From Rhodovarius crocodyli (GTDB lineage: Bacteria > Pseudomonadota > Alphaproteobacteria > Acetobacterales > Acetobacteraceae), in NCBI RefSeq assembly GCF_004005855.1, contig NZ_SACL01000001.1, positions 1,054,001-1,118,000 on the forward strand: DNA of 64,000 bases, read 5' to 3'. Below the pieces are notes generated by a model, which worked only from the letters and a program-made list of their open reading frames with translations, ran no database searches and was not told where the DNA came from. Position 1 is the stretch's first letter. Each line of letters begins with the position of its first letter. Of this stretch, positions 1 to 64,000 are shown piece by piece. The position numbers and the translations under genes were made by a program.

Positions 1-1082
1 GCCTGGGTGGTGGTGTTGCCGTGCATGGGGTCGCACAGCCACACCACGTTGCGGCCGGCATCGCGCACCGCGCGCAGCAGGGGGGGCAGCTTCTCGGCCA
101 CCTTGGCCGCACCCATGCGCGTGATGAGCGTGAGGCGGCCCATCTCGTTGTTGGGGTTCAGGCGTTCGGTGATCGCGATCAGGTCCTCGGCCTCGGTGGT
201 CGGGCCCACCTTCATGCCGATGGGGTTGGCCACCCCGCGCAGGAACTCCACATGCGCGCCGTCCAGCTGGCGGGTACGGTCCCCGATCCAGAGGAAGTGG
301 GCACTGCAGGCGTAGTGCTTGTTGTGGGTCGAGCTCATGCGGGTCAGCGCTTCCTCGTAAGGCAGCAGCAGGCTCTCGTGGCTGGTGTAGAAGGCCGTTT
401 CGCGGATCTGGGGCGCGTTCTCGCTGTTCATGCCGCAGGCGGCCATGAAGGAGAGCGTTTCCTCGATGCGGTGCGCCAGGCCCTGGTACTGGGCCCAGGC
501 GTCGCTCTTGCCGACGAAATCGAGGTTCCACTTATGGACCTCGTGCAGGTCGGCGAAGCCGCCGGTCGCGAAAGCGCGCAGCAGGTTCAGCGTGCCGGCC
601 GACTGCATGTAGGCGAATTCCATCCGCGACGGGTCGGGGATGCGGGCCTCGGCGCTGAATTCGGGGCCGTTGATGATGTCACCGCGATAGGAAGGCAGGG
701 TGACGCCGTCCACCGTCTCGGTGTCGGACGAACGCGGCTTGGCGAACTGGCCGGCCATGCGGCCGAGCTTCACCACCGGCACCGTGGCGCCGAAGGTGAG
801 GATGACGGCCATCTGCAGCAGCACGCGGAAGCTGTCGCGGATCGGGTCGGCGCGGAAGTCGCCGAAGCTCTCGGCGCAGTCGCCGCCCTGCAAAACAAAA
901 GCACGGCCCTGCCCGGCCTCCGCCAGCGCGGCCTTCAGGCGTTCGCATTCGCCTGCAAAAACCAGCGGGGGAAACGACGCGAGCTTCTTCTCCATGGCCG
1001 TCAGGGCGGACATGTCGGGATAATCCGGCACCTGCCGGATGGGCATGTCCCGCCAGCTCTGCGGGCTCCATGCGCGTGCCAT
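1..1082 (-). CDS. class II DAHP synthase (3-deoxy-7-phosphoheptulonate synthase), 3' end outside window
   Basis: First enzyme of the shikimate pathway; condenses phosphoenolpyruvate with erythrose 4-phosphate in the cytoplasm. The reading frame is open from an ATG at 1082 to the window edge (about 360 residues of a family usually near 450). Class II hallmarks are visible: [12 protein letters not shown] near the N terminus, [11 protein letters not shown] in the middle and [10 protein letters not shown] near the cut end. The start is supported by a GGAGGAG Shine-Dalgarno sequence about 8 nt upstream. The C-terminal part is missing only because the window ends. It lies upstream of and co-directional with nothing visible; glutathione reductase lies behind it on the same strand. 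Family assignment is secure. Confidence 0.93.
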
Positions 1083-1168
1083 TGTTTGCGCTCCTCCTAG
1101 AGGGCCCAGTAGTTGGGCAAGGGGCGCACCATATGGCGGAAATATGGCGCGCGCTACTCTCGGCTTGC

Positions 1169-2530
1169 TCAGCCGCCCGCAACCCTAGTGCGCGTGCGAA
1201 GCGTGACAAACTCCTCCGCCGCCGTCGGGTGGATGCCGATGGTGCGGTCGAAATCCTGCTTGGTGGCGCCCATCACCACGGCGATGCCGATGCCCTGCAT
1301 GATCTCGGCGGAATCCTCGCCCAGCATGTGGGCGCCCAGGATCTTCTGCGTCTTCTGGTCCACCACCAGCTTCATCAGGGTCTTGCGGCCCTCCTTCTTG
1401 CTGATGGTGTGGCGCATGGGGGTGAAGCGCGCGACGTAGATGTCGCAGGGGCCGCGGGCAGCGGCCTCGGCCTCCGTCAGGCCCACCGTGCCGATCGGGG
1501 GCGAGGTGAAGACGGCGGTGGGAACGTTCTCGTAGGAAACCTTGCGCGGGTTGTTGCCGAACAGCGTGTCCGCCAGGGCATGGCCGGCGGCGGTGGCCAT
1601 GGGCGTCAGGTTCATGCGGTCGATCACGTCGCCCAGCGCGTAGATGTGCTTGATGTTGGTCGCGTGGTCGTCGTCGATGATGACGGCACCCTTCTCATTC
1701 ACCTCGACGCCGGCCTTCTCCAGGCCCAGGTCGCGCGTGTTGGCCACGCGGCCGGTGCAGAAGAAGGCGGCATCGACCTCAAGCGTCGCGTCGCCGGGCA
1801 GGTGCACCACCGTGGCCTCGCCGTTTTTGGACAGGGCCGTGGGGGTCACGCCCGGGTGCAGGCGCAGGCCGTTGGCGGTCAGCGCCTCGGGCAGCACCTC
1901 CCGGATGTCCTGGTCGAAGCCGGTGAGCGGCAGGGAGGCGCGGTAGAACACATCCACCTGCGCGCCGAGCCCCTGAAGCAGGCAGGCGAATTCGAGCGCG
2001 ATATAGCCCGCGCCGAACACCGCCACGCGCTTCGGCAGGGCCTTCAGCGTGAACAGGTCGTCGCTGATCAGCCCATGTTCCGCGCCCGGGATGGTCAGGC
2101 GCGTGGCGCGCCCGCCGGTCGCGATCACGATGCGGTCCGCCGTGATGGTCTTGTCGCCCACCTGCAGCGTGTGGTCGTCGATGAAGGTGGCGCGCGCGTC
2201 GAAGCTGGTGACACCCGCGCCGCCCAGCAGGCGCGCATAGATGCCGTTCAGGCGCGACACTTCCGCATCGCGCGCGGCGGCCAGCTTGGCCCAGTCATGC
2301 GCGCCCTTCTCGATGGTCCAGCCGAAGGCCGCAGCTTCATCAGCCCAGGCGCCGTATTCGGCGGCGTTGACCATGATCTTCTTCGGCACGCAGCCGACAT
2401 TCACGCAGGTGCCGCCCCAGAAGCGTTCCTCCGCCACACCCACCCGCGCGCCGTGGCCCGCCGAAATGCGCGCCAGGCGCACGCCGCCGGAACCACCACC
2501 GATGACGAACAGATCGAAGTCGCGAGACAT
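1169..2530 (-). CDS. gor: glutathione-disulfide reductase
   Basis: FAD-dependent pyridine nucleotide-disulfide oxidoreductase of 453 residues that reduces glutathione disulfide with NADPH. The N-terminal FAD motif [12 protein letters not shown] is followed by the redox-active [13 protein letters not shown], whose VNVGCVPKK form is typical of glutathione reductase rather than of dihydrolipoamide dehydrogenase. The second nucleotide-binding site ([12 protein letters not shown]), the ALGDV FAD-binding strand and a C-terminal GIHPTAAEE with the catalytic His are present. An upstream in-frame extension exists, but the ATG at 2530 is chosen because AGGAGAG lies just before it and the flavoprotein fold begins there. 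The gene is downstream of thiC on the same strand, separated by repeat A copy 1. Confidence 0.92.
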
Positions 2531-2595
2531 GCGGAACTCTCCTTGGACGATCCGATGTAGCGCGGGTGGGGGTGGGCGCAAGGGGAAGATGGCCA

Positions 2596-2823
2596 AGGGG
2601 CTCCGCCCCCTGGACCCCCGCCAGGACCGTGCTCGGTCCTGGACCTAGGGGAGTTGGCGCCTTCGCTTGGGAAGGTGTTTCTTATTGATTTTTATAATAA
2701 AAAGGCGCCCCACCTGCGAAGGTAGGGCGCCAAACTCCTATCAGGTCCAGGAGATATTATCTCCTGGCGGGGTCCAGGGGCGGCGCCCCTGGTCGGGGTT
2801 CAAGGGGGCAAGGCCCCCTTTCC
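2596..2823. repeat. dispersed palindromic repeat, family A, copy 1 (inverted relative to copies 2 and 3)
   Basis: About 230 bp filling the thiC-gor gap. The core (2615-2772) runs from CCCCCGCCAGGACCG through GAGTTGGCGCC, an AT-rich middle with ATTGATTTTTATAATAAAAA, then GGCGCCAAACTCC and a hairpin with arms CCAGGAGATA and TATCTCCTGG ending in CGGGGTCC. Short GC-rich hairpins flank the core (GGGGCTCCGCCCC, GGGGCGGCGCCCC, GGGGGCAAGGCCCCC). Read on the minus strand the layout matches the copies at 8.06 and 54.25 kb. No coding potential is evident. Function is unknown; the hairpins could end or stabilise the thiC transcript. Confidence 0.85.
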
Positions 2824-4653
<1,830 letters not shown>

Positions 4654-4696
4654 TCAAGGAGATCCGGGTGTCTGCGATGGCGGTGCTGATAGTATC

Positions 4697-4816
4697 CGTC
4701 CCTTCGCCGGCATGACCCGGATCAGGTTCGAAGGGTCGCTGTAGCGCCCGCCCCTTGGTCGAAACCAATGACGGACAACAGCCTCTCAGCCCCTTTGCCG
4801 GGACTCCCCTGGAACG
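4697..4816 (-). promoter_or_regulatory. TPP riboswitch (THI element) controlling thiC
   Basis: On the minus strand upstream of thiC the conserved TPP aptamer pieces occur in order: GGGGAGTCC, GGGGCTGAGAGG (CTGAGA box), then ACCCTTCGAACCTGATCCGG and GTCATGCCGGCGAAGGGA. These match the two helix arms that grip the pyrimidine and pyrophosphate parts of TPP. The 3' edge is about 65 nt from the TTG start of thiC, close enough to cover its ribosome-binding site, so translational control is plausible. Boundaries are approximate. Confidence 0.93.
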
Positions 4817-4847
4817 GCGGGATGCTGCGCCAGGGTGCGGCGCAAGG

Positions 4848-5132
4848 TCAAGTGCGGCGGCGGAAGCGCGCGCCCTGCCGGTCGACCCAGGCCATGGTCT
4901 TTTCTTCCATGCTGCCCATGCGGCCCATCATGCGCGGAAAGCGGCGCTCCAGCGGGCCCACGGCGCGATAGGCCCAGTTATACTGGTCGCGCAGGACATA
5001 GACCCCCAGCATCAGGAAGATGGCACCATGCAGGAAAGGCAGGATGATGCCGGCCACGCCCACATGGAGCAGTCCGATGCCGGCGATGCGGCGCTTCAGA
5101 GAACGTCTGCGAACAAACATGCGCCACACCAT
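4848..5132 (-). CDS. small membrane protein, PGPGW-like
   Basis: A 94-residue protein with a basic N terminus (FVRRRSLKRR), one or two closely spaced hydrophobic segments from about residue 17 to 45 (GIGLLHVGVAGIILPFLHGA then IFLMLGVYVL) and a soluble basic C-terminal tail. The pattern resembles the small PGPGW-type transmembrane proteins; that is an inference from layout, and the PGPGW motif itself is replaced by LPFLHG. Two starts are possible, 5132 and 5120; neither has a strong Shine-Dalgarno sequence. It is divergent from glnD and ends 32 bp before the thiC riboswitch. Function unknown. Confidence 0.6.
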   Translation of the reverse strand: MVWRMFVRRRSLKRRIAGIGLLHVGVAGIILPFLHGAIFLMLGVYVLRDQYNWAYRAVGPLERRFPRMMGRMGSMEEKTMAWVDRQGARFRRRT

Positions 5133-5243
5133 ATGGGATAAAGATTAACTCCATGCAATATGCATAAGCCTTGCGCAAAGCGCGCCTCACAGCCCTAATA
5201 CCAAGCTAGCCTGTCATCCTTCATCTGGATTATTGATCAGCGC

Positions 5244-8009
5244 ATGAAAACCGATGCGGCACTGCCTGCCGCCCTGGGCTCGGACGCCCTCTGCACCGCC
5301 GAGGAAGCGGCACTCAAATCCCGGCTGATGCCCGGCGGAACCCCCGTCGCGCGCGATACCGCCCTATTGCTTCTGCGCAGCGAACTCGGCGGCGTGCAGG
5401 CCCGCGTGCAGCGCGCCTTCGAGGCGCGTGAGCTTCTGGGACTGGCCGCGGCCCGGCAGCTGTCGGCGCATATGGATGCGCTGATCCTGTCCATCCATGC
5501 CTATGCGCTGGCCACCATCCCGCGCGGCTTCCGTGACAAGCCGGAGCCTTTCGCGCTGATCGCCACCGGCGGCTATGGCCGCAGCGTGCTGGCGCCTTAT
5601 TCCGATATCGACCTGTTGTTCCTCTCGCCCAGCAGCCCGGGCACCCGCACCACCCGCGTGGTGGAGTTCATGCTGTACCTGCTGTGGGACCTGGGGCTGA
5701 AGGTCGGCCACGCGACGCGCAGCGTGAAGGACTGCTTGGCGCATGCGCGCAAGGACCTGACCATTCAGACCGCGCTGGTCGATGGCCGCTTCCTGGGCGG
5801 CGACGAGCCCACCTGGACCAAGTTCAACACCGAATTCGCCAAGATGCGCGCGAAGGACGGGCTGGGCCCCTTCCTGACCGGCAAGCGCGCCGAGCGCGCC
5901 GCCCGCCACGCGCGCTATGGCGAGACGCCCTTCATGGTGGAACCCCACCTGAAGGAAGGCCGCGGCGGCCTGCGTGACCTGCAGACGCTGTACTGGCTCT
6001 CTCGCCACGCCTTCAACACCTGCGGCCTGCATGAGCTGGTGGGCGAGAACAGCCCCGGCGGCGGCCTGCTGACCGAGGGCGAGGCACGCGCCTTCCGCCG
6101 CGCCTGGGACTTCCTGTGGACCATCCGCTTCCACCTGCACTACGTCACGGGCCGTGCCGAGGAACGCATGACCTTCGACCTGCAGCCGGTGCTGGCGGCC
6201 CGCATGGGCTATACGCGCCACGGCCCGCAGGACGGCGCGGAACGGTTCATGAAGCACCTGTTCCTGACCAGCCGGGAGGTGCTGCGCCTGACGCGCGTGC
6301 TGGAGCCGGCGCTGGAACGCGCGGCCCTCGGCCCCCCGGCCCGCCGGAGGGAGGGCGACGCCAACCTGCAGAAGGAAGGCCTGGCCCTGGCCGACGGCAA
6401 GCTGGTGGCCGCCCCGCCCGACCGCGATTTCGCGCAGGAGCCCATCCTGATGCTGCGCATCATGAGGGCCGCCCGCGACCGCGCGCTGGACATCCATCCG
6501 CTGGCCATCCGCGCGCTGATCCGCCAGTCCCGCAAGGTGGAGCAGCTGCGCGGCGAGGAAGAGGCCAACGCCATCTTCCTGGACCTGCTGACGGGCAAGG
6601 ATTCGCCCAAATGGCTGGGCCTGATGAACGAGACGGGCTTCCTGTCCCGCTTCATGCCCGACTGGGCCCGCATCGTGGGCCTGATGCAGTTCGACACCTA
6701 TCACGTCTTCACGGTGGACGAGCACACGATCCAGGCGATCGGCGTGCTGCAGCAGCTGGAGGCGCACCAGCTGGACCAGATCGCGCCTGTCGCGAGCGAG
6801 CTGATCGGCCAGCTGCAATCCCGCCGTGCGCTGTATGTGGCCACCCTGCTGCATGACATCGCGAAGGGCCGCGGCGGCGACCACAGCGAGCTGGGCGCGC
6901 GCCTGGCGCAGGAGATCTGCCCCAAGCTCGGCATGTCGCCGGAGGAGACGGAGACCGTCTCCTGGCTGGTGCTGCACCACCTGCTGATCAGCCAGACCGC
7001 CTTCCGCCGCGACATCGAGGACCCCAAGACCGTCCTGGACATCGCGGACATCATCCAATCCCCGGAGCGCCTGCGCCTGCTGCTGGTGCTGACGGTGTGC
7101 GACATGCGCGCCGTGGGGCCCAAGGTGTGGAACGGCTGGAAGGCCACGCTGCTGCGCGAAGTGTACTGGCGCGTGTCCGAGGTGCTGGCCGGCGGGCTGA
7201 CCGTGCCCGAGCGCGACGTGCGCGTGGCCCGCGCCAAGGAAGCCGCCGCCGAGCAGCTGACCATGTCGGCCTGGTCGCAGAAGGACCTCGATCACTTCCT
7301 GTCGCTCGGATATTCCGGCTACTGGCTGTCCTTCGATGCCGAGACCCATGCGCGCCATGCCTCCATCGTGCGTGAGGCGGAGGCCGAGAAGGCGCCGCTG
7401 ACCGTGCGCAGCGCCGTGCTGCGGTCCCGCGCCGTGACCGAGATCACGGTCTATGCGCTGGACCACCCGGGCCTGTTCAGCCGCATTTCCGGCGCGCTGG
7501 CCGTGGCGGGGGCCACCATCGTGGATGCGCGCATCCACACGCTGACCAACTCCATGGCGCTGGACACCTTCTGGGTGCAGGACAGCTCCGGCGGGCCGTT
7601 CGACCAGCCGCACCGGCTGGCCAAGCTGTCCGTGCTGATCGAACAGGCGCTGAACGGCAAGCTGAAGCTGACGCAGGAAATCCGGAAGGTGCGGCGCGAG
7701 CCCGCGCGGCTGCGCGCGGTCACGGTGCCGCCGCGCGTGGTCGTCGACAACCATGCGAGCAACACCCACACCGTGATCGAGGTGAACGGGCGCGACCGCC
7801 CGGGCCTGCTGCATGACGTGACGGCGGCCATCAGCCGGCACGGCTTCCAGATCGCGTCGGCGCACATCACCACCTACGGCGTGCGTGCGGTGGACGTGTT
7901 CTACGTGAAGGACAATTTCGGCCTGAAGGTCGAGAATGAGCGCAAGCTGGGGCCGCTGCGGTCGTCCCTGCTGGAGGCGCTGACGCCGCCGGAGATGGTG
8001 GAGGTGTAA
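5244..8009 (+). CDS. glnD: bifunctional [protein-PII] uridylyltransferase / uridylyl-removing enzyme
   Basis: Nitrogen sensor of 921 residues that adds UMP to PII proteins when glutamine is low and removes it when glutamine is high. Domains in order: a nucleotidyltransferase site around residues 107-126 (GGYGRSVLAPYSDIDLLF, with the D-x-D metal pair), an HD hydrolase domain near residue 538 (LLHDIAKG), and two C-terminal ACT domains near residues 733-785 and 840-895 that sense glutamine. Length and order fit the family. The ATG at 5244 has only a weak Shine-Dalgarno sequence. It is convergent with the DUF4175 gene, with repeat A copy 2 between them. Confidence 0.96.
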   Translation: MKTDAALPAALGSDALCTAEEAALKSRLMPGGTPVARDTALLLLRSELGGVQARVQRAFEARELLGLAAARQLSAHMDALILSIHAYALATIPRGFRDKPEPFALIATGGYGRSVLAPYSDIDLLFLSPSSPGTRTTRVVEFMLYLLWDLGLKVGHATRSVKDCLAHARKDLTIQTALVDGRFLGGDEPTWTKFNTEFAKMRAKDGLGPFLTGKRAERAARHARYGETPFMVEPHLKEGRGGLRDLQTLYWLSRHAFNTCGLHELVGENSPGGGLLTEGEARAFRRAWDFLWTIRFHLHYVTGRAEERMTFDLQPVLAARMGYTRHGPQDGAERFMKHLFLTSREVLRLTRVLEPALERAALGPPARRREGDANLQKEGLALADGKLVAAPPDRDFAQEPILMLRIMRAARDRALDIHPLAIRALIRQSRKVEQLRGEEEANAIFLDLLTGKDSPKWLGLMNETGFLSRFMPDWARIVGLMQFDTYHVFTVDEHTIQAIGVLQQLEAHQLDQIAPVASELIGQLQSRRALYVATLLHDIAKGRGGDHSELGARLAQEICPKLGMSPEETETVSWLVLHHLLISQTAFRRDIEDPKTVLDIADIIQSPERLRLLLVLTVCDMRAVGPKVWNGWKATLLREVYWRVSEVLAGGLTVPERDVRVARAKEAAAEQLTMSAWSQKDLDHFLSLGYSGYWLSFDAETHARHASIVREAEAEKAPLTVRSAVLRSRAVTEITVYALDHPGLFSRISGALAVAGATIVDARIHTLTNSMALDTFWVQDSSGGPFDQPHRLAKLSVLIEQALNGKLKLTQEIRKVRREPARLRAVTVPPRVVVDNHASNTHTVIEVNGRDRPGLLHDVTAAISRHGFQIASAHITTYGVRAVDVFYVKDNFGLKVENERKLGPLRSSLLEALTPPEMVEV

Positions 8010-8240
8010 GTGCCGGGGGCGCTGCCCCCGGGCTTCCGCCAAGGGGCGCCGCCCCTTGGAACCCCGCCAGGAGATAATATCTCCTGGACCTGATAATTGT
8101 TTGGCGCCGTTTGATTTATTAAAATCAATCAGAAAGTCGCTTCCAGGCTGAAGCGCCAAGCTCCTCGGGGTCCAGGGCCGCTACGGTCCTGGCGGGTTCC
8201 AAGGGCAGAGCCCTTGGCGGGGGGGCAGTGCCCCCGGCTT
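8010..8240. repeat. dispersed palindromic repeat, family A, copy 2
   Basis: Fills the gap between convergent glnD and the DUF4175 gene. The core (8062-8196) starts CCCCGCCAGG, carries the hairpin arms CCAGGAGATA/TATCTCCTGG and then ACCTGATA, enters an AT-rich stretch (TTTGATTTATTAAAATCAAT) after TTTGGCGCC, and closes with a second hairpin, CCAGGGCCGC/GGTCCTGG. Outer GC hairpins are GGGGGCGCTGCCCCC, AAGGGGCGCCGCCCCTT and AAGGGCAGAGCCCTT, with GGGGGCAGTGCCCCC at the far end. Between convergent genes it may act as a two-way transcription terminator; this is inference. Confidence 0.85.
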
Positions 8241-8242
8241 CC

Positions 8243-10762
8243 TCAGAACTGCGGCAGCAGCCGCTCGATATAGTCCAGCTCCTCCTGCGGGCGGCCGCGC
8301 TCGGCCCCGCGCCGGCGCAGCTCCTCCAGGATTTCCCGGCTGCGCAGCATCTCGGCCTCATCGGGCACGCGGGTGTCGCTGCCCTGGTCGGCGTTGCCGC
8401 CCACGTCGCGGGTGCGGCGGCCCAGCGGGTCGCGGCCGTCGCCCTGGTCGCGGTTGCCGCCCTCGCCCCGCCCGCCCTCGGCCGGGTTGCCGGCCATGTC
8501 GGATTCCTCGCCTTCGCCTTCGCCGCCTGCCGGGTCGCGGCCGAACTGGCGCTGCATCTGCTGCGACATCTGGCGGCCGCCTTCCTGCAGGGCGCGGATG
8601 GCGCGGTTCTGGGGGTCGCGGGCGTCCTGGTTGCCGGTCAGGGCTTCCTGGGCGTCGCGCATGGCCTGGTCGGCGCGGCCCAGCGCCTCCGGCACCTCGC
8701 CCGTCAGGTCACCGTATTGCTGCATCAGCTCGCCCAGGGCGCGGCGCAGGGCGCGCTGGCGGCGGGCGTCGGTCTGGCGTTCGGCCTGCGTGTCGGGGGC
8801 TGCCTGCTGGCCGGGGCGCGGGTTGCGGCGGGCGTCGCGGGTGGCGCGCTCGGCGTTTTCCGCGCGGCGCTCGGCGCTGTCCAGCATCTCGCCCTGGCGG
8901 CGGACCATGTCCTGCACCACGCCCATCTGCTGGCGGCCGCGCTCACGCCGCTGCTGGCGGTCGGCACTCTCGCCGCGCGGCTGGCGGCCCTGCTCCATGG
9001 CGCGCAGCATTTCCTGAAGTTCCGCCAGCTCCCGCTGGGCGTCGCGCATGCGGTTCTCCCGCGTGGCGTCGCGCATGCGGTCGGTGCGGCGCTGCATCTC
9101 GCGCTGCTCCGGGCCGCGGTTGCGCGGGGATTCGGGCATGGATTCCGCGTTCTCGCGCTGCAGGCGTTCGGCCATCGCCTCCAGGTGCTGGCGGATCGCC
9201 TCGCGCAGCTCCTCGATGCGGCGCTGCACCTCGGTGCGTTCCTGCTCGTTCTGGTCGCCCTGGCGCTCGGCTTCCTCCATGGCCTCGCGCAGGGCCTGCT
9301 CGGCCTGTTGCAGGGCGCGGGCGGTGCGGGCGTCGCGGCCTTCCTCCAGCGCCAGGGCCATGTCCCACATCAGCTCCTGCGCTTCCTCCACGGCTTCGGG
9401 CGCTCGGGCATACAGGCGGTTGCGCGCGACGCGCAGGCCCAGCGCCGTGGCGGTGTCGCCCTCGAAGGCATCGGGTTCGGCCGAAAGGGCCTCCAGCGCG
9501 CGGCGGGCGTTGTCGCGGGCCATGGGGTTGCGCGACAGGTCGCGGCGGATGGCGACCAGGCGCTGGGCCACGGCGTGGTTGAAGCTGCGCTCGGGCAGGG
9601 TGAGTTCGACTTCCTCGGACTGGCCCTGCTGGTCGGCGCCGTCGCGCGCCGTCAGGCGGATGCGCACCGCGAGCCCGGCCCAGGGATGCGCCGACAGGTC
9701 GGGCTGGGCCACGCCCGAGGCATCGCGCGGCTGGCCGGCGGGAAGGGGGATGTCCTGCTCCAGCGGGGCGGCTTCCGGGCGTTCCGTCAGCCGGGCGGAG
9801 AAGCGCAGCGACGCGACGCCCCAGTCATCCTGCGCGCGCCAGGGGATGCGGATGGCCAGCCCCCGCTGGGACCGCGCGGGCGCCTCCGGGTAGGTGGCGC
9901 GGGGCGGGGTGTCCTGTTGCAGCTGCAGGCGCCATGCCGCGACGGTGCGGCCATCGCGCGCCAGCGTCAGCAGGCCGGAGCGTTCGAGCTGGGTTTCCGT
10001 GGTGAAGTTGGTGGTGTCCAGCTGCTGCAGCGGATGCGCGCCGACAGCCCCGGACAATTCGGGCGCCGCGCCGGGCGGGCCCGAGAAGGAGAGGTTCAGC
10101 CGGCTGCCCGCGGGCGCCGTCAGATCTCCGCCCTGGGCGGGCAGGAAGATGGGGGCGGCGCCGGTATAGGCGGGGGGCGTGATCCAGGCCTCGATGCGGG
10201 CCGGAATGGGCGGGGAGCCGGCGGAGAAGCGCGGCACCGCCCCGCGCCACAGCCGGCCGGCGGTGTCGTCGCCCGCGATGGTGACGGAGGCGATGAGCCC
10301 CAGCAGCAGGGCGGCGCGCAGGGCGCGGGGGTCGCGCTTCGCCAGGCCAGGGCGCGGGGCGCCCACGCGCAGCCGGCGCAGACCGGCCAGCACGCGCTGC
10401 TGGTGGCGCAGCCACAGGGCCTGGGAAACCTCGTCCCCGCCCTCGGCCTGGTGGCGCAGGGCTGCCAGCGGCCGGTGGCTGAGGCCGGAGGCATGTTCCA
10501 GCCGCCTTTCGCCCGCCTGCTCGGTGGGGATGGCGGCGCGGCGGAGGGCGCGGAAGCCGAACCAGCCCAGCGCGCCCAGCAAGCCCAGCAGCACAATGGC
10601 ATGGACCCAGCCGGGGATCAGGGCCGGGATGTCGAGCAGGGCGAAGACGGCCCACAGGCCGAGCACGCCCAGGATGGGCCATGCGCCGGGCCACAACGCC
10701 TCCCACCCCAGCGCGACCCGCGCGAGGAGGATGCGGCGTTCCAGGCCCGGCGGCAGGGTCAT
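8243..10762 (-). CDS. TIGR02302/DUF4175 family membrane protein
   Basis: An 839-residue protein with two hydrophobic N-terminal segments (about residues 28-45 and 51-70) and probably a third near residue 145 (LLLGLIASVTIAG). A globular extracytoplasmic part follows, then from about residue 480 a very Arg/Glu/Gln-rich, coiled-coil-like C-terminal half (stretches such as EQERTEVQRRIEELREA). This layout and the position after lysA match the alphaproteobacterial TIGR02302 family, whose function is not established. The ATG at 10762 overlaps the lysA stop in an ATGA arrangement, so the two genes are probably translationally coupled. A cell-envelope role is inferred from topology only. Confidence 0.82.
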   Translation of the reverse strand: MTLPPGLERRILLARVALGWEALWPGAWPILGVLGLWAVFALLDIPALIPGWVHAIVLLGLLGALGWFGFRALRRAAIPTEQAGERRLEHASGLSHRPLAALRHQAEGGDEVSQALWLRHQQRVLAGLRRLRVGAPRPGLAKRDPRALRAALLLGLIASVTIAGDDTAGRLWRGAVPRFSAGSPPIPARIEAWITPPAYTGAAPIFLPAQGGDLTAPAGSRLNLSFSGPPGAAPELSGAVGAHPLQQLDTTNFTTETQLERSGLLTLARDGRTVAAWRLQLQQDTPPRATYPEAPARSQRGLAIRIPWRAQDDWGVASLRFSARLTERPEAAPLEQDIPLPAGQPRDASGVAQPDLSAHPWAGLAVRIRLTARDGADQQGQSEEVELTLPERSFNHAVAQRLVAIRRDLSRNPMARDNARRALEALSAEPDAFEGDTATALGLRVARNRLYARAPEAVEEAQELMWDMALALEEGRDARTARALQQAEQALREAMEEAERQGDQNEQERTEVQRRIEELREAIRQHLEAMAERLQRENAESMPESPRNRGPEQREMQRRTDRMRDATRENRMRDAQRELAELQEMLRAMEQGRQPRGESADRQQRRERGRQQMGVVQDMVRRQGEMLDSAERRAENAERATRDARRNPRPGQQAAPDTQAERQTDARRQRALRRALGELMQQYGDLTGEVPEALGRADQAMRDAQEALTGNQDARDPQNRAIRALQEGGRQMSQQMQRQFGRDPAGGEGEGEESDMAGNPAEGGRGEGGNRDQGDGRDPLGRRTRDVGGNADQGSDTRVPDEAEMLRSREILEELRRRGAERGRPQEELDYIERLLPQF

Positions 10763-12099
10763 GCGGGGGCCAGCCAGTCGGGACGGCGCTGGCCGGCCAG
10801 CAGGGCCTCGAAGCCCTGGCGTTCGCGGATCACGGCCCACTGGCTGCCCTCGACCAGCACCTCGGCGGCCAGGGGCCGGGAGTTGTAGGTGCTGCTCATC
10901 GACGCGCCATAGGCGCCGGCATCCAGGATGCCCACCAGCTCACCGGGCGGCAGGGCCGGCAGGGGCCGCGCGACGGCGAAGGTGTCGGAGCTTTCGCAGA
11001 CCGGGCCCACCACGTCGGCCGGGCTGGCAGGGGCGCGATAGGCGGCGGGAGAGACCGGCAGGATGCCGTGCCAGGCGCCGTACATGGCCGGCCGCGCCAG
11101 GTCGTTCATCGCGGCGTCCAGGATGACGAAGCGGCGGCCGGGTGCCTGCTTCTCGATCACGACCTGGGACAGCAGCATGCCGGCGGGGCCGACCAGCCAG
11201 CGCCCGGGCTCGATCATCAGCTGCAGGCCGAGATTGCCGAGCCCCTCATGGATCGCACCCGCCAGCGCGGCGGGGGAGGCCGGCTGCTCGTCGCGATAGG
11301 CGATGCCGAGGCCGCCGCCGCAATCCACGCGCGGCACGGGCAGGCCCTGGGCGCGGAGCGCGGAGACCAGCTCACCCAGGCGCCGATAGGCCGCGACATA
11401 GGGGCGCACGCCGCCGGTGATCTGGCTGCCGATGTGCACGGCCAGGCCCATGACCTCCAGCCCCGGCATGCGGCACAGGCGGGCGTACAGCTCGGGCGCT
11501 TCCTCGATGGCGACGCCGAACTTGTTCTCGGCCTTGCCGGTCGTGATCTTCTCATGCGTGCCGGCATCCACGTCCGGGTTCACGCGCAGGGCCACGCGCA
11601 TGCGCCGGCCGAGCGATTCCGCCAGCGCCGACAGCATGACCGCTTCCTCGGCGCTTTCGAGGTTGATCTGGTGGATGTCCTCCGCGATCGCGAGGCGCAT
11701 CTCGCGCTCTGTCTTGCCGACGCCGGAGAAGACGATGTGGTGCCCCGGAATGCCGGCGGCGCGGGCCAGGCGCAGCTCGCCCTCGCTGACCACGTCGGCG
11801 CCGCAGCCCTCGGCCGCCAGCAGGGACAGGATGGCCAGGTTGGGATTGGATTTGACGGCGAAATGCACCTCGGCCGGCAGGGCCGCGTCCTTCAGCGCGC
11901 CCAGCAGGGCGCGGGCGCGGCTGCGCAGCGTGGTGGCGGAATAGACCCAGGTGGGGGTGCCCACGGCGGCGGCGATGCGCGCCAGCGGCACTTCCTCCAT
12001 CAGCAGGCCGGCAGAGGGGTCCATGCGCAGCATGGGCCGTTCGGCCAGAAGCTCCGGCAGGGAGGGGTCGGGGGTGGTGTATGCAGCGTCGAGTGCCAT
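10759..12099 (-). CDS. lysA: diaminopimelate decarboxylase
   Basis: PLP-dependent alanine-racemase-fold enzyme of 446 residues that converts meso-diaminopimelate to lysine, the last step of lysine synthesis. The PLP lysine is in HFAVKSNPN; DCGGGLGI (phosphate binding), EPGRWLVGPAG and CESSDTF, with the catalytic Cys near the C terminus, are all present. ATG at 12099 is used; an in-frame GTG two codons upstream (12105) is the alternative, and neither has a strong Shine-Dalgarno sequence. It is the first gene of a two-gene unit with the DUF4175 gene and is divergent from a GNAT gene. Confidence 0.95.
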   Translation of the reverse strand: MALDAAYTTPDPSLPELLAERPMLRMDPSAGLLMEEVPLARIAAAVGTPTWVYSATTLRSRARALLGALKDAALPAEVHFAVKSNPNLAILSLLAAEGCGADVVSEGELRLARAAGIPGHHIVFSGVGKTEREMRLAIAEDIHQINLESAEEAVMLSALAESLGRRMRVALRVNPDVDAGTHEKITTGKAENKFGVAIEEAPELYARLCRMPGLEVMGLAVHIGSQITGGVRPYVAAYRRLGELVSALRAQGLPVPRVDCGGGLGIAYRDEQPASPAALAGAIHEGLGNLGLQLMIEPGRWLVGPAGMLLSQVVIEKQAPGRRFVILDAAMNDLARPAMYGAWHGILPVSPAAYRAPASPADVVGPVCESSDTFAVARPLPALPPGELVGILDAGAYGASMSSTYNSRPLAAEVLVEGSQWAVIRERQGFEALLAGQRRPDWLAPA

Positions 12100-12146
12100 T
12101 TGCACGGCACCATATAGGAAGCCGGCGCGGGATGGTATGACGCAGC

Positions 12147-12971
12147 ATGGCCAATATCCGCAGCCTTTCCACCGCCGAGATGACCCTGCCCGTCGAATGG
12201 GCGGCCCGGGAGGGCTGGAACCCGGGGCTGGACGATGTTCCGGCCTTCCTGGCTGAGGACCCCGGTGCCTTCCTGGTGCTGGAGGAAGCGGGGGTGGCGC
12301 GCAGCTGCATCAGCGCCGTGCGCTATGGGGCCGAGATGGGCTTCATCGGCTTCTATATCGCGGACCCCGCGATCAGGGGGCGGGGCCTGGGCTTCGCGCT
12401 GTGGCAGGCGGCGATGGCGCGGCTGGAAGGGCGCGTGATCGGGCTGGATGGGGTGGTGGCCCAGCAGGAGAATTACCGGAAATCGGGCTTCGCGCTGGCC
12501 TGGAACAACGCGCGCTACACGGTGGCCCGGGCGCCGCGCTGGCCCGTGCCGCAGGGCGTGGTGCCGGCGGCGGCGGTGGATTTCGGCGCGCTGGTGGCGC
12601 TGGACGCCGCGTGCTTCGGCACGCCGCGCCCGGCCTTCCTGCGTGCCTGGATCGAGACGCCGGGCCATGTGGCGGTGGCGCTGCCGGGCGGCGCGGGGCT
12701 GGCCGCGCTGCGCCCCTGCCGCGAGGGCCACAAGATAGGCCCGCTGCTGGCGCCCGATGCGGCGGGCGCGCGCCTGCTGTTCCAGGGCCTGGCGGCACAG
12801 GCCCCCGGCCCCCTGACGCTGGACGTGCCGGAGGACCACGCCCCCGCCGTGGCCCTGGCGCGCGAGGCGGGCATGGAAAAGGTGTTCGAGACGGCGCGCA
12901 TGTATGCGGGCCCTGCCCCCGCCATCGACCGCGCGCGGCTGTTCGGGGTCGCGAGCTTCGAGCTGGGTTAG
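12147..12971 (+). CDS. GNAT family N-acetyltransferase with C-terminal YitH-like domain
   Basis: A 274-residue protein. The N-terminal half is a GNAT domain with the acetyl-CoA pyrophosphate-binding loop RGRGLGFALW near residue 75 and a following QQENYRKSGF, typical of the last strand-helix of the fold. The C-terminal half (about residues 140-274) resembles the second acetyltransferase-like domain seen in YitH-type proteins. The substrate cannot be told from sequence. It is divergent from lysA and its stop overlaps by 4 nt the stop of the convergent phosphatase-kinase gene. Confidence 0.82.
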   Translation: MANIRSLSTAEMTLPVEWAAREGWNPGLDDVPAFLAEDPGAFLVLEEAGVARSCISAVRYGAEMGFIGFYIADPAIRGRGLGFALWQAAMARLEGRVIGLDGVVAQQENYRKSGFALAWNNARYTVARAPRWPVPQGVVPAAAVDFGALVALDAACFGTPRPAFLRAWIETPGHVAVALPGGAGLAALRPCREGHKIGPLLAPDAAGARLLFQGLAAQAPGPLTLDVPEDHAPAVALAREAGMEKVFETARMYAGPAPAIDRARLFGVASFELG

Positions 12972-14692
12972 GTGTAGAGCCGGTACAGCAGCGCCAGTAC
13001 CGTCACGCCCAGCACCGCGCAGCTGGCCTGCCAGAACAGCAGCGGATTGCGCTGCAGCAGCGGGCGCGGCGCGCCGAAGGCCGTGTTGGGGTGGCGCAGG
13101 TCGAACAGGAACTCCGACAATTCCTCGTAGCGGTCGGCGGGGTCCACCGCGACCGCCTTTTCCAGCGCCGCATCCAGCCAGGCCGGCACATGGCGATGGT
13201 CCTCTGAGGCCGGCTGGTAGCGCAGGCGGCGCTGCTGGGCACGGCTGCGGGCCTGCGCCACCGCCGCGCCATAGGGCAGCCGCCCCGTCAGCATCTGATA
13301 GGCGATGACGCCCAGCGAAAACAGGTCCGAGCGCGGGGTCCCGGCCTCGCCCAGGAAGTATTCGGGGGCGGTGAACTGGACCGTGCCGAGGATCTCGGCC
13401 TCCTCCGGGGTGCCGGCCGCCTCGGCCACGCCGGCCACGCGGGTGGAGCCGAAATCGATGATCTTCACCGTGCCGGTGCGGTCGATCATGATGTTCTCGG
13501 GCCGCAGGTCCTGGTGCAGGATTTCCTTGCGGTGGAAGGCGCGCAGGCCGCGCGCCACCTGCTCCACGATGTCGCGCACCTGTTCCAGCGTGGGGTGCTG
13601 GTTGTCGCGCATCCATTGGGACAGGGTCTGGCCCTCGATGTATTCGCTGACGACGTAGAGGTAGCGCTGCTCTCCGGGGCGGCCGCGCGGGCGCAGCACA
13701 TGGGCGCTGTCCACCCGGCGCGCGACCCATTCCTCCAGCATGAAGCGCTTCAGATAGGCCGCGTCCTCACGCAGGTCGACGGAGGGGACCTTCAGCGCGA
13801 CCAGCGCGCCATCGGCCATGTCCTCGGCCAGCCAGATATGGGAGCGCGCGCTGGCGTGCAGCTGGCGCTGGATGCGGTAGCCGTCGAATTCCATGCGCGG
13901 GGACAGCGCGGGCGGCAGGCGCAGGGCCTCGGCCAGGGTCAGGGCCTCGGCCGCGTCGGGGGCGGGCACGGCGTCGACGCGGATCAGCTGGACGGTCAGA
14001 TTGTCCGTGCTGCCGGCCTCCAGCGCCGCCTCCGCGATGCGCCGGGCGGCGGCGTCCAGGTCGGCCGTGCCCTCATGGACGATGCGGGCGATGTCGCGCG
14101 GGGGGACGTGCTCATAGACGCCGTCGGTCACCAGCAGGAACACGTCGCCGGGCGAGACGGGCTCGGCGTGATAGTCGATGTCCACCTCGCGCGCGGCCCC
14201 CAGCGCCCGGCCCAGATAGGATTGCCGGGAGGAGACGATGACGCGGTGGTCCTCCGTCAGCTGTTCCAGCGACTGGCCGGCCAGGCGATAGATCCGGCTG
14301 TCGCCCACATGCAGCAGATGCGCGGTGGCGGAGGCCAGCACCAGCACGGACAGGGTGCAGACATAGCCCTTGTCCATGTCCTCCGTGCCCATGGCGGAGC
14401 GCGTCTGGGCATGCAGCCAGGAATTGGTGGCCGCGATCACCCGCTGGGCGGAGGTGCGGACCGTCCAGGCGGGGGAGGTGCAGTAGTAGTCGTTGAGGAA
14501 GCTTTTCACCGCCGTCTCGGCGGCGATGTGGCCGACGGCGCTGGAGCTGATGCCGTCCGCCAGGGCGACGGCGATGCCCTTGGCGCGCAGCAGCGCGTCC
14601 TCGGGCACCAGCAGGCCGTGGAAGTCCTGGTTGGCTTCCTTGCGGCCCTTGTCGGAATACTGCCCGGCCGAGATGCGCAGCGCGGCGGTCAT
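12968..14692 (-). CDS. bifunctional PP2C-type protein phosphatase / Ser-Thr protein kinase, membrane-anchored
   Basis: A 574-residue fusion. Residues about 1-235 form a PP2C phosphatase domain (NQDFHGL, ADGISSSAVG, HVGDSRIYRL, VTDGVYE; the Asp residues bind metal). Residues about 260-540 form a Hanks-type kinase: VALKVPS with the ATP lysine, HQDLRPENIM as catalytic loop and IIDFGS as the metal-binding DFG. The C terminus is one hydrophobic segment (ASCAVLGVTVLALLYRLY), so the enzyme is probably tethered with its catalytic domains in the cytoplasm. ATG at 14692 is chosen; an upstream in-frame extension overlaps the channel gene. It lies 19 bp behind the formate/nitrite channel gene, a pairing known from nitrate/nitrite loci, which suggests it controls nitrite uptake or assimilation (inference). 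Confidence 0.92.
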   Translation of the reverse strand: MTAALRISAGQYSDKGRKEANQDFHGLLVPEDALLRAKGIAVALADGISSSAVGHIAAETAVKSFLNDYYCTSPAWTVRTSAQRVIAATNSWLHAQTRSAMGTEDMDKGYVCTLSVLVLASATAHLLHVGDSRIYRLAGQSLEQLTEDHRVIVSSRQSYLGRALGAAREVDIDYHAEPVSPGDVFLLVTDGVYEHVPPRDIARIVHEGTADLDAAARRIAEAALEAGSTDNLTVQLIRVDAVPAPDAAEALTLAEALRLPPALSPRMEFDGYRIQRQLHASARSHIWLAEDMADGALVALKVPSVDLREDAAYLKRFMLEEWVARRVDSAHVLRPRGRPGEQRYLYVVSEYIEGQTLSQWMRDNQHPTLEQVRDIVEQVARGLRAFHRKEILHQDLRPENIMIDRTGTVKIIDFGSTRVAGVAEAAGTPEEAEILGTVQFTAPEYFLGEAGTPRSDLFSLGVIAYQMLTGRLPYGAAVAQARSRAQQRRLRYQPASEDHRHVPAWLDAALEKAVAVDPADRYEELSEFLFDLRHPNTAFGAPRPLLQRNPLLFWQASCAVLGVTVLALLYRLYT

Positions 14693-14711
14693 CGGCCGGG
14701 AACCCTTGTGC

Positions 14712-15524
14712 TCAGGCGGGCTTGCGCTTGGGCGCGGTGCGGACATGGGTGGAATACAGCGTGAGACCCACGAAGGTGATGCCGCCCACCAGGTTGCCGA
14801 TCACGGTCGGGATCTCGTTCCACAGCATGTAGTCCCAGAAGGAGAAGTGACCGCCCAGCATCAGGCCCGAGGGGAACAGGTACATGTTCACGATCGAATG
14901 CTCGAAGCCCATGTAGAAGAACACCATGATGGGCATCCACATGGCGATCACCTTGCCGGAGACGGAGGTGGACATCATGGCCGCGACCACGCCGGTGGAC
15001 ACCATCCAGTTGCAGAGCACGCCGCGGATGAACAGCGTCAGCATGCCGGCGGCGCCATGGGCGGCATAGCCGACGGTCCGGCCCTCACCGATGCTGCCGA
15101 TGCGCTGGCCGACGGCGTTCGGTGCCTCCGTGAAGCCGAAGGTGAAGATGATGGCCATCATGACCGCGACGGTCAGCGCGCCCGCGAAATTGCCGAAGAA
15201 CACGATGGTCCAGTTGCGCAGCATGCCGCCCACGGTCACGCCCGGGCGCTTGTCGATCACGGCCAGCGGCACGAGGGTGAACACGCCCGTCAGCAGGTCG
15301 AAGCCCAGCAGGTACAGCAGGCAGAAGCCCACCGGGAACAGGATGGCGCCCACCAGCGGCTGGCCGGTCTGCACCGTGATGGTCACGGCAAAGGCGGCGG
15401 CCAGGGCCAGGATCGCGCCCGCCATATAGGCGCGGATGAAGGTGTCGCGGGTGGACATGAAGACCTTCGCCTCGCCGGCGTCGATCATCTTGGTCACGAA
15501 TTCCTGGGGCGCCAGGTAAGACAT
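14712..15524 (-). CDS. formate/nitrite transporter family channel (FocA/NirC)
   Basis: A 270-residue inner-membrane protein with about six hydrophobic segments and FNT-type loops (GFDLLTGVF, GNFAGALTVA, RGVLCNWMVS, GFEHSIVNMYL). The family forms pentameric channels for formate, nitrite or similar small anions. Whether this one prefers nitrite is inferred from the kinase-phosphatase behind it. The start has TGGAG at good spacing. Its leader contains a perfect hairpin at 15652-15671. Family assignment is secure; substrate is not. Confidence 0.92.
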   Translation of the reverse strand: MSYLAPQEFVTKMIDAGEAKVFMSTRDTFIRAYMAGAILALAAAFAVTITVQTGQPLVGAILFPVGFCLLYLLGFDLLTGVFTLVPLAVIDKRPGVTVGGMLRNWTIVFFGNFAGALTVAVMMAIIFTFGFTEAPNAVGQRIGSIGEGRTVGYAAHGAAGMLTLFIRGVLCNWMVSTGVVAAMMSTSVSGKVIAMWMPIMVFFYMGFEHSIVNMYLFPSGLMLGGHFSFWDYMLWNEIPTVIGNLVGGITFVGLTLYSTHVRTAPKRKPA

Positions 15525-15837
15525 GCTCGATTTCTCCAGAGGGAAGCGTGGTGGGCGATACCCGCGCCCGCGCCCTCATCCGCGCGTCCTGCCGGGCAGC
15601 AGGCGCGGTACCGGGCTTGCCGGTGCGATGATGGCGGGAAGGAAACGGGCAAGGCCGGAATGAACCGGCCTGCTGCACGGAGACCCTGTCCTCAGACGGC
15701 GGACCGCCCTTGGCCCGTGGTTGCAGCGCTTATGCCGACCGGAACGCCCTTGCCCCGATCAGCCTGTTTTTTGGACATATCGGGCCAGATGGCACAAAAC
15801 AACATATATTTGCGTAATGTCGGGGCAGATTGGAGGG
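15525..15837. other. intergenic region between the FNT channel gene and SapC-family gene
   Basis: 313 bp without a convincing gene. A perfect hairpin, AGGCCGG-AATGAA-CCGGCCT, lies at 15652-15671 in the channel-gene leader. Nearer the SapC stop, a motif recurs: TGCCCCGAT at 15751, TATCGGGCCAGATGG at 15778 and TGTCGGGGCAGATTGG at 15818 (the first is inverted). The stretch 15765-15815 is AT-rich for this genome and could carry the channel-gene promoter. Nothing else is recognised. Confidence 0.4.
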
Positions 15838-16554
15838 CTAGGCCGCGATTGCCGCCATTTTGGGCAGCTCGGCCATGGAAAAGAGGTGCGCGTAGACGGC
15901 CTCCAGATAGCCCTTGTCCCGCAGCTCGGTCAGCTGGGCGCCGTCGAGGCGGGAGAACGCCTCTTTCTGGATGGCGCGGAAGCCCTCGATCTTGGTGGGC
16001 TGGCCGTCGCGCTGGAACTGCACGGCGGCGGGCTGCAGCAGGCCCAGCGTGTTCAGGGCCTCGCACATGGTGCGGGTGCGCTGCATGGCGCGTTCCAGGT
16101 CGCGGGTGAAGGCGAAGGCCTTGTCCAGCGCGGGGGCGGGCTTGCCGGCCTCGAACAGGGGCTCTCCTTCCCCGGAGAGCTGGGCGGCGGTGGGGTCCAG
16201 GCACAGGGCCATGTCCTCTGCCCCGTCGCGCAGGCGGGCCAGGAAGAAGGGATAGCGGCGCAGATAGGCGGGGATGTAGAGCCCCTCGGGCCAGCTGCCG
16301 TCCGGGCCGACATGGGGGTTGCGGCCGGGCGTGAGGCCCATGATGGCCACCGGCATGTGCGGGGCCTCCGCCGTGAACACCACGGGGTGGTGGCGGCCGG
16401 CGACGGCCATTTCCTCCTGCGCGACGGGCACGGCGGCGAGTTCGGCCGCGAAACCGTAGCCCGCGTCGCGAAGGCGCAGCGTGCCGTGGCGCTCGGGCGT
16501 CACGGGTTCCAGCGCGCGATAGAGCGAAGGCAGCAGCGTGGTCTCGCCGGTCAT
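15838..16554 (-). CDS. SapC family protein
   Basis: A 238-residue protein matching the alphaproteobacterial SapC family (PF07277-type): PVAQEEM near the N terminus, a PHVGPDGSWPEGLYIPAYLR core, RRYPFFLAR, a GEGEPLFEAGKPAP loop and a C-terminal IYAHL-like AVYAHLFSM. There is no signal peptide or membrane segment. In Caulobacter- and Sphingomonas-type genomes SapC genes often sit beside JmjC/cupin-like genes and TonB receptors; here a JmjC gene lies 1.3 kb away on the opposite strand. The biochemical role is unknown. The start has GGGAGGAT, and the palindrome CCCGATATCGGG lies 10 bp upstream. Confidence 0.85.
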   Translation of the reverse strand: MTGETTLLPSLYRALEPVTPERHGTLRLRDAGYGFAAELAAVPVAQEEMAVAGRHHPVVFTAEAPHMPVAIMGLTPGRNPHVGPDGSWPEGLYIPAYLRRYPFFLARLRDGAEDMALCLDPTAAQLSGEGEPLFEAGKPAPALDKAFAFTRDLERAMQRTRTMCEALNTLGLLQPAAVQFQRDGQPTKIEGFRAIQKEAFSRLDGAQLTELRDKGYLEAVYAHLFSMAELPKMAAIAA

Positions 16555-16563
16555 GTCGATCCT

Positions 16564-16575
16564 CCCGATATCGGG
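16564..16575. promoter_or_regulatory. perfect palindrome CCCGATATCGGG upstream of the SapC-family gene
   Basis: A 12-bp perfect palindrome immediately upstream of the SapC Shine-Dalgarno sequence, in the divergent gap between SapC and the first repeat-protein gene. ATCGGG half-sites also occur three times beyond the SapC stop. It may be an operator; no binding protein is identifiable. Confidence 0.35.
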
Positions 16576-16810
16576 TGGTTGTGGGGTCGGGGGCGGAACG
16601 GCGCAAGGGAATGCGGCGTTGCATCATGCGAACCGATGAAATGGCGTCGTCGAAATCCGGTAGAGGACTTGGCCGAAGCTTCGCCGTAACGGCGAATTCA
16701 ACCGCCTGGCGCCACAGTTCCGCCGCAAGATTTTGGAAACACTTGCAAAGGACAATCGACTGGCAGAGATTCCAGTCGCGCCATCCAGGCAGACCAGACA
16801 GGACAACCCA

Positions 16811-17266
16811 ATGGCAGATGAAGAGAAGAAGCCGGCGCTCGGCAGGCGATTGCTGGTGGTGCGTGGCGTGGCGGCGGCCGGCGCGGCGGGTGCCGCCGTG
16901 GGCGCGCTGCTGCCTGGCGACGCGGCGGCCCAGCCCTATACCGGCATCACCGATGCGGACCCCAGCGACGGCCCCGGCCGTGGCCGTGGCGGCCGGCGCG
17001 GCACCGGCATCACCGACAACGACCCGAGCGACGGTGCCGGCAACGGCCGTGGCGGCTATCGCCCGCGCGGCACCGGCATCACGGACAGTGACCCGAACGA
17101 CGGCGCCGGCAACGGTCGTGGCCGCCGCGGTACCGGCCTGACGGACAGCGACCCCAATGATTCGCCCGGCAACGGGCGCGGGCGCCGCGGCACCGGCCTG
17201 ACCGACAACGACCCCAACGATTCGCCGGGCAACGGCCGTGGCGGCTACCGCCGCGGCGGCAAGTAG
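16811..17266 (+). CDS. exported repeat protein 1 (five TG[IL]TDxDPxDGxGNGRG repeats)
   Basis: I do not recognise a named family. The 151-residue product starts with a basic region and a Tat-like signal (GRRLLVV, then an Ala/Gly-rich hydrophobic stretch ending GDAAAQ near residue 40). The mature part is five repeats of about 20-23 residues: TGITDADPSDGPGRGRGG, TGITDNDPSDGAGNGRGG and so on, ending YRRGGK. Each repeat has three acidic positions (D-x-D-P-x-D) followed by a Gly/Arg-rich loop. The D-x-D-x-x-D-G spacing recalls calcium-binding loops, but that is inference. ATG at 16811 is chosen because AGGA precedes it and the signal peptide begins there. A paralogue and a JmjC oxygenase gene follow. 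Confidence 0.8.
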   Translation: MADEEKKPALGRRLLVVRGVAAAGAAGAAVGALLPGDAAAQPYTGITDADPSDGPGRGRGGRRGTGITDNDPSDGAGNGRGGYRPRGTGITDSDPNDGAGNGRGRRGTGLTDSDPNDSPGNGRGRRGTGLTDNDPNDSPGNGRGGYRRGGK

Positions 17267-17285
17267 GCGCCGCGTCATCGTTTCA

Positions 17286-17315
17286 GGCCATGGACGGCCC
17301 GTGCCGCCCATGGCC
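17286..17315 (+). terminator. strong hairpin between the two repeat-protein genes (attenuator or processing site)
   Basis: Arms GGCCATGGACGGC and GCCGCCCATGGCC pair at 12 of 13 positions around a CCGT loop, 20 bp after the stop of repeat protein 1. No T-run follows, so it is not a classic intrinsic terminator. It could partly attenuate read-through or protect the upstream mRNA, giving different amounts of the two repeat proteins. Confidence 0.5.
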
Positions 17316-17371
17316 AAATGTAACGGAAGGTTCCACCCACCTCACTTCACGGCAGGCAGGAAGAAACGCCC

Positions 17372-17851
17372 ATGAGCGACGATAACAACGAGAACAAGCC
17401 ACGTCTGGGGCGTCGCCAACTGGTGGTCAGGCTGACGGTGCTGGGCGCTGCTGGCGCCACCGCCGCCTGTGTGCCCGCGCAGCCCGTCGGCTATGCGCCG
17501 GCCCCCGTCTATCGCGGCACGGGCATCACGGATGCCGACCCCAATGACGGCCCGGGCAACGGGCGCGGCGGCTATCGTCGCGGCACCGGCATCACCGACA
17601 GCGACCCGAATGACGGCGTGGGCAACGGCCGTGGCGGGTATCGCGGCGGCTATCGCACCGGCATCACCGATGCGGACCCGAGCGACGGGCCCGGCAACGG
17701 CCGTGGCGGCCGGCGCGGCACGGGCATCACGGATGCCGACCCCAGCGACGGCCCGGGCAACGGGCGCGGCGGGTATCGCGGCGGCTATCGCAGCGGCCTG
17801 ACCGACAGCGACCCGCGTGACGGCGTGGGCCGTGGCCGCCGGGGCTACTGA
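17372..17851 (+). CDS. exported repeat protein 2, possible lipoprotein (five TG[IL]TDxDPxDGxGNGRG repeats)
   Basis: Paralogue of repeat protein 1, 159 residues. The N terminus has a Tat-like GRRQLVVR followed by LTVLGAAGATAAC; the Cys at about residue 34 could be a lipidation site, although the lipobox (TAAC) is not ideal. The mature part has five repeats, e.g. TGITDADPNDGPGNGRGGY and TGITDSDPNDGVGNGRGGY, with GGY(R) spacers, ending SGLTDSDPRDGVGRGRRGY. AGGAAG precedes the ATG. The stop is only 3 nt before the start of the JmjC oxygenase gene, so the two are almost certainly co-translated. Function is unknown; a substrate role for the oxygenase is proposed. Confidence 0.8.
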   Translation: MSDDNNENKPRLGRRQLVVRLTVLGAAGATAACVPAQPVGYAPAPVYRGTGITDADPNDGPGNGRGGYRRGTGITDSDPNDGVGNGRGGYRGGYRTGITDADPSDGPGNGRGGRRGTGITDADPSDGPGNGRGGYRGGYRSGLTDSDPRDGVGRGRRGY

Positions 17852-17854
17852 TCC

Positions 17855-19054
17855 ATGCCGCATGACGCCGTGACCCAGCAGCCCGACCCTTCGCTGACGG
17901 AGGAGGCCGTGGGCCTCGCCTTCGTCGGCTTGGCGCCGGAGGAGATACTGGCCCTGCGTGAGGGCACGGCGTGGAAGCATTTTCCCGCGCGGGGCGCCCA
18001 GCGCTTCGCGCATCTGTTGAGCCTGGCGGATATCGACGCCTATCTGCGCACCGACGGCGCGCGCAGCCCGCGCGTGGCCATGGCCGATGACAGCCGCCAG
18101 GGCAGCGCCGCCGTGCCGACGGAGGAATACGCCCTGCCGGACGGGCGCGTGGACCTGCCGCGCCTGTATCACCGCTTCGACAAGGGCGCGTCGCTCGTGC
18201 TGTCCCAGTTCCAGGACACGCACCCGCCGCTGGCGCGCTTCTGCCGGGGGCTGGAGAAGTTCTTCCTGCACGGGATGCAGACGAACATCTACCTGACGCC
18301 CCGTGGCGCCCAGGGCTTCCGCACCCATTACGACACGCATGATGTGCTGGTGATGCAGGTCTCCGGCCGCAAGCGCTGGCGCGTGTGGGACAAGCCGGGG
18401 CTGGAATACGCCACCCGTAACACCCCCTGGCCCGGCGACGTGGCGCCGGAGGGCGAGCCGCATGTGTTCGTGCTGGAGCCGGGAGAGGCGCTGTATATCC
18501 CGCGCGGCATCATGCATGACGCGGCCACCGAGGGCGACGAGCCTTCGCTGCACATCACGCTGGGCTTCGTCGAGGTCGGCTGGGGTGATCTGCTGGGCCG
18601 GCTGATCGCGGCCGAGGAAGCGGAGAACCCGGCCCTGCGCCATGCCGTGCCCACCTGGCGGCTGGGCGGGCCGGAGGGCATCGCGCTGCTGCTGGAACAG
18701 ATGGCCGAGCGCCTGCGCGGCCTGGCCGGCCAGGCCCAGGCGGAACGCCTGTCGGTGATGCTGCTGGACGGGCTGAACGAGGACCGGCAGCCCCTGCCGG
18801 CGCGCGGGCTGTTCCCCGCCCCGATCGACCCCGCGCGGCGCCTGCGCATGGCCGACGGCATGCACCACCATGTGGCCATCACCCCCGATGGGATGGCCGC
18901 CCTGCACTGGACCTGCGGCAACATCCCGCTCAACGAGGCCGAGCTGGGCTGGCTGGAGGCGCTGACGGAGGGTGCCTCGGCCGATGAGCTGGGCGAGGGC
19001 GCGCTGGAGTTCATGCAGGCGCTGAACCGCAACGGGCTGCTGGAAGCGGCCTGA
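17855..19054 (+). CDS. JmjC/cupin-type Fe(II)/2-oxoglutarate oxygenase (ROX-like)
   Basis: A 399-residue cytoplasmic protein of the Cupin_4/JmjC group, whose known members hydroxylate protein side chains (for example bacterial YcfD on a ribosomal Arg, human NO66/MINA53 on ribosomal His). The iron ligands are visible: H158-x-D160 in FRTHYDTHDVL and H221 in IPRGIMHDA, with QVSGRKRWRVW between them. A winged-helix-like C-terminal region (about residues 250-399) follows, as in ROX enzymes. It begins 3 nt after repeat protein 2 and has no strong Shine-Dalgarno sequence of its own, suggesting translational coupling. The context points to the adjacent repeats as substrate, but a ribosomal substrate remains the main alternative. 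Confidence 0.85.
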   Translation: MPHDAVTQQPDPSLTEEAVGLAFVGLAPEEILALREGTAWKHFPARGAQRFAHLLSLADIDAYLRTDGARSPRVAMADDSRQGSAAVPTEEYALPDGRVDLPRLYHRFDKGASLVLSQFQDTHPPLARFCRGLEKFFLHGMQTNIYLTPRGAQGFRTHYDTHDVLVMQVSGRKRWRVWDKPGLEYATRNTPWPGDVAPEGEPHVFVLEPGEALYIPRGIMHDAATEGDEPSLHITLGFVEVGWGDLLGRLIAAEEAENPALRHAVPTWRLGGPEGIALLLEQMAERLRGLAGQAQAERLSVMLLDGLNEDRQPLPARGLFPAPIDPARRLRMADGMHHHVAITPDGMAALHWTCGNIPLNEAELGWLEALTEGASADELGEGALEFMQALNRNGLLEAA

Positions 19055-19142
19055 TCAACTTCCCGCTGGCGTCGCGCGATCTGACGATGCGCGGCGCCTG
19101 CCCGCCCGCCTAGCCTGCGCCTTCCACGGGAGGGCGCGGGCA

Positions 19143-19712
19143 ATGGGCAGCAATTTCGGCGGCGGGGCGGTGTTCAACGGGGCCTCGCCCTCCAGCCATC
19201 CGCAGATCGTGGCGCGCATCGTGCGGGATTACGTGCCGGCCGGCGGGCGGGTGATGGACATCGGCGGCACGGCGCATGGCTTCAAGGCGCAGGCGGTGCT
19301 GCCGGCGGGTGCCCGGCTGGTGATCGTGAACCCGGAGCCGGGTGTGGGCGCCGATGTGGCGGACACCAGCCACATTCCGCTGACGGAACCGCCCTTCGAC
19401 TTGGCGATGCTGTTCGGCGTGATCCTGCAATTGCCGAAGGAGATCGTGCGCGAGATCTTCAGCCTGGCGCGGCAGCGCCTGCGGGCCGGCGGCACCATGC
19501 TGGTGGCGGACCCCGACCCGACCGGGGTGGCCGGCACCATCGACCGCTACAGCAAGGCGATCTTCACGCCGCACAAGAAGTTCTTCGTGCACACGCCGGC
19601 CGAGACGCGGCAGATGCTGGCCGATGCGGGCTTCACGCGCTTCACGGACCGGCCGGATCTGCGGCCGGCGTTCCGCCAGCCGCCCTACTACATCCTGGCC
19701 GCGAGTTTCTGA
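19143..19712 (+). CDS. class I SAM-dependent methyltransferase-like protein
   Basis: A 189-residue protein with a Rossmann-type methyltransferase layout: motif I-like VMDIGGTAHG near residue 37, a PFDLAMLFGVI strand (motif II region) near residue 83 and RLRAGGTMLVADP (post-motif II) near residue 120. The motif I glycines are fewer than usual (DIGGTAHG), so activity is not certain. GGAGGG lies upstream of the ATG. It is 88 bp behind the oxygenase gene on the same strand and could share its transcript; a link to the repeat proteins is only positional. The terminator at 19845 follows. Confidence 0.65.
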   Translation: MGSNFGGGAVFNGASPSSHPQIVARIVRDYVPAGGRVMDIGGTAHGFKAQAVLPAGARLVIVNPEPGVGADVADTSHIPLTEPPFDLAMLFGVILQLPKEIVREIFSLARQRLRAGGTMLVADPDPTGVAGTIDRYSKAIFTPHKKFFVHTPAETRQMLADAGFTRFTDRPDLRPAFRQPPYYILAASF

Positions 19713-19844
19713 ACTCACCCATTTCCCCGGCGCACGGCGCCGGGCGGCGCCCATAAGGCTGTCGGGCCGGGCACGCGGGCGGCGCGCCGAAAGCCAAGCG
19801 GCCGGAGGCCGCGCCCGGCGTCTGAGGGCGGGAACAATCCACTG

Positions 19845-19871
19845 AAAAAGCCCGCCTTGCAGCGGGCTTTT
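19845..19871. terminator. bidirectional intrinsic terminator (methyltransferase gene / tmRNA)
   Basis: Hairpin GCCCGC-CTTGCA-GCGGGC flanked by AAAAA on one side and TTTT on the other. It can end both the plus-strand methyltransferase transcript and the minus-strand tmRNA transcript, whose coding piece ends just before it. Confidence 0.88.
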
Positions 19872-19875
19872 CAAG

Positions 19876-20157
19876 TGGGGGGATTCTGTTGCCCGGTTCC
19901 CCCCGGACCGCGCTTACCTATTAGGCAGCGAGCGCCACAGCCTCACGGCTGTTATCGTTGGCACTTGTGATTTAGCCCGATAACGGCGGTACAATGCCGG
20001 GCAAAAACCGTGTCTTTACCGCGCACGTCGAAGCTGTTTCGTCCCCACACGCGCCCCACGATCCTGGGCGGGAAATTGGTGGAGACGCCGGGCACTGCCC
20101 CCGGGTCCGTAACGCTTATTCCACACGGCGTTTATCGCCATAGTCCCCGAAGGTGAC
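19876..20157 (-). ncRNA. ssrA: tmRNA (permuted, two-piece alphaproteobacterial ssrA)
   Basis: Rescues stalled ribosomes by trans-translation. On the minus strand the acceptor piece comes first and ends at CGTCTCCACCA (20077), with a T-arm-like CCGGG-GGCAGTG-CCCGG before it. After a roughly 30-nt spacer, removed during maturation, the coding piece begins GGGGACG (20046); GGGGACG pairs fully with CGTCTCC to form the acceptor stem. The tag frame at 19962-19924 encodes ANDNSREAVALAA and is followed by TAA TAG. The AND...ALAA pattern is a typical degradation tag. A pseudoknot-forming CCGGGGGGAACCGG...CCCCCC follows. The 5' boundary is approximate. A TATAT -10-like box lies at about 20166. Confidence 0.95.
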
Positions 20158-20197
20158 AGGGGGCATATAGCGTGCCGCCCCGCCGGAATCGAGGGGG

Positions 20198-23100
20198 CTA
20201 GCCTGCCGCCTTCTCGATTTCGCGGCACAGGCGCTCGGTTTCGGCCGCCGGGTCCTGGAACCAGTCGGTGGACCACACCCGCGCCAGCTTCCAGCCCAGC
20301 CGCTCCAGCGCATCCTGGCGCAGCCTGTCGCGGTCGCGCGCGCTGCGGGCGTCGTGATAGGTGGCACCATCGCATTCGATGCCCAGCACGAAGCGCCCCT
20401 GCCGCTTCACCGCGATGTCGATGCGATAGCCGGCCACGCCGAGGGACAGCGCGACCTCATGGCCCTTCGCGCGCAGGGCGGCGGCGACCGAGGCCTCGAA
20501 GGGCGCCTGTTCGGCGGCCGCGGGGTCAGGCCGGGCGGGGTCGGCCCGGCCCTCGCGCGCATAGAGCAGATAATCCTTCAGCACCTGCACGCCGCGCGCG
20601 GTGCGGCCGGGCTCCACCACGATGTCCTCGGCCTGCAGGGAGGCGAACAGCATGATCTTCCGCTTGGCGCGGGTGAACAGCACGTTCAGGCGGCGATGGC
20701 CGTCCTGCGCGCGGTTCACCGGGAAGAAGCGCTGGTACATCACGCCCTGCGGGGTGCGGCCCCAGCCCAGCGAGATCATGATCACGTCCCGCTCGTCGCC
20801 CTGGACGTTTTCCAGGTTCTTCACGAAGGGCGGTTCCAGCTTCGCTTCCCAGGCATCGGCGTATTGGGCGGCGGCCTCGTCGTCGCGGGTCAGGCGGGCC
20901 AGCTCGGCCTCGATCAGTTCCTTCTGCGGCTGGTTCATCGCCACGATGCCGTGGCTGAGGCCGGGGTTCGCCTTCATGAACTCGACGGAGGCCTTCGCGA
21001 TCGCCTGGGCTTCCTCGACATTCACTTTGCTGCGCCAGTGGCCGTTCACCTGCACCAGCTCGATGCCCAGCGTGGCCGAGGGCGCGCGGGCGGCGGGGAA
21101 CACCACCAGGTTGCCGTCGTAGAATTCCTGGTTGGAGAAGGCGATCAGCGATTCATGCTGGCTGCGGTAATGCCAGCGCAGGCGCCGCCCGGGCCGGAAG
21201 GCGCGGCTGGCGAGATCGAGGATGCTCTCGGCCTCCACCTTGTCCTCGGCTGACAGCGCGGCCTCGTCCTCCTCATCCTCCTCGTCGTCGAGCAGGGAGC
21301 GGTCGAAGAAGTTGGTGGGGGGCAGCTGCTTGGAATCGCCCACGATCACGCATTGCGCGCCGCGCAGCAGGGCGCCCACGGAATCCTCGGGCTTGATCTG
21401 GCTGGCCTCGTCCATCACCACCAGGTCGAAGCGCAGCCCGTCGGGCTTCAGGTATTGTGCGACCGTCAGCGGCGACATCATCAGGCAGGGCGCGCGGGCC
21501 AGCACGGCATCGGCGGCGCGGGCCATCAGCTCGCGCACGGGGATGAAGCGCTGCTTCTTGCCCATCTCGTTCTGCAGCAGCGGCTCTCCGCGCCACTGGC
21601 GGCGGCTGCCCTCCGCGCTGCCCTTGGGGATGGGGCGCTTCTGGCATTCGGCGGTGACGGCGCCGGCGGCGTTCCTGATGCGCTCCCGGTCGGCCGCGGC
21701 GAAGCCCTGGCGCAGCGCCGAGAGCTGGGCGCCGGGGCGGCTGAACACGGCGCGCTCGGCCTCCGCGCGGGGGCGCACGGCGTTCCAGGCCAGGGCCCAG
21801 TCCAGGGCGGGCCCCAAGCCCTGGGGCGGATGCGCGGCCAGCACGGGGCCGGCCAGCGGGTCTTCCATCGCCTCGGCGCGGGTGCGGGCATAGGCGAGCC
21901 ATTGGCCCAGCCCCTCGGGCGCTGCCTGCATGGCGCGCAGGGTGGCGGCGCCGGTGCCGGCCGGCAGGCCCAGCGGCGCCAGCGCGGCCATTTCGCTGTC
22001 CAGCTTCGGCAGGGCCATCCGCAGCACATCGGCCACCTGGCGCAGCTGCCGCGCGGCATCGGTCCAGCCATCGGCCAGCAGGGGGCCGGGGTTGGGCAGG
22101 ACGGCGCGCAGGGCCATGACGAAGCCCGCCGTGGCGCGCAGCAGCCCGCGTTCCGGCACGCTGGGCGCGGCGTCGCGGGTGGCGGCGGCGCGGGCCAGGG
22201 CGGGCAGCTCCGACAGGCGCAGGGCGGGGTTCAGCCCGGCGGTCAGCGCCGCGATGCGCTTCAGCCGGTCGCCGCGCTCCGCCAGCAGGGATTGCGCGGC
22301 GGCCCAGGGCTTGTCGTCCGGCAGGCCGGTGCCGTCCAGGAAGGCCAGCAACGCGGTGGCAGGGGCGGCCAGGGCGGCCAGGCGCTGCACTTCCTCGGGT
22401 GCTGCGGCCAGCAGGGGGGCGGCCTCGGGCCGGGCCTGCCAGGCGGCGGCCTCGGCCATGGCGGCCAGCGGTGCCTCGCGCGGGTCCAGCGCGCCGGGCA
22501 GGGCGCGCAGCGCGGCGTCGGAGAACAGGGATTCCCGCAGCGCCGCTGCCTCCGCCGCCTGTTCCAGCAGGGCGGGCCATTGGTTGCGCGGCGGGCGGGG
22601 CTCGGTGCGCCAGCGGTCCTCGAACAGATAGCGCGCCTCGCGCACATCGGCCTTCAGGAAGGCCAGCATGCCGTCGGAGGCGCGCAGCGTGGCGGCGGCC
22701 TCCCGCAGCTTCTGCGCATCGGCGCGGGTCAGGTCGAACTTCTCGATGCCCAGCAGCGTGTCGCGCAGCCGGCGCTGGCGGGCGGCGCCGTCGGCCAGCA
22801 CGGCGGCATGGGCCTCAAGCCCCGGGCGGCGATGCGCGATGGCCTCGGGCGGCAGGGCGGCGGCGGCCTGGGCGGCGCGCGCCGCGCGGCGGATGGCGCC
22901 GATGTCGGACGTGGCGGGCACGCCCAGCGCCAGCACGGCCTGCGCCTGGGCGGCGAGGCCCGCGGCCTCCGTCTCGGCCTGGGCCAGCAGCTGCGGCAGG
23001 GTGGAGAGGGGCGCGTCGCCCAGCCCCTCGGCCAGGTCGGCCAGGGGGGCGAGGTCCGCGCCGTCACCCTGCACGCCCGCCGCGTCCAGCCGCGCCTGTG

Positions 23101-25048
23101 CGGCATCCAGCGCCAGCAGCGCGTCGATGGCGCCGGATGCGGCGAGGCCGGGCAGCAGGGAACGGTCGGCGGGCGGTTCCGGCAGGCGGGTCAGGGCCTC
23201 CAGCGTCGCGCGCATGTCCGTCACGGGCGCACCCAGCCGGGCGGCCAGCACGCTGCCGGCCTGTTCCACGGCGGTGGCCAGCGGCGCCAGGGTGGCGATG
23301 CCGGCCAGCAGCTTCTCCCGTTCCTCGGGGAACAGGTCTGAGCGGGCCAGCCCGGCGAAGGGCGAGGCGGCGGGGTCGAAGCCCTGGGCGGCGGCCTGCA
23401 CGGCTTCCAGCTTGCGGCGCGCCAGGCGCGGGGCGGCCGCATCGCCGGGGGCGGGCAGCACCACGCCGCGCAGCAGCCCGGGCAGCGCCGGGTATTGCCG
23501 CCCCAGCTCCGCCAGGCGGCCGATCAGGTCATGGACGGTCTCATCCTCGGGCCCCGCCTTGGCGTGCATCACGGCCAGGTGGTGGTCGATCTCGGTCTTG
23601 GCGCGGGCGGCTTCGGCCAGGCTGGCGGCGTTGCCGGCGGGGGCCGTGCGGGGCAGGGCGTCGCGCTGGCGCAGGGCCTCGATCACGGCTGCCGGGCGCG
23701 CGCCCGCCGAGTGCAGCGACAGGCAGAAGGCACCGAGGCCCACGCGGTCCAGCCGCTGCTTCACTACCTCCAGCGCGGCCATCTTCTCGGCCACGAACAG
23801 CACGGATTTGCCGTGATACAGCGCGTTGGCGATCAGGTTCGCGATGGTCTGGGATTTGCCGGTGCCGGGCGGCCCCTCGATGACCAGCGAGCGGCCCTGC
23901 ATGGCGTCGATGATGGCGCTGTGCTGGCTGCTGTCGGCATCCTGCACCAGCACCGGGGCCAGCCTGACGGATTCAGGCGCGTCGATGTCGTATTCCTGGG
24001 CGAAGTCGTCGCCCTCGCCGGCGGTGGAGCCGGCGCGCAGCAGGGGGCGCACCAGGCTGTGGTCCGTGGGCGGTGCGGCCCAGTTCGCGCGCTCCAGGTC
24101 GCGGTACATGGCGATGCGCGCGAAGCTGAAGGGGGCCAGCGTGATGAAGCGCCGCACGCGCCAGCGCGGGCGGGATCTCACCGCCTCTGCCACCGCCGCC
24201 AGATAGGTTTCGGCGGGGTTCTCGGCCTCGGCGTCCAGCGCGGGCAGGGCGAAGCGGAAATCGTCGCGCAGGCGCAGTTCCAGGCTGAGATTGCCGACCG
24301 GCGTGCCGTCGGTGGCCGTCAGGCGGAACTCCTCCTCGCCACCACGCCCGCGCTTGCCCTCCAGCGCCACCGGCAGCAGCAGCAGGGGCGAGACGCAGGG
24401 CTTGTCGTCGCGCTCGCTCTCGAACCATTCCAGGAAGCCGAGGGCGAGGTGCAGCGTGGCGACGCCGGTTTCCTGCTCGATGCCGCGCACGCGGTTCCTG
24501 AGCGAGCCGAGCTGGGCGCGCAGCTGGTCGGGGAACAGCAGGGTCTGGAGGGCGTCGTCCTTATGCTTGTCGGGTGCGGCCTCGGCGGCGGGCGGCATGT
24601 CGAAGGACGGTTCGACGCCATGTTCCTTCGCCCAGGCCGCGAGGTCGAGGTTGCGGCGCTCCGGCCGGGGCGGCATGCCGCGCGCAGCGCGGACGCGGTC
24701 ACGCAGGGCGCGTTCGACGCGCGCCACGGCCACCGCGTTGTCGGCATCGGCGGCGGCGTGGTCACGGCGATAGGCCTCGTCGGTCGCGCGGGCGGCTTCG
24801 AGCGCCGCACGGAACTCGTCATTGTCCTCGTCGCGGGGGTTGGGCTCGGGCTCGGGTAGGCCCTTGAAGCGCAGCGCCTTGTCGTCGCGCAGGCGCTTCA
24901 GCACCGCCTCGGGCTGTTCATCCACGATGCGGATGCCGGCGCCGCGTGAGCCATGGGGGAAATGCAGCAGCCGGTTGCGGCGGCTGCGGTCCACCAGGCG
25001 TTCGCGGAGCTCCTCATAGGCGCGGGCGGCGATGTCGATGTCTGGCAC
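20198..25048 (-). CDS. DUF4011 / superfamily 1 helicase / MTES_1575-type endonuclease protein (Hhe-like, putative antiphage)
   Basis: A 1616-residue protein. The N-terminal part contains the DUF4011 (HEPN-related) region with LVDRSRRNRLLHF. The SF1 helicase core has Walker A GPPGTGKSQTIANL near residue 395, MDEASQIKPED (Walker B) near 1210, GDSKQLPP, and RLNVLFTRAKRKIMLFAS near 1460. The C terminus (about 1530-1616) is a Vsr/DUF559-like nuclease with ECDGATYHD and RDRDRLRQDALERLGW. The same domain order defines the reported Hhe (DUF4011-helicase-Vsr) defence protein. The start is GTG at 25048 with no clear Shine-Dalgarno sequence. It is a single gene with no partner, ending 40 bp upstream of the tmRNA 5' end. 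Confidence 0.88.
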   Translation of the reverse strand: MPDIDIAARAYEELRERLVDRSRRNRLLHFPHGSRGAGIRIVDEQPEAVLKRLRDDKALRFKGLPEPEPNPRDEDNDEFRAALEAARATDEAYRRDHAAADADNAVAVARVERALRDRVRAARGMPPRPERRNLDLAAWAKEHGVEPSFDMPPAAEAAPDKHKDDALQTLLFPDQLRAQLGSLRNRVRGIEQETGVATLHLALGFLEWFESERDDKPCVSPLLLLPVALEGKRGRGGEEEFRLTATDGTPVGNLSLELRLRDDFRFALPALDAEAENPAETYLAAVAEAVRSRPRWRVRRFITLAPFSFARIAMYRDLERANWAAPPTDHSLVRPLLRAGSTAGEGDDFAQEYDIDAPESVRLAPVLVQDADSSQHSAIIDAMQGRSLVIEGPPGTGKSQTIANLIANALYHGKSVLFVAEKMAALEVVKQRLDRVGLGAFCLSLHSAGARPAAVIEALRQRDALPRTAPAGNAASLAEAARAKTEIDHHLAVMHAKAGPEDETVHDLIGRLAELGRQYPALPGLLRGVVLPAPGDAAAPRLARRKLEAVQAAAQGFDPAASPFAGLARSDLFPEEREKLLAGIATLAPLATAVEQAGSVLAARLGAPVTDMRATLEALTRLPEPPADRSLLPGLAASGAIDALLALDAAQARLDAAGVQGDGADLAPLADLAEGLGDAPLSTLPQLLAQAETEAAGLAAQAQAVLALGVPATSDIGAIRRAARAAQAAAALPPEAIAHRRPGLEAHAAVLADGAARQRRLRDTLLGIEKFDLTRADAQKLREAAATLRASDGMLAFLKADVREARYLFEDRWRTEPRPPRNQWPALLEQAAEAAALRESLFSDAALRALPGALDPREAPLAAMAEAAAWQARPEAAPLLAAAPEEVQRLAALAAPATALLAFLDGTGLPDDKPWAAAQSLLAERGDRLKRIAALTAGLNPALRLSELPALARAAATRDAAPSVPERGLLRATAGFVMALRAVLPNPGPLLADGWTDAARQLRQVADVLRMALPKLDSEMAALAPLGLPAGTGAATLRAMQAAPEGLGQWLAYARTRAEAMEDPLAGPVLAAHPPQGLGPALDWALAWNAVRPRAEAERAVFSRPGAQLSALRQGFAAADRERIRNAAGAVTAECQKRPIPKGSAEGSRRQWRGEPLLQNEMGKKQRFIPVRELMARAADAVLARAPCLMMSPLTVAQYLKPDGLRFDLVVMDEASQIKPEDSVGALLRGAQCVIVGDSKQLPPTNFFDRSLLDDEEDEEDEAALSAEDKVEAESILDLASRAFRPGRRLRWHYRSQHESLIAFSNQEFYDGNLVVFPAARAPSATLGIELVQVNGHWRSKVNVEEAQAIAKASVEFMKANPGLSHGIVAMNQPQKELIEAELARLTRDDEAAAQYADAWEAKLEPPFVKNLENVQGDERDVIMISLGWGRTPQGVMYQRFFPVNRAQDGHRRLNVLFTRAKRKIMLFASLQAEDIVVEPGRTARGVQVLKDYLLYAREGRADPARPDPAAAEQAPFEASVAAALRAKGHEVALSLGVAGYRIDIAVKRQGRFVLGIECDGATYHDARSARDRDRLRQDALERLGWKLARVWSTDWFQDPAAETERLCREIEKAAG

Positions 25049-25095
25049 CCGGGGAGGGTATCAGGGTGGGTGCTGAGGACCAAGGGGCTGGAGTT

Positions 25096-25232
25096 GTTCT
25101 TCTTTTTCTGAAGAAAAAGAAGCAAAAAGACTTCGTTAGTTTGATGGCGCCTGGAAGGTAAGGTGCTGCCTTAACCCCCGAGACATCACATATAAGACAG
25201 AAATTTTTTGGTTCTTTTTTATAAAAAAGAAC
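25096..25232. repeat. dispersed repeat, family B, copy 1
   Basis: 137 bp between the Hhe-like gene and the ABC permease stop. The left end is a hairpin, GTTCTTCTTTTTCTGAAG with AAAAAGAAG, followed by CAAAAAG. The middle contains AAGGTGCTGCCTTAA. The right end is TTTTTTGGTTC followed by a second hairpin, GTTCTTTTTT-AT-AAAAAAGAAC. Outer ends GTTCTT and AAGAAC are inverted repeats. The same arrangement occurs inverted at 48171-48303. The hairpin/T-run ends could stop transcription in both directions. Confidence 0.82.
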
Positions 25233-25245
25233 AAAGACGCTTCGC

Positions 25246-25995
25246 CTATTTTCCTGCCCAATGCACCAGGCGCTTCTCAGCCACCAGAAACAGCAGGTTC
25301 AGCGAATACCCCAGTGCGCCCGCGATGAAGATCACCCCATACATCAGCCCGGTCTCGAATAGCGTCTGCGCCACGATCACGCGCTGGCCCAGCCCGTCCG
25401 TGCTGCCGATGAACATTTCCGCGACCACGACGATGACGAGGGCCAGCGAGATGCCGCTGCGCATGCCGACCAGGATCTGCGGCATCGCCTCCCACAGCAT
25501 CACATCCCACAGGATGCGGCCCTCTGAGGCGCCCATGACGCGCGCGGCCAGCACGCGGGTGCGGCGGGCGTTCATCACGCCATAGGCGGCGTTGAACAGG
25601 ATCACCAGCGCGGCGCCGAAGGCGGCCACCGCGATCTTGGTGCCCTCACCCACGCCGAACAGGATCAGGAACAGCGGGAACAGCGCGGAGGCAGGGGTGG
25701 AGCGGAAGAAGTCCACCACGAACTCGACGGCGCGGTAGATGCGCTCCCGCGCGCCAAGGGCCACGCCGAGCGGCACGCCGATCGCGGTCGCGATCAGGAA
25801 GGCCTGGATGGTGCGCCAGATGGTGCGCCAGGTGTCGAACAGCAGCGGGCCGTTGCGGAAGCCGTCGATGGTGTCGCGCAGGGTCTCGGCGGGGCTGGGC
25901 AGCAGCACGGGGTCGGCCACCTTCAGCAGCACGGCCACCCACCAGAACACGATGAAGCCCAGCGCGCCGAAAATGGGGGGAAGGATCGCCCTCAT
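25246..25995 (-). CDS. ABC transporter permease (SsuC/TauC type)
   Basis: Inner-membrane permease of 249 residues with about six hydrophobic segments and a permease loop with G at the ATPase contact (VMGASEGRILWDVMLWEAMPQI, given here as EGRILWDVMLWEA). This is the BPD_transp_1 fold of nitrate/sulfonate/taurine/pyrimidine-precursor importers. Its ATG overlaps the stop of the ATPase gene in an ATGA arrangement. Last gene of a five-gene minus-strand operon (VOC protein, two binding proteins, ATPase, permease). Substrate unknown. Confidence 0.88.
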   Translation of the reverse strand: MRAILPPIFGALGFIVFWWVAVLLKVADPVLLPSPAETLRDTIDGFRNGPLLFDTWRTIWRTIQAFLIATAIGVPLGVALGARERIYRAVEFVVDFFRSTPASALFPLFLILFGVGEGTKIAVAAFGAALVILFNAAYGVMNARRTRVLAARVMGASEGRILWDVMLWEAMPQILVGMRSGISLALVIVVVAEMFIGSTDGLGQRVIVAQTLFETGLMYGVIFIAGALGYSLNLLFLVAEKRLVHWAGK

Positions 25996-26756
25996 GCCAC
26001 GGCGACCGAGGCGGTGAAGACATCGAGCGCGCGCTTCTTCAGCGCGACGAAGGCGGGGTCGCTCAGGGTGTCGGGCGTGCGGGGCCAGGGCAGGGGCACG
26101 GGCATGTCATCCGCGATGGTGGTGGGGCGGCGGGTCAGCATCAGCACGCGGTCGGCCAGCGCGATGCTTTCCTCCAGGTCATGGCTGACCAGGATGGTGG
26201 TGATGGACAGGCGCTTCAGCACCTCCTGCAACAAGGTGCGCAGGGAGAGGGTGGTCTCGTAGTCCAGCGCGGAGAAGGGTTCGTCGAGGAACAGCACCTC
26301 CGGCTGCACGGCCAGCGCGCGCATGATGGAGGCGAGCTGCTGCTGCCCGCCCGAGAGCTCATACGGGTAGCGGTTGAGGTCGAAGCGGACGCGGAATTCG
26401 GCCTTCAGGTGATCCAGCCGCGCCTCGATGTCGCGCCTGGCCATGCCCTTGCGGCGCATCGGGTAGCGGATGTTGTCGGCGGTGGTCATCCAGGGGAAGG
26501 ACGCCTCGCGGTAGTTCTGGAACACGTAGCCGATGCCGGCCTCACGCGCCGTGCGGCCGTCGAACAGGATGGTCCCGCCATCCACCGGCATCAACCCGGC
26601 GGCCATGTTGATCAGGGTGGATTTGCCGCAGCCGTTGGGGCCGAAGATGGCCAGGATCTCGCCCTGGCGCACGTCCAGGTCGAAGCCCGAATAGACCGGC
26701 TGCCCGCCGAAGGCCTTTTGCAGGCCCCGGACGGATAGGGCGGGCCTAGAGGGCAC
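25992..26756 (-). CDS. ABC transporter ATP-binding protein (SsuB/TauB type)
   Basis: A 254-residue ATPase with Walker A GPNGCGKSTL, Q-loop FQNYRE, signature LSGGQQQ, Walker B VLFLDEPFSALD and switch His in LVSHDLEE. It energises the permease next to it. No ATG precedes the fold, so GTG at 26756 is chosen; it overlaps the end of the upstream binding-protein gene by 11 nt, consistent with coupling. The signature motif is LSGGQQQ rather than the commoner LSGGQRQ or LSGGMRQ. Confidence 0.9.
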   Translation of the reverse strand: MPSRPALSVRGLQKAFGGQPVYSGFDLDVRQGEILAIFGPNGCGKSTLINMAAGLMPVDGGTILFDGRTAREAGIGYVFQNYREASFPWMTTADNIRYPMRRKGMARRDIEARLDHLKAEFRVRFDLNRYPYELSGGQQQLASIMRALAVQPEVLFLDEPFSALDYETTLSLRTLLQEVLKRLSITTILVSHDLEESIALADRVLMLTRRPTTIADDMPVPLPWPRTPDTLSDPAFVALKKRALDVFTASVAVA

Positions 26757-27702
26757 GGATGAAGCTCTCGATATCGACGTTCTGGCGCACCACGCCCTGG
26801 CGCACGGCGAAGTCCACGAAGCGCTGCATGTCCTGCCGGTCCGACGCGGTGAAGTTCTTGATGAGGACGTAGGCCAGCAGGGGCACATGCTCGGCGAGCG
26901 GCGCGGGCACGTTGATGTGGCTGGTCAGGTACTGGCGCGTGGTGGGGTCGGTGCGGATCAGGGTGATCGCTTCCTCCCACGCCAGCGCGAAGCGGCGGGC
27001 GACGTCGGGCTTCTGGTCGAGGAAACGCTGGGTGAAGCCGGTGCCGGCGGCAAACGCCTTACCCTCCGGCCGGCCCAGGATGTATTTGGCGATGACGCCG
27101 GTTTCCAGGCGGCGGAACACGCCCGCGCGCTCACCCACCGTGGCGACGGGTTCCAGCGTATAGGCGGCGTCGAACTGGCCCGACTGCACGGCGCCGACAT
27201 GCACGCCCATGGGCTGTTCCGTCAGCGTGTAGTCGGCCGGCGCCAGGCCGGCACCCGCCAGGCAGCCGCGGGCCGCGGCCATGTTGGCGGGGCCTGGCGC
27301 GCAGGCGATGCGCGCGCCCTTGAGGTCGGCCACGGTCCGTGCGGTGCTGTTCGGGCGCACCACGAACTGCTCCATCACGTTCTCGGAATTCTGCCCCACC
27401 ATGGAGAAGAACACCGCGCTGCCGGGGCGCCGCGCGTTGATGTTCGCGGCCTCCAGCGTCACCAGGTTCGAGGTGCCGTCCGCCTCGCCCGAGACCATGG
27501 CCTGCACGATCAGCACCGGGGTCTGCAGCGTCTGCGTCACGCATTCGATGCCGTGCCTGGCGAAGATCCCGCGCTCGATCGCGGTGTAGTAGGGCAGCAC
27601 GGAGGTGACGTTGAACAGCGCGATGCGCACGCGGTCCAGCGTCTGGGCGCGCAGTACCGTTGGCGCGAGCAGGCTCGCACCCAGAAGGGCTCGGCGGTGC
27701 AT
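26746..27702 (-). CDS. ABC transporter substrate-binding protein (NMT1/THI5/SsuA type), paralogue 1
   Basis: Periplasmic binding protein of 318 residues with a short cleavable signal (MHRRALLGASLLAPTVLRAQ). The fold is that of sulfonate/nitrate/HMP-precursor binding proteins: VTSVLPYYTAIERGIF near the N terminus, SAVFF and a central TEQPMGVHVGAVQSGQFDA. It is a tandem paralogue of the next gene, 11 bp away. AGGAGAA precedes the ATG. The ligand cannot be inferred with confidence. Confidence 0.87.
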   Translation of the reverse strand: MHRRALLGASLLAPTVLRAQTLDRVRIALFNVTSVLPYYTAIERGIFARHGIECVTQTLQTPVLIVQAMVSGEADGTSNLVTLEAANINARRPGSAVFFSMVGQNSENVMEQFVVRPNSTARTVADLKGARIACAPGPANMAAARGCLAGAGLAPADYTLTEQPMGVHVGAVQSGQFDAAYTLEPVATVGERAGVFRRLETGVIAKYILGRPEGKAFAAGTGFTQRFLDQKPDVARRFALAWEEAITLIRTDPTTRQYLTSHINVPAPLAEHVPLLAYVLIKNFTASDRQDMQRFVDFAVRQGVVRQNVDIESFIRAL

Positions 27703-27713
27703 GGTGGCTTCTC

Positions 27714-28670
27714 CTACAAGGCGCGGATGAAGGTGGAGGTGTCGATGGCCCCGCGCAGCACGCCCTGCTGCACGGCGATGTCGACGAAGCGTTGCAGGTC
27801 CTGCCGGTCCTGCGGGGTCATGTCCTTGACCATGGTGTAGGCCAGCAGCGGCACGCTGGCCGCGAGGTCGGCCGGCGTGTTCAGGTGGCTCGTCAGATAG
27901 GACAGGGTGGTGGGGTCGGTGCGGATGGCGGCCAGCGCCTCGGCCCAGGCGGTGGCGAAGCGGGCGGCCACGGCGGGCTTTTCCGCCAGGTACTTGCCGG
28001 AGAAACCGGCGCCCGCCGCGAAGGCCTTGGCGTCCTTGCGGCCCAGCAGATGGGTGGAGATGACGCCGGCCTCCAGCAGGCGGAAGGCGCCGGCGCGCTG
28101 GCCCACCGTGCCCACCGGTTCCAGCGTATAGGCGGCGTCGAACTGGCCCGACTGCACGGCGCCGATATGCACGCCCATGGGCTGTTCGGTCAGGGTGTAG
28201 TCATTCGGGCCGAGGCCCGCGGCCGCCAGAACCCCGCGGGCCGCGGCCATGTTGGCGGGGCCGGGCGCGGAGGCGATGCGCGCGCCGCGGAGGTCCGTCA
28301 GGCTGCGCCGCGCGCTGTCGGGGCGGACGACGAATTGTTCCATCCGGAACTGCTCGTTCTGCCCGTTCAGCGCGAAGTAGATGACGCTGTTGGCGCGCCG
28401 CTGGTTGATGTTGGCGGCTTCCAGCGTGACCAGGTTGGAACAGGCATCGGCCTCATTCGCGACCAGCGCCTGCACGATCAGCGGGTGGGTCTGCAGCGGG
28501 ATGGTCGTGATCTCGATGCCCTGGCGGGCGAACATCCCGCGCTCCCGCGCGACATAGAAGGGCAGCGCCGAGGTCACGTCGAACACGGCCACGCGCACGC
28601 GCTCCGTCGCCTGGGCGCGGGCGACGGCCGGCGTGGCGAGGGCAGAGGCAAGCAGGGCACGGCGCTGCAT
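27714..28670 (-). CDS. ABC transporter substrate-binding protein (NMT1/THI5/SsuA type), paralogue 2
   Basis: A 318-residue tandem duplicate of the neighbouring binding protein, same length and largely collinear (TEQPMGVHIGAVQSGQFDA against TEQPMGVHVGAVQSGQFDA; shared LVTLEAANIN). Signal peptide MQRRALLASALATPAVARAQ. The N-terminal and lobe-tip residues differ most, so the two may bind related but different ligands for the one permease. It lies 11 bp behind the VOC gene and is probably in the same transcript. Confidence 0.87.
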   Translation of the reverse strand: MQRRALLASALATPAVARAQATERVRVAVFDVTSALPFYVARERGMFARQGIEITTIPLQTHPLIVQALVANEADACSNLVTLEAANINQRRANSVIYFALNGQNEQFRMEQFVVRPDSARRSLTDLRGARIASAPGPANMAAARGVLAAAGLGPNDYTLTEQPMGVHIGAVQSGQFDAAYTLEPVGTVGQRAGAFRLLEAGVISTHLLGRKDAKAFAAGAGFSGKYLAEKPAVAARFATAWAEALAAIRTDPTTLSYLTSHLNTPADLAASVPLLAYTMVKDMTPQDRQDLQRFVDIAVQQGVLRGAIDTSTFIRAL

Positions 28671-28681
28671 GGGCGGCTCCT

Positions 28682-29188
28682 TCAGCTGAGCTTGGGGTAG
28701 GTGGCGGGGTCGAAGAAGGAGCTGCCGGCGATGTAGCGGCGGCCGTCGCTCATGTCGGGGGGCGCGCCGGTCTCGGTGCTGCCGTCGAAGGTCAGCTCAC
28801 ACTGAACGCCGGAGGGGTCGTAGACGAACAGCTGCCAGAGGGTGGTGCCGGGCACCAGGAACTCCCGCCAGTCCAGCCCCGAGGCGCGGAAGCGCGCGAT
28901 GAAGGCGTGATAGCCGCGGCAGGCGAGGGAGACATGGTCGATGGCCGCCGTGCCGCTGGGGGCCACGCCCTCGGCACCCAGGGCCGGGCCGCCGGCGTAG
29001 ATGTGCATGATGGCCTGCCCGCCCGGCAGCGGCACGCCGAGCCAGGCGCCGGGGTAGCCGAAATCGGGGCGGAACACCTTCGCCAGCCCCATCACCCGGC
29101 AATAGAAATGCTCGGTGGCGGCCAGGTCATTGGTCTTGATGGCCACATGGAACAGGCCGGCGACGAGAGGGGGCGTGCTGTCACTCAT
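28682..29188 (-). CDS. VOC (glyoxalase/bleomycin-resistance) superfamily protein
   Basis: A 168-residue protein with paired beta-alpha-beta units typical of VOC metalloenzymes: FHVAIKTNDLAATEHFYCRV at the start (metal His in FHVAIK), IDHVSLACRGY in the middle (second His) and LFVYDPSGVQCELTF with the C-terminal Glu ligand. It is likely a dioxygenase, lyase or isomerase acting on a small molecule. It is the first gene of the ABC uptake operon, so it may act on the imported compound (inference). Confidence 0.83.
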   Translation of the reverse strand: MSDSTPPLVAGLFHVAIKTNDLAATEHFYCRVMGLAKVFRPDFGYPGAWLGVPLPGGQAIMHIYAGGPALGAEGVAPSGTAAIDHVSLACRGYHAFIARFRASGLDWREFLVPGTTLWQLFVYDPSGVQCELTFDGSTETGAPPDMSDGRRYIAGSSFFDPATYPKLS

Positions 29189-29309
29189 GCCCCTGAGTGC
29201 AGCGCCGAAGGGGCGGGGGCATCAACAGGATTTTTGCCCCGGGTGAAGGTGAAACGCGGCGCGCGGGCGATATGCTGCCCAAACGCGCGCCGCCTGCTGC
29301 CCCTTTGGG

Positions 29310-30161
29310 CTATTTCTTGAGTGGGACTAAACGCGACATGCGGCGGGGGTTCAATTCCGCAGTCAGGATCACGCCGTCGGGCGTGATGCAGATGCCGTGC
29401 GCGCCGTTCAGCACCGCGCGGCCCCGGCCGAGCAGCACGCCCTCAGGCGTATACAGCGACAGGCGCGGCACCTGGTCGGAGATCAGCAGGTTGCCGTTGG
29501 CGTCACCCCAGATGTCCATCGGCTTGAACACATCGGTGATGCTGTGCAGCCAGGCGCCGTCGGGGCTGAAGATCTGCACGCGGTTGTTGTCGCGGTCTGC
29601 CACCGCCACGCGGCCGTCGGCCAGCACCCAGACCGCGTGCGGCGCGATGAACTGCCCGTTGCCGGTGCCGCTTTCGCCCCACCAGCGGATGGGCGTTCCG
29701 CCCGAGGAGAACACATGCACCTTATGGCCGGCATAGCCGTCGGCCACATAGATGTCCCCGTTGGGCGCGAAGCCGACATCGCAGGGGGAGTTGAAGGGCT
29801 CACCGGCATAGTGGCGGCGGCCGATGCGGCCCTGTTCGCGGCCATGCCGGTCGAAGGCGATGATCTGGTGCGCGTCGCGGTCCACCACATGCACGATGCC
29901 GTCGGGCGAGACGCCCAGCATGTGGCCGTCCGCCACCTCCTTGTGGCCGAACTCGCCTTCGCGGCGGCCGTCCGGGGAGAGCACGATGACGGCAGGCCCC
30001 TCGGGGTCCTTGTAGGCATCGGCGCGCAGCAGCACGAAGATGCGGCCGTCCTTGTCGCAGGCGACATCGGAAATGCCCCCGGGGCCGGCGGTGTCGCCCC
30101 AGTCGCGCTGGATTTCGTAGCGCTGGTGGCCCAGCGTGATGAAGAGGGTGTGTCGGGTCAT
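29310..30161 (-). CDS. NHL-repeat / six-bladed beta-propeller protein
   Basis: A 283-residue protein composed of repeated NHL/SMP-30-like blades: GISDVACDKDGRIFVL, LGVSPDGIVHVVDRDAHQI, DVGFAPNGDIYVADGY, AVWVLADGRVAVADRDNNRV and MDIWGDANGNLLISDQ. No signal peptide is seen, so it is probably cytoplasmic. Such propellers bind ligands or act as lactonases or peptidyl-glycine lyases; none of these is indicated here. ATG at 30161 is used; a GTG at 30179 is the alternative. It is divergent from ureD. Confidence 0.78.
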   Translation of the reverse strand: MTRHTLFITLGHQRYEIQRDWGDTAGPGGISDVACDKDGRIFVLLRADAYKDPEGPAVIVLSPDGRREGEFGHKEVADGHMLGVSPDGIVHVVDRDAHQIIAFDRHGREQGRIGRRHYAGEPFNSPCDVGFAPNGDIYVADGYAGHKVHVFSSGGTPIRWWGESGTGNGQFIAPHAVWVLADGRVAVADRDNNRVQIFSPDGAWLHSITDVFKPMDIWGDANGNLLISDQVPRLSLYTPEGVLLGRGRAVLNGAHGICITPDGVILTAELNPRRMSRLVPLKK

Positions 30162-30208
30162 GCCCGGGGAGTGTGGCACGCGGGGCGCTGTCGTGTCAGG
30201 TTCCCTGT

Positions 30209-31003
30209 GTGCACGGAATCATCGGTCATCAACGCTCTGCCGGGCGGCTGGAACTGTCCTGGGGGGCGAAGGGGCTGCGGGGCCTGTACCAGCAGGCGCC
30301 GCTGCGCGCGCTGTTCCCGCACCCCGACACGGATGAGCCCGCGACCGCCGCCCTGGTGAATGTGGCCGGGGGGCTCGCGGGCGGCGACAGCCTGGACAGC
30401 GAGATCACGCTCGGCGCCGGGTCGCGGCTGACCATCACCACCCCGGCGGCCGAGAAGGTCTATCGCACCCTGGGCCCCGCGACGCGCATCGGGGCCACCG
30501 TGCGGGTGGGCGCCGGCGCCCGGCTGGAATGGCTGCCGCAGGAGGTGATCCTGTTCGACAACGCGCATCTGGAACGCCGGCAGGATTTCAGCCTGGCTGA
30601 AGGTGCCGAACTGCTGCTGGCGGAAATGCTGGTGTTCGGCCGCAGCGCGCGCGGCGAGGTGTTCCGCCAGGGCCAGGTGCTGGACACCTGGCGCCTGCGC
30701 GGGCCCGACGGGCTGCTGTGGGCCGACGCGCTGGCGATGGGTGCGGTGGAACTGGCCGACCCGTTCCGCTTCGGCGCCGCGCAGGCCATGGCCACGGTGC
30801 TGCTGGCCATGCCGGGGGCTGAGGCCCACCTGCCGGTGCTGCGTGAGATCGGCGCCGCGACAGTGCCGCGCGCGGGACTGCTGCTGGGCCGCGCGCTAGG
30901 CGAGGTGGGCGCCGTGCGGGATTTCGTGGCGCGGGCCGTGGTGGGGCTGCGGGCGGCGGCGTTCGGGCTGCCGGGGGTGCTGCCGAGGCTGTGGCGGTGC
31001 TGA
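30209..31003 (+). CDS. ureD: urease accessory protein UreD (UreH)
   Basis: A 264-residue scaffold for nickel insertion into urease. It matches UreD in its start (RSAGRLELSWGAKGLRGLYQ), the conserved QQAPLRALFPHP, NVAGGLAGGD, TTPAAEKVYRT and LPQEVILFDNA. GTG at 30209 is chosen because the family begins about there and CAGG lies upstream. Normally ureD leads a ureDABCEFG operon; here repeat C and unrelated genes follow, so it is an isolated copy as far as this window shows. Confidence 0.92.
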   Translation: MHGIIGHQRSAGRLELSWGAKGLRGLYQQAPLRALFPHPDTDEPATAALVNVAGGLAGGDSLDSEITLGAGSRLTITTPAAEKVYRTLGPATRIGATVRVGAGARLEWLPQEVILFDNAHLERRQDFSLAEGAELLLAEMLVFGRSARGEVFRQGQVLDTWRLRGPDGLLWADALAMGAVELADPFRFGAAQAMATVLLAMPGAEAHLPVLREIGAATVPRAGLLLGRALGEVGAVRDFVARAVVGLRAAAFGLPGVLPRLWRC

Positions 31004-31011
31004 ACGGGGGC

Positions 31012-31222
31012 CTTGCCCCCGGGCCCCCGCGCAGGGGCTCTGCCCCTGCACCCCGCCAAAGGCCGAGAGGCCTTTGGAAACCGGGAGCTGAAAGTTTGAG
31101 GAAGGGGCTTCGTGGGCGCTCTGGGCCAGGAGCGTGCGTCGTGCCCCTTCCCCACACTTTCAGATAACAGATGGGGGTCCAGGGGGCAGCGCCCCCTGGT
31201 CGGGTCCGGGGCAAAGCCCCGC
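31012..31222. repeat. intergenic palindromic element, family C (single copy in window)
   Basis: About 210 bp between ureD and a convergent gene. Outer GC hairpins (GGGGGCCTTGCCCCC, GGGGCTCTGCCCC, AAAGGCCGAGAGGCCTTT, GGGGGCAGCGCCCCC, GGGGCAAAGCCCC) enclose an inverted repeat: GCTGAAAGTTTGAGGAAGGG on the left and CCCTTCCCCACACTTTCAG on the right. The architecture (GC hairpins outside, palindrome inside) resembles family A but the core sequence is different. Confidence 0.7.
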
Positions 31223-31223
31223 C

Positions 31224-32327
31224 CTACGCCATCGCCCCGCGCGCGGCCACTGGCCACAGGCATTCCACCCGGCCTTTCCGCACGCCGACGTACCAGTCGT
31301 AGCGGTCCACGGTCGGGTCGCAGTGCCCCGGCGTCAGGCGCAGCTTCTCGCCCAGTTCGGGGCGGCTGCCGTCGCGCACTTCCAGCTTGCCGTGCTCGTC
31401 GGAGGCCCCGACATAGGCCAGCCCCGGCCGGTCCCACACCAGCGGCATGCCGCTGTCGATGGACACCGCCTTGTGGCCCGCATCCAGCACCGCGACCCCG
31501 CTGGTGGCCGTGCTCATCACGGTGGAGAGCACGAACAGCGCCTGCTTGAACGGGGGCGCGTCCTCATTGCGGGCGTAGTCAGCGTCCATGAAGGCGTAGG
31601 AGCCGGCCTGGATCTCGGTGTAGACGCCGCTCGCGGCCTCATGCCGGAAGGTGCCGGTACCGGCGCCGCCCACGATCGGGCAGGCCAGCCCGCGCTGGCG
31701 CAGCTGCTCCACCGTGCGGCGGCTGGCGTCGATGGCGCCGCCGATGGCCGCCGCGCGCTCCTCCGGAGAGCGGATGTGCTGGGCGCGGCCGTGATAGGCC
31801 TGCAGGCCGCCGAAGATCAGGTGCTTCGACGCCGCGATGCGCTCGGCCAGGGCCACGGCGGGGGGGCCGGAGGCGACGCCGGCGCGGCCCATGCCCACGT
31901 CGATCTCGACCAGCACCTTCATGCGGCGGCCACCGGCGGCGGCTGCTTCCTCGATGGCGACGATCTGGCGCTCGTCATCGACGCACAGCCCGACCTCCGC
32001 GATGCCGGCCAGCGCCACCAGGCGGGCCAGCTTGCGGGCGCCCACGACCTCGTTGGTCACCAGCACGTCGTGGATGCCGCCCCAGGCGAGGATCTCGGCC
32101 TCGGCGACCTTCTGGACGCATTGGCCGACCGCGCCGCGCGCGATCTGCTGCTTGGCCACCACCGGGGATTTGTGGGTCTTGGCATGGGCGCGCAGCTTCG
32201 TGCCAGTGGGTGCCAGGGCGGCGGCCATGGCGTCCAGATTGGCCTCGAAGGCGTCCAGGTCCAGCACCAGGGCAGGGGTATCGATTTCCTGCTCGTGCAT
32301 GCCGGGTTCAGCGGGCGGTGGCTGCAT
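31224..32327 (-). CDS. D-threonine aldolase / D-serine dehydratase-like PLP enzyme (DSD1 family)
   Basis: A 367-residue PLP enzyme with the alanine-racemase N-terminal fold. The PLP lysine is in RAHAKTHKSP; EIDVGMGRAG and GGAGTGTFRHE are cofactor loops. The metal site of the family is present as H-x-D in TPGHCDPTVDRYDW. The enzymes cleave D-beta-hydroxy amino acids (D-threonine to glycine and acetaldehyde) or dehydrate D-serine; the choice is open. ATG at 32327 has GGAGAG at good spacing. It is divergent from an amine oxidase gene. Confidence 0.88.
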   Translation of the reverse strand: MQPPPAEPGMHEQEIDTPALVLDLDAFEANLDAMAAALAPTGTKLRAHAKTHKSPVVAKQQIARGAVGQCVQKVAEAEILAWGGIHDVLVTNEVVGARKLARLVALAGIAEVGLCVDDERQIVAIEEAAAAGGRRMKVLVEIDVGMGRAGVASGPPAVALAERIAASKHLIFGGLQAYHGRAQHIRSPEERAAAIGGAIDASRRTVEQLRQRGLACPIVGGAGTGTFRHEAASGVYTEIQAGSYAFMDADYARNEDAPPFKQALFVLSTVMSTATSGVAVLDAGHKAVSIDSGMPLVWDRPGLAYVGASDEHGKLEVRDGSRPELGEKLRLTPGHCDPTVDRYDWYVGVRKGRVECLWPVAARGAMA

Positions 32328-32361
32328 CGCAACTCTCCTCAAGATGCGGCAAACTGCACCG

Positions 32362-33576
32362 ATGTCGTCCAGCGATCCAGAGGTGGTCATCATTGGCGCG
32401 GGTGCCGCGGGCATCGCCGCCGCCCGTGCCCTGCGCAGCCAGGGCAGAAGCTGCCTGGTGCTGGAGGGCGGGCCGCGCGTGGGCGGGCGCGCGCACAGCT
32501 GCGCCACGCTGGGTTCCCCGCTGGACCACGGTGCCACCTGGCTGCACGCCGCCGACCGCAACCCGCTGACGCGCTTCGCCACGGCGGCCAAGAACCATGA
32601 CGAGGTGCGGGAACGCCATGTGCGCGTGGGCGAACGCTGGGCGGAACCCGCCGAGCTGGCCGCCATCTCCGCCGCCGAGGAGAGGTTCGACGCGGCGTTG
32701 GAAGCCGCGCGCGCCGGGCCGGACCGCGCCGTGTCCGAGGTCGCACCCCGTGGCGGCCCGTGGGATGCGACCGTCACCCACTGGCTCTGCACCCAGATCC
32801 AGGCGCGGGAGGCCGAATACCTCTCGGCCCATGACCAGTTCGACAATGGGCTGGAGGGGCCGAACCTGCTGCTGCCCGGCGGCATCGGCGCGCTGGTGGC
32901 GGAGCTCGCGCGCGACCTGCCCATCCGGCTGAACGCGCGCGTCACCGGCATCGACTGGTCCGGGCCGGGCGTGGTGGTGCGCGGCGAATTCGGCACGGTG
33001 CGGGCGCAGCGGGCGATCGTGACGGTCTCGACCGGCGTGCTGGCGGCGGGGGGCATCCGCTTCACCCCCGCGCTGCCGCCGGCCTACCAGCAGGCCATCC
33101 ACGGCCTGCCCATGGCGCTGCTGACGAAATTCGCCTTCCGCTGTGCATCCTCCCTTGGGGGCCGCATGGGCATCGAGCCCTTCCACACCGTGCGCCGCGC
33201 GCCGCAGCCGGGGCATGAGCCGCCGATGGGCTTCATCATGTGGCCGTTCGGGCGCGACCACCTGTTCGGTTTCGTGGGGGGCGAGGCGGCCTGGGCGCTC
33301 TCTCGCCAGCCACCCGCCGAGACGCTGCGCGTGGCGCGGGCGGAGCTGGAAGGCATGCTGGGGCCCATGCCGTTGGGCCAGGCGCTGGTGACCGATTGGG
33401 GGACGGACCCGCTGTTCCTGGGCAGCTACAGCCAGGCCCTGCCGGGCATGGCCGGGGCGCGGGCCGTGCTGCGGGAACCGCTGGGGGCCCTGCGCTTCGC
33501 GGGGGAGGCCACGTCGCTCGGCCTGGCCGGCACCATCGGGGGGGCGTGGGCCGAGGGCGAGGCCGCCGTCGCTTAG
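32362..33576 (+). CDS. FAD-dependent amine oxidase (flavin monoamine oxidase family)
   Basis: A 404-residue flavoenzyme. The dinucleotide motif VIIGAGAAGIAAARAL is at the very start, with RVGGRAHS (second FAD contact), DHGATWLH near residue 62 and the C-terminal LRFAGEATS...GTIGGAWAEGE that closes the FAD site. It oxidises primary or secondary amines; substrate unknown. ATG at 32362 is used; 32344 is possible. The stop overlaps by 4 nt the stop of the convergent quinone oxidoreductase gene. Confidence 0.87.
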   Translation: MSSSDPEVVIIGAGAAGIAAARALRSQGRSCLVLEGGPRVGGRAHSCATLGSPLDHGATWLHAADRNPLTRFATAAKNHDEVRERHVRVGERWAEPAELAAISAAEERFDAALEAARAGPDRAVSEVAPRGGPWDATVTHWLCTQIQAREAEYLSAHDQFDNGLEGPNLLLPGGIGALVAELARDLPIRLNARVTGIDWSGPGVVVRGEFGTVRAQRAIVTVSTGVLAAGGIRFTPALPPAYQQAIHGLPMALLTKFAFRCASSLGGRMGIEPFHTVRRAPQPGHEPPMGFIMWPFGRDHLFGFVGGEAAWALSRQPPAETLRVARAELEGMLGPMPLGQALVTDWGTDPLFLGSYSQALPGMAGARAVLREPLGALRFAGEATSLGLAGTIGGAWAEGEAAVA

Positions 33577-34547
33577 GGCAGCAGGATGGTGCTGCCCGTC
33601 GTCTTCCGCGCCTCCAGGTCGCTATGCGCCTGGCCGGCATCCTTCAGCGCATAGCGCTGGTTGATGTTGATCTTCACCGCACCCTTGGCCACCACGTCGA
33701 ACAGCGAGGTCGCGCAATGCACCAGGTCCTCACGCGAGGCGGTGTAGGTGTTCATCGTGGGCCGGGTGACATACAGGCTGCCCTTGGCGGACAGGATGCC
33801 CAGGTCCACGCCCGTGACGGGGCCCGAGGCATTGCCGAAGCTGACCATGGTGCCGCGCGGCGCCAGGCAGTCCAGGCTGGCCATGAAGGTGTCACGGCCG
33901 ATGCTGTCATAGACGACGGGCACGCCGGCACCGCCCGTGATCTTCTTCACCGCCGCCGGCAGGTCCTCATGCGCCAGCACGATGTGGTCGGCGCCGAAGG
34001 ACTTGGCCAGCTCCGCCTTCTCGGGCGTAGAGACGGTGCCGATGACGGTGGCGCCCAGATACTTGGCCCATTGCAGCAGAATGAGGCCCACGCCGCCGGC
34101 CGCGGCATGCAGCACGATGGTCTGGCCGGCCTTCACCGGGAAGCAGCTGTTGATCAGGAACTGCGCCGTCATGCCCTGCAGCATCATGGCGGCGGCGGTG
34201 TCGGCGGAGATGCTGTCGGGCAGCTTCACCAGGCGGTCGGCCTTGATGCAGCGCATCTCGGCATAGGCGCCGATGGGGCCGGAGGCATAGGCCACGCGGT
34301 CGCCCACGGCCACATCAGTCACGCCGGCACCCACGGCGTCCACCACGCCCGCACCTTCCATGCCGATGATGGCGGGCAGCTGCGGCACCTTGTACAGGCC
34401 GTTGCGGAAATAGACGTCGATGTAGTTCAGGCCGACGGCCTCATGCTTCACCCGCGCCTCGCCGGGTTTCGGCTCGGGCTTGGGCAGCTCCTCCCACTTC
34501 ATCACCTCGGGGCCGCCATATTCGTGGATGCGGATGGCATAGGTCAT
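33573..34547 (-). CDS. NADPH:quinone oxidoreductase (zinc-independent MDR family)
   Basis: A 324-residue medium-chain dehydrogenase/reductase of the QOR type. NADPH-binding loop AAAGGVGLILLQWAKYLGA, GLNYIDVYFRNGLY and the substrate-side GMEGAGVV are typical; the structural zinc Cys cluster is absent, as expected. It reduces quinones by one or two electrons. Its ATG overlaps the ogt stop (ATGA), so it is translated with ogt. Confidence 0.9.
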   Translation of the reverse strand: MTYAIRIHEYGGPEVMKWEELPKPEPKPGEARVKHEAVGLNYIDVYFRNGLYKVPQLPAIIGMEGAGVVDAVGAGVTDVAVGDRVAYASGPIGAYAEMRCIKADRLVKLPDSISADTAAAMMLQGMTAQFLINSCFPVKAGQTIVLHAAAGGVGLILLQWAKYLGATVIGTVSTPEKAELAKSFGADHIVLAHEDLPAAVKKITGGAGVPVVYDSIGRDTFMASLDCLAPRGTMVSFGNASGPVTGVDLGILSAKGSLYVTRPTMNTYTASREDLVHCATSLFDVVAKGAVKININQRYALKDAGQAHSDLEARKTTGSTILLP

Positions 34548-34999
34548 GTCAGGAGATCCCGGGTTTCGAGGTCGAGAAGGAATTGCTTGGTGGCCGGCCC
34601 GTCGAGGCCGGAATAGCCACCCAGCGAACCATCCGCCGCCACGCAGCGGTGGCAAGGGATGATGATGGGAATGGGGTTGCGCCCGTTGGCGCCACCGATG
34701 GCGCGCGGGCCGGAGCCCAGCAACCGCGCCAGGTCTGCATAGCTGCGTCGGGCGCCGTAGGGAATATCAGAAAGCGCGGCCCAGACGCGGCGCTGGAACG
34801 GCGTGCCATAGGGGTTCAGCGGCAGGTCGAAGCCCTGGGTGCCGCCGTCGAAATAGTCGTTCAGCTGGTCACGGGCGCGCAGCAGCAGCGGGGTGGGGGA
34901 TTGATCCTCCACCCGCCCCCAGTCGAGCGAGACGATAGCCCCCTCATCCTCGGATACGGTGATGTCCCCGAGGGGGGTGAGCAGCGAGAGTTGCGCCAT
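34544..34999 (-). CDS. ogt: methylated-DNA--[protein]-cysteine S-methyltransferase
   Basis: A 151-residue suicide repair protein that moves the methyl group from O6-methylguanine to its own cysteine. The acceptor Cys is in IIPCHRCV, with the DNA-binding helix AARLL-like ADLARLLGSGPRAIGGANG just before it and the helix-turn-helix PYGARRSYADLA. It is upstream of the quinone oxidoreductase gene and overlaps it by 4 nt. Confidence 0.94.
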   Translation of the reverse strand: MAQLSLLTPLGDITVSEDEGAIVSLDWGRVEDQSPTPLLLRARDQLNDYFDGGTQGFDLPLNPYGTPFQRRVWAALSDIPYGARRSYADLARLLGSGPRAIGGANGRNPIPIIIPCHRCVAADGSLGGYSGLDGPATKQFLLDLETRDLLT

Positions 35000-35047
35000 T
35001 GTTGCCCGGATTCCAGACGGTGATGCAGCACCGGCTGGGGTGTGGCG

Positions 35048-37027
35048 TCAAGCGGGGGCTTGCAGAGCGGCGGCATCCGTCACCGGCAGGCCACACCTGC
35101 CGGCGCGGCAGATATAGGCGGCGGGCGCGCCGTCCTGCATGGGCTTGCCATGCGCCGGGTGGCCCGGCGGCAGGGCGTCGGGCGTGGGGGCGCACAGCAC
35201 CAGCACCGCCGGGTCCGGCAGGGTCAGCGCCGCCTGGCGCAGGGCGAGGGCACCGGGGTGTTCCGGCGGGCCGGCGATGACCACGGTCGCGCCGCGCTCC
35301 AGCAGGTCGGCGGCTGCCAGCAGGCTGGGCATGGCCGCGAGCCCTGCCTCCAGCCCCGAGAAGGCGCCGATCGTGCCTTCGGCCACGCTGCGCCAATGCT
35401 CGTCGGCGGTGGCGTGGTACAGCAGGGCCGCGACCTCGGCGGCGATGCCGTTGCCGGCGGGGGTGGCGTTGTCGCCGGCGGTGAAGCCGCGCACCAGCAC
35501 GTCCGTGGCGGTGGTGGGGCTGGTGAAAAAACCGCCCTCGGGTGCGGCGAAATCGGCTTCCAGCACGCGCATCCAGGCGATGGCCTGGTCCAGCAGGGCC
35601 GGGTCGCCCCGGTGCTGGAACAGCGCCAGCGCGGCACGGGCCATCTGGGCGTAGTCCTCCAGCAGGCCGGGTGCGCTGGGGCGGCCCAGGCGCCAGGCAT
35701 GGTGCAGCCGGTGGTCCGGGCCCTGCATCGTGGTCGTGACGAAGCGGAAGGCCGCCTCGGCCAGGTCCAGCCATTCCGGGTGGCCGAACACGGCGCTGGC
35801 CCTGGCCAGCCCCGCGATCATCATGCCGTTCCAGTCGGCCAGGATCTTGTCGTCGCGCGCGGGACGGATGCGGGGCGCGCGGGCGGCCAGCAGCTTGCCG
35901 CGCAGGCCGGCCAGCCGGGCTTCGCCGGCCTCATCCAGGCGGCGGCCCTTGCTGCGGTTCAGGATGTTGTGGTGTTCCCAGTTGCCGTCGGCCGTCACGT
36001 CGTAATGCTCGGCGAAGAAGGCGGCGTCGGCACCGAGGACGGCCTCGATCTCGGCCAGGGACCAGACGTAGAACTTGCCCTCGACGCCCTCGCTGTCGGC
36101 GTCCTCGGCGGCGGCGAAGGCGCGGCCCTCGGCCAGCATGTCGCGGGCGAGCCAGCCCACGATGCCCTCGGCGGCCTCCCGCCACAGGGGCTCGGCGCGG
36201 CGGGCCTGTGCCAGGGCGAACAGCTCCAGCAGCTGGCCGTTGTCGTAGAGCATCTTCTCGAAGTGCGGGACGAGCCAATGCTCATCGACGGCATAGCGCG
36301 CGAAGCCGCCGCCCAGATGGTCATGGATGCCGCCGAGCGCCATCCGGCGCAGCATCAGCTCCGCCGCGCCGACATGCCCGCCCACCTGCCACAGATAGCG
36401 GTAGATCGGCGGATTGGGGAATTTGGGGGCGCCCTGGAAGCCGCCCTCGACCGGGTCCTGCGACTTCAGCAGCTGGCGGGCGACCGCGTCATGCGCGGCG
36501 GGGCCGGGCAGCGGGCCGGGGTTGGCGGCGGCCATGCGGTCCAGCGCCTGCTTCAGCGCGCGGGTGTTCTGGGCCACCTTGTCGCTGCCCTCGGCCCAGG
36601 CCTGGGCGATGCCGCCCAGCACCTGGCGGAAGCTGGGGCGGCCCCAGCGCGGCTCGGGCGGAAAATAGGTGCCGCCCCAGAAGGGCTCGCCGGCGGGCGT
36701 CAGGAACATGGTCAGCGGCCAGCCGCCCTGTTCGCCCAGCAGATGCAGGGCGTTCATGTACAGCGCGTCGATGTCCGGCCGCTCCTCGCGGTCCAGCTTG
36801 ATGCAGATGTAGCGGGCGTTCATCTCGGCCGCCGTGATCTCATCCTCGAAGGATTCATGGGCCATGACATGGCACCAGTGGCAGGCGGCATAGCCCGAGC
36901 TGAGCAGGATCGGCTTGTTCTGCGCGCGCGCGGCTTCCAGCGCCTCCGGCCCCCAGGGGCGCCAGTGCACGGGGTTGTCCGCGTGCTGCAGCAGGTATGG
37001 CGAGGTTTCCCGCGAGAGAAGATTCAT
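35048..37027 (-). CDS. thioredoxin domain-containing protein, YyaL/DUF255 family
   Basis: A 659-residue protein. The N-terminal DUF255 thioredoxin-like domain has the signature [18 protein letters not shown] and [14 protein letters not shown] (C-x-x-C), followed by [11 protein letters not shown]. The C-terminal part is an (alpha/alpha)6-type region with repeated Trp/His motifs ([31 protein letters not shown]). Family function is not settled. The ATG at 37027 sits exactly at the conserved start; longer in-frame upstream sequence is antisense to the ferredoxin gene. It is divergent from the ferredoxin gene. Confidence 0.9.
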
Positions 37028-37084
37028 ATGCCCTGGCGCCCTTTGGTGCTGCATCCTACATGGCGCCTCTTGAGAGGAATTCCC

Positions 37085-37399
37085 ATGCCCGAGGACCCCC
37101 CGCCGTTCTTCGACCACCACGTCTTCGTGTGTACCAACAAGGGCGGCTGCGCGGATGAGGGCTCGAAGAAGCTGGCCAAGCACATGAAGTCCCAGGCGAA
37201 GGCGATGGGGCTGAAGCGCGTGCGGGTGAACACGACCGGCTGCATGGGGCGCTGCAAGTTCGGGCCGGTCTTCGCAGTCTATCCGGAAGGCGTCTGGTAC
37301 AGCCCGCAGGACCGCGACGACGTGGAGGAGATCCTGGCCACTCATCTGCGGGACGGCGGGCGGGTGGAGCGCCTGATGCTGCCGGGGCGCAAGCGTTGA
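37085..37399 (+). CDS. (2Fe-2S) ferredoxin, thioredoxin-like (Shethna-type) family
   Basis: A 104-residue protein with four Cys in the thioredoxin-like ferredoxin pattern: C16 and C22 in CTNKGGC, C53 and C57 in [17 protein letters not shown] and a helical C terminus complete the fold. It likely carries electrons to an unknown partner. AGAGGAA precedes the ATG. Its stop overlaps the TTG start of mnmE (TTGA), so it is the first gene of the mnmE-mnmG-rsmG-parA-parB string. Confidence 0.9.
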
Positions 37400-38685
37400 G
37401 CGGCACGATCTTCGCGATCGCGAGCGGCGCGGGGCGCGCCGGGGTGGCGGTGATGCGCGTCTCCGGCCCTGAGGCCGGGCAGGCGCTGGCGGCGCTGGCG
37501 GGCGGCCTGCCGCGCCCGCGCCATGCGAGCCTTCGCCGCCTGCGCCATCGCGGTGAGGTTCTGGACGAGGCGTTGGTGCTGTGGTTCCCCGCGCCCCACA
37601 GCTACACCGGAGAGGACAGCGCGGAGCTGCACCTGCATGGCGGCCCCGCCGTGATCGCGGCGGTGGGCGATGCGCTGGCGATGCTGGGCCTGCGCCCGGC
37701 GGAACCCGGCGAGTTCACCCGTCGCGCCTTCACCCACGGCAAGCTGGACCTGACGGCGGCCGAAGGCATCGCGGACCTGATCGCCGCCGAGACCGAGGCC
37801 CAGCGCCGCCAGGCCCTGCGCCAGGCCGGCGGCGCGCTCGCGCTGCGCGTGCGCGGCTGGGTGGAGCGGCTGACCGATCTGCTGGCCCGGCAGGAGGCCT
37901 TCATCGAGTTCGAGGATGAGGATCTGCCCGAGGGGCTGGATGCCGCCGTGGCCGCCGATGTCGCGGAGCTGCGCGCGGAGCTCGCCGCCGAGATCGCCGG
38001 CGCCGCGCGCGCGGAGGCCCTGCGTGAGGGTGTGCGCATCGCCATCCTCGGTGCGCCCAATGCGGGCAAATCCTCCCTGCTCAACGCGCTGGCGGGGCGG
38101 GAGGCGGCGATCGTCTCGCCCCAGGCCGGCACGACGCGCGATGTGGTGGAAACCCGGATGGTGATGGCGGGCGTGCCCGTCACCCTTTCGGACACCGCGG
38201 GCCTGCGCGAGACCGACGATGTGATCGAGGCCGAGGGCGTGCGGCGGGCCCGCGCGGCCGGTGCCGGGGCCGAGATCGTGCTGGCCGTCTTTGCCGCCGA
38301 CGCGCCGCCCGATGCGGAGACGCGCGCGCTGGTCGAGGCGGGCGCCCTGGCCGTGGTGAACAAATGCGACGTGGTGCCGCCGATGATGGCGGGCCAGGCG
38401 GTCTCGGCCCGCAGCGGCATGGGGCTGGCGCAGCTGCGGGCGGCGCTGGAGGACGCGGTGCGTGCCAGCGCCGGTGTGGCGATGGAGGCCGGGCTGACCC
38501 GTCCGCGCCACCGCGCAGCCCTGGCGGACGCGGTCGCCGCGCTCGATACGCTGGAAAACCCGCTGCCCGAGCTGCGCGCCGAGGCACTGCGCGGCGCGCT
38601 GGCGGCCATGGGGCGGCTGACCGGCAGGGTCGGCGTGGAAGCGGTGCTGGACCGCGTGTTTTCCGAGTTCTGCATCGGGAAGTGA
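37396..38685 (+). CDS. mnmE: tRNA uridine-5-carboxymethylaminomethyl(34) synthesis GTPase MnmE
   Basis: A 429-residue GTPase that, with MnmG, modifies U34 of certain tRNAs. The N-terminal folate-binding domain ([29 protein letters not shown]) is followed by the inserted G domain: [14 protein letters not shown] (P loop), [10 protein letters not shown] and NKCD. The C terminus ends CIGK, the conserved C-(I/L/V)-G-K. The start is TTG, overlapping the ferredoxin stop. Confidence 0.96.
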
Positions 38686-38703
38686 CGCGCTAAACCCCCG
38701 CGC

Positions 38704-40551
38704 ATGACCCAGTTCGATGTGATTGTCGTGGGTGGCGGCCATGCCGGCACGGAAGCAGCGGCGACGGCCGCCCGCTGCGGCGCGCGCACCCTGCTTCTGA
38801 CCCACAAGGCCGAGACGATCGGCGAGATGAGCTGCAACCCGGCCATCGGCGGCATCGGCAAGGGCCATCTGGTGCGCGAGGTCGACGCGCTGGACGGCAT
38901 CATGGGCCGCGCCGCCGACGCCGCCGGCATCCACTTCAAGCTGCTGAACCGCAGCAAGGGCCCGGCCGTGCGCGGCCCGCGCGCCCAGGCCGACCGCAAG
39001 CTGTACCGCGCCGCCGTGCAGGCCCTGCTGGCCGAGACCGCGAACCTGACCATCCGCGCCGAAGGCGCCGAGGACCTGCTGATCGAGGCCGGGCGCGTCG
39101 TGGGCGTGGTGGGTGCCTCGGGCACGGCGTTCCGCGCCGGCGCCGTCGTCATCACCACCGGCACCTTCCTGCGCGGCGTGATCCATCTGGGGCGTGAGCG
39201 CACGCCCGCCGGCCGCGTGGGCGATGCGCCTTCGGTCGGGCTGGCGCTGGCGCTGGAGAGGTTGGGCCTGCCCATGGCCCGCCTCAAGACCGGCACGCCG
39301 CCGCGCCTGGACGGGCGCACCATTGACTGGGCCGCGCTGGAGGCCCAGCCCGGCGATGCCGAGCCCGAGCCGCTGTCCTGGATGACGGCGCGCATCACCA
39401 ACCCGCAGCTGCATTGCGGCATCACCTGGACCACCGAGGAAACCCACGCGCTGATCCGCGCGAACCTGCAGGAAAGCGCGGTCTATGGTGGGCGCATCTC
39501 CGGTGTCGGGCCGCGTTATTGCCCGTCCATCGAGGACAAGGTGGTCCGCTTCGCCGACAAGAACCGCCATCAGATCTTCCTGGAGCCCGAGGGGCTGGAC
39601 GACCCGACCGTGTATCCGAACGGCATCAGCACCTCCCTGCCCGAGAGCGTCCAGCGCGGCATCATCGCCAGCATGCCGGGCCTGTCCCGCGCGGTGATCA
39701 TGCGGCCGGGCTATGCCATCGAATACGACCATGTGGACCCGCGCGCCCTGCGCCCCACGCTGGAGCTGCGCGATGTGCCGGGCCTGTTCCTGGCCGGGCA
39801 GATCAACGGCACCACGGGTTACGAGGAAGCCGCCGCCCAGGGGATGATGGCGGCCCTCAACGCCGTGCAGCGTGCCGCCGGCACCGAGCCCGACCGCGTG
39901 CTGGCGCGCGACGAGGCCTATGCCGGCGTGATGATCGACGACCTGACCCTTCAGGGCGTGTCAGAGCCCTATCGCATGCTGACGGCGCGCAGCGAGTACC
40001 GGCTGCGTCTGCGCGCCGACAACGCCATGCTGCGGCTGACGGCCAAGGGCATGGAGTGGGGCTGCGTGGGTCAGGTGCGGGCCGATGCTTTCCGGGGCTT
40101 CCAGGCGGCGGTGTCCGACGCCATTGCCCGCGCCCGGGCGGAGGGCGCGACGCCCGCCCAGTACCGCGCGGCCGGCGCGCCCGTGAACCTCGACGGCCGC
40201 TGGCGCAGCCTGCTGGATGTGCTGGCCCTGCCGGCGATGCCGGTGGAGGTGGCGGAGACCATGTTCCCCTGGCTGCGTGACCTGGCGCCGCGCGTGCGGG
40301 CGCAGGTGGAGTGCGAGGCGCTCTACGGCCCTTACCTGGCGCGGCAGGAGGCCGAGCTGGCCCTACTGCGGCGGGAGGAGGCGCTGGCCATCCCCGACGG
40401 CGTGGATTTCGCCGTCATTGCCGGGCTCTCGCGCGAGATGCAGCAGCGCCTTGAGGCGGCCCGGCCCGCCACGCTGGGTGCTGCCTCGCGGTTGGCCGGC
40501 GTCACCCCGGCGGCCGTCGCGGCGCTTGCCGTGCATCTGAGGCGCGCGTGA
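38704..40551 (+). CDS. mnmG: tRNA uridine-5-carboxymethylaminomethyl(34) synthesis enzyme MnmG (GidA)
   Basis: A 615-residue FAD enzyme, partner of Mnm[11 protein letters not shown] is the FAD motif; [20 protein letters not shown] and GFYSTGP-like conserved blocks ([30 protein letters not shown]) are all present. The C-terminal helical domain binds MnmE and tRNA. It lies 18 bp behind mnmE; its stop overlaps the rsmG ATG by 1 nt. Confidence 0.97.
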
Positions 40552-41150
40552 TGACCCTGCCGCCTGACGTCGATGTTTCACGTGAAACATCAGACCGGAT
40601 TGATACCTATCTGGCGCTGCTGGCGCGCTGGAACCAGCGCATCAATCTGGTCGGCCCCCTGCCCGTTTCGCAATGGCGCGCGCGGCATGTCGAGGATTCG
40701 TGGCAGCTGCTGGGGCTGCTGCCTGATGATGAGTTGCCGCTGGTCGATCTGGGTTCCGGCGGCGGGCTGCCGGGGCTGATCCTGGCCGCCGCCGTCACCC
40801 GCCCGGTGCATCTGGTGGAGTCAGACCAGCGCAAATCCGCCTTCCTGCGAGAGGCCGCGCGGGAGATGGGCATGACCCATGTGACGGTGCACGCCCAGCG
40901 CATAGAGGCCGCCGCCCTGCCCCCGGCCGGCACGCTGACCGCCCGCGCCCTGGCGTCGCTCAAGGTGCTGTTGCCGCACGCCCACAGGTTGCTCGCCCCC
41001 GGCGGTGTCGCGATCTTTCCGAAGGGCCGCAATGCCGAGGTTGAGTTGACCGAGGCCGCCCCCGGCTGGCACATGTCGGTGGAGCGCTTCGGCAGCCGAA
41101 CGGACGCCGAGGCCACCATTTTCCGCATCCGGGACATCCACCCTGTCTGA
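40551..41150 (+). CDS. rsmG: 16S rRNA (guanine(527)-N(7))-methyltransferase RsmG (GidB)
   Basis: A 199-residue methyltransferase for m7G527 in 16S rRNA. SAM motif DLGSGGGLPG near residue 66, plus RWNQRINLVGP and RALASLKVLLPHA, are family hallmarks. The stretch DVSRET near residues 8-13 is encoded by a parS site, so this part of the gene doubles as a DNA-binding signal. ATG at 40551 overlaps the mnmG stop (a GTG one codon earlier is possible). Confidence 0.95.
   Translation: MTLPPDVDVSRETSDRIDTYLALLARWNQRINLVGPLPVSQWRARHVEDSWQLLGLLPDDELPLVDLGSGGGLPGLILAAAVTRPVHLVESDQRKSAFLREAAREMGMTHVTVHAQRIEAAALPPAGTLTARALASLKVLLPHAHRLLAPGGVAIFPKGRNAEVELTEAAPGWHMSVERFGSRTDAEATIFRIRDIHPV
40573..40590. promoter_or_regulatory. 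parS centromere site (ParB-binding palindrome)
   Basis: ATGTTTCACGTGAAACAT is a perfect 18-bp palindrome containing the consensus TGTTTCACGTGAAACA bound by chromosomal ParB. It lies inside the 5' end of rsmG, about 570 bp upstream of parA. It implies the replication origin is close by. Only one site is seen in the window. Confidence 0.95.
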
Positions 41151-41940
41151 CGCCGCGAAACCCCGCATCGTCGCCTTCGCCAACCAGAAGGGCGGCGTGG
41201 GCAAGACCACCACGGCGGTGAACCTGGCGGCCGCCCTGGCCGCGCGCCACAAGGTGCTGGTCATCGACCTGGACCCGCAGGGCAATGCCTCCACGGGCCT
41301 CGGCATCGACCGCGCGCAGCGCAAGCCCGGCAGCTATGCCATGCTGCTGGACGGCAAGCTGCCGGCCGACTGCATCCGCGCCACCGCCATCCCCAACCTC
41401 TCCATCATCCCGGCCGACCCCGATCTGGCCGGCGCCGAGCTGGAACTGGTGGACATCGAGGGCCGCGAGACACGGTTGCGCCAGGCGCTGAAGGGCCTGA
41501 CCGGCTATGGCTGGGTCATGCTGGATTGCCCGCCGTCGCTGGGCCTGCTGACGCTGAATGCGCTCGTCGCCGCCGACAGCGTGCTGGTGCCGTTGCAGAC
41601 CGAGTTCTACGCGCTCGAAGGCGTGTCCCAGATCACCCAGACCATCGAGCGCGTGAAGCGCGCGCTGAACCCGGCGCTGGAGCTGGAAGGCATCGCGCTG
41701 ACCATGTTCGACCGCCGCAACAATCTGGCCGAGGCGGTGTCCGCCGATGTGCGCGCGCATTTCGGCAAGGCCGTGTTCGACACCGCCATCCCGCGCAATG
41801 TCCGCGTCTCCGAGGCGCCGTCCCACGGGCTGCCTGTCACCGTCTATGATTTCCGCTCGCCCGGCGCGCAGGCCTATGTGGCGCTGGCTGCCGAGCTGCT
41901 GCGCCGCCATCGCCAACGCCTGAAAGCCAACGCCGGATGA
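41143..41940 (+). CDS. parA: chromosome-partitioning ATPase ParA
   Basis: A 265-residue deviant Walker ATPase that moves ParB-parS complexes. KGGVGKTT (deviant Walker A with the signature Lys) is at residues 16-23 of the proposed protein, with VLVIDLDPQGN (A') and MLDCPPSLGLLT (B) following. The frame has a stop at 41047-41049 and no ATG, GTG or TTG before the GTG inside the Walker A motif itself, which cannot be the start. The CTG at 41143 gives the usual ParA N terminus (SDAAKPRIVAFANQ) and has GGGA upstream; it overlaps rsmG by 8 nt. Start choice is therefore an inference. Confidence 0.93.
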   Translation: MSDAAKPRIVAFANQKGGVGKTTTAVNLAAALAARHKVLVIDLDPQGNASTGLGIDRAQRKPGSYAMLLDGKLPADCIRATAIPNLSIIPADPDLAGAELELVDIEGRETRLRQALKGLTGYGWVMLDCPPSLGLLTLNALVAADSVLVPLQTEFYALEGVSQITQTIERVKRALNPALELEGIALTMFDRRNNLAEAVSADVRAHFGKAVFDTAIPRNVRVSEAPSHGLPVTVYDFRSPGAQAYVALAAELLRRHRQRLKANAG

Positions 41941-42782
41941 GCAAGCCACCCCGTCTGGGCAAGGGCCTTTCCGCCCTGCTCGGCGAAGCCGCCGCCCCCA
42001 GCGCCGAGCAAGCCCGCTCCCTGCCCGTCACGGCGCTGGAGCCCAGCCCCTTCCAGGCGCGCGGCCCCATGGACCCCGACGCGCTGGAGGAGCTCGCGGC
42101 CTCCATCCGCCAGCACGGCGTGCTGCAGCCTATCCTGGTGCGGCCGAAGCCCGGTGCCGCCGGCACCTACCAGATCATCGGCGGTGAGCGCCGCTGGCGC
42201 GCGGCACAGGCCGCCCCCCTGCATGAGGTTCCGGTGGTGATCCGGGATTTCGACGACAGCGCCGCCATGGCCGCGGGCCTGGTCGAGAACCTGCAGCGCG
42301 AGGACCTGAACGCGGTCGAGGAAGCCGAGGGCTATGAGCGCCTGACCGGCCAGTTCGGCCTGACGCAGCTTCAGCTCTCCCAGGCGGTGGGCAAGTCGCG
42401 TTCGCACATCACCAACACCCTGCGCCTGCTGAACCTGCCGCCCCGTGTGCAGGAGCTGCTGCGCGACGGCGCGCTCTCGGCCGGCCATGCGCGCGCGCTG
42501 ATCGGCGCGCCGGACCCGATCGCGCTGGCCCTGCATATCGTGGATCGTGGGTTGAACGTGCGCCAGGCAGAGGCGCTGGCCACCCGCCCGGGCCTGCCGG
42601 GCAAGCCCGCGCCGAAGCCCGAAAGCCCCGAGATCAAGGCGCTGGAGAATGACCTGTCGCGCCATCTGGGCCTGCAGGTCAGCATCGCGCATGGCGGGCG
42701 CGGCGGCACGCTGACCATCAAGTACAAGGACCTGGACCAGCTGGATGGCGTGCTGGCCCTGCTGACGGGGAAGATGGCGTAG
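41937..42782 (+). CDS. parB: chromosome-partitioning protein ParB
   Basis: A 281-residue CTP-dependent parS-binding clamp. N-terminal RLGKGLSALLG is typical; the CTP-binding motif GGERRWRA (GERRxRA) is near residue 82, ENLQREDLN follows, and the helix-turn-helix SQAVGKSRSHITNTLRLL is near residue 145. A C-terminal dimer domain (about residues 225-281) completes it. ATG overlaps the parA stop (ATGA). Cognate site: the parS in rsmG. Confidence 0.96.
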   Translation: MSKPPRLGKGLSALLGEAAAPSAEQARSLPVTALEPSPFQARGPMDPDALEELAASIRQHGVLQPILVRPKPGAAGTYQIIGGERRWRAAQAAPLHEVPVVIRDFDDSAAMAAGLVENLQREDLNAVEEAEGYERLTGQFGLTQLQLSQAVGKSRSHITNTLRLLNLPPRVQELLRDGALSAGHARALIGAPDPIALALHIVDRGLNVRQAEALATRPGLPGKPAPKPESPEIKALENDLSRHLGLQVSIAHGGRGGTLTIKYKDLDQLDGVLALLTGKMA

Positions 42783-42804
42783 TCTTCCCCGCCGCCCTCG
42801 GGCG

Positions 42805-43518
42805 CTACTTCTCGTAGTGCTCGCGGTACATTTCCAGCATCACCTCATCCAGCTTCCGGCCCGGCGTCCAGCCGGCCATGCCCTCCGGCATCTTCACGTC
42901 GGGCAGCTGGCGCGGGCATTCCTCGGCCGGGCCGATCACCTGCTTCACCGGGTACAGCGCGGTCCAGGCCGGCCAGGCATAGTCTTCCTCGTCATCGGCG
43001 ATGTGCAGGTCGCGCACCTTGGCCGAGGCATCGTCGATCTTCATGCGGATGAAGGTGGTGGCCTTCACCTCCTGCACGGTGGCCGGGCGCATGGTGGCCG
43101 CGCGGCCGGGGAAGAAGCGGTCGAGGAAGGCGTCGATCAGCTTATGCTTCTCGTCCAGGTCATCCACGATATGCGCGGTGCCATAGGCCATGACGGAGCG
43201 GTAGTTGACCGAGTGGTTGAAGCCGCAGCGCGCCAGGATCACGGCGTCCAGATGCGTCACCGTCAGGCACACCGGCACCCCGCCGGACTGCGCGCGCACC
43301 ATGCGGCTGGCCGAGGACCCGTGCCAGATCAGGTCGTCGCCCTCGCGCCAGAAGCTGGTGGGCGTGCAATAGGGCTGGCCGTCGATGACATAGGCGATGT
43401 GGCAGATCATCGCGGAATCCAGGATGTCGTAGACCGCCTGCTTGTCATAGGAGCCGCGCTGGGGCTTGCGCTTCACCTTGTTGCGGTTGGTGACGGGATA
43501 ACTCTCGGCTTCGGACAT
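42805..43518 (-). CDS. pyridoxamine 5'-phosphate oxidase family (FMN-binding) protein
   Basis: A 237-residue protein with a split-barrel flavin-binding fold of the Nim/PNPOx-like type: HIAYVIDGQPYCTPTSFWRE, LIWHGSSASRMVR and SVMAYGTAHIVDD. Such proteins bind FMN or heme; actual PNP oxidase activity is not implied. It is divergent from a MocR/PdxR-type regulator, a common arrangement for regulator and target. Confidence 0.85.
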   Translation of the reverse strand: MSEAESYPVTNRNKVKRKPQRGSYDKQAVYDILDSAMICHIAYVIDGQPYCTPTSFWREGDDLIWHGSSASRMVRAQSGGVPVCLTVTHLDAVILARCGFNHSVNYRSVMAYGTAHIVDDLDEKHKLIDAFLDRFFPGRAATMRPATVQEVKATTFIRMKIDDASAKVRDLHIADDEEDYAWPAWTALYPVKQVIGPAEECPRQLPDVKMPEGMAGWTPGRKLDEVMLEMYREHYEK

Positions 43519-43601
43519 CAGCGACGCTCCTGGCGGTCAGGCTTGGATGCTGACACTCAAGCCGCTTGATCGGTTTGCCGAAAGGTCCAATCCTGGCCCA
43601 G

Positions 43602-45065
43602 ATGAGCATACCAATTTCACCCGATTGGTCGGAGCTGCTGGACCTGCCGCTGGACCGCGCCAGCGCGGTGCCGGTGTTCCGGCAGATCTACCTGGGGCTG
43701 CGTCGACTGATCCTCGCAGGCGCCATCCCGCCCGGCGCGCGCCTGCCGCCCAGCCGGCGGATGGCGGAGAAGCTCGGCGTCTCCCGCACCTCGGTCGTCG
43801 GCGTCTATGAACAGCTGCTGGCCGAGGGCTACGTCACCGGCCGCGTGGGCGCCGGCACCTTCGTGGCCGAGGGCCTGCGCGAACCGCCCGAGCCCGCGCC
43901 CAGCCCCCAGCCGCCGCGACACCCGCTGCCGGCCCCTGCCCTTCGGCTCGCGGCCCTGCTGCCGGACCTGACGCAGTTCGGCCCCGCCCCCTTCAACACC
44001 GGCCGCTGCGGCATGGACGCCCGCAGCCTGGAGACCTGGCGCGTGCTGACCGCCCGCCACATGCGCCGCCCCGACCCCGCGCTGCTGGGCTACACGGACC
44101 CCCGCGGCAACCCGCGCCTGAGAGAGGCGGTGGCGCGCTACCTGCGCACCTCCCGCGCCGTGCATTGCGAACCGGAGCAGATCCTCATCCTCTCCGGCAC
44201 GCAGCAGGGCATGGACCTGGTGATGAAGGTGCTGCTGGAACCCGGCGACGCCGCCTGGGTGGAGGACCCCTGTTACCCCGCCCTGCTGGGCGCCCTGCGC
44301 GCCGCGGGCGCCCGGGTGGTGCCCGTGCCCGTCGATGGCGCCGGGCTGGATGTGGGCCAGGGCATCGCCGCCGCGCCCGACGCACGGCTCGCCTATGTCA
44401 CCCCCTCCCACCAGGCGCCCATGGGTGTCGTGCTCTCCATGGCGCGCAGGCTGGAACTGCTGGCCTGGGCGCGGGAGACCGGCGCCTGGATCATCGAGGA
44501 CGACTACGACAGCGAGTTCCGCTACGCCGGCCGCCCGCTGGCTTCCTTGCAGGGCATCGACCGGGAGGAAGGCCGCGTCATCTACCTCGGCAGCTTCAGC
44601 AAGGTGCTGTTTCCGGGCCTGCGCCTGGGCTACGCCGTGGTGCCCAAGCCCCTGCTGCCGGCCTTCACCGCCGCGCGCTACCTGGCCGATCGCCAGCCGC
44701 CCGGGTTGATGGAGGCCGTGGTGGCCGACTTCCTGGAGGAAGGCCATTTCAGCGCCCATCTGCGCCGCATGCGTGCCGAATACCGCAGCGCGCGCGACGT
44801 GCTGGCGGAGGCGCTGTCGGCGCGGCTGGGCAACCGGCTCGGCATCGAGGTGCCGGACCAGGGCATGCAGATCATGGCGCGCCTGCCGGCGGGTGAGAGC
44901 GACGCGGCGCTGGCCGCGCGGGGTGCGGCGGCGGGGCTGATCCTGCGGCCCGCCAGCACCTATTTCCTGGCCGCGCCGCCCGTGCAGGCGCTGATGCTGG
45001 GCTTCACCGGCCACAGCGCCCAGGCGCTGCGCAACGGCGTGGAAGCCCTACGCGCGATTCTTTAG
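43602..45065 (+). CDS. MocR/PdxR-type regulator (GntR helix-turn-helix fused to aminotransferase fold)
   Basis: A 487-residue regulator. Residues about 20-95 form a GntR winged helix (PVFRQIYLGLRRLILAGAIP, LPPSRRMAEKLGVSRTSV). Residues about 125-487 are a fold-type I aminotransferase domain with EDDYDSEFRYAG and the PLP lysine in LGSFSKVLFPGLRLGY. These proteins sense PLP or an amino acid and often control vitamin B6 genes; the divergent PNPOx-family gene is the probable target. ATG at 43602 is used, since the upstream TTG (43566) lies in the shared promoter region. Its last 18 nt overlap the end of convergent def. Confidence 0.88.
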   Translation: MSIPISPDWSELLDLPLDRASAVPVFRQIYLGLRRLILAGAIPPGARLPPSRRMAEKLGVSRTSVVGVYEQLLAEGYVTGRVGAGTFVAEGLREPPEPAPSPQPPRHPLPAPALRLAALLPDLTQFGPAPFNTGRCGMDARSLETWRVLTARHMRRPDPALLGYTDPRGNPRLREAVARYLRTSRAVHCEPEQILILSGTQQGMDLVMKVLLEPGDAAWVEDPCYPALLGALRAAGARVVPVPVDGAGLDVGQGIAAAPDARLAYVTPSHQAPMGVVLSMARRLELLAWARETGAWIIEDDYDSEFRYAGRPLASLQGIDREEGRVIYLGSFSKVLFPGLRLGYAVVPKPLLPAFTAARYLADRQPPGLMEAVVADFLEEGHFSAHLRRMRAEYRSARDVLAEALSARLGNRLGIEVPDQGMQIMARLPAGESDAALAARGAAAGLILRPASTYFLAAPPVQALMLGFTGHSAQALRNGVEALRAIL

Positions 45066-45566
45066 TTCCTTCTGCAGCTTGCGCAGCAGCATGTTGCGCT
45101 TCAGCGCGCTCAGGTAATCCACGAACAGCACACCGTTCAGGTGGTCGATCTCATGCTGCAGGCAGGCGGCCAGCAGACCGTCGCCCTCGATCTCCTTCTT
45201 CGCGCCCTCCAGGTCCTGATAGCGCACCTTCACCGCGGCCGGGCGCGTCACCTCGGCATACTGGTTGGGCAGCGACAGGCAGCCTTCCTCGCGCGTCGCC
45301 AGTTCCTTGCTGGCACCGATGATCTCGGGGTTCACCAGCACGATCGGGCGCGGCTCCTCCTCCTTGCCACTCACGTCGATCACGACGAGGCGGAGGGATT
45401 CACCCACCTGCGGTGCCGCGAGCCCGATGCCCGGCGCCTCATACATCGTGGCCAGCATGCGCGGGGCCAGGTCGCGCACGCGGTCGGCGTCCGCGGGGCC
45501 GACAGCGCGGGCCTTCGCGCGCAGCACGGGCGCTGGGACATACAGGATGGGCAGGGTTTCGGTCAT
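45048..45566 (-). CDS. def: peptide deformylase
   Basis: A 172-residue metalloenzyme that removes the N-formyl group from new proteins. All three motifs are intact: GIGLAAPQVG, EGCLSLP (metal Cys) and QHEIDHLNG (H-E-x-x-H). Length is usual. The 3' end overlaps the convergent MocR gene by 18 nt; no methionyl-tRNA formyltransferase gene adjoins it in this window. Confidence 0.96.
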   Translation of the reverse strand: MTETLPILYVPAPVLRAKARAVGPADADRVRDLAPRMLATMYEAPGIGLAAPQVGESLRLVVIDVSGKEEEPRPIVLVNPEIIGASKELATREEGCLSLPNQYAEVTRPAAVKVRYQDLEGAKKEIEGDGLLAACLQHEIDHLNGVLFVDYLSALKRNMLLRKLQKELKNRA

Positions 45567-45685
45567 CTGGGGGCCTTAGCGCCACGCGGCGCCGCTTGCA
45601 ACGCGCCGCTGGGCTCGCCATTTTGTGCGGGCGGGTGCCGCCGTAAAGGGGTGCCCGTAGCTCCGCCATCCTCCGGGGGGATCAC

Positions 45686-46150
45686 TTGTCGCGCACATCC
45701 GTTTTCGGCTCGCCGCTCTTCCTCGGTTTCGATCATCTGGAACAGATGCTGGACCGAGTACAGAAGAACGCCGAGGGCTATCCGCCCTACAACATCGAGC
45801 AGATCGGCGAGGCGCGTCTGCGCATCTCGCTGGCCGTCGCAGGCTTCTCGATGGACGACCTGCAGATCACGCAGGAGGACAACCAGCTGGTCATCCGCGG
45901 CCGCCAGCGTGACGACGCGGAGGGCCGGATCTTCATCCATCGCGGCATCGCCGCGCGCCAGTTCCAGCGCGCCTTCGTGATTGCCGAGGGGATCGAGATC
46001 GAGGGTGCCTGGCTGGACAACGGCCTGCTGCACATCGACCTGAAGCGGCCGATGCCTGAGGTTCGCGTCCGTTCCATCCCCATCGCGACGCGAGGCAGTT
46101 CAGCCCCGCTGCGCACGGTGGTTCCGGGCCGCGCTATCCGCGAGGATTGA
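45686..46150 (+). CDS. small heat-shock protein Hsp20 (IbpA-like)
   Basis: A 154-residue holdase chaperone. N-terminal FDHLEQMLDRVQ and YPPYNIEQ match the IbpA-type start; the alpha-crystallin domain spans about residues 33-125 (LAVAGFSMDDLQITQEDNQL, then GAWLDNGLLHIDL). The C-terminal I-x-I anchor is near IPIATR. Start is TTG at 45686 with GGGGGG upstream. Its 3' end overlaps the convergent MarR gene by 17 nt. Confidence 0.92.
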   Translation: MSRTSVFGSPLFLGFDHLEQMLDRVQKNAEGYPPYNIEQIGEARLRISLAVAGFSMDDLQITQEDNQLVIRGRQRDDAEGRIFIHRGIAARQFQRAFVIAEGIEIEGAWLDNGLLHIDLKRPMPEVRVRSIPIATRGSSAPLRTVVPGRAIRED

Positions 46151-46556
46151 ACGCCGCCATGGTCTGCGGCGGGTTAGGGCCGTTTGGGTCCGTCCCTCCG
46201 TGGATCCAGTCCATGGTCTGCTTCTCAGCCTGGGCCATGGTGTCGCGCACTTCCTGAAGAAGTTCCGCGCCACGGATGGTCCGCTGCACATGCACGCTGC
46301 GCCGGTCCATCGGGTCCAGCTTGCGGCGGGCGATATCCAGCTCCCCCAGACGGTCCAGCGCGCGGGTGATCGCGGGCTTGGACACATTCAGCCATTGGGC
46401 CAGGCCGCGCACCGTGTGCGGGCCATCAGACAGGTAGACAGTCAGAAAAACGGCCATCTGTCGGGCGGAAAGATCGGGTCCATCCCGCCGCACCAATGAC
46501 GTCATGGTGTCACGCAGAATACCAACCAGACGATCAGGATACTCTGCACTTGCCAT
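46134..46556 (-). CDS. MarR family transcriptional regulator
   Basis: A 140-residue winged-helix regulator: LSARQMAVFLTVYL, then HTVRGLAQWLNVSKPAITRA (recognition helix) and the wing DPMDRRSVHVQRT. Ligand unknown. The region upstream of its ATG has several short palindromes that could be its own operator. It overlaps convergent hsp20 by 17 nt. Confidence 0.87.
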   Translation of the reverse strand: MASAEYPDRLVGILRDTMTSLVRRDGPDLSARQMAVFLTVYLSDGPHTVRGLAQWLNVSKPAITRALDRLGELDIARRKLDPMDRRSVHVQRTIRGAELLQEVRDTMAQAEKQTMDWIHGGTDPNGPNPPQTMAAFNPRG

Positions 46557-46768
46557 TACCTGTCCCTTTACAAGCCAAGATCGAACAATGAACGGCTCGA
46601 ACCAAATAGGTCAGGTAATAACCTGCTAGGTGTCCATCCGTTACCCGGGTGCAACGCTTGTTGAGCGATACCCTCGGGTAATATGGAGGACTTTGTAGAG
46701 CCGCCATACCCGAAACGGTCCAGCGGCGGCCCTAGTTTCACGCATTTTCTGAAAAAATCGTCATCTAC
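46557..46768. promoter_or_regulatory. upstream region of the MarR gene with clustered palindromes
   Basis: 212 bp between the MarR start and the M17 peptidase stop. Palindromes: CAGGT-AATA-ACCTG (46612-46625), ACCCGGGT (46643-46650) and TACCC-TC-GGGTA (46669-46680); a lone TTACCTG also lies at the MarR start codon. Repeated ACCCG/CGGGT half-sites suggest an operator cluster. No supportable gene is present. Confidence 0.45.
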
Positions 46769-48121
46769 TTAATTAGGAATGTAAAAATTCCTCTGTATTC
46801 CAGCAAATACAGCGCGTAAGCCGGTCGCCTCGCCCCCTTCGGGGCGGCCCGGCCGCGTCGAATCATTCCACGCATACAGGTCCAGATGCGCCCAGGGCAC
46901 GCCATCGGGCACGAAGCGACGCAGGAACAGCGCGGCCACGATCGCCCCCGCCATCGGCTTGGTCGACACGTTGTTCAGCTCCGCCACGGAACTGTCGAGC
47001 CACGGGTCATAGCCATCGAACAGCGGAAGCCGCCACAGCGGGTCCGCCGCCGCCTCGCCGCCCGCCAGCAGCGCCTGGGCCAGCTTGTCGTCATTGGCGA
47101 ACAGCGCCGGCAGATCCGGCCCCAGCGCCACACGCGCCGCACCCGTCAGCGTCGAGGCATCCAGGATCGCGGCGGGCTTGTGCTCCCCGGCATAGGTCAG
47201 CAGGTCGGCCAGCACCAGGCGGCCCTCGGCGTCGGTATTGCCGATCTCCACCGACAGCCCCTTGCGGGTGCCGATCACGTCGCCGGGGCGGAAAGCCTCG
47301 CCGGAGACCGAGTTCTCCACCGCGCCCACCAGCAGCAGGATGCGCCAAGGGGATTTCGTGGCCATCAGCAGTTCGGCCAGCGCGATCATCACCGCAGCAC
47401 CGCCCATGTCCTTCTTCATGCGCAGCATCGCGGAGGGCGGCTTCAGGTCCAGCCCGCCCGTGTCGAAGCACACGCCCTTGCCGCACAGCGCCAGCAGCGG
47501 CGCCTGGGCCGGCCCCCATTCCAGCACCGCCACGCGCGGCGCACGGGGCGACCCTTTCCCCACCGCCTGCACCGCCGGGAAGCCCTGGGCCAGCGCCTCG
47601 CCCTCGATCACGCGGAACTGCGCGCCATGCGCGGCGGCCAGCTCACCCACCGCCGCCGTCAGCTCGGCCGGTCCCAGCAGGTTGGCGGGGGTGTTGATCA
47701 GGTCTCGCGCGCGGGCGATGGCGGCGGCCACCAGCGGCGCGTCGCCCGCGCCCGCCCCCAGCAGCAGCCTGGCCGGGGCGCGCTTGGCCGCCTTGAAGCG
47801 GGTGAAGCGATAGGACCCCATTCCCCAGCCCAGCGTCGCCAGCGGCGCCAGGGCCTCATCCACCAGGCGCCATTCGGTGCCCTCCGGCAGGCTCATCGGC
47901 AGGCCGCCGAAGCTCTCGGCCGTGGCCGGCTTGTCGCCCAGCCCCAGCACGGCGCCCGCAATGCCGTCACCGCCCGGCAGCAGCACCAGCCGGCCGGCCT
48001 GCGCCTTGAAGCCCGATCCGGCCAGGAAGCCCGCGAACTCACCCGGCAGCTGGTCCAGCGTGGCCGGGGTGGCGGTGTAGAGCGGAAGCGCGGCAGGCGC
48101 CTCGGTGATGAATGCGTCCAT
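46769..48121 (-). CDS. leucyl aminopeptidase family protein (M17)
   Basis: A 450-residue cytoplasmic di-metal exopeptidase. The metal/catalytic blocks are present: LCGKGVCFDTGGLDLKP (Lys and Asp ligands), MKKDMGGAA and NTDAEGRLVLADLL. The N-terminal domain is divergent, as in the PepB/short M17 subgroup, so it is not confidently PepA. ATG at 48121 is chosen; an upstream TTG (48163) lies next to repeat B. Confidence 0.9.
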   Translation of the reverse strand: MDAFITEAPAALPLYTATPATLDQLPGEFAGFLAGSGFKAQAGRLVLLPGGDGIAGAVLGLGDKPATAESFGGLPMSLPEGTEWRLVDEALAPLATLGWGMGSYRFTRFKAAKRAPARLLLGAGAGDAPLVAAAIARARDLINTPANLLGPAELTAAVGELAAAHGAQFRVIEGEALAQGFPAVQAVGKGSPRAPRVAVLEWGPAQAPLLALCGKGVCFDTGGLDLKPPSAMLRMKKDMGGAAVMIALAELLMATKSPWRILLLVGAVENSVSGEAFRPGDVIGTRKGLSVEIGNTDAEGRLVLADLLTYAGEHKPAAILDASTLTGAARVALGPDLPALFANDDKLAQALLAGGEAAADPLWRLPLFDGYDPWLDSSVAELNNVSTKPMAGAIVAALFLRRFVPDGVPWAHLDLYAWNDSTRPGRPEGGEATGLRAVFAGIQRNFYIPN

Positions 48122-48170
48122 CCGCAAGGCGTAACGCGGAATGGGGCGTGGGAGAAGTCTCAAGGGTGAC

Positions 48171-48303
48171 GTTCTTTTTTGTAAAAAAGAACCAAAAAAC
48201 TTTTATAAATTTAGTACATATTGAATAAGGCGCTGCCTTCACCAATGAAGGTCGCCAAAATCGAAAAGTATTTTTGCTTCTTTTTCTTCAGAAAAAGAAG
48301 AAC
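48171..48303. repeat. dispersed repeat, family B, copy 2 (inverted relative to copy 1)
   Basis: 133 bp between the M17 peptidase start and the LLM oxidoreductase stop. On the plus strand it begins GTTCTTTTTT-GT-AAAAAAGAAC, then CAAAAAAC, an AT-rich middle with AATAAGGCGCTGCCTTC, and ends with the hairpin CTTCTTTTTCTTCAGAAAAA GAAGAAC. On the minus strand the order of parts is the same as in copy 1 at 25096-25232. Confidence 0.82.
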
Positions 48304-48306
48304 ACT

Positions 48307-49638
48307 TCACCCCGCCACAGCCGGATGCACCGGCCGCGCCAGCCCGATCTGCTCCCGCAGCGTGCCTTCCGGCGCCTCCGTGCGGAACAGCCCGCGCCGC
48401 TGCAGTTCTGGCACCACCTGCTTCACGAAGCAGCCCAGCCCTTCCTCCAGCAGCGGAAAGGTCAGCATGAACCCGTCGCAGGCGTCGCCCTTGAACCATT
48501 CCTCCAGGATATCCGCGATGCGCTGCGGGTTGCCGCGGATGGTGCTGCGCCCGCGCTCGTAGCGCATGTACATCTGGCGCAGGGTCAGCTTCTCCACGCG
48601 GATCATGTGCACGATCGCGTCGAAGAACTTCTTGTGCAGGTTGGCCGAGGACGGGATCAGCTCCTCCGGCACCGGCTCATCCAGCGGCACGCCGGACAAA
48701 TCCGCCTCCAGATCCATCCCCAGCCGCATCCGGCCCACCATGGGCTGGATCAGCGCCTGAAGGGTCTGGAACTGGTCCTCCGCCTCCTGCTCGGTCTCGG
48801 CCACGATGGTGGGCATGCCGGCCAGCAGGCGCATGTCCGCGGTGCTGCGGCCGAATTTCGGCAGGCGGGCCTTCAACTGGTCGTAGAAGGCGCGGCTTTC
48901 GGCGGCGGTGCTGTTGGCGCCGAACACCAGCTCCGCGAAGCGCGCCGCGAAATCCATGCCGGTCTCGGAGGCACCCGCCTGGATGATGACGGGCCGGCCC
49001 TGCGGCGTGCGTTGCAGGTTCAGCGCGCCATGCAGCCGGTAATGCTTGCCCTGGTGGTCCACCGCGTGCTGCTTGGCGGGGTCGAAGGTCAGCCCGCTCT
49101 CGCGGTCGAAGCCGAAGGCGTCGTCCTCCCAGCTGTCCCACAGCTTCAGCATCAGCTCGGTGAACTCGATGGCCTGCTCATAGCGTTCGCCGTGCGGCGC
49201 CAGCTTGTCCTGGCCGAAGTTCCGCGCGGCATAGTCATTGGCGCTGGTCACGATGTTCCAGGCGGCGCGGCCGTGGCTCATGTGGTCCAGCGAGGCGAAC
49301 AGCCGGGCCAGGTTGTAGGGCTCATAGAAGCTGGTGCTGGCGGTGCCGCCCAGGCCGATGCGGCTGGTGACCGTGCTCAGTGCCGAGAGCAGCGTGATCG
49401 GCTCCAGCTGGTTCATGAAGATCGGCATGCGCGAATAGGCTTCGAGGTTGTTCGTCCGCGCCGCCGGCGTGTCCGCCACGAAATACAGATGGAACAGGCC
49501 CGCCTCGGCCAGCTGGGCCACGCGCATGTGGTTGCGGATGTCGATGCCGGCATTGGCCTGGGTGGCCGGATGCAGCCAGGAGGCCACATGGGAGCCGGCA
49601 CCGCTGGCCATCACGGCCAGGATCATCTGCTTGTTCAT
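48307..49638 (-). CDS. LLM class flavin-dependent monooxygenase (NtaA/SnaA/DszA type)
   Basis: A 443-residue FMNH2-dependent monooxygenase of the bacterial-luciferase-like superfamily: TSRIGLGGTASTSFYEPYNL, RAAWNIVTS (typical WNxVTS), QAGASETGMDFAARFAELVF. Relatives act on nitrilotriacetate, EDTA, dibenzothiophene sulfone or pristinamycin. It needs reduced FMN; an FMN reductase gene lies two genes upstream in the same direction, with a hydrolase between. Substrate unknown. Confidence 0.9.
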   Translation of the reverse strand: MNKQMILAVMASGAGSHVASWLHPATQANAGIDIRNHMRVAQLAEAGLFHLYFVADTPAARTNNLEAYSRMPIFMNQLEPITLLSALSTVTSRIGLGGTASTSFYEPYNLARLFASLDHMSHGRAAWNIVTSANDYAARNFGQDKLAPHGERYEQAIEFTELMLKLWDSWEDDAFGFDRESGLTFDPAKQHAVDHQGKHYRLHGALNLQRTPQGRPVIIQAGASETGMDFAARFAELVFGANSTAAESRAFYDQLKARLPKFGRSTADMRLLAGMPTIVAETEQEAEDQFQTLQALIQPMVGRMRLGMDLEADLSGVPLDEPVPEELIPSSANLHKKFFDAIVHMIRVEKLTLRQMYMRYERGRSTIRGNPQRIADILEEWFKGDACDGFMLTFPLLEEGLGCFVKQVVPELQRRGLFRTEAPEGTLREQIGLARPVHPAVAG

Positions 49639-49677
49639 GCCGCGATTGTGCGGCGCGGATGCCTCCGGCGGAAGGGG

Positions 49678-50424
49678 TTACCCGGCCAGCATCGCGGGCA
49701 GCGCCCGCAGCAGCGTGAAGTGGTCCGCCCCCGCTTCCTCATGCACGCGCGCATCGTTCCCGGCGGCCGTCCAGGCCTCGGCCATCGCGCGGTTCTGCCG
49801 CAGAAAGGCCGGCGTCTCCGCCGCCCCCACCCCGAACAGCGCCGGCGGCAGCCCGGGCCGCACCCGATGCAGCGGGGAATGCGCGCGCGCCGTTTCCTCG
49901 GTCAGCCGCAGATTGTCGTTCAGCGGAATGCCCACCAGCGGCACCATGTCATAGATGCCGGAGAACGCCGCGACCGACGCCACGCCCTCCACCCCCGCGA
50001 TCGCCAACTCCGTCACGATATGCCCGCCCGCCGAATGCCCGGCGGCCACCAGCCTGTCCCGCCCGCCCCAGCGCAGCACGGCCGGGATGGCCGCGCGGGT
50101 GGCGGCCAGCAGCTCCGGCATCGCCACATCGGGGCACAGCGGATAATTCACCAGCGCCACGTCATAGCCCGCCGCCAGCAGCCCGGGCACGATGAAGCGG
50201 AACTGCGCCTTGTCGCGGGACTGCCAGTAGCCGGCATGGAACCAGGCCAGCAGGGCGCGGCTTCCTGGCGCGCGGAAGCCGTCGAACACCATGCGGGGAT
50301 GCGCGCCGTAGGCGATGTCGAACTGCCCCTGCACCGCGGCGGATTCCGCCGCGAATGCCTGGAACAGCGCCGGAAAGCCGGGGCGCATCTGCCCCTCCAT
50401 GTACTGCCAGCGCGCGTCTTCCAT
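49678..50424 (-). CDS. alpha/beta hydrolase (esterase / kynurenine formamidase-like)
   Basis: A 248-residue serine hydrolase. Oxyanion-side HAGYW (HGGxW-like), nucleophile elbow AGHSAGGH and a C-terminal ADHFTLL with the catalytic His. This pattern resembles arylformamidases and HSL-type esterases. It lies 8 bp behind the FMN reductase and 39 bp ahead of the LLM monooxygenase, so it probably acts in the same catabolic route. Confidence 0.85.
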   Translation of the reverse strand: MEDARWQYMEGQMRPGFPALFQAFAAESAAVQGQFDIAYGAHPRMVFDGFRAPGSRALLAWFHAGYWQSRDKAQFRFIVPGLLAAGYDVALVNYPLCPDVAMPELLAATRAAIPAVLRWGGRDRLVAAGHSAGGHIVTELAIAGVEGVASVAAFSGIYDMVPLVGIPLNDNLRLTEETARAHSPLHRVRPGLPPALFGVGAAETPAFLRQNRAMAEAWTAAGNDARVHEEAGADHFTLLRALPAMLAG

Positions 50425-50432
50425 GCCGGGGT

Positions 50433-50987
50433 TCAGCCCAGGGTCTTGCCGATGAACGCCTCGAAGGCGCGCATGAAGGTGGCCAGGAACTGCCTGGTGC
50501 CGTCCACGCTCACCTCGCCCTCATCGTTGATCAGCCCTTCCTTGAACTGCAGATAGGCTTCGGGCTGCTGCATCATGGGCGCGGCGCAGAAGGTCAGCAC
50601 GGCGCGCAGGTCGCGCTGCGACAGGGCCGTGCCGATGGCACCGGGCGACGTGCCGATCACCGCCGTCGGCTTGCCGGTGAAGCCGTTCTGGCCATAGGGG
50701 CGCGTGCCCCAGTCCAGCGCGTTCTTCAGCCCGCCGGGGATGGAGCGGTTGTATTCCGGGGTGACGAACAGCAGCGCGTCGCAGGCCGACAGCGCCGCCT
50801 TGAAGGTCTTGGCCACGGGCGGGAAATCCGCGTCGTAATCCTGACTGTACAGCGGAAGATCGCGGATCGGGATCTCGGTCAGCGCCAGGCTGGGCGGCGC
50901 CAGCTTCACCAGTGCCTTGGCCAGCTTGCGGTTGATGGAAGCCGTCGCCAGGCTGCCGACGAGAAATCCAACCTTGTACTGCGCCAT
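50433..50987 (-). CDS. NADPH-dependent FMN reductase (ChrR/YieF-type)
   Basis: A 184-residue flavodoxin-fold reductase: LVGSLATASINRKLAKAL (FMN phosphate loop), TPEYNRSIPGGLKNALDW and GTSPGAIGT. It could supply FMNH2 to the LLM monooxygenase at the end of the operon, or reduce quinones. It is first of the three-gene minus-strand unit. Confidence 0.9.
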   Translation of the reverse strand: MAQYKVGFLVGSLATASINRKLAKALVKLAPPSLALTEIPIRDLPLYSQDYDADFPPVAKTFKAALSACDALLFVTPEYNRSIPGGLKNALDWGTRPYGQNGFTGKPTAVIGTSPGAIGTALSQRDLRAVLTFCAAPMMQQPEAYLQFKEGLINDEGEVSVDGTRQFLATFMRAFEAFIGKTLG

Positions 50988-51052
50988 GCCCTTATCTCCT
51001 CTGAAGGCCCGAGGAGCCTAACACATGGCGCAGTCGCCGGGTTTGCGCCGCG

Positions 51053-51775
51053 TCACATCTTCTTCCAGGTCAGCACCAGCACGTCGCGGCAGGAGGCACG
51101 GGCCGCATCCGCTGGCTTCACCGGAGAGACGCCGTGCATCACCCGCGCGTCGTCCACGAAGGCGGTGTCCAGCAGCCCGTCGAGGGTGAAGCGCGCCAGC
51201 TCCTGCCCGTCATCGTCGGTGATGACCGTCTCGCCGCCCGCCAGGTTGGTGCGGGCGATCATGGCGATCATGACGAAATCCACGCCGTCATGATGCACGC
51301 CCTCGGGCGTCGGATAGCCGGGGAAGCCGGCGGCGGCCTCGATGCGGAACTGGTGCATCTCGATGAACCAGGACGTATCGGGGCGCAGCTCATCGGCCAC
51401 GCCGGTGCCCAGGCGCAGCAGGGCCTCCAGCGCGGGGCCGTGGGCCACGCCGTCCTCGACGGGGGCGAACCAGCGGTCCACGCCGCCGTTCAGCGTGTTG
51501 TGCACCGTCGCCTGGAAATGCGGGCGATGCAGGTTGCGCAGCGCGGGCCGGCCCGGCAGCGCGTTGAAGCTGGTGTGGCGGCGGCGGCGATAACGCCCGC
51601 CATCGGCCATGAAGCGATCCACCTCCAGCCGGTTCCAGCTCTCGGCGAATTCCGCCAGGGCCGCCGGCGGCACCGGCAGGCTGGCGGCCATCTCGGCCGG
51701 GCGCAGGCGGGCAAAGCCCTGGCCCTTCAGAACCGTCACGATGTCGGGCTGCTGGAAGTCCTCGGCAGCGGCCAT
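51053..51775 (-). CDS. 2OG-Fe dioxygenase family protein (PF10014/BsmA-like)
   Basis: A 240-residue non-haem iron oxygenase. The iron motif is VHHDGVDFVMI (H-x-D) near residue 164, with ARVMHGVSPV carrying the distal His near residue 217 and a C-terminal Arg (ASCRDVLVL) for 2-oxoglutarate. Characterised relatives (IDO-type) hydroxylate free aliphatic amino acids. It begins 1 bp after the LldE-like gene stop, so the two form an operon. Substrate unknown. Confidence 0.85.
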   Translation of the reverse strand: MAAAEDFQQPDIVTVLKGQGFARLRPAEMAASLPVPPAALAEFAESWNRLEVDRFMADGGRYRRRRHTSFNALPGRPALRNLHRPHFQATVHNTLNGGVDRWFAPVEDGVAHGPALEALLRLGTGVADELRPDTSWFIEMHQFRIEAAAGFPGYPTPEGVHHDGVDFVMIAMIARTNLAGGETVITDDDGQELARFTLDGLLDTAFVDDARVMHGVSPVKPADAARASCRDVLVLTWKKM

Positions 51776-51776
51776 G

Positions 51777-52544
51777 TCACGCACCCTCCCCGATCGGCGG
51801 CACGGTGGTGGTGCTGCCAGCCAGCACTTCAGCCACATGCCGCACGCGAACCTGGTTGTGGCCTTCGCGCTTCAGGCGCCCGGCCATGTTCAACAGGCAG
51901 CCCATATCCCCGGCCAGCAGCGTGTCGGCGCCGGTGGCGGTGATGTCCGCCACCTTGTCCGCCACCATGCGGGTGCTGATCTCCGGGTACTTCACGCAGA
52001 AGGTGCCGCCGAAGCCGCAGCACAGTTCCGTGTTGGGCAGTTCCTTGACCTGCAGCCCCTCGATGCCGGAGAGCAGGGCGCGCGGTTGTTCCCGCACCCC
52101 CAGCTCCCTCAGGCCGGAGCAGCTGTCGTGATAGGCCGCGACCCCGGCATACTGGCCGGCGACGCGCTTCACCCCCCGCACATCGTGCAGGAAGGCCGTC
52201 AATTCATGCGTGCGTTCGGCCAGTTCCAGGGCGCGGCGATGCCACTCCGGGTCCTCATGCGCGAACAGGGCGGGGTAGTGGTGGCTGATCATGCCGGCGC
52301 AGCTGCCGCTGGGCGCCACCACGTAATCGAAACCCGACAGGGCGCCGATGGTGCGGCGCGCGATGTCCTGCGCGGTGCGCCTGTCGCCGCTGTTATAGGC
52401 GGGCTGGCCGCAGCAGGTCTGGCCCGGGGGCACATCCACCTCGCAACCGGCATCCTCCAGCAGCTTGATGGCGGCGAAGCCAACGCTGGGGCGGTGCAGA
52501 TCGACGAGGCATGTCACGAACAGCGCGACGCGGGGCTTGGCCAT
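51777..52544 (-). CDS. LutA/LldE-like (Fe-S)-binding protein with two CCG domains
   Basis: A 255-residue protein with the two cysteine-rich CCG motifs TCCGQPAYNSG and ELCCGFGGTF, as in LutA/LldE of L-lactate utilisation and GlcF of glycolate oxidase. It normally works with LutB/LutC (LldF/LldG); neither is next to it here. Instead a 2OG oxygenase gene follows. ATG at 52544 is used, with weak upstream signals. Confidence 0.88.
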   Translation of the reverse strand: MAKPRVALFVTCLVDLHRPSVGFAAIKLLEDAGCEVDVPPGQTCCGQPAYNSGDRRTAQDIARRTIGALSGFDYVVAPSGSCAGMISHHYPALFAHEDPEWHRRALELAERTHELTAFLHDVRGVKRVAGQYAGVAAYHDSCSGLRELGVREQPRALLSGIEGLQVKELPNTELCCGFGGTFCVKYPEISTRMVADKVADITATGADTLLAGDMGCLLNMAGRLKREGHNQVRVRHVAEVLAGSTTTVPPIGEGA

Positions 52545-52695
52545 GAGAGGCAGCATAGGGCGCTGTGAGAGCAAGGGAAATGCCAAGGTGATGCTTGGCG
52601 TGCGGCCCGGTATTGAACCGGGCGCGGGGCGTTAATGTTGGGCGCCTTGCCGTCGGGGGACGGGTGCGGCGCCCTGTTGGCCAGTCGGCCCGGCC

Positions 52696-52866
52696 TCAGC
52701 CGGCGACGATCTTCCAGCCCACATGCAGCAGCACGCCGCCGAGGGCGACGACGCAGCCCATCAGCACGACGCGCAGGCCAAAGAGGGCGACATTGCCGAC
52801 CATGCTGGGCTGCTCGGGCTCAGCAACCATGGTGGAACGGGGGGGGGACATACGGGCACCGCTCAC
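52696..52866 (-). CDS. small single-span membrane protein (56 residues)
   Basis: A short frame below the usual length cut-off, but well supported. AGGAGGT lies 8 nt before a GTG at 52866; the frame then runs to TGA at 52696. The product has a polar N terminus (SGARMSPPRSTMVAEPEQPS), one hydrophobic span (VALFGLRVVLMGCVVALGG) and a short tail, VGWKIVAG. Codons 7-10 are built on a run of nine C (52839-52847 on the complement), a slip-prone tract. I do not recognise the family. It lies upstream of the LldE-like gene, 151 bp away. Confidence 0.7.
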   Translation of the reverse strand: MSGARMSPPRSTMVAEPEQPSMVGNVALFGLRVVLMGCVVALGGVLLHVGWKIVAG

Positions 52867-53187
52867 GCTACTAAACCTCCTGTTTGCGGCGGCTGCCCCT
52901 GTGGCTCACCGGCGCTGCAGGGCTGAAAAAGCATGCAGCCCCTCGCGACTGCAACCGAATAATTGGGTGATTTGTCTCAAAAAGTGAGAAATAGTCTAAT
53001 ATAGAGCTTATCTCGCGTGTTTGTGATTGGTGTCCCGAAAGCTGGGCCAAAACGGGTTGCAACCCTGTCATCCCGATACAACCAGACTGCGAGATCGGGC
53101 CCGGAACCTGCCTCAACCGGACCCCAGCCGTGCCGAAATCAGGGGTCCGTGCCGAACTCGAAACGAAATTCCATGCCGGCTGGGGCC
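52867..53187. other. intergenic region upstream of the small membrane protein
   Basis: 321 bp with no convincing gene. It holds the small protein's AGGAGGT and a relatively AT-rich stretch at about 52960-53030 that probably contains its promoter. A perfect palindrome, GGGTTGCAACCC, lies at 53054-53065. Open frames on either strand here lack ribosome-binding sites and family resemblance. Confidence 0.4.
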
Positions 53188-54147
53188 TCAGTCGATGCTC
53201 AACCCCAGCCTCGCCACAACCTCCCGTTCATAGGCGGTGCGTTCGCGGGCGAATTCCCAATAGGCACGAGGGTCCAGATACTCGTCCGGCATGTCCCATT
53301 GCCGCATGATCCGCTGGCTCACCTCATCCTGCAGCGCCTTGCGGAAGGCACGGTGCAGGAAGTCCACCACCTCAGGTTCCATGCCCTTGGGCCCCGCGAT
53401 GCCATAGGGGCTGGTGACGGCCATGTTGTAGCCCAGGTCCTTCAGCGTCGGCACGTTCGGCAGGTCGGGCAGGCGCGTGGGCGTCCAGACGCTGAGCGCG
53501 CGGAACTGCCCCGCCAGCACCTGTTCCCGCCAGGTCTGGGCATCGCTGATGGCGCTGATCTGCCGGCCGAGCAGCGCCGTCACCCCTTCCTGGCTGCCGC
53601 GGAAGGGCACATGCGTCATGCTAGCGCGTTCCCGCGTCAGCAGATCCTCCATCGCGATGTGGTTGGTCGTGGCGATGCCGGAGGTCGAGTAGGTCAGCTC
53701 CCCCGGCTTCTGCCGCGCGGCCTCCATCAGATCCGCCCATGTGCGCCAGGGTGAATCGCTGCGCACCACCGTGCCGAACACGAAGCCCGTGATCTGCATG
53801 ATGTAGGTGAAGTCCGTCACCGGGTCCCAGGTGGGCTGCCGCGTCAGGAAGGGGTGGCGGATGATGGACAGGTGGTGGTGCGCCAGCGTGTAGCCGTCGG
53901 GCCGCGCCTGCTGCACCAGCTGGATGGCGGCCCGCGTGCCGCGCGCGCCGGGCACGTTCTCGATCACCACGGATTGCCCGTGGTCCTGCTGGAACACCTC
54001 GAACATGCGCCGGTGCAGCGCATCCAGGCTGCCGCCCGGCGGCCAAGGGATCAGGAAACGGATCGGCCGGTTGGGGAAACGCGCCTGGCCGAAAGCCGGG
54101 GTGGCCAGGGTGAGCGCGCCCAATGTGGAACGACGGGTGATACGCAT
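53188..54147 (-). CDS. TctC/Bug family tripartite tricarboxylate transporter substrate-binding protein 1
   Basis: A 319-residue periplasmic receptor. Tat-like signal MRITRRSTLGALTLATPAFG, then RPIRFLIPWPPGGSLDALHR and ENVPGARGTRAA, the ligand-loop regions of the Bug family, and HVPFRGSQEGVTALLGRQ. Such receptors bind carboxylates and related acids. No TctA/TctB membrane genes are adjacent, so it is an orphan, as is common in this family. AGGGAGA precedes the ATG. Confidence 0.9.
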   Translation of the reverse strand: MRITRRSTLGALTLATPAFGQARFPNRPIRFLIPWPPGGSLDALHRRMFEVFQQDHGQSVVIENVPGARGTRAAIQLVQQARPDGYTLAHHHLSIIRHPFLTRQPTWDPVTDFTYIMQITGFVFGTVVRSDSPWRTWADLMEAARQKPGELTYSTSGIATTNHIAMEDLLTRERASMTHVPFRGSQEGVTALLGRQISAISDAQTWREQVLAGQFRALSVWTPTRLPDLPNVPTLKDLGYNMAVTSPYGIAGPKGMEPEVVDFLHRAFRKALQDEVSQRIMRQWDMPDEYLDPRAYWEFARERTAYEREVVARLGLSID

Positions 54148-54194
54148 CGTGAATCTCCCTCCGGGCCCTCTGCCGGGGCCCTTGTGTTGGGTGA

Positions 54195-54448
54195 CGCGAG
54201 GGGCAGGGGCTTCGCCCCCGCACCCCCACCGAGGGGCGCTGCCCCTCGGCTCCCCGCCAGGAGATAATATCTCCTGGACCTGATATGAGTTTGGCGCATT
54301 TCCTGGAAGGTAGGACGCCAATTATATTATAATAAACAATACGTTGTCAGGATTTGGCGCCAACTCCCCGGGGTCCAGGGCCGTTACGGTCCTGGCGGGG
54401 AGCTTGAGGGGCGGAGCCCCTCAATGGGGCCTGGGGCAAAGCCCCGGC
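54195..54448. repeat. dispersed palindromic repeat, family A, copy 3
   Basis: About 250 bp between the two TctC genes. Core 54252-54400: CCCCGCCAGG, hairpin arms CCAGGAGATA/TATCTCCTGG, ACCTGATA, TTTGGCGC, an AT-rich middle (AATTATATTATAATAAACAA), TTTGGCGCCAACTCC, and the closing hairpin CCAGGGCCG-TTA-CGGTCCTGG with GCGGGG. Flanking GC hairpins: GGGGCTTCGCCCC, GAGGGGCGCTGCCCCTC, GAGGGGCGGAGCCCCTC, GGGGCAAAGCCCC. Same orientation as copy 2. Confidence 0.85.
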
Positions 54449-54449
54449 C

Positions 54450-55424
54450 TTACTCCATCCTGATCCCCAGCCGGTTGATGATCGCCCGTTCCTGGTCCAC
54501 CCGCGCCCGGATGAAGTCCGTGTATTGCTCGGTGCTGAGATAGACGAGCGGCATGTCGAACTGTTCGCGCACGCGGGTGTTCTCGGCGCCCATCAGCGCG
54601 TCCTTGAACACGTCGTGCAGCACCCGCACCACGCCGCTGTCCATGCGCGGCGGCCCGCTGATGCCGTAGTTGCTGGTGACGACCATGTCGTGCCCCAGCT
54701 CCTTCAGCGTGGGCACGGTGGGGAAGCGCGGCGCGCGCTCCGCGCTCCAGACGCTCAGCAGCCGCATCTGCCCCGCATCCACCTGCGGCGCCCAGGCCGA
54801 GCTGTCGGCCACCATGTCCACCTGCCCGCCGAGGGCCGCCGTCACGCCCTCATTGCTGCCGCGGAAGGGCACATGCAGCAGCTCGATGCCCTCGCGCTCC
54901 GCGATCTGTTCCATCGCCAGGTGGTTCGTGGTCGCGATGCCGGAGGTGGAATACGTCACCTTGCCCGGATTGGCCTTGGCATAGGCCACCATCGCGCGGA
55001 AATCCGCGAAGCGCGAATTGGCCGGCACCGCCATCCCGAACAACCAGCCGGTCAGTCCGATGATGTGCGTGAAATCGGTGGTGGCATCCCATTGCGGCCG
55101 GCTGACCAGCAGCGGGCGGCGCACCACCGACAGATGCATCTGCCCCAGCGTATAGCCGTCCGGCCGGGCCTCGCGCGCCAGATAGGTCGCGTGCAGCGTG
55201 CCGCCGGCGCCTGAGCGGTTCTCGACCAGCATGGGCTGGCCCAGCACGCGCGTCGACAGGTCGGACAGGCTGCGCAGCTGCGCATCGGCGCTGCCGCCCG
55301 GCGGCCAGGGCACGATCAGGCGGATCGGGCGGTCGGGGCGCCATGCGCCCTGGGCGAAGGCGGGGGCGCACAGGCCTCCCGCCAAAGGCAGCGCGATCGC
55401 TGCCCGGCGGCTCATGCTCGGCAT
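54450..55424 (-). CDS. TctC/Bug family tripartite tricarboxylate transporter substrate-binding protein 2
   Basis: A 324-residue paralogue of the upstream receptor, with a cleavable signal ([20 protein letters not shown]) and the same blocks: [58 protein letters not shown] before ATG 55424 fixes the start (MPSMSRR). Again no TctA/B genes adjoin. The pair may have arisen by duplication; repeat A copy 3 sits between them. Confidence 0.9.
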
Positions 55425-55634
55425 CGTTATCCTCCTGCGGGCCTTGGCGCCCGCTGTTGCATGCATCAGGCCATGTCCGGGCATGCTTTGCCAAGCAAAA
55501 GTGCCTCATGCGGCCCATGCGCATCTGCCCGCTGCAATGCACGCGCGGTTTTGCGCCCCGCGCCCGCCGCCGCGCCTTGCGCGTTCGGTCCGGTTTCGCC
55601 ACTTTCCGCCCAACATCACGTAAGGGTTGCCTCC

Positions 55635-57026
55635 ATGTCCGAAAGCTTCGACCTCATCGTCATCGGCGCCGGTCCCGGCGGTTATGTCTGCGCCATCCGC
55701 GCGGCACAGCTCGGCATGAAGGTCGCCTGCGTCGAGAAGCGCGACACCCTGGGCGGCACCTGCCTGAACGTGGGCTGCATCCCCTCGAAGGCGCTGCTGC
55801 AATCCTCGGAGCATTACGAGGAAGCCCTGCACAAGTTCGCGGACCACGGCATCAAGGTCGAGAATGTCGGCTTCGACCTGTCCCGCATGATGGCCCGCAA
55901 GGGCGAGGTCGTGGGCGCCAACGTCAAGGGCGTCGAGTTCCTGTTCAAGAAGAACAAGGTCACCTGGCTGAAGGGCACCGGCAGCATCGTGAAGGCCGGC
56001 GTGGTCGCGGTGGACGGCACCGAATACCAGACCAAGAACATCGTCATCGCCTCCGGCAGCGAGAGCATCCCGCTGAAGGGCGTCGAGGTCGACGAGAAGC
56101 AGATCGTCACCTCCACCGGCGCGCTGGAGCTGGAGAAGGTGCCCGGCCACATGGTCGTCATCGGCGGCGGCGTGATCGGGCTGGAGCTTGGCTCCGTCTA
56201 CAAGCGGCTGGGCGCCGAGGTGACGGTGGTGGAGTTCCTGGACCGCCTGGTGCCCAGCATGGACAATGAGGTGGGCAAGCAGTTCGAGCGCATCCTCGGC
56301 AAGCAGGGCATGAAGTTCAAGCTCAAGACCAAGGTCACGGGCGCCACCAAGTCCGCCGATGGCGTGGAGCTGACGCTGGAGCCCGCCGCCGGCGGCGCCG
56401 CCGAGACGCTGAAGGCCGATGTGGTGCTGCTGGCCATCGGCCGCCGCCCCTATGTCGAGGCGCTGGGCCTCGACAAGGCCGGCGTGGCCCTGGATGAGCG
56501 CGGCCGCGTGAAGACCGACGCGCATTACGCGACCAACGTGCCGGGCATCTACGCCATCGGCGACGTGATCGTCGGCGCCATGCTGGCCCATAAGGCCGAG
56601 GATGAGGGCGTGGCGGTGGCCGAGATGCTGGCCGGCCAGAAGCCCCACATCAACTACAACGCCATCCCCTCGGTGGTTTACACGTGGCCGGAAGTGGCCG
56701 CGGTGGGTGAGACCGAGGAGCAGCTGAAGGCCCGCGGCATCGCCTACAAGGTCGGCAAGTTCCCGTTCACCGCCAACGGCCGCGCGCGCGCCATGGGCGA
56801 CACGGACGGCTTCGTGAAGATCCTGTCCGACAAGGCGACCGACGCGGTGCTGGGCTGCCATATCCTGGGCCCGGACGCCGGCACGCTGATCGCGGAGCTG
56901 GCGCTGGCCATGGAGTTCGGCGCCTCCGCCGAGGACGTGGCCCGCACCTGCCACGCGCACCCCTCGCTGAACGAGGCGGTGAAGGAAGCGGCCCTGGCCG
57001 TGGACGGCCGCGCGCTGCACATCTGA
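55635..57026 (+). CDS. lpdA: dihydrolipoyl dehydrogenase (E3)
   Basis: A 463-residue FAD enzyme that reoxidises dihydrolipoamide in 2-oxoacid dehydrogenase complexes. FAD motif [19 protein letters not shown]; redox disulfide [16 protein letters not shown] (the IPSK form marks E3 rather than glutathione reductase); [14 protein letters not shown] for [22 protein letters not shown]; and the C-terminal [10 protein letters not shown] with the catalytic His. It is a single gene here, without E1/E2 neighbours. A clear terminator follows. Confidence 0.95.
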
Positions 57027-57058
57027 TCCCGCGCGGGCGGCCTCGGCCCCCCAGCCTG

Positions 57059-57092
57059 AAAGGCGCCCGCCGGAGACGGCCGGGCGCCTTTT
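57059..57092. terminator. intrinsic terminator between lpdA and the convergent HlyD-family gene
   Basis: A GC-rich hairpin with arms AAGGCGCCCG and CGGGCGCCTT followed by TTTT on the plus strand and an A-run at its foot, so it can serve both convergent transcripts. It begins about 32 bp after the lpdA stop. Confidence 0.88.
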
Positions 57093-57104
57093 CTGTACCC
57101 GGCC

Positions 57105-58232
57105 TCAGCCGGGGTTCACGCCGTGCGCCGCCTCGGCCTGGGGGCGCGGCGCCGTGGGCTGCGCGCCCTCACGCGCGCCCAGCCGCATGCCGCCCTGGCT
57201 GCCCTGGTCGGTGTCGATGCTGACCACCACGGACATGCCCGGGCTGACCAGCCCGGCCATGGCCTGGCCCGGGTCGATCGCGATGCGCACCGGCATGCGC
57301 TGCGCCACCTTGGTGAAGTTGCCCGTTGCGTTGTCGGCGCGGATCACACTGAACTCAGACCCCGCCGCCGGCGAGAAGCGTTCCACATGCCCCGTCAGCG
57401 CCAGCCCGCCCAGCGCGTCCACCCGCAGCGTCGCGACCTGGCCCGGGCGCATGCCCGCGATCTGGGTTTCCTTGTAGTTGGCGATCACCCACACCTGGTC
57501 GGGCACCAGCGCCGTCACCTGCGTACCGGGCGAGACATATTGCCCCACCCGCGCGCCGATCTCACCCAGCCGGCCGTTGCGCGGCGCGACCACGCGGGTG
57601 TTGGCCAGGTCGATCTCGGCGAGATGCACGGCGGCCTCCGCACCCTCGACGGCCGCCTGCAGGTTTTGCCGCTGGCCCTGGGTCTCGGCCAGCGCCCGTT
57701 CGGCCACCAGATGCGAGGCGCGCGCCTGCTCCAGCGCGGCCTCCGCCTGGCGCAGCGCGACGCGGGCGTTGTCGCCGGTCGCGCGCGACTGCACCTGGCT
57801 CGCCAACAGGGGCAGGATGCGGTTGAGGTCCAGCTGCGCCTTCTCCACCCCCGCCTGGGCGTTGTGGATCTGCGCGGTGGCCACGACGATCGATGCCTCG
57901 CGTGAGGCCCGGGTCAGTTCCAGATTGGCCAGCGCCGCCTGGGCCGAGGCCAGGGTGGCGCGGGCCTGTTCCAGCCGCGCGCGATAGCTGCGGTCGTCGA
58001 TCCGCGCGATCAGGTCGCCCTCATGCACCTCCGCGTAATCCTGCAGCGGGATGTCGACGATGTAGCCCGACACCTGCGGGCTGATGGTGGTGACGGCACC
58101 GCGGACATAGGCATTGTCGGTCATCTGCACGGCGCTGGTGAAGGGCGGCAGCCCCCAGGCGTGCAGCACGAACAGCGCACCGGCGATGCCGATGACAAGG
58201 GCAGGGAAGACGGTGGTGAGAAGGCGTTTCAT
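57105..58232 (-). CDS. HlyD family efflux adaptor (EmrA-like)
   Basis: A 375-residue periplasmic adaptor with one N-terminal membrane span (VFPALVIGIAGALFVLHAWG), lipoyl half-motifs (AYVRGAVTTISPQVSGYIVD and NTRVVAPRNGRLGEIGARVG), a coiled-coil hairpin between them and a beta-barrel end. It couples the MFS pump to an outer-membrane channel. It lies 3 bp behind the emrB-like gene and is the last gene of marR-emrB-emrA. Confidence 0.9.
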   Translation of the reverse strand: MKRLLTTVFPALVIGIAGALFVLHAWGLPPFTSAVQMTDNAYVRGAVTTISPQVSGYIVDIPLQDYAEVHEGDLIARIDDRSYRARLEQARATLASAQAALANLELTRASREASIVVATAQIHNAQAGVEKAQLDLNRILPLLASQVQSRATGDNARVALRQAEAALEQARASHLVAERALAETQGQRQNLQAAVEGAEAAVHLAEIDLANTRVVAPRNGRLGEIGARVGQYVSPGTQVTALVPDQVWVIANYKETQIAGMRPGQVATLRVDALGGLALTGHVERFSPAAGSEFSVIRADNATGNFTKVAQRMPVRIAIDPGQAMAGLVSPGMSVVVSIDTDQGSQGGMRLGAREGAQPTAPRPQAEAAHGVNPG

Positions 58233-58235
58233 GGT

Positions 58236-59795
58236 TCACGCGGTTCGAGTGGCGCCCAGGCCGCGCAGGGCGACCAGGGCACGGTGGGTAAGAAGGCCCA
58301 GCAGCATCAGCGCCGCCGCGGCCGAAACGGTCAGGAACAGGTCGTCATAGGCCAGCACATAGGCTTCTCGCGTCGCGAGCTGCCCCAGCCGCACCAGCCC
58401 CTCCGCGCTCTGCAGCGTGGTGTCGCCCAGCACGGGCCGGTACGCCGCGCCGTATTGCTGCGCGCGCTGGACCACCAACGGGTCCTGCAGCGTCAGGTGG
58501 GCCACGACCTGGGCGGAGTGGAACTTCTCGCGGATGATCACGAAGCTGCCGAGCAGGGCGGACCCGATCTGCGCGCCCAGCACCTGGCTGCCCAGGAACA
58601 TGGCGATGTAGCCCATCAGCTTGGTCGGGTTGGTCCGCATCACCCAGGCCAGCGACCACGCCATGGCGGCCGGCAGGAACAGCGCGGTGCCGAAGGCGAT
58701 CATCGCCTGCGGCAGGTAGAAATCGGGCGGGCGGGTAACACTGGTCGACCCGCTTTCGATCCAGGCCGCCGTGCCGATCACGGCAAGCCCGGCCATGTGC
58801 AGCCAATGCGCCCGATCGGGCGAGCAGAACACGCAGCTGATCGCGGTGCCGGCCAAGGTGCCCGACAGGATGGCGATCTGCAGCCCGGCCATGTTGTCGT
58901 TCAGCAGGCCGAGGTTCTGGAAGAAGCCCACCGCACCCGTCACCGGCTCCGCCATCACCAGCCGGGCGGCCAGCATGGTGCCCGCGAACAGCAGCAGGGT
59001 GGGCTGCATCATGAAGCGCAGCTCCAGCATGGGCTGCTTGCGGTTGATCTCGATGGCGCAGACCAGCGCCAGCAGCAGCACCCCCATCGCCAGGCACCAG
59101 CCGAGCCAGGGCGCCTCCAGCCACCAGTAGAAACGGCCGAGCGTCAGGACCATGCTGACCAGCCCGATGCCGCCCGCCAGCAGCGGAAAGCTGATGGCAT
59201 CCGTCGCGCCGAACACGCGGCTGCGCGGCATTTCCGGCAGCTTCAGCATCAGCACCACGGCCAGCGACAGCAGCGCCAGGCCGCATTCCATGATGACCAG
59301 CCCATCCCAGCCCACACGGTCCAGGATGTAGGGAGAGATCAGCCGTGCGAGCGGCGGGGTGATCTGCGACCCCAGCAGCCCGATCGACAGCCCGACCGAA
59401 AGCCGGAAGCGCTCGGTCAGCACCAGCACGCAGTACAACAGCGCAAGGGTGCTGAGCGGCGCGGCGGCGAAGCCCGCGGCCGCGCGCAGCATGACCATCG
59501 TGTCGAAGTCACGCACCACCAGATGCAGCAGCGTCATCACGGCATAGACGGCGAGCCCGAGCTCGGTGAACACGCGCAGCCCGTATTGGGTGCGCGCCTT
59601 GTACAGCAGCAGCGTGGCGGGGATGCGGGTGGCGGAATAGGCGGCGACCAGCCAGGCGGCCTCGCTGCTCGTCACCGAGAAATGGCCCTGGATGGTCTGC
59701 TGGTTGGCGGTCACGAACTGGTCGCCGAGGCCCTGGGTGATACCCAGCGTCAACGCCGCCAGGATATGGGCCAGGACGCGCAGATTGGCGTTCAC
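58236..59795 (-). CDS. DHA2 family MFS multidrug efflux transporter (EmrB-like)
   Basis: A 519-residue inner-membrane pump with about 14 hydrophobic segments, as in DHA2 transporters. The motif C-like region and the loop after segment 2 (YSATRIPATLLLYKARTQYG, motif A position) are degenerate. With the HlyD partner it should export toxic compounds across both membranes. Its ATG overlaps the marR stop (ATGA), so the three genes are coupled. Confidence 0.9.
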   Translation of the reverse strand: MNANLRVLAHILAALTLGITQGLGDQFVTANQQTIQGHFSVTSSEAAWLVAAYSATRIPATLLLYKARTQYGLRVFTELGLAVYAVMTLLHLVVRDFDTMVMLRAAAGFAAAPLSTLALLYCVLVLTERFRLSVGLSIGLLGSQITPPLARLISPYILDRVGWDGLVIMECGLALLSLAVVLMLKLPEMPRSRVFGATDAISFPLLAGGIGLVSMVLTLGRFYWWLEAPWLGWCLAMGVLLLALVCAIEINRKQPMLELRFMMQPTLLLFAGTMLAARLVMAEPVTGAVGFFQNLGLLNDNMAGLQIAILSGTLAGTAISCVFCSPDRAHWLHMAGLAVIGTAAWIESGSTSVTRPPDFYLPQAMIAFGTALFLPAAMAWSLAWVMRTNPTKLMGYIAMFLGSQVLGAQIGSALLGSFVIIREKFHSAQVVAHLTLQDPLVVQRAQQYGAAYRPVLGDTTLQSAEGLVRLGQLATREAYVLAYDDLFLTVSAAAALMLLGLLTHRALVALRGLGATRTA

Positions 59796-60223
59796 GACCC
59801 GTCCTCCAGCTTCTCCGCGATGCGGCGCAGCAGGCGGGTGGCCCGCTCCAGCTCCTCGGGCGGGATGTCGCCCAGCACGCGCTCGGCCTCCGCGGCGAAG
59901 GTGGCCTCCAGCTCGGCCACCATCGGCAGCGCGGCGGGCAGCAGGTGCAGGCTGTTGGCGCGGCGGTTGCCCTCGATCGGTCGGCGCGCGATCAGTCCCT
60001 GTTCCTGCAGCGCGTCCAGCATGCGCACCAGGGTGGGGTGCTCCACCATCAGGTGTTCCGCCAGCTCCCGCTGGGTCACGCCGTCCGGGTGGCGCGCCAG
60101 GAAGCGCAGCACATTGGCGCGCGTCAGCGTCTGGCCCGCCGCGCGCAGCTCCGCGTCGAAGCGGGTGCGCCAGCGCAGGGACACGCGGCGAAGCTGTTCG
60201 GTGAACTGGGTGCGCGAGCTCAT
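59792..60223 (-). CDS. MarR family regulator of the emrAB-like operon
   Basis: A 143-residue winged-helix protein: LTRANVLRFLARH, QRELAEHLMVEHPTLVRMLD as recognition helix and IEGNRRANSLHLLP as wing. It is the first gene of the efflux operon and lies 14 bp from a strong inverted repeat, so it is likely an autorepressor released by a pump substrate. ATG at 60223 is used; a TTG three codons upstream is possible. Confidence 0.9.
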   Translation of the reverse strand: MSSRTQFTEQLRRVSLRWRTRFDAELRAAGQTLTRANVLRFLARHPDGVTQRELAEHLMVEHPTLVRMLDALQEQGLIARRPIEGNRRANSLHLLPAALPMVAELEATFAAEAERVLGDIPPEELERATRLLRRIAEKLEDGS

Positions 60224-60237
60224 GCAGCGCAATATAT

Positions 60238-60263
60238 GTAGCGTGCTACCGTTAGCAAGCTAC
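60238..60263. promoter_or_regulatory. probable MarR operator of the efflux operon
   Basis: Inverted repeat GTAGCGTGCTA-CCGT-TAGCAAGCTAC, matching at 10 of 11 positions, located 14 bp upstream of the MarR ATG. Size and position fit a MarR dimer site that would block transcription of marR-emrB-emrA. The site may overlap the promoter, since TTATTGCA/TATATG elements flank it. Confidence 0.8.
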
Positions 60264-60279
60264 TTATTGCATTGCAGCA

Positions 60280-61452
60280 TCACAGTTCCCGCACACGTCC
60301 CGCCACCAGCCCGGCATCGGTGCGCCAGCGCTTCTGGGCGCTGGGGTCGGTGGCGTCGCTGCCGCCCAGCACCATGGCGAAGCCGTGCCGCCGCCCGGAG
60401 TAGAGGTTGGCGTGCTGCACCATCCAGGTCGGCAGGGGCTCCAGCGCCACGATGTTCGCGCCGGGGCGGCAGAAGATGGTGTTGAACATGCCGGCACCGC
60501 CGGGCCCCACCACCACGCGGGCGGCCGCGAAGATGCGCACCTGCTCCTCGAAGTCGAAGTTCTCCGGCTCGATGATCGCGAAGCCCTGGGCCTCCAGCAG
60601 CGCCGCCAGCTCCGCCTCGTTCACGAAGGGGCGGTAATGCGGCTTCAGCCGTGTCTGCTGCATGCGCGAGACATAGATCTTCTCGGGCCTGGTGCCGCGC
60701 CGCGGGTCGCTGGCCTGCAGCCCCGCCACGAACTCGTCCAGGAAGTCCGAGGTCATGTCGTCCAGGAAGAACTCCGAACTCGGCAGGTCGGGCACCACCA
60801 GGCGGCGGAAGTGATGCAGCCGGCTGCGGTCATAGCTGATGATCTGGTCCGGCCCGATGCCGAAGGCGCGCAGGATGGCGCGTTGCCAGCCCTGCTGGTC
60901 CGAGACGAAGACCGGCAGCCCCTCCAGCCCCAGCAGCCGGCGCGTGGCCAGCTTCGGCACGCAGCGCAGCAGGAAGGCGCCGTAGTTGTTCTGCTCCATG
61001 GAGGAGATCAGCACGGCCTCGTCATGATCGACGCGCCGCTCCTCGCCCAGGGTGATGTGGAACTCACCCTCTCCGTAGCGCAGGTGGGTGTATTCGAACT
61101 CGCAACGGAAATCCTCCATGAAGATGCGGGAGGAATGGTTCCAGTGCAGCGTGTCGGTGATGAGGTGGGTATAGCCGCGCGGAATGATCGCGCGTTCGCC
61201 CACCAGCAGCGCATCGGGCACCGACAGGCAGAAATGCGTGATCGGATACACCTCTCGCCGGGCGTGCAGGTATTCCGCCTCGGGGAAGGGCTCGAAGGGC
61301 GCCTCGACGAAAAGCGGTTCGGGCCGGCGGATCGTGCCGTCGGGGTCGGTGGCCCATTCCGCGCGGAAGGGCGCGGTCCACATGACCTCGGCCCCGCTCT
61401 CAGGGGGCAATTCCAACGGAAGGCCATGGCCAAGCATGCGACGTTCTCGCAT
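60280..61452 (-). CDS. glycosyltransferase family 61 protein (DUF563)
   Basis: A 390-residue protein with the GT61 core: IIPRGYTHLITDTLHWNHSS in the N-terminal half, PEKIYVSRMQQTRLKP, ALLEAQGFAIIEPENFDFEEQ and VVVGPGGAGMFNTIFCRPGA near the C terminus. Bacterial relatives are retaining or inverting transferases for polysaccharides and glycans. No signal peptide. Start uncertain (61452, 61437 or a GTG at 61464). It stands alone between the efflux operon and the nicotinate region. Confidence 0.82.
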   Translation of the reverse strand: MRERRMLGHGLPLELPPESGAEVMWTAPFRAEWATDPDGTIRRPEPLFVEAPFEPFPEAEYLHARREVYPITHFCLSVPDALLVGERAIIPRGYTHLITDTLHWNHSSRIFMEDFRCEFEYTHLRYGEGEFHITLGEERRVDHDEAVLISSMEQNNYGAFLLRCVPKLATRRLLGLEGLPVFVSDQQGWQRAILRAFGIGPDQIISYDRSRLHHFRRLVVPDLPSSEFFLDDMTSDFLDEFVAGLQASDPRRGTRPEKIYVSRMQQTRLKPHYRPFVNEAELAALLEAQGFAIIEPENFDFEEQVRIFAAARVVVGPGGAGMFNTIFCRPGANIVALEPLPTWMVQHANLYSGRRHGFAMVLGGSDATDPSAQKRWRTDAGLVAGRVREL

Positions 61453-61493
61453 GCCCGGCTGCACCGCGCCAGAAGCGGTGTCGGGTGCCGCGC

Positions 61494-61988
61494 TCAGCCC
61501 GGCAGGCGCTTGCCGCGCCGGTGGCGGCCGATCATGCCGCGCAGAAGGGTCTTGAGCGCCGTGGCATCGATGTCCGGATGGCGGGCCAGCACCTCGGTCT
61601 CGTGCTTCTTGGCGCTGGCCAGAAGCTCGTTCACCACGGTCTCGCCGCGCGTGGTCATCTGGATGCGCACCACGCGGCGGTCCTTGGGGTCCGGCAGGCG
61701 CTTGACCAGGTTGTCGCGCACCATGCGGTCCAGCAGCTTGGTCATGGTCGGCTGCTGCAGCAGGCAGGCGTCGGCCAGGCCGCTCACCGTCTCACCCGGG
61801 CTGCCGGCCAGCGTGGCCAGCACGCGCCACACCGGCACCTGCACGCCGGCGCGGCGCAAGACCGTATGGAACTCCGTGGATACGACATGCGAGGCGCGGG
61901 CCAGCAGGTACAACAGGTAATCATCGATAAACCGCTGGGCGGGCACTGCCGCCGCTGCACTCTGGACCGAAATCGTGGCTGCCACCAT
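61494..61988 (-). CDS. MarR family regulator, probable NicR-type
   Basis: A 164-residue winged-helix regulator: VQVPVWRVLATLAG, VSGLADACLLQQPTMTKLLD and the wing LPDPKDRRVVRIQMT. It is divergent from a nicX-like gene, and in Pseudomonas the nicotinate genes are controlled by the MarR protein NicR, so a similar job is likely (inference). ATG at 61988 has GGGGAG about 9 nt upstream; a GTG nine codons earlier is an alternative. Confidence 0.85.
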   Translation of the reverse strand: MVAATISVQSAAAAVPAQRFIDDYLLYLLARASHVVSTEFHTVLRRAGVQVPVWRVLATLAGSPGETVSGLADACLLQQPTMTKLLDRMVRDNLVKRLPDPKDRRVVRIQMTTRGETVVNELLASAKKHETEVLARHPDIDATALKTLLRGMIGRHRRGKRLPG

Positions 61989-62284
61989 GTCGCGCGCTCC
62001 CCTGACGCGTATCACTCATATAGATGACGAAATGGCGTCCAGATATGAGTCGACTGACAAGGCGAGTGGCTTCTAAGCCCTGCCATGCCGCTCTCGCATC
62101 TTTGACCACCCTGCGAGCGGAACATGGCTGAACGCAACGTCCGTCGCAATAGTTACTGTTGGTCTTTTATGAAAATGCATGCTACTAATCTCTTGATATT
62201 GCCTTACAAACAGGACATGCGAGGGATTTTTATTCCCAGGAATGTTCAATTTATTAATCATGACAGGTTTCGGGAGCGACAGCA
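61989..62284. promoter_or_regulatory. divergent control region of the MarR gene and nicX
   Basis: 296 bp, noticeably AT-rich from about 62140 to 62275. An inverted repeat ACTCATAT (62014-62021) and ATATGAGT (62043-62050), 21 bp apart, lies next to the MarR start and could hold two operator halves. The nicX side has GGGAG about 9 nt before its TTG start. No gene is seen. Confidence 0.55.
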
Positions 62285-63319
62285 TTGTTGACGGAACGCA
62301 TTGAATCGGCTTGGATGGATGCCTTCGCATCCGCTATCGCCCTCTGCCACCCTGCCCCCGGCGATGCCGTTTGCCTCCTGGCCGAAAGCCAGTCCCGCCT
62401 GCTCAATATCGAGCTCGCGGAGCTCGCTTGCCTGAAGCTCGGGCTGCGCCCGTTCCGCTGCGTGCTGCCCACCCCGGCCCCCACCGCGCCGGTGCCCGTG
62501 CGCTCCACCGGTGCCTCCCGCGCCATCCAGCACCACCCCGCCGCCCTGGCCGCCATCAAGGCCAGCCCCCTGGTGCTGGACCTGACGGTCGAGGGCCTGC
62601 TCCATGCCCCGGAACTCAAGGAAATCCTTGGTTCCGGCGCCCGCGTGCTGATGATCAGCAACGAACATCCCGAGGCCCTGGCCCGCCTTCTGCCGCAGCC
62701 CGGCGACGAGCCGATGGTGAAGGCCGCGGTCAAGCGCGCCCGCGCGGCCAAGCGCATGCGCGTCACCTCCGCCGCCGGCACCGACCTTGATATCTCCATG
62801 GAGCGCGCGGTCACCGCGGGCGTCTGGGGCTGGACCGACCGGCCCGGCACCATCGCCCATTGGCCGGGTGGAATCGTGGTCAGTTTCCCTGCCGCCGGCA
62901 GCGTGAACGGGCGCCTGGTGCTCGCCGAAGGTGACGTAAACCTCACCTTCAAACGTTACCTGCAATCCAGGGTCGCCCTGACCATCGAGGACGACCATAT
63001 TACGAAAATCGAAGGCAGCGGCACCGACGCCATGTTGATGCGCCGTTACCTGGAGGCCTGGGGCGATCGGGCGGCCTATGCCGTCTCCCATGTCGGCTGG
63101 GGGCTGAACCCCCGCGCCCGCTACGAGGCGCTTTCGATGTACGACCAGCGCGACACCAACGGCACCGAACTGCGCGCGGTCGCCGGTAACTTCCTGTTTT
63201 CGACCGGTGCCAACGAATTCGCGGGCCGCTTCACCGAGGGCCATTTCGACATCCCCGTCTTCAACACCACCATCGAGCTGGACGGCGAAGCCGTGGTCCG
63301 GGACGGGGTGGTGCTGTGA
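62285..63319 (+). CDS. nicX: 2,5-dihydroxypyridine 5,6-dioxygenase-like protein (NicX, M29-like fold)
   Basis: A 344-residue protein of the M29-peptidase-like family that includes NicX, which opens the 2,5-dihydroxypyridine ring to N-formylmaleamate in nicotinate breakdown. The Fe ligands described for NicX (His, His, Asp) have matching positions here: H269 in SHVGWGLNP and H320-x-D322 in GHFDIP. A gene for a NicD-like hydrolase overlaps its 3' end, and a MarR gene is divergent, both as in nic clusters. Start is TTG at 62285 (next codon also TTG). A metallopeptidase is the main alternative. Confidence 0.78.
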   Translation: MLTERIESAWMDAFASAIALCHPAPGDAVCLLAESQSRLLNIELAELACLKLGLRPFRCVLPTPAPTAPVPVRSTGASRAIQHHPAALAAIKASPLVLDLTVEGLLHAPELKEILGSGARVLMISNEHPEALARLLPQPGDEPMVKAAVKRARAAKRMRVTSAAGTDLDISMERAVTAGVWGWTDRPGTIAHWPGGIVVSFPAAGSVNGRLVLAEGDVNLTFKRYLQSRVALTIEDDHITKIEGSGTDAMLMRRYLEAWGDRAAYAVSHVGWGLNPRARYEALSMYDQRDTNGTELRAVAGNFLFSTGANEFAGRFTEGHFDIPVFNTTIELDGEAVVRDGVVL

Positions 63320-64000
63320 CGGCCTTCCTGACCTGGGGCAGCGGCGCCCCCCTGATTTGCCTGCACGGCATAGGCGGCGCGGCGGATCTATGGGCCCCCA
63401 CGGCCGCCGCGTTACCCGGCCGACAGGTTCTGGCCTGGAATCAGCCGGGCTATGGCGGAAATCCGCTGCTCGCCGATCTCAGTTTTTCGACCTTGGCCGA
63501 TAATTTGGCCGCCGAGCTCGTTCAAAAAGGCATCACCTCCGCGGATTTCATCGGACATTCCATGGGCGGAATGGTTGCGATCGAGCTGGCGCTGCGTCAT
63601 CCGGGCCTGGTCCGCACCCTGATCCCCTATGCCACCACCCCGGCCTTCGGCGGCAAGGACCCCTCCTTCGCGCGGGACTTCCTGGCCAAGCGCCTGGCGC
63701 CGCTCGATGCAGGGGCCAGCATGGCCGAATGCGCGGCCGGGCTGGTGCGCGGCATGTGCGCCCCCACGGCCGACCCGGCCGCCGAGCCCGCCGCCATCGC
63801 CGCGATGAGCCTGGTGCCGGAGGCGACCTACCGCGCCACCCTTGCCTGCCTCACCACCTTCGACCGCCGTGACGCGCTGGGGGCCATCACCCAGCCCACC
63901 CACTGCATCGCCGGCGCCGAGGACAAGGTGGCCCCCGCCCGCACCATGCAGCGCATGGCCGATGCCATCCCGGGCGCCACCCTCTCCCTCATTCCCGGTG
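63316..64000 (+). CDS. nicD: alpha/beta hydrolase, probable N-formylmaleamate deformylase (NicD-like), 3' end outside window
   Basis: Open to the window edge (about 228 residues). Oxyanion region LHGIGGAADLW, nucleophile elbow GHSMGG (Ser near residue 80) and AGAEDKVAPA, where an acid or cap residue sits. The catalytic His should lie beyond the edge. GTG at 63316 overlaps the nicX stop (GTGA). NicD removes formate from the NicX product, which suits this position; 3-oxoadipate enol-lactonase-like enzymes look similar. Confidence 0.75.
   Translation, partial: MTAFLTWGSGAPLICLHGIGGAADLWAPTAAALPGRQVLAWNQPGYGGNPLLADLSFSTLADNLAAELVQKGITSADFIGHSMGGMVAIELALRHPGLVRTLIPYATTPAFGGKDPSFARDFLAKRLAPLDAGASMAECAAGLVRGMCAPTADPAAEPAAIAAMSLVPEATYRATLACLTTFDRRDALGAITQPTHCIAGAEDKVAPARTMQRMADAIPGATLSLIPG

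Follow-up and report, generated by a model that had tools for sequence, protein, structure and literature searches.

FIH and AspH hydroxylate Asn or Asp residues in ankyrin and EGF repeats, with one oxygenase serving many equivalent sites, each within a folded domain. To our knowledge, few substrates are known for bacterial ROX-family enzymes besides that of YcfD, the ribosomal L16 arginine hydroxylase. In RiPP pathways, JmjC- or cupin-like enzymes, namely PbsQ and BpmG/BipG (biphenomycin), are described as modifying a ribosomal peptide to which they are linked genetically (PMC12257519, PMC12707348), and an RRE-like domain, built of strands and then helices, has been reported as a fusion to the PF08007 JmjC domain in fish and algal proteins and in bacterial homologues (PMC12710340).

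The locus considered here lies in a 64,000-nucleotide stretch of Rhodovarius crocodyli DNA (the window). An earlier note on this DNA had reported two paralogous repeat proteins and a JmjC oxygenase, and re-reading the frames bears it out: the frames, the 3 nt between the P0002 stop codon and the JmjC ATG, and the residues H158-x-D160 and H221 are all as described. The features, with positions in the window, are as follows.

15838 to 16554, minus strand: SapC (PF07277), divergent neighbour
16811 to 17266, plus strand: P0001, repeat protein with a putative Tat-type export signal, 151 aa, five DxDPxD units, apparently soluble type (AxA-like site)
16844 to 16849, plus strand: twin-arginine codons of P0001 (R12-R13)
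16949 to 17239, plus strand: five repeat units of P0001, 13-residue cores starting at 16949, 17012, 17081, 17141 and 17201
17372 to 17851, plus strand: P0002, second repeat protein with a putative Tat-type signal, 159 aa, five units, lipoprotein-like (AAC at residue 33)
17411 to 17416, plus strand: twin-arginine codons of P0002 (R14-R15)
17528 to 17839, plus strand: five repeat units of P0002, cores starting at 17528, 17594, 17666, 17729 and 17801
17855 to 19054, plus strand: P0003, JmjC_2 (PF08007) oxygenase with predicted ROX architecture, 399 aa, Pfam 2e-25, the proposed modifying enzyme
18326 to 18334, plus strand: H158-x-D160 codons of P0003, Fe(II)-binding
18371 to 18373, plus strand: K173 codon of P0003, aligned to GRKLW in NO66; K173 corresponds to the Lys with which ROX enzymes bind 2OG
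18515 to 18517, plus strand: H221 codon of P0003, Fe(II)-binding
18842 to 19048, plus strand: predicted C-terminal winged-helix region of P0003 (model residues 330-398), strands then helices in an RRE-like order

No sigma-70 promoter or terminator at the locus scored above shuffled sequence. Both paralogues carry a twin arginine and a hydrophobic stretch, in keeping with the Tat-like signals read earlier, and RR precedes the repeats in 109 of 114 homologous ORFs from 72 loci. Loose patterns sort these 109 into 45 lipobox-like, 62 AxA and 2 with neither. The TIGR01409 Tat model matches P0002 weakly and under its cut-off (E 0.094) and does not match P0001, while the homologues L255 and L186 score above the cut-off. 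From a reading of the motifs, P0002 resembles a lipoprotein exported by Tat (Ala-Ala-Cys33), and P0001, with AxA ahead of the repeats, resembles a soluble substrate of the same pathway.

The units of P0001 and P0002 share the consensus T-D-x-D-P-x-D-x-x-G-x-G-R, with five D-x-D-P-x-D units per protein. The number five had been given correctly before, but the formula TG[IL]TDxDPxDGxGNGRG was too strict: the third Asp is followed by S instead of G in two P0001 units, and Arg replaces the Asn in one unit of each protein. Across 585 codon pairs compared among the ten units, 175 differences are silent and 121 change the amino acid; at the protein level T, D, D, P, D, G, G and R are conserved while most of their codons vary, which argues that the repeat is not due to chance. 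Related genomes show the same pattern, and among ORFs preselected for two or more D.DP.D, 560 of the 564 units with at least three of D, D, P and D hold all four. AlphaFold2 gives P0002 a pLDDT of 42, a predicted disorder that would leave the repeats accessible to an enzyme. A synthetic peptide TGITDADPNDGPGNGRG, which contains Asp residues and Arg, would be a candidate substrate of P0003.

The association between these repeats and the JmjC gene is conserved. Among the 80 loci kept out of 132 relatives found, repeat ORFs lie upstream of the JmjC gene on the same strand in 72, the nearest within 100 nt in 63 of these and within 300 nt in 71; the other eight loci all have repeat genes elsewhere in the genome. 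A sample of 150 family genomes contains 19 with both partners, one with repeats only and none with only a close JmjC (Fisher 3.6e-23, kinship not corrected). One 250-contig draft (G106) has repeats and a JmjC solely as a distant paralogue. Genomes are shared between the family sample and the 80 loci, so the two counts are not independent; the overlap is seen in five pairs of identical JmjC rows (L011/L064, L006/L044, L013/L100, L016/L092 and L014/L088) and in L101 and L018, which seem to be the same genome with the same repeat match. The locus is present in two culturable relatives, Rubritepida flocculans and Roseococcus thiosulfatophilus. In a class-wide sample, 11 of 12 repeat-bearing genomes have a JmjC_2 match within 0.8 kb of the repeats; one family (f23) shows the pairing in 4/4 genomes, divergently arranged, and in alphaproteobacterial families other than that of the window the divergent repeats TDSDSGxxADPxGxGRG and DxDNGxxxDxxGxGRG adjoin JmjC genes, at some loci with altered gene order or orientation. 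A search for the repeats beyond the Alphaproteobacteria, in 398 genomes of the phylum, gave eight matches, all from this same class. The genome search that the earlier note had proposed as a check on the pairing thus lends it strong support, through both adjacency and co-occurrence.

These data bear on a simple alternative, in which the repeat proteins are simply acidic surface proteins with a metal-binding or structural role, comparable to calcium-binding DxDxDG repeats, and the JmjC is an operon neighbour that acts elsewhere, for example on the ribosome. Asp-rich DxD repeats do resemble calcium-binding repeats in composition. In addition, ROX enzymes act on ribosomal proteins (PMC6006756, PMC9994133). 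However, P0001, P0002 and the homologues L186 and L194 match no Pfam family at E<=1, including the curated models of EF-hand, TSP3 and other described calcium repeats, and P0001 has no match among PDB sequences. The pairing also survives changes of gene order across families and is kept in trans where the genes do not adjoin, whereas 22 of 29 other JmjC_2 loci viewed in the class, YcfD-like and MINA-like ones included, have no repeats nearby. We consider the operon-neighbour explanation quite improbable.

In a phylogenetic tree, the repeat-associated JmjCs form no single supported clade; the AU test does not reject one (p-AU 0.06). One set of JmjC rows was obtained by thinning the 80 loci to every fourth and dropping six duplicate loci along with matches of under 180 residues; L090_ACE was left out of the tree because its row held a paralogue of that locus. 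Labels in the thinned set apply per locus, so the paralogues L096 and L108 are marked REP, and L072 is marked 'no' since its repeats (GRGI) miss the pattern used.

We looked for further components among the window's own genes within about 8 kb, looked up in the 80 loci. A methyltransferase (19143-19712), considered as a second maturase, was left out because only one of the 80 loci (L033) has a similar gene. SapC has a similar gene in 22/80 loci, a count that includes truncated loci, and is at most a candidate component of the system. The ORF at 25995-26924 is an ABC transporter ATPase by Pfam, and its matches in 16/80 loci mean little because this kind of protein is widespread. Where repeat genes lie away from a JmjC, 17 stretches were examined, and a simple gene caller called the repeat ORF in 10; inspection by eye showed a single shared neighbour, a protein whose sequence starts with MAYTVGELVAEFLP, next to L169 and L178, which belong to the same genus.

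The same survey speaks to the chemistry of the product, which could instead be a cross-link, a macrocycle or an oxidative cleavage at Asp, giving a processed RiPP-like peptide and not a stable alcohol. Bacterial PF08007 homologues do occur in RiPP-like contexts according to PMC12710340, and the sentence in question cites, among others, a paper on macrocyclisation by an alpha-ketoglutarate dioxygenase; plasmids also carry RiPP-type genes close to related JmjC genes. Among the window's neighbours (about 8 kb, 80 loci), however, neither a protease nor a radical SAM gene recurs, and we regard such a product as improbable.

P0003 itself has the hallmarks of an intact ROX-type oxygenase. It scores 89.2 bits against JmjC_2, for which the curated cut-off is 22, and H158, D160, H221 and K173 are invariant in alignments of 18 rows (A1) and 34 rows (A4, made without L103, whose stretch contains a stop). 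The AlphaFold2 model (pLDDT 90.7) is predicted to comprise a JmjC domain, a helical dimerisation region and a C-terminal winged helix, which is the three-part ROX architecture, and the closest solved structure is NO66, both by sequence (7.8e-22) and by Foldseek (E 5.4e-25, TMq 0.74, 456 columns). Dedicated binding chaperones are frequent for Tat substrates, and P0003 could in principle be a non-catalytic chaperone or export quality-control factor that binds the repeats. The invariance of the four metal- and cosubstrate-binding residues would be unexpected without catalysis, and this explanation appears very improbable to us. In a search for conserved positive pocket residues that would mark an acidic substrate, R or K was common at position 156 but not universal.

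Which residue would be modified? The earlier note had named Asp, Asn or Arg. An Asn target is contradicted because Asn occupies its repeat position in just 18% of 480 distinct units of the window's clade. With Arg as the target, the JmjC would hydroxylate the Arg of the GxGR half, as YcfD does on L16, and the Asp core would serve for recognition only. Arg is conserved in 96% of the same 480 units and present in most long repeats of alphaproteobacteria, five other JmjC genes of Streptomyces have neighbouring peptides that keep Arg or Lys, the context is Gly-rich, and the related ROX enzymes YcfD and JMJD5 act on Arg (PMC9994133, PMC5862942). In Streptomyces clavuligerus, however, a 48-aa peptide (WP_009999493) encoded 91 nt upstream of a JmjC gene holds two D-x-D-P-x-D cores (two or more arise in 0.1% of shuffles) and has no Tat signal, no Gly and no Arg. 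This peptide weakens the Arg target and shifts the likely target from Asn or Arg to Asp. Moreover, the Asp of the DDxMVS motif, which grips the substrate Arg in YcfD-like enzymes, corresponds to Asn144 in P0003. We therefore favour Asp as the target residue from these sequence comparisons, and hold modification of Arg to be unlikely, if still worth keeping in mind.

The S. clavuligerus peptide and some repeat-protein N-termini also have in common an acidic, leader-like L-x-x-[DE]-[DEQ]-I motif. Beyond the window's clade, 13 of the 25 N-termini compared carry it, vs 0.036 in shuffles, the motif having been derived from these same N-termini; the 13 comprise 11 of 23 alphaproteobacterial proteins plus the S. 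clavuligerus and Dolichospermum peptides, with the f23 proteins partly collected and L247, cut ahead of the motif, scored as a miss. In the window's clade, the motif is found in 0/114 ORFs. Among 15 plasmid loci scanned (L271-L285), the S. clavuligerus one alone has a D.DP.D peptide, and a search of plasmids with the f23 repeat protein gave no match.

Taken together, the computed evidence (the genes themselves, their conserved pairing, an enzyme with its predicted fold and catalytic residues intact, and an Asp core that recurs in the S. clavuligerus peptide) supports a RiPP-like dedicated system, which we put forward with moderate confidence. In it, the JmjC would act on every repeat of a disordered substrate, hydroxylating Asp ahead of export by Tat. 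Comparative genomics makes the repeats the probable substrate. The Fe(II)/2-oxoglutarate-dependent enzyme would bind the short repeat proteins, unfolded, in the cytoplasm and oxidise one or more Asp per [TS]-D-x-D-(P-x or S-G-x-x-x)-D unit; we infer hydroxylation over other oxidations, most likely to beta-hydroxyaspartate. Modification would precede export, as the earlier note had supposed and in line with the data, and the finished proteins would leave through Tat: one paralogue would become a lipoprotein, the other a soluble protein of the periplasm or the medium. Once exported, each would form a disordered polymer of Asp, Gly and Arg that presents oxygen ligands at regular spacing, and our guess is that it binds metal ions or other surface polymers.

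More tentatively, these loci may represent an undescribed class of Tat-exported RiPP-like polymers, in which an RRE-like winged helix guides a ROX JmjC to build beta-hydroxyaspartate arrays in disordered tandem D-x-D repeats; the class would extend through the Alphaproteobacteria and have a relative with a leader peptide in Streptomyces. The surface polymer would then have regular metal sites, and its making would depend on O2, iron and 2-oxoglutarate. A large group of bacterial JmjCs gains a concrete, testable candidate substrate with many near-identical sites, and protein hydroxylation would be linked to Tat export. Should Asp be the residue hydroxylated, the system would be a bacterial counterpart of the animal EGF and ankyrin repeat hydroxylations and would supply enzymes for modifying disordered polymers at set intervals.

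How does this proposal compare with known systems? A literature search found no described system of this kind, as had been claimed, but the claim needs qualifying in that JmjC-type hydroxylases acting on RiPP precursors have been published (PMC12257519, PMC12707348). In those systems, the target is Orn, made from Arg, and a short precursor meets several maturases; here we see Asp-rich tandem repeats, putative Tat export and one enzyme. The RiPP hallmark of an enzyme gene beside a short ribosomal substrate gene is seen as adjacency in 72/80 loci and 11/12 class genomes, the substrate here being a presumptive one. The RRE-JmjC proteins have the same order of strands and helices as the C-terminus of the P0003 model, and the passage on them in PMC12710340 names no Tat repeat substrates. 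Relative to NO66 and MINA53 (PF08007), P0003 has the same predicted three-part architecture and keeps the Fe and 2OG residues, and pocket Tyr328 of NO66 is Y146; in contrast, the substrate-binding Arg297 and Ser421 reported for NO66 (PMC6006756) align with V115 and G237, and the substrate proposed for P0003 is exported, built of repeats and nearly free of His. YcfD belongs to the same superfamily, is bacterial and has a related fold (TMq about 0.56), but its similarity to P0003 is lower, no repeats lie beside YcfD-like genes in the loci viewed, and P0003 has QTNIYLT in place of the DDxMVS strand. The fold of FIH is only remotely similar to that of P0003 (TMq about 0.35), and the substrates of FIH and AspH are folded whereas the P0002 repeats are predicted to be disordered; in its mode of action P0003 would resemble both, with one oxygenase modifying many equivalent sites in a repeat protein.

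The two repeat proteins P0001 and P0002 and the JmjC oxygenase P0003 are encoded in the window as follows.

16811-17266, + strand: P0001, repeat protein, 151 aa
17372-17851, + strand: P0002, repeat protein, 159 aa
17855-19054, + strand: P0003, JmjC_2 oxygenase, 399 aa (Pfam PF08007, 2e-25)

The stop of P0002 lies 3 nt from the start of P0003, and each repeat protein carries five units of the form T-D-x-D-P-x-D-x-x-G-x-G-R, confirming the frames, spacing and unit count given for these three genes in the earlier note. Both N-termini have a short charged stretch, a twin Arg and then a hydrophobic segment, which is followed by Ala-Ala-Cys in P0002 but by an AxA site in P0001. Among the ten units, 585 codon comparisons reveal 175 silent differences against 121 replacing ones. 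The residues T, D, D, P, D, G, G and R are unchanged at the protein level while their codons vary, a single codon being used at two of these eight invariant positions. Neither repeat protein matched Pfam at E≤1, and a PDB sequence search with P0001 gave no match. The repeat-protein profile identifies a third repeat gene of this genome on another contig (G000:C8:10925-11338); its locus (L169) and one in a congeneric genome (L178) both adjoin a gene starting MAYTVGELVAEFLP.

Two other regions of the window deserve mention. A 1616-aa protein (20198-25048, - strand) combines DUF4011 with parts of an AAA helicase and a nuclease domain of the MTES_1575 type. It strongly matches two PADLOC models, PDC-S37 at 1091 bits and Hhe at 792 bits, and is probably an anti-phage defence protein. 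A PP2C phosphatase-Ser/Thr kinase fusion (12968-14746, - strand) overlaps the end of a formate/nitrite transporter gene (14712-15524, - strand).

The earlier note had proposed searching other genomes for the pairing of JmjC and repeat genes, and this pairing is conserved. Among 150 genomes from the window's own family, 33 have some P0003 match and in 19, the window's genome counted, the match is close (42-84% identity). The close JmjC gene has repeats no farther than 1.5 kb away at 18 of these 19 loci (L003-L021); the exception is L018, whose genome (G005) has a repeat-profile match although the JmjC locus lacks adjoining repeats. The repeat-protein profile matches 20 of the 150 genomes, namely the 19 with a close JmjC and G106, a 250-contig draft with only a distant JmjC paralogue. 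One G106 repeat match stops 297 nt short of a contig end, and no JmjC start was recognised in that interval. Co-occurrence of repeats and close JmjC across the sample gives a Fisher p of 3.6e-23, with kinship ignored. In G088 the JmjC relative is in two pieces (L020), the gene being broken over two overlapping frames with the repeats intact, and this split may reflect a frameshift or a sequencing error.

A GTDB contig scan with the JmjC alignment returned 132 relatives, and the best 80 loci were kept. These come from Rhodovarius, Roseococcus, Rubritepida, Neoroseomonas, Plastoroseomonas, Falsiroseomonas, Belnapia, Siccirubricoccus, Caldovatus, Humitalea and others, as well as Phreatobacter MAGs. 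Repeat ORFs, defined by two or more D.DP.D cores, occur at 72 of the best 80 loci, a set that partly overlaps the family sample (identical JmjC rows), and are without exception upstream of the JmjC gene on the same strand. The nearest is within 100 nt at 63 of the 72 loci and within 300 nt at 71. Of 114 repeat ORFs, 113 lie within 2 kb upstream; the remaining one, at locus L100, is a long reading frame that likewise has its repeats close to the JmjC gene. The flanks of the other eight loci contain no repeat ORF, but all eight genomes have repeat genes elsewhere, and thus the pair is retained even without adjacency.

Beyond the family, a class sample of 385 genomes contains repeat-profile matches in 12 and PF08007 matches in 74. 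In 11 of the 12, G304 among them, a repeat match has a JmjC_2 match no more than 0.8 kb away; the twelfth, G354, has no JmjC and a weak repeat match (6.7e-5) that is probably due to chance. In G304 a repeat protein (L195, 1306-1989) runs on past its repeats into an extra domain, which we take to resemble a peptidoglycan-binding domain. A second unit type in class genomes, TDSDSGxxADPxGxGRG, is frequently interspersed with the short unit. Gene order varies, with repeats mostly upstream and, at L187 and L193, downstream of the JmjC gene. In a phylum sample of 398 genomes, a second profile matches eight, every one from the same class. Four of these belong to one family (f23), whose Tat-type repeat proteins are short (called at 104-149 aa) and have two DxDNGxxxDxxGxGRG-type units; in all four genomes a JmjC gene adjoins one of them in divergent orientation.

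Repeats do not accompany every JmjC gene. Among 29 class JmjC_2 loci inspected, seven have repeats nearby and 22, which by inspection include YcfD-like and MINA-like genes, have none. We ranked the 67 JmjC matches outside the 80 loci with a profile of the window's clade. Repeats are nearby for 33 of 34 matches at or above 232 bits (this 34 includes six duplicates and counts one gene twice), L018 being the sole exception, and for 0 of 33 below. The window's genome itself has a second JmjC_2 gene of the MINA-like group with no repeats nearby (L002, G000:C11:1222022-1222333), and similar genes occur in further genomes of the family.

In the 72-row JmjC tree, 46 of 48 repeat-labelled rows fall on one side of a 99/98 branch together with five rows that bear another label; the remaining two repeat-labelled rows are paralogues that took the label from their locus. 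When Streptomyces, cyanobacterial and YcfD-like rows are added, the repeat-associated JmjCs form two groups; constraining all 23 into one clade is 26 log units worse, which does not reject a single clade (p-AU 0.06). The first group is the window's clade (100/100), and the second (90/91) joins the other alphaproteobacterial repeat JmjCs with those of S. clavuligerus, Dolichospermum and R. etli and two odd rows.

An AlphaFold2 model of P0003 (mean pLDDT 90.7, pTM 0.88; 34-row alignment with named relatives) shows a JmjC barrel and a helical region, with a winged helix at the C-terminus. Foldseek places NO66 first (E 5.4e-25, TMq 0.74), followed by MINA53 (best 0.72), YcfD (~0.56) and, far lower, FIH (~0.35), and a sequence search agrees (NO66, 7.8e-22). 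Because H158, D160, H221 and K173 are kept without exception in both alignments of relatives, the enzyme should be active. In YcfD-like enzymes the Asp of the DDxMVS motif grips the substrate Arg; this position is N144 in P0003. Substrate contacts are made by Arg297, Tyr328 and Ser421 in NO66 (PMC6006756) and by Tyr167 and Ser257 in MINA53 (PMC9994133). The three NO66 residues align with V115, Y146 and G237, and because the NO66 and YcfD pocket places differ (V115, G237, N144), P0003 is a ROX relative whose pocket differs.

We aligned 480 distinct units from the 114 ORFs. With D0, D2, P3 and D5 fixed by the search pattern, T or S precedes the core at position -1 in 95%, G8 and G10 are present in 100% and R11 in 96%. 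In a less circular count on the same ORFs, which takes units with G-x-G plus any three of D, D, P and D, all four are kept in 560 of 564. Position 9 is R in 45%, Y in 18%, N in 18% and Q in 10%; Asn, named earlier as a possible target, is therefore not a conserved one.

Plasmid relatives of the JmjC genes have different partners. Among plasmid genes, the one that best matches an f23 JmjC (37% identity) is the JmjC gene of S. clavuligerus plasmids (16 records at ≥99% identity). A 48-aa peptide encoded 91 nt upstream contains D-N-D-P-S-D and D-P-D-P-F-D and lacks a Tat signal, Gly and Arg; 0.1% of its shuffles contain at least two D.DP.D. Among 15 plasmid loci scanned (L271-L285), this is the only one with a D.DP.D frame (L271; peptide and JmjC at 3775-5170), and genes for an S9 peptidase and an ABC transporter lie downstream. 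Near the start of the peptide, L-E-P-D-E-I fits T-L-x-D-[DE]-[DEQ]-I, which repeat proteins of families f16, f128 and f23 have ahead of their twin Arg. This leader-like pattern, derived from the same sequences, occurs in 13 of 25 N-termini against 0.036 in shuffles: 11 of 23 alphaproteobacterial ones, the peptide of S. clavuligerus and one of 71 aa from Dolichospermum, encoded two genes away from its JmjC. It is found in 0 of the 114 ORFs of the window's clade. Five Streptomyces plasmids (L274, L281, L282, L283, L284) encode a 43-49 aa peptide followed by a JmjC with an aldo/keto reductase behind it, and a hypothetical protein, in what looks like a peptide pathway; the peptides end in [SG]DGGGTG[RK]SDGND in four cases and SDNTGGKSDMNDT in one, and the two tried matched no NCBIfam model. 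A Rhizobium etli plasmid (L272, 1218-5143) encodes a 77-aa peptide, a radical SAM/SPASM protein and a JmjC. A 7.9-kb mobilisable E. coli plasmid (L275) has a JmjC-like cupin gene, matched by 25 Escherichia records, directly after an ABC transporter gene. PMC12710340, a paper about RiPP recognition elements, describes fish and algal proteins in which RRE-like domains are joined to PF08007; their closest bacterial homologues lie in RiPP-like contexts.

Taken together, conserved adjacency and co-occurrence lend good comparative-genomic support to the enzyme-substrate reading of the earlier note, in which the repeat proteins would be substrates of P0003. Asp is the sole conserved core residue recurring in all repeat and peptide partners compared, and Asp is favoured over Asn or Arg as the target within the repeats. 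Hydroxylation would take place in the cytoplasm and be followed by Tat export, an order that we infer from how Tat works. The predicted disorder of P0002 (pLDDT 42) would fit a multi-site substrate, and we would guess that the spaced Asp or hydroxy-Asp residues of the product bind metal ions. Our literature search, with subscription journals largely outside its reach, found no description of such a pair, and as far as could be seen the Tat-exported Asp-repeat form is undescribed. This kind of enzyme-substrate relation is itself known, because JmjC-type hydroxylases working on RiPP precursors are already published: PbsQ and BpmG/BipG, which act in biphenomycin-type pathways, hydroxylate Orn (PMC12257519, PMC12707348).
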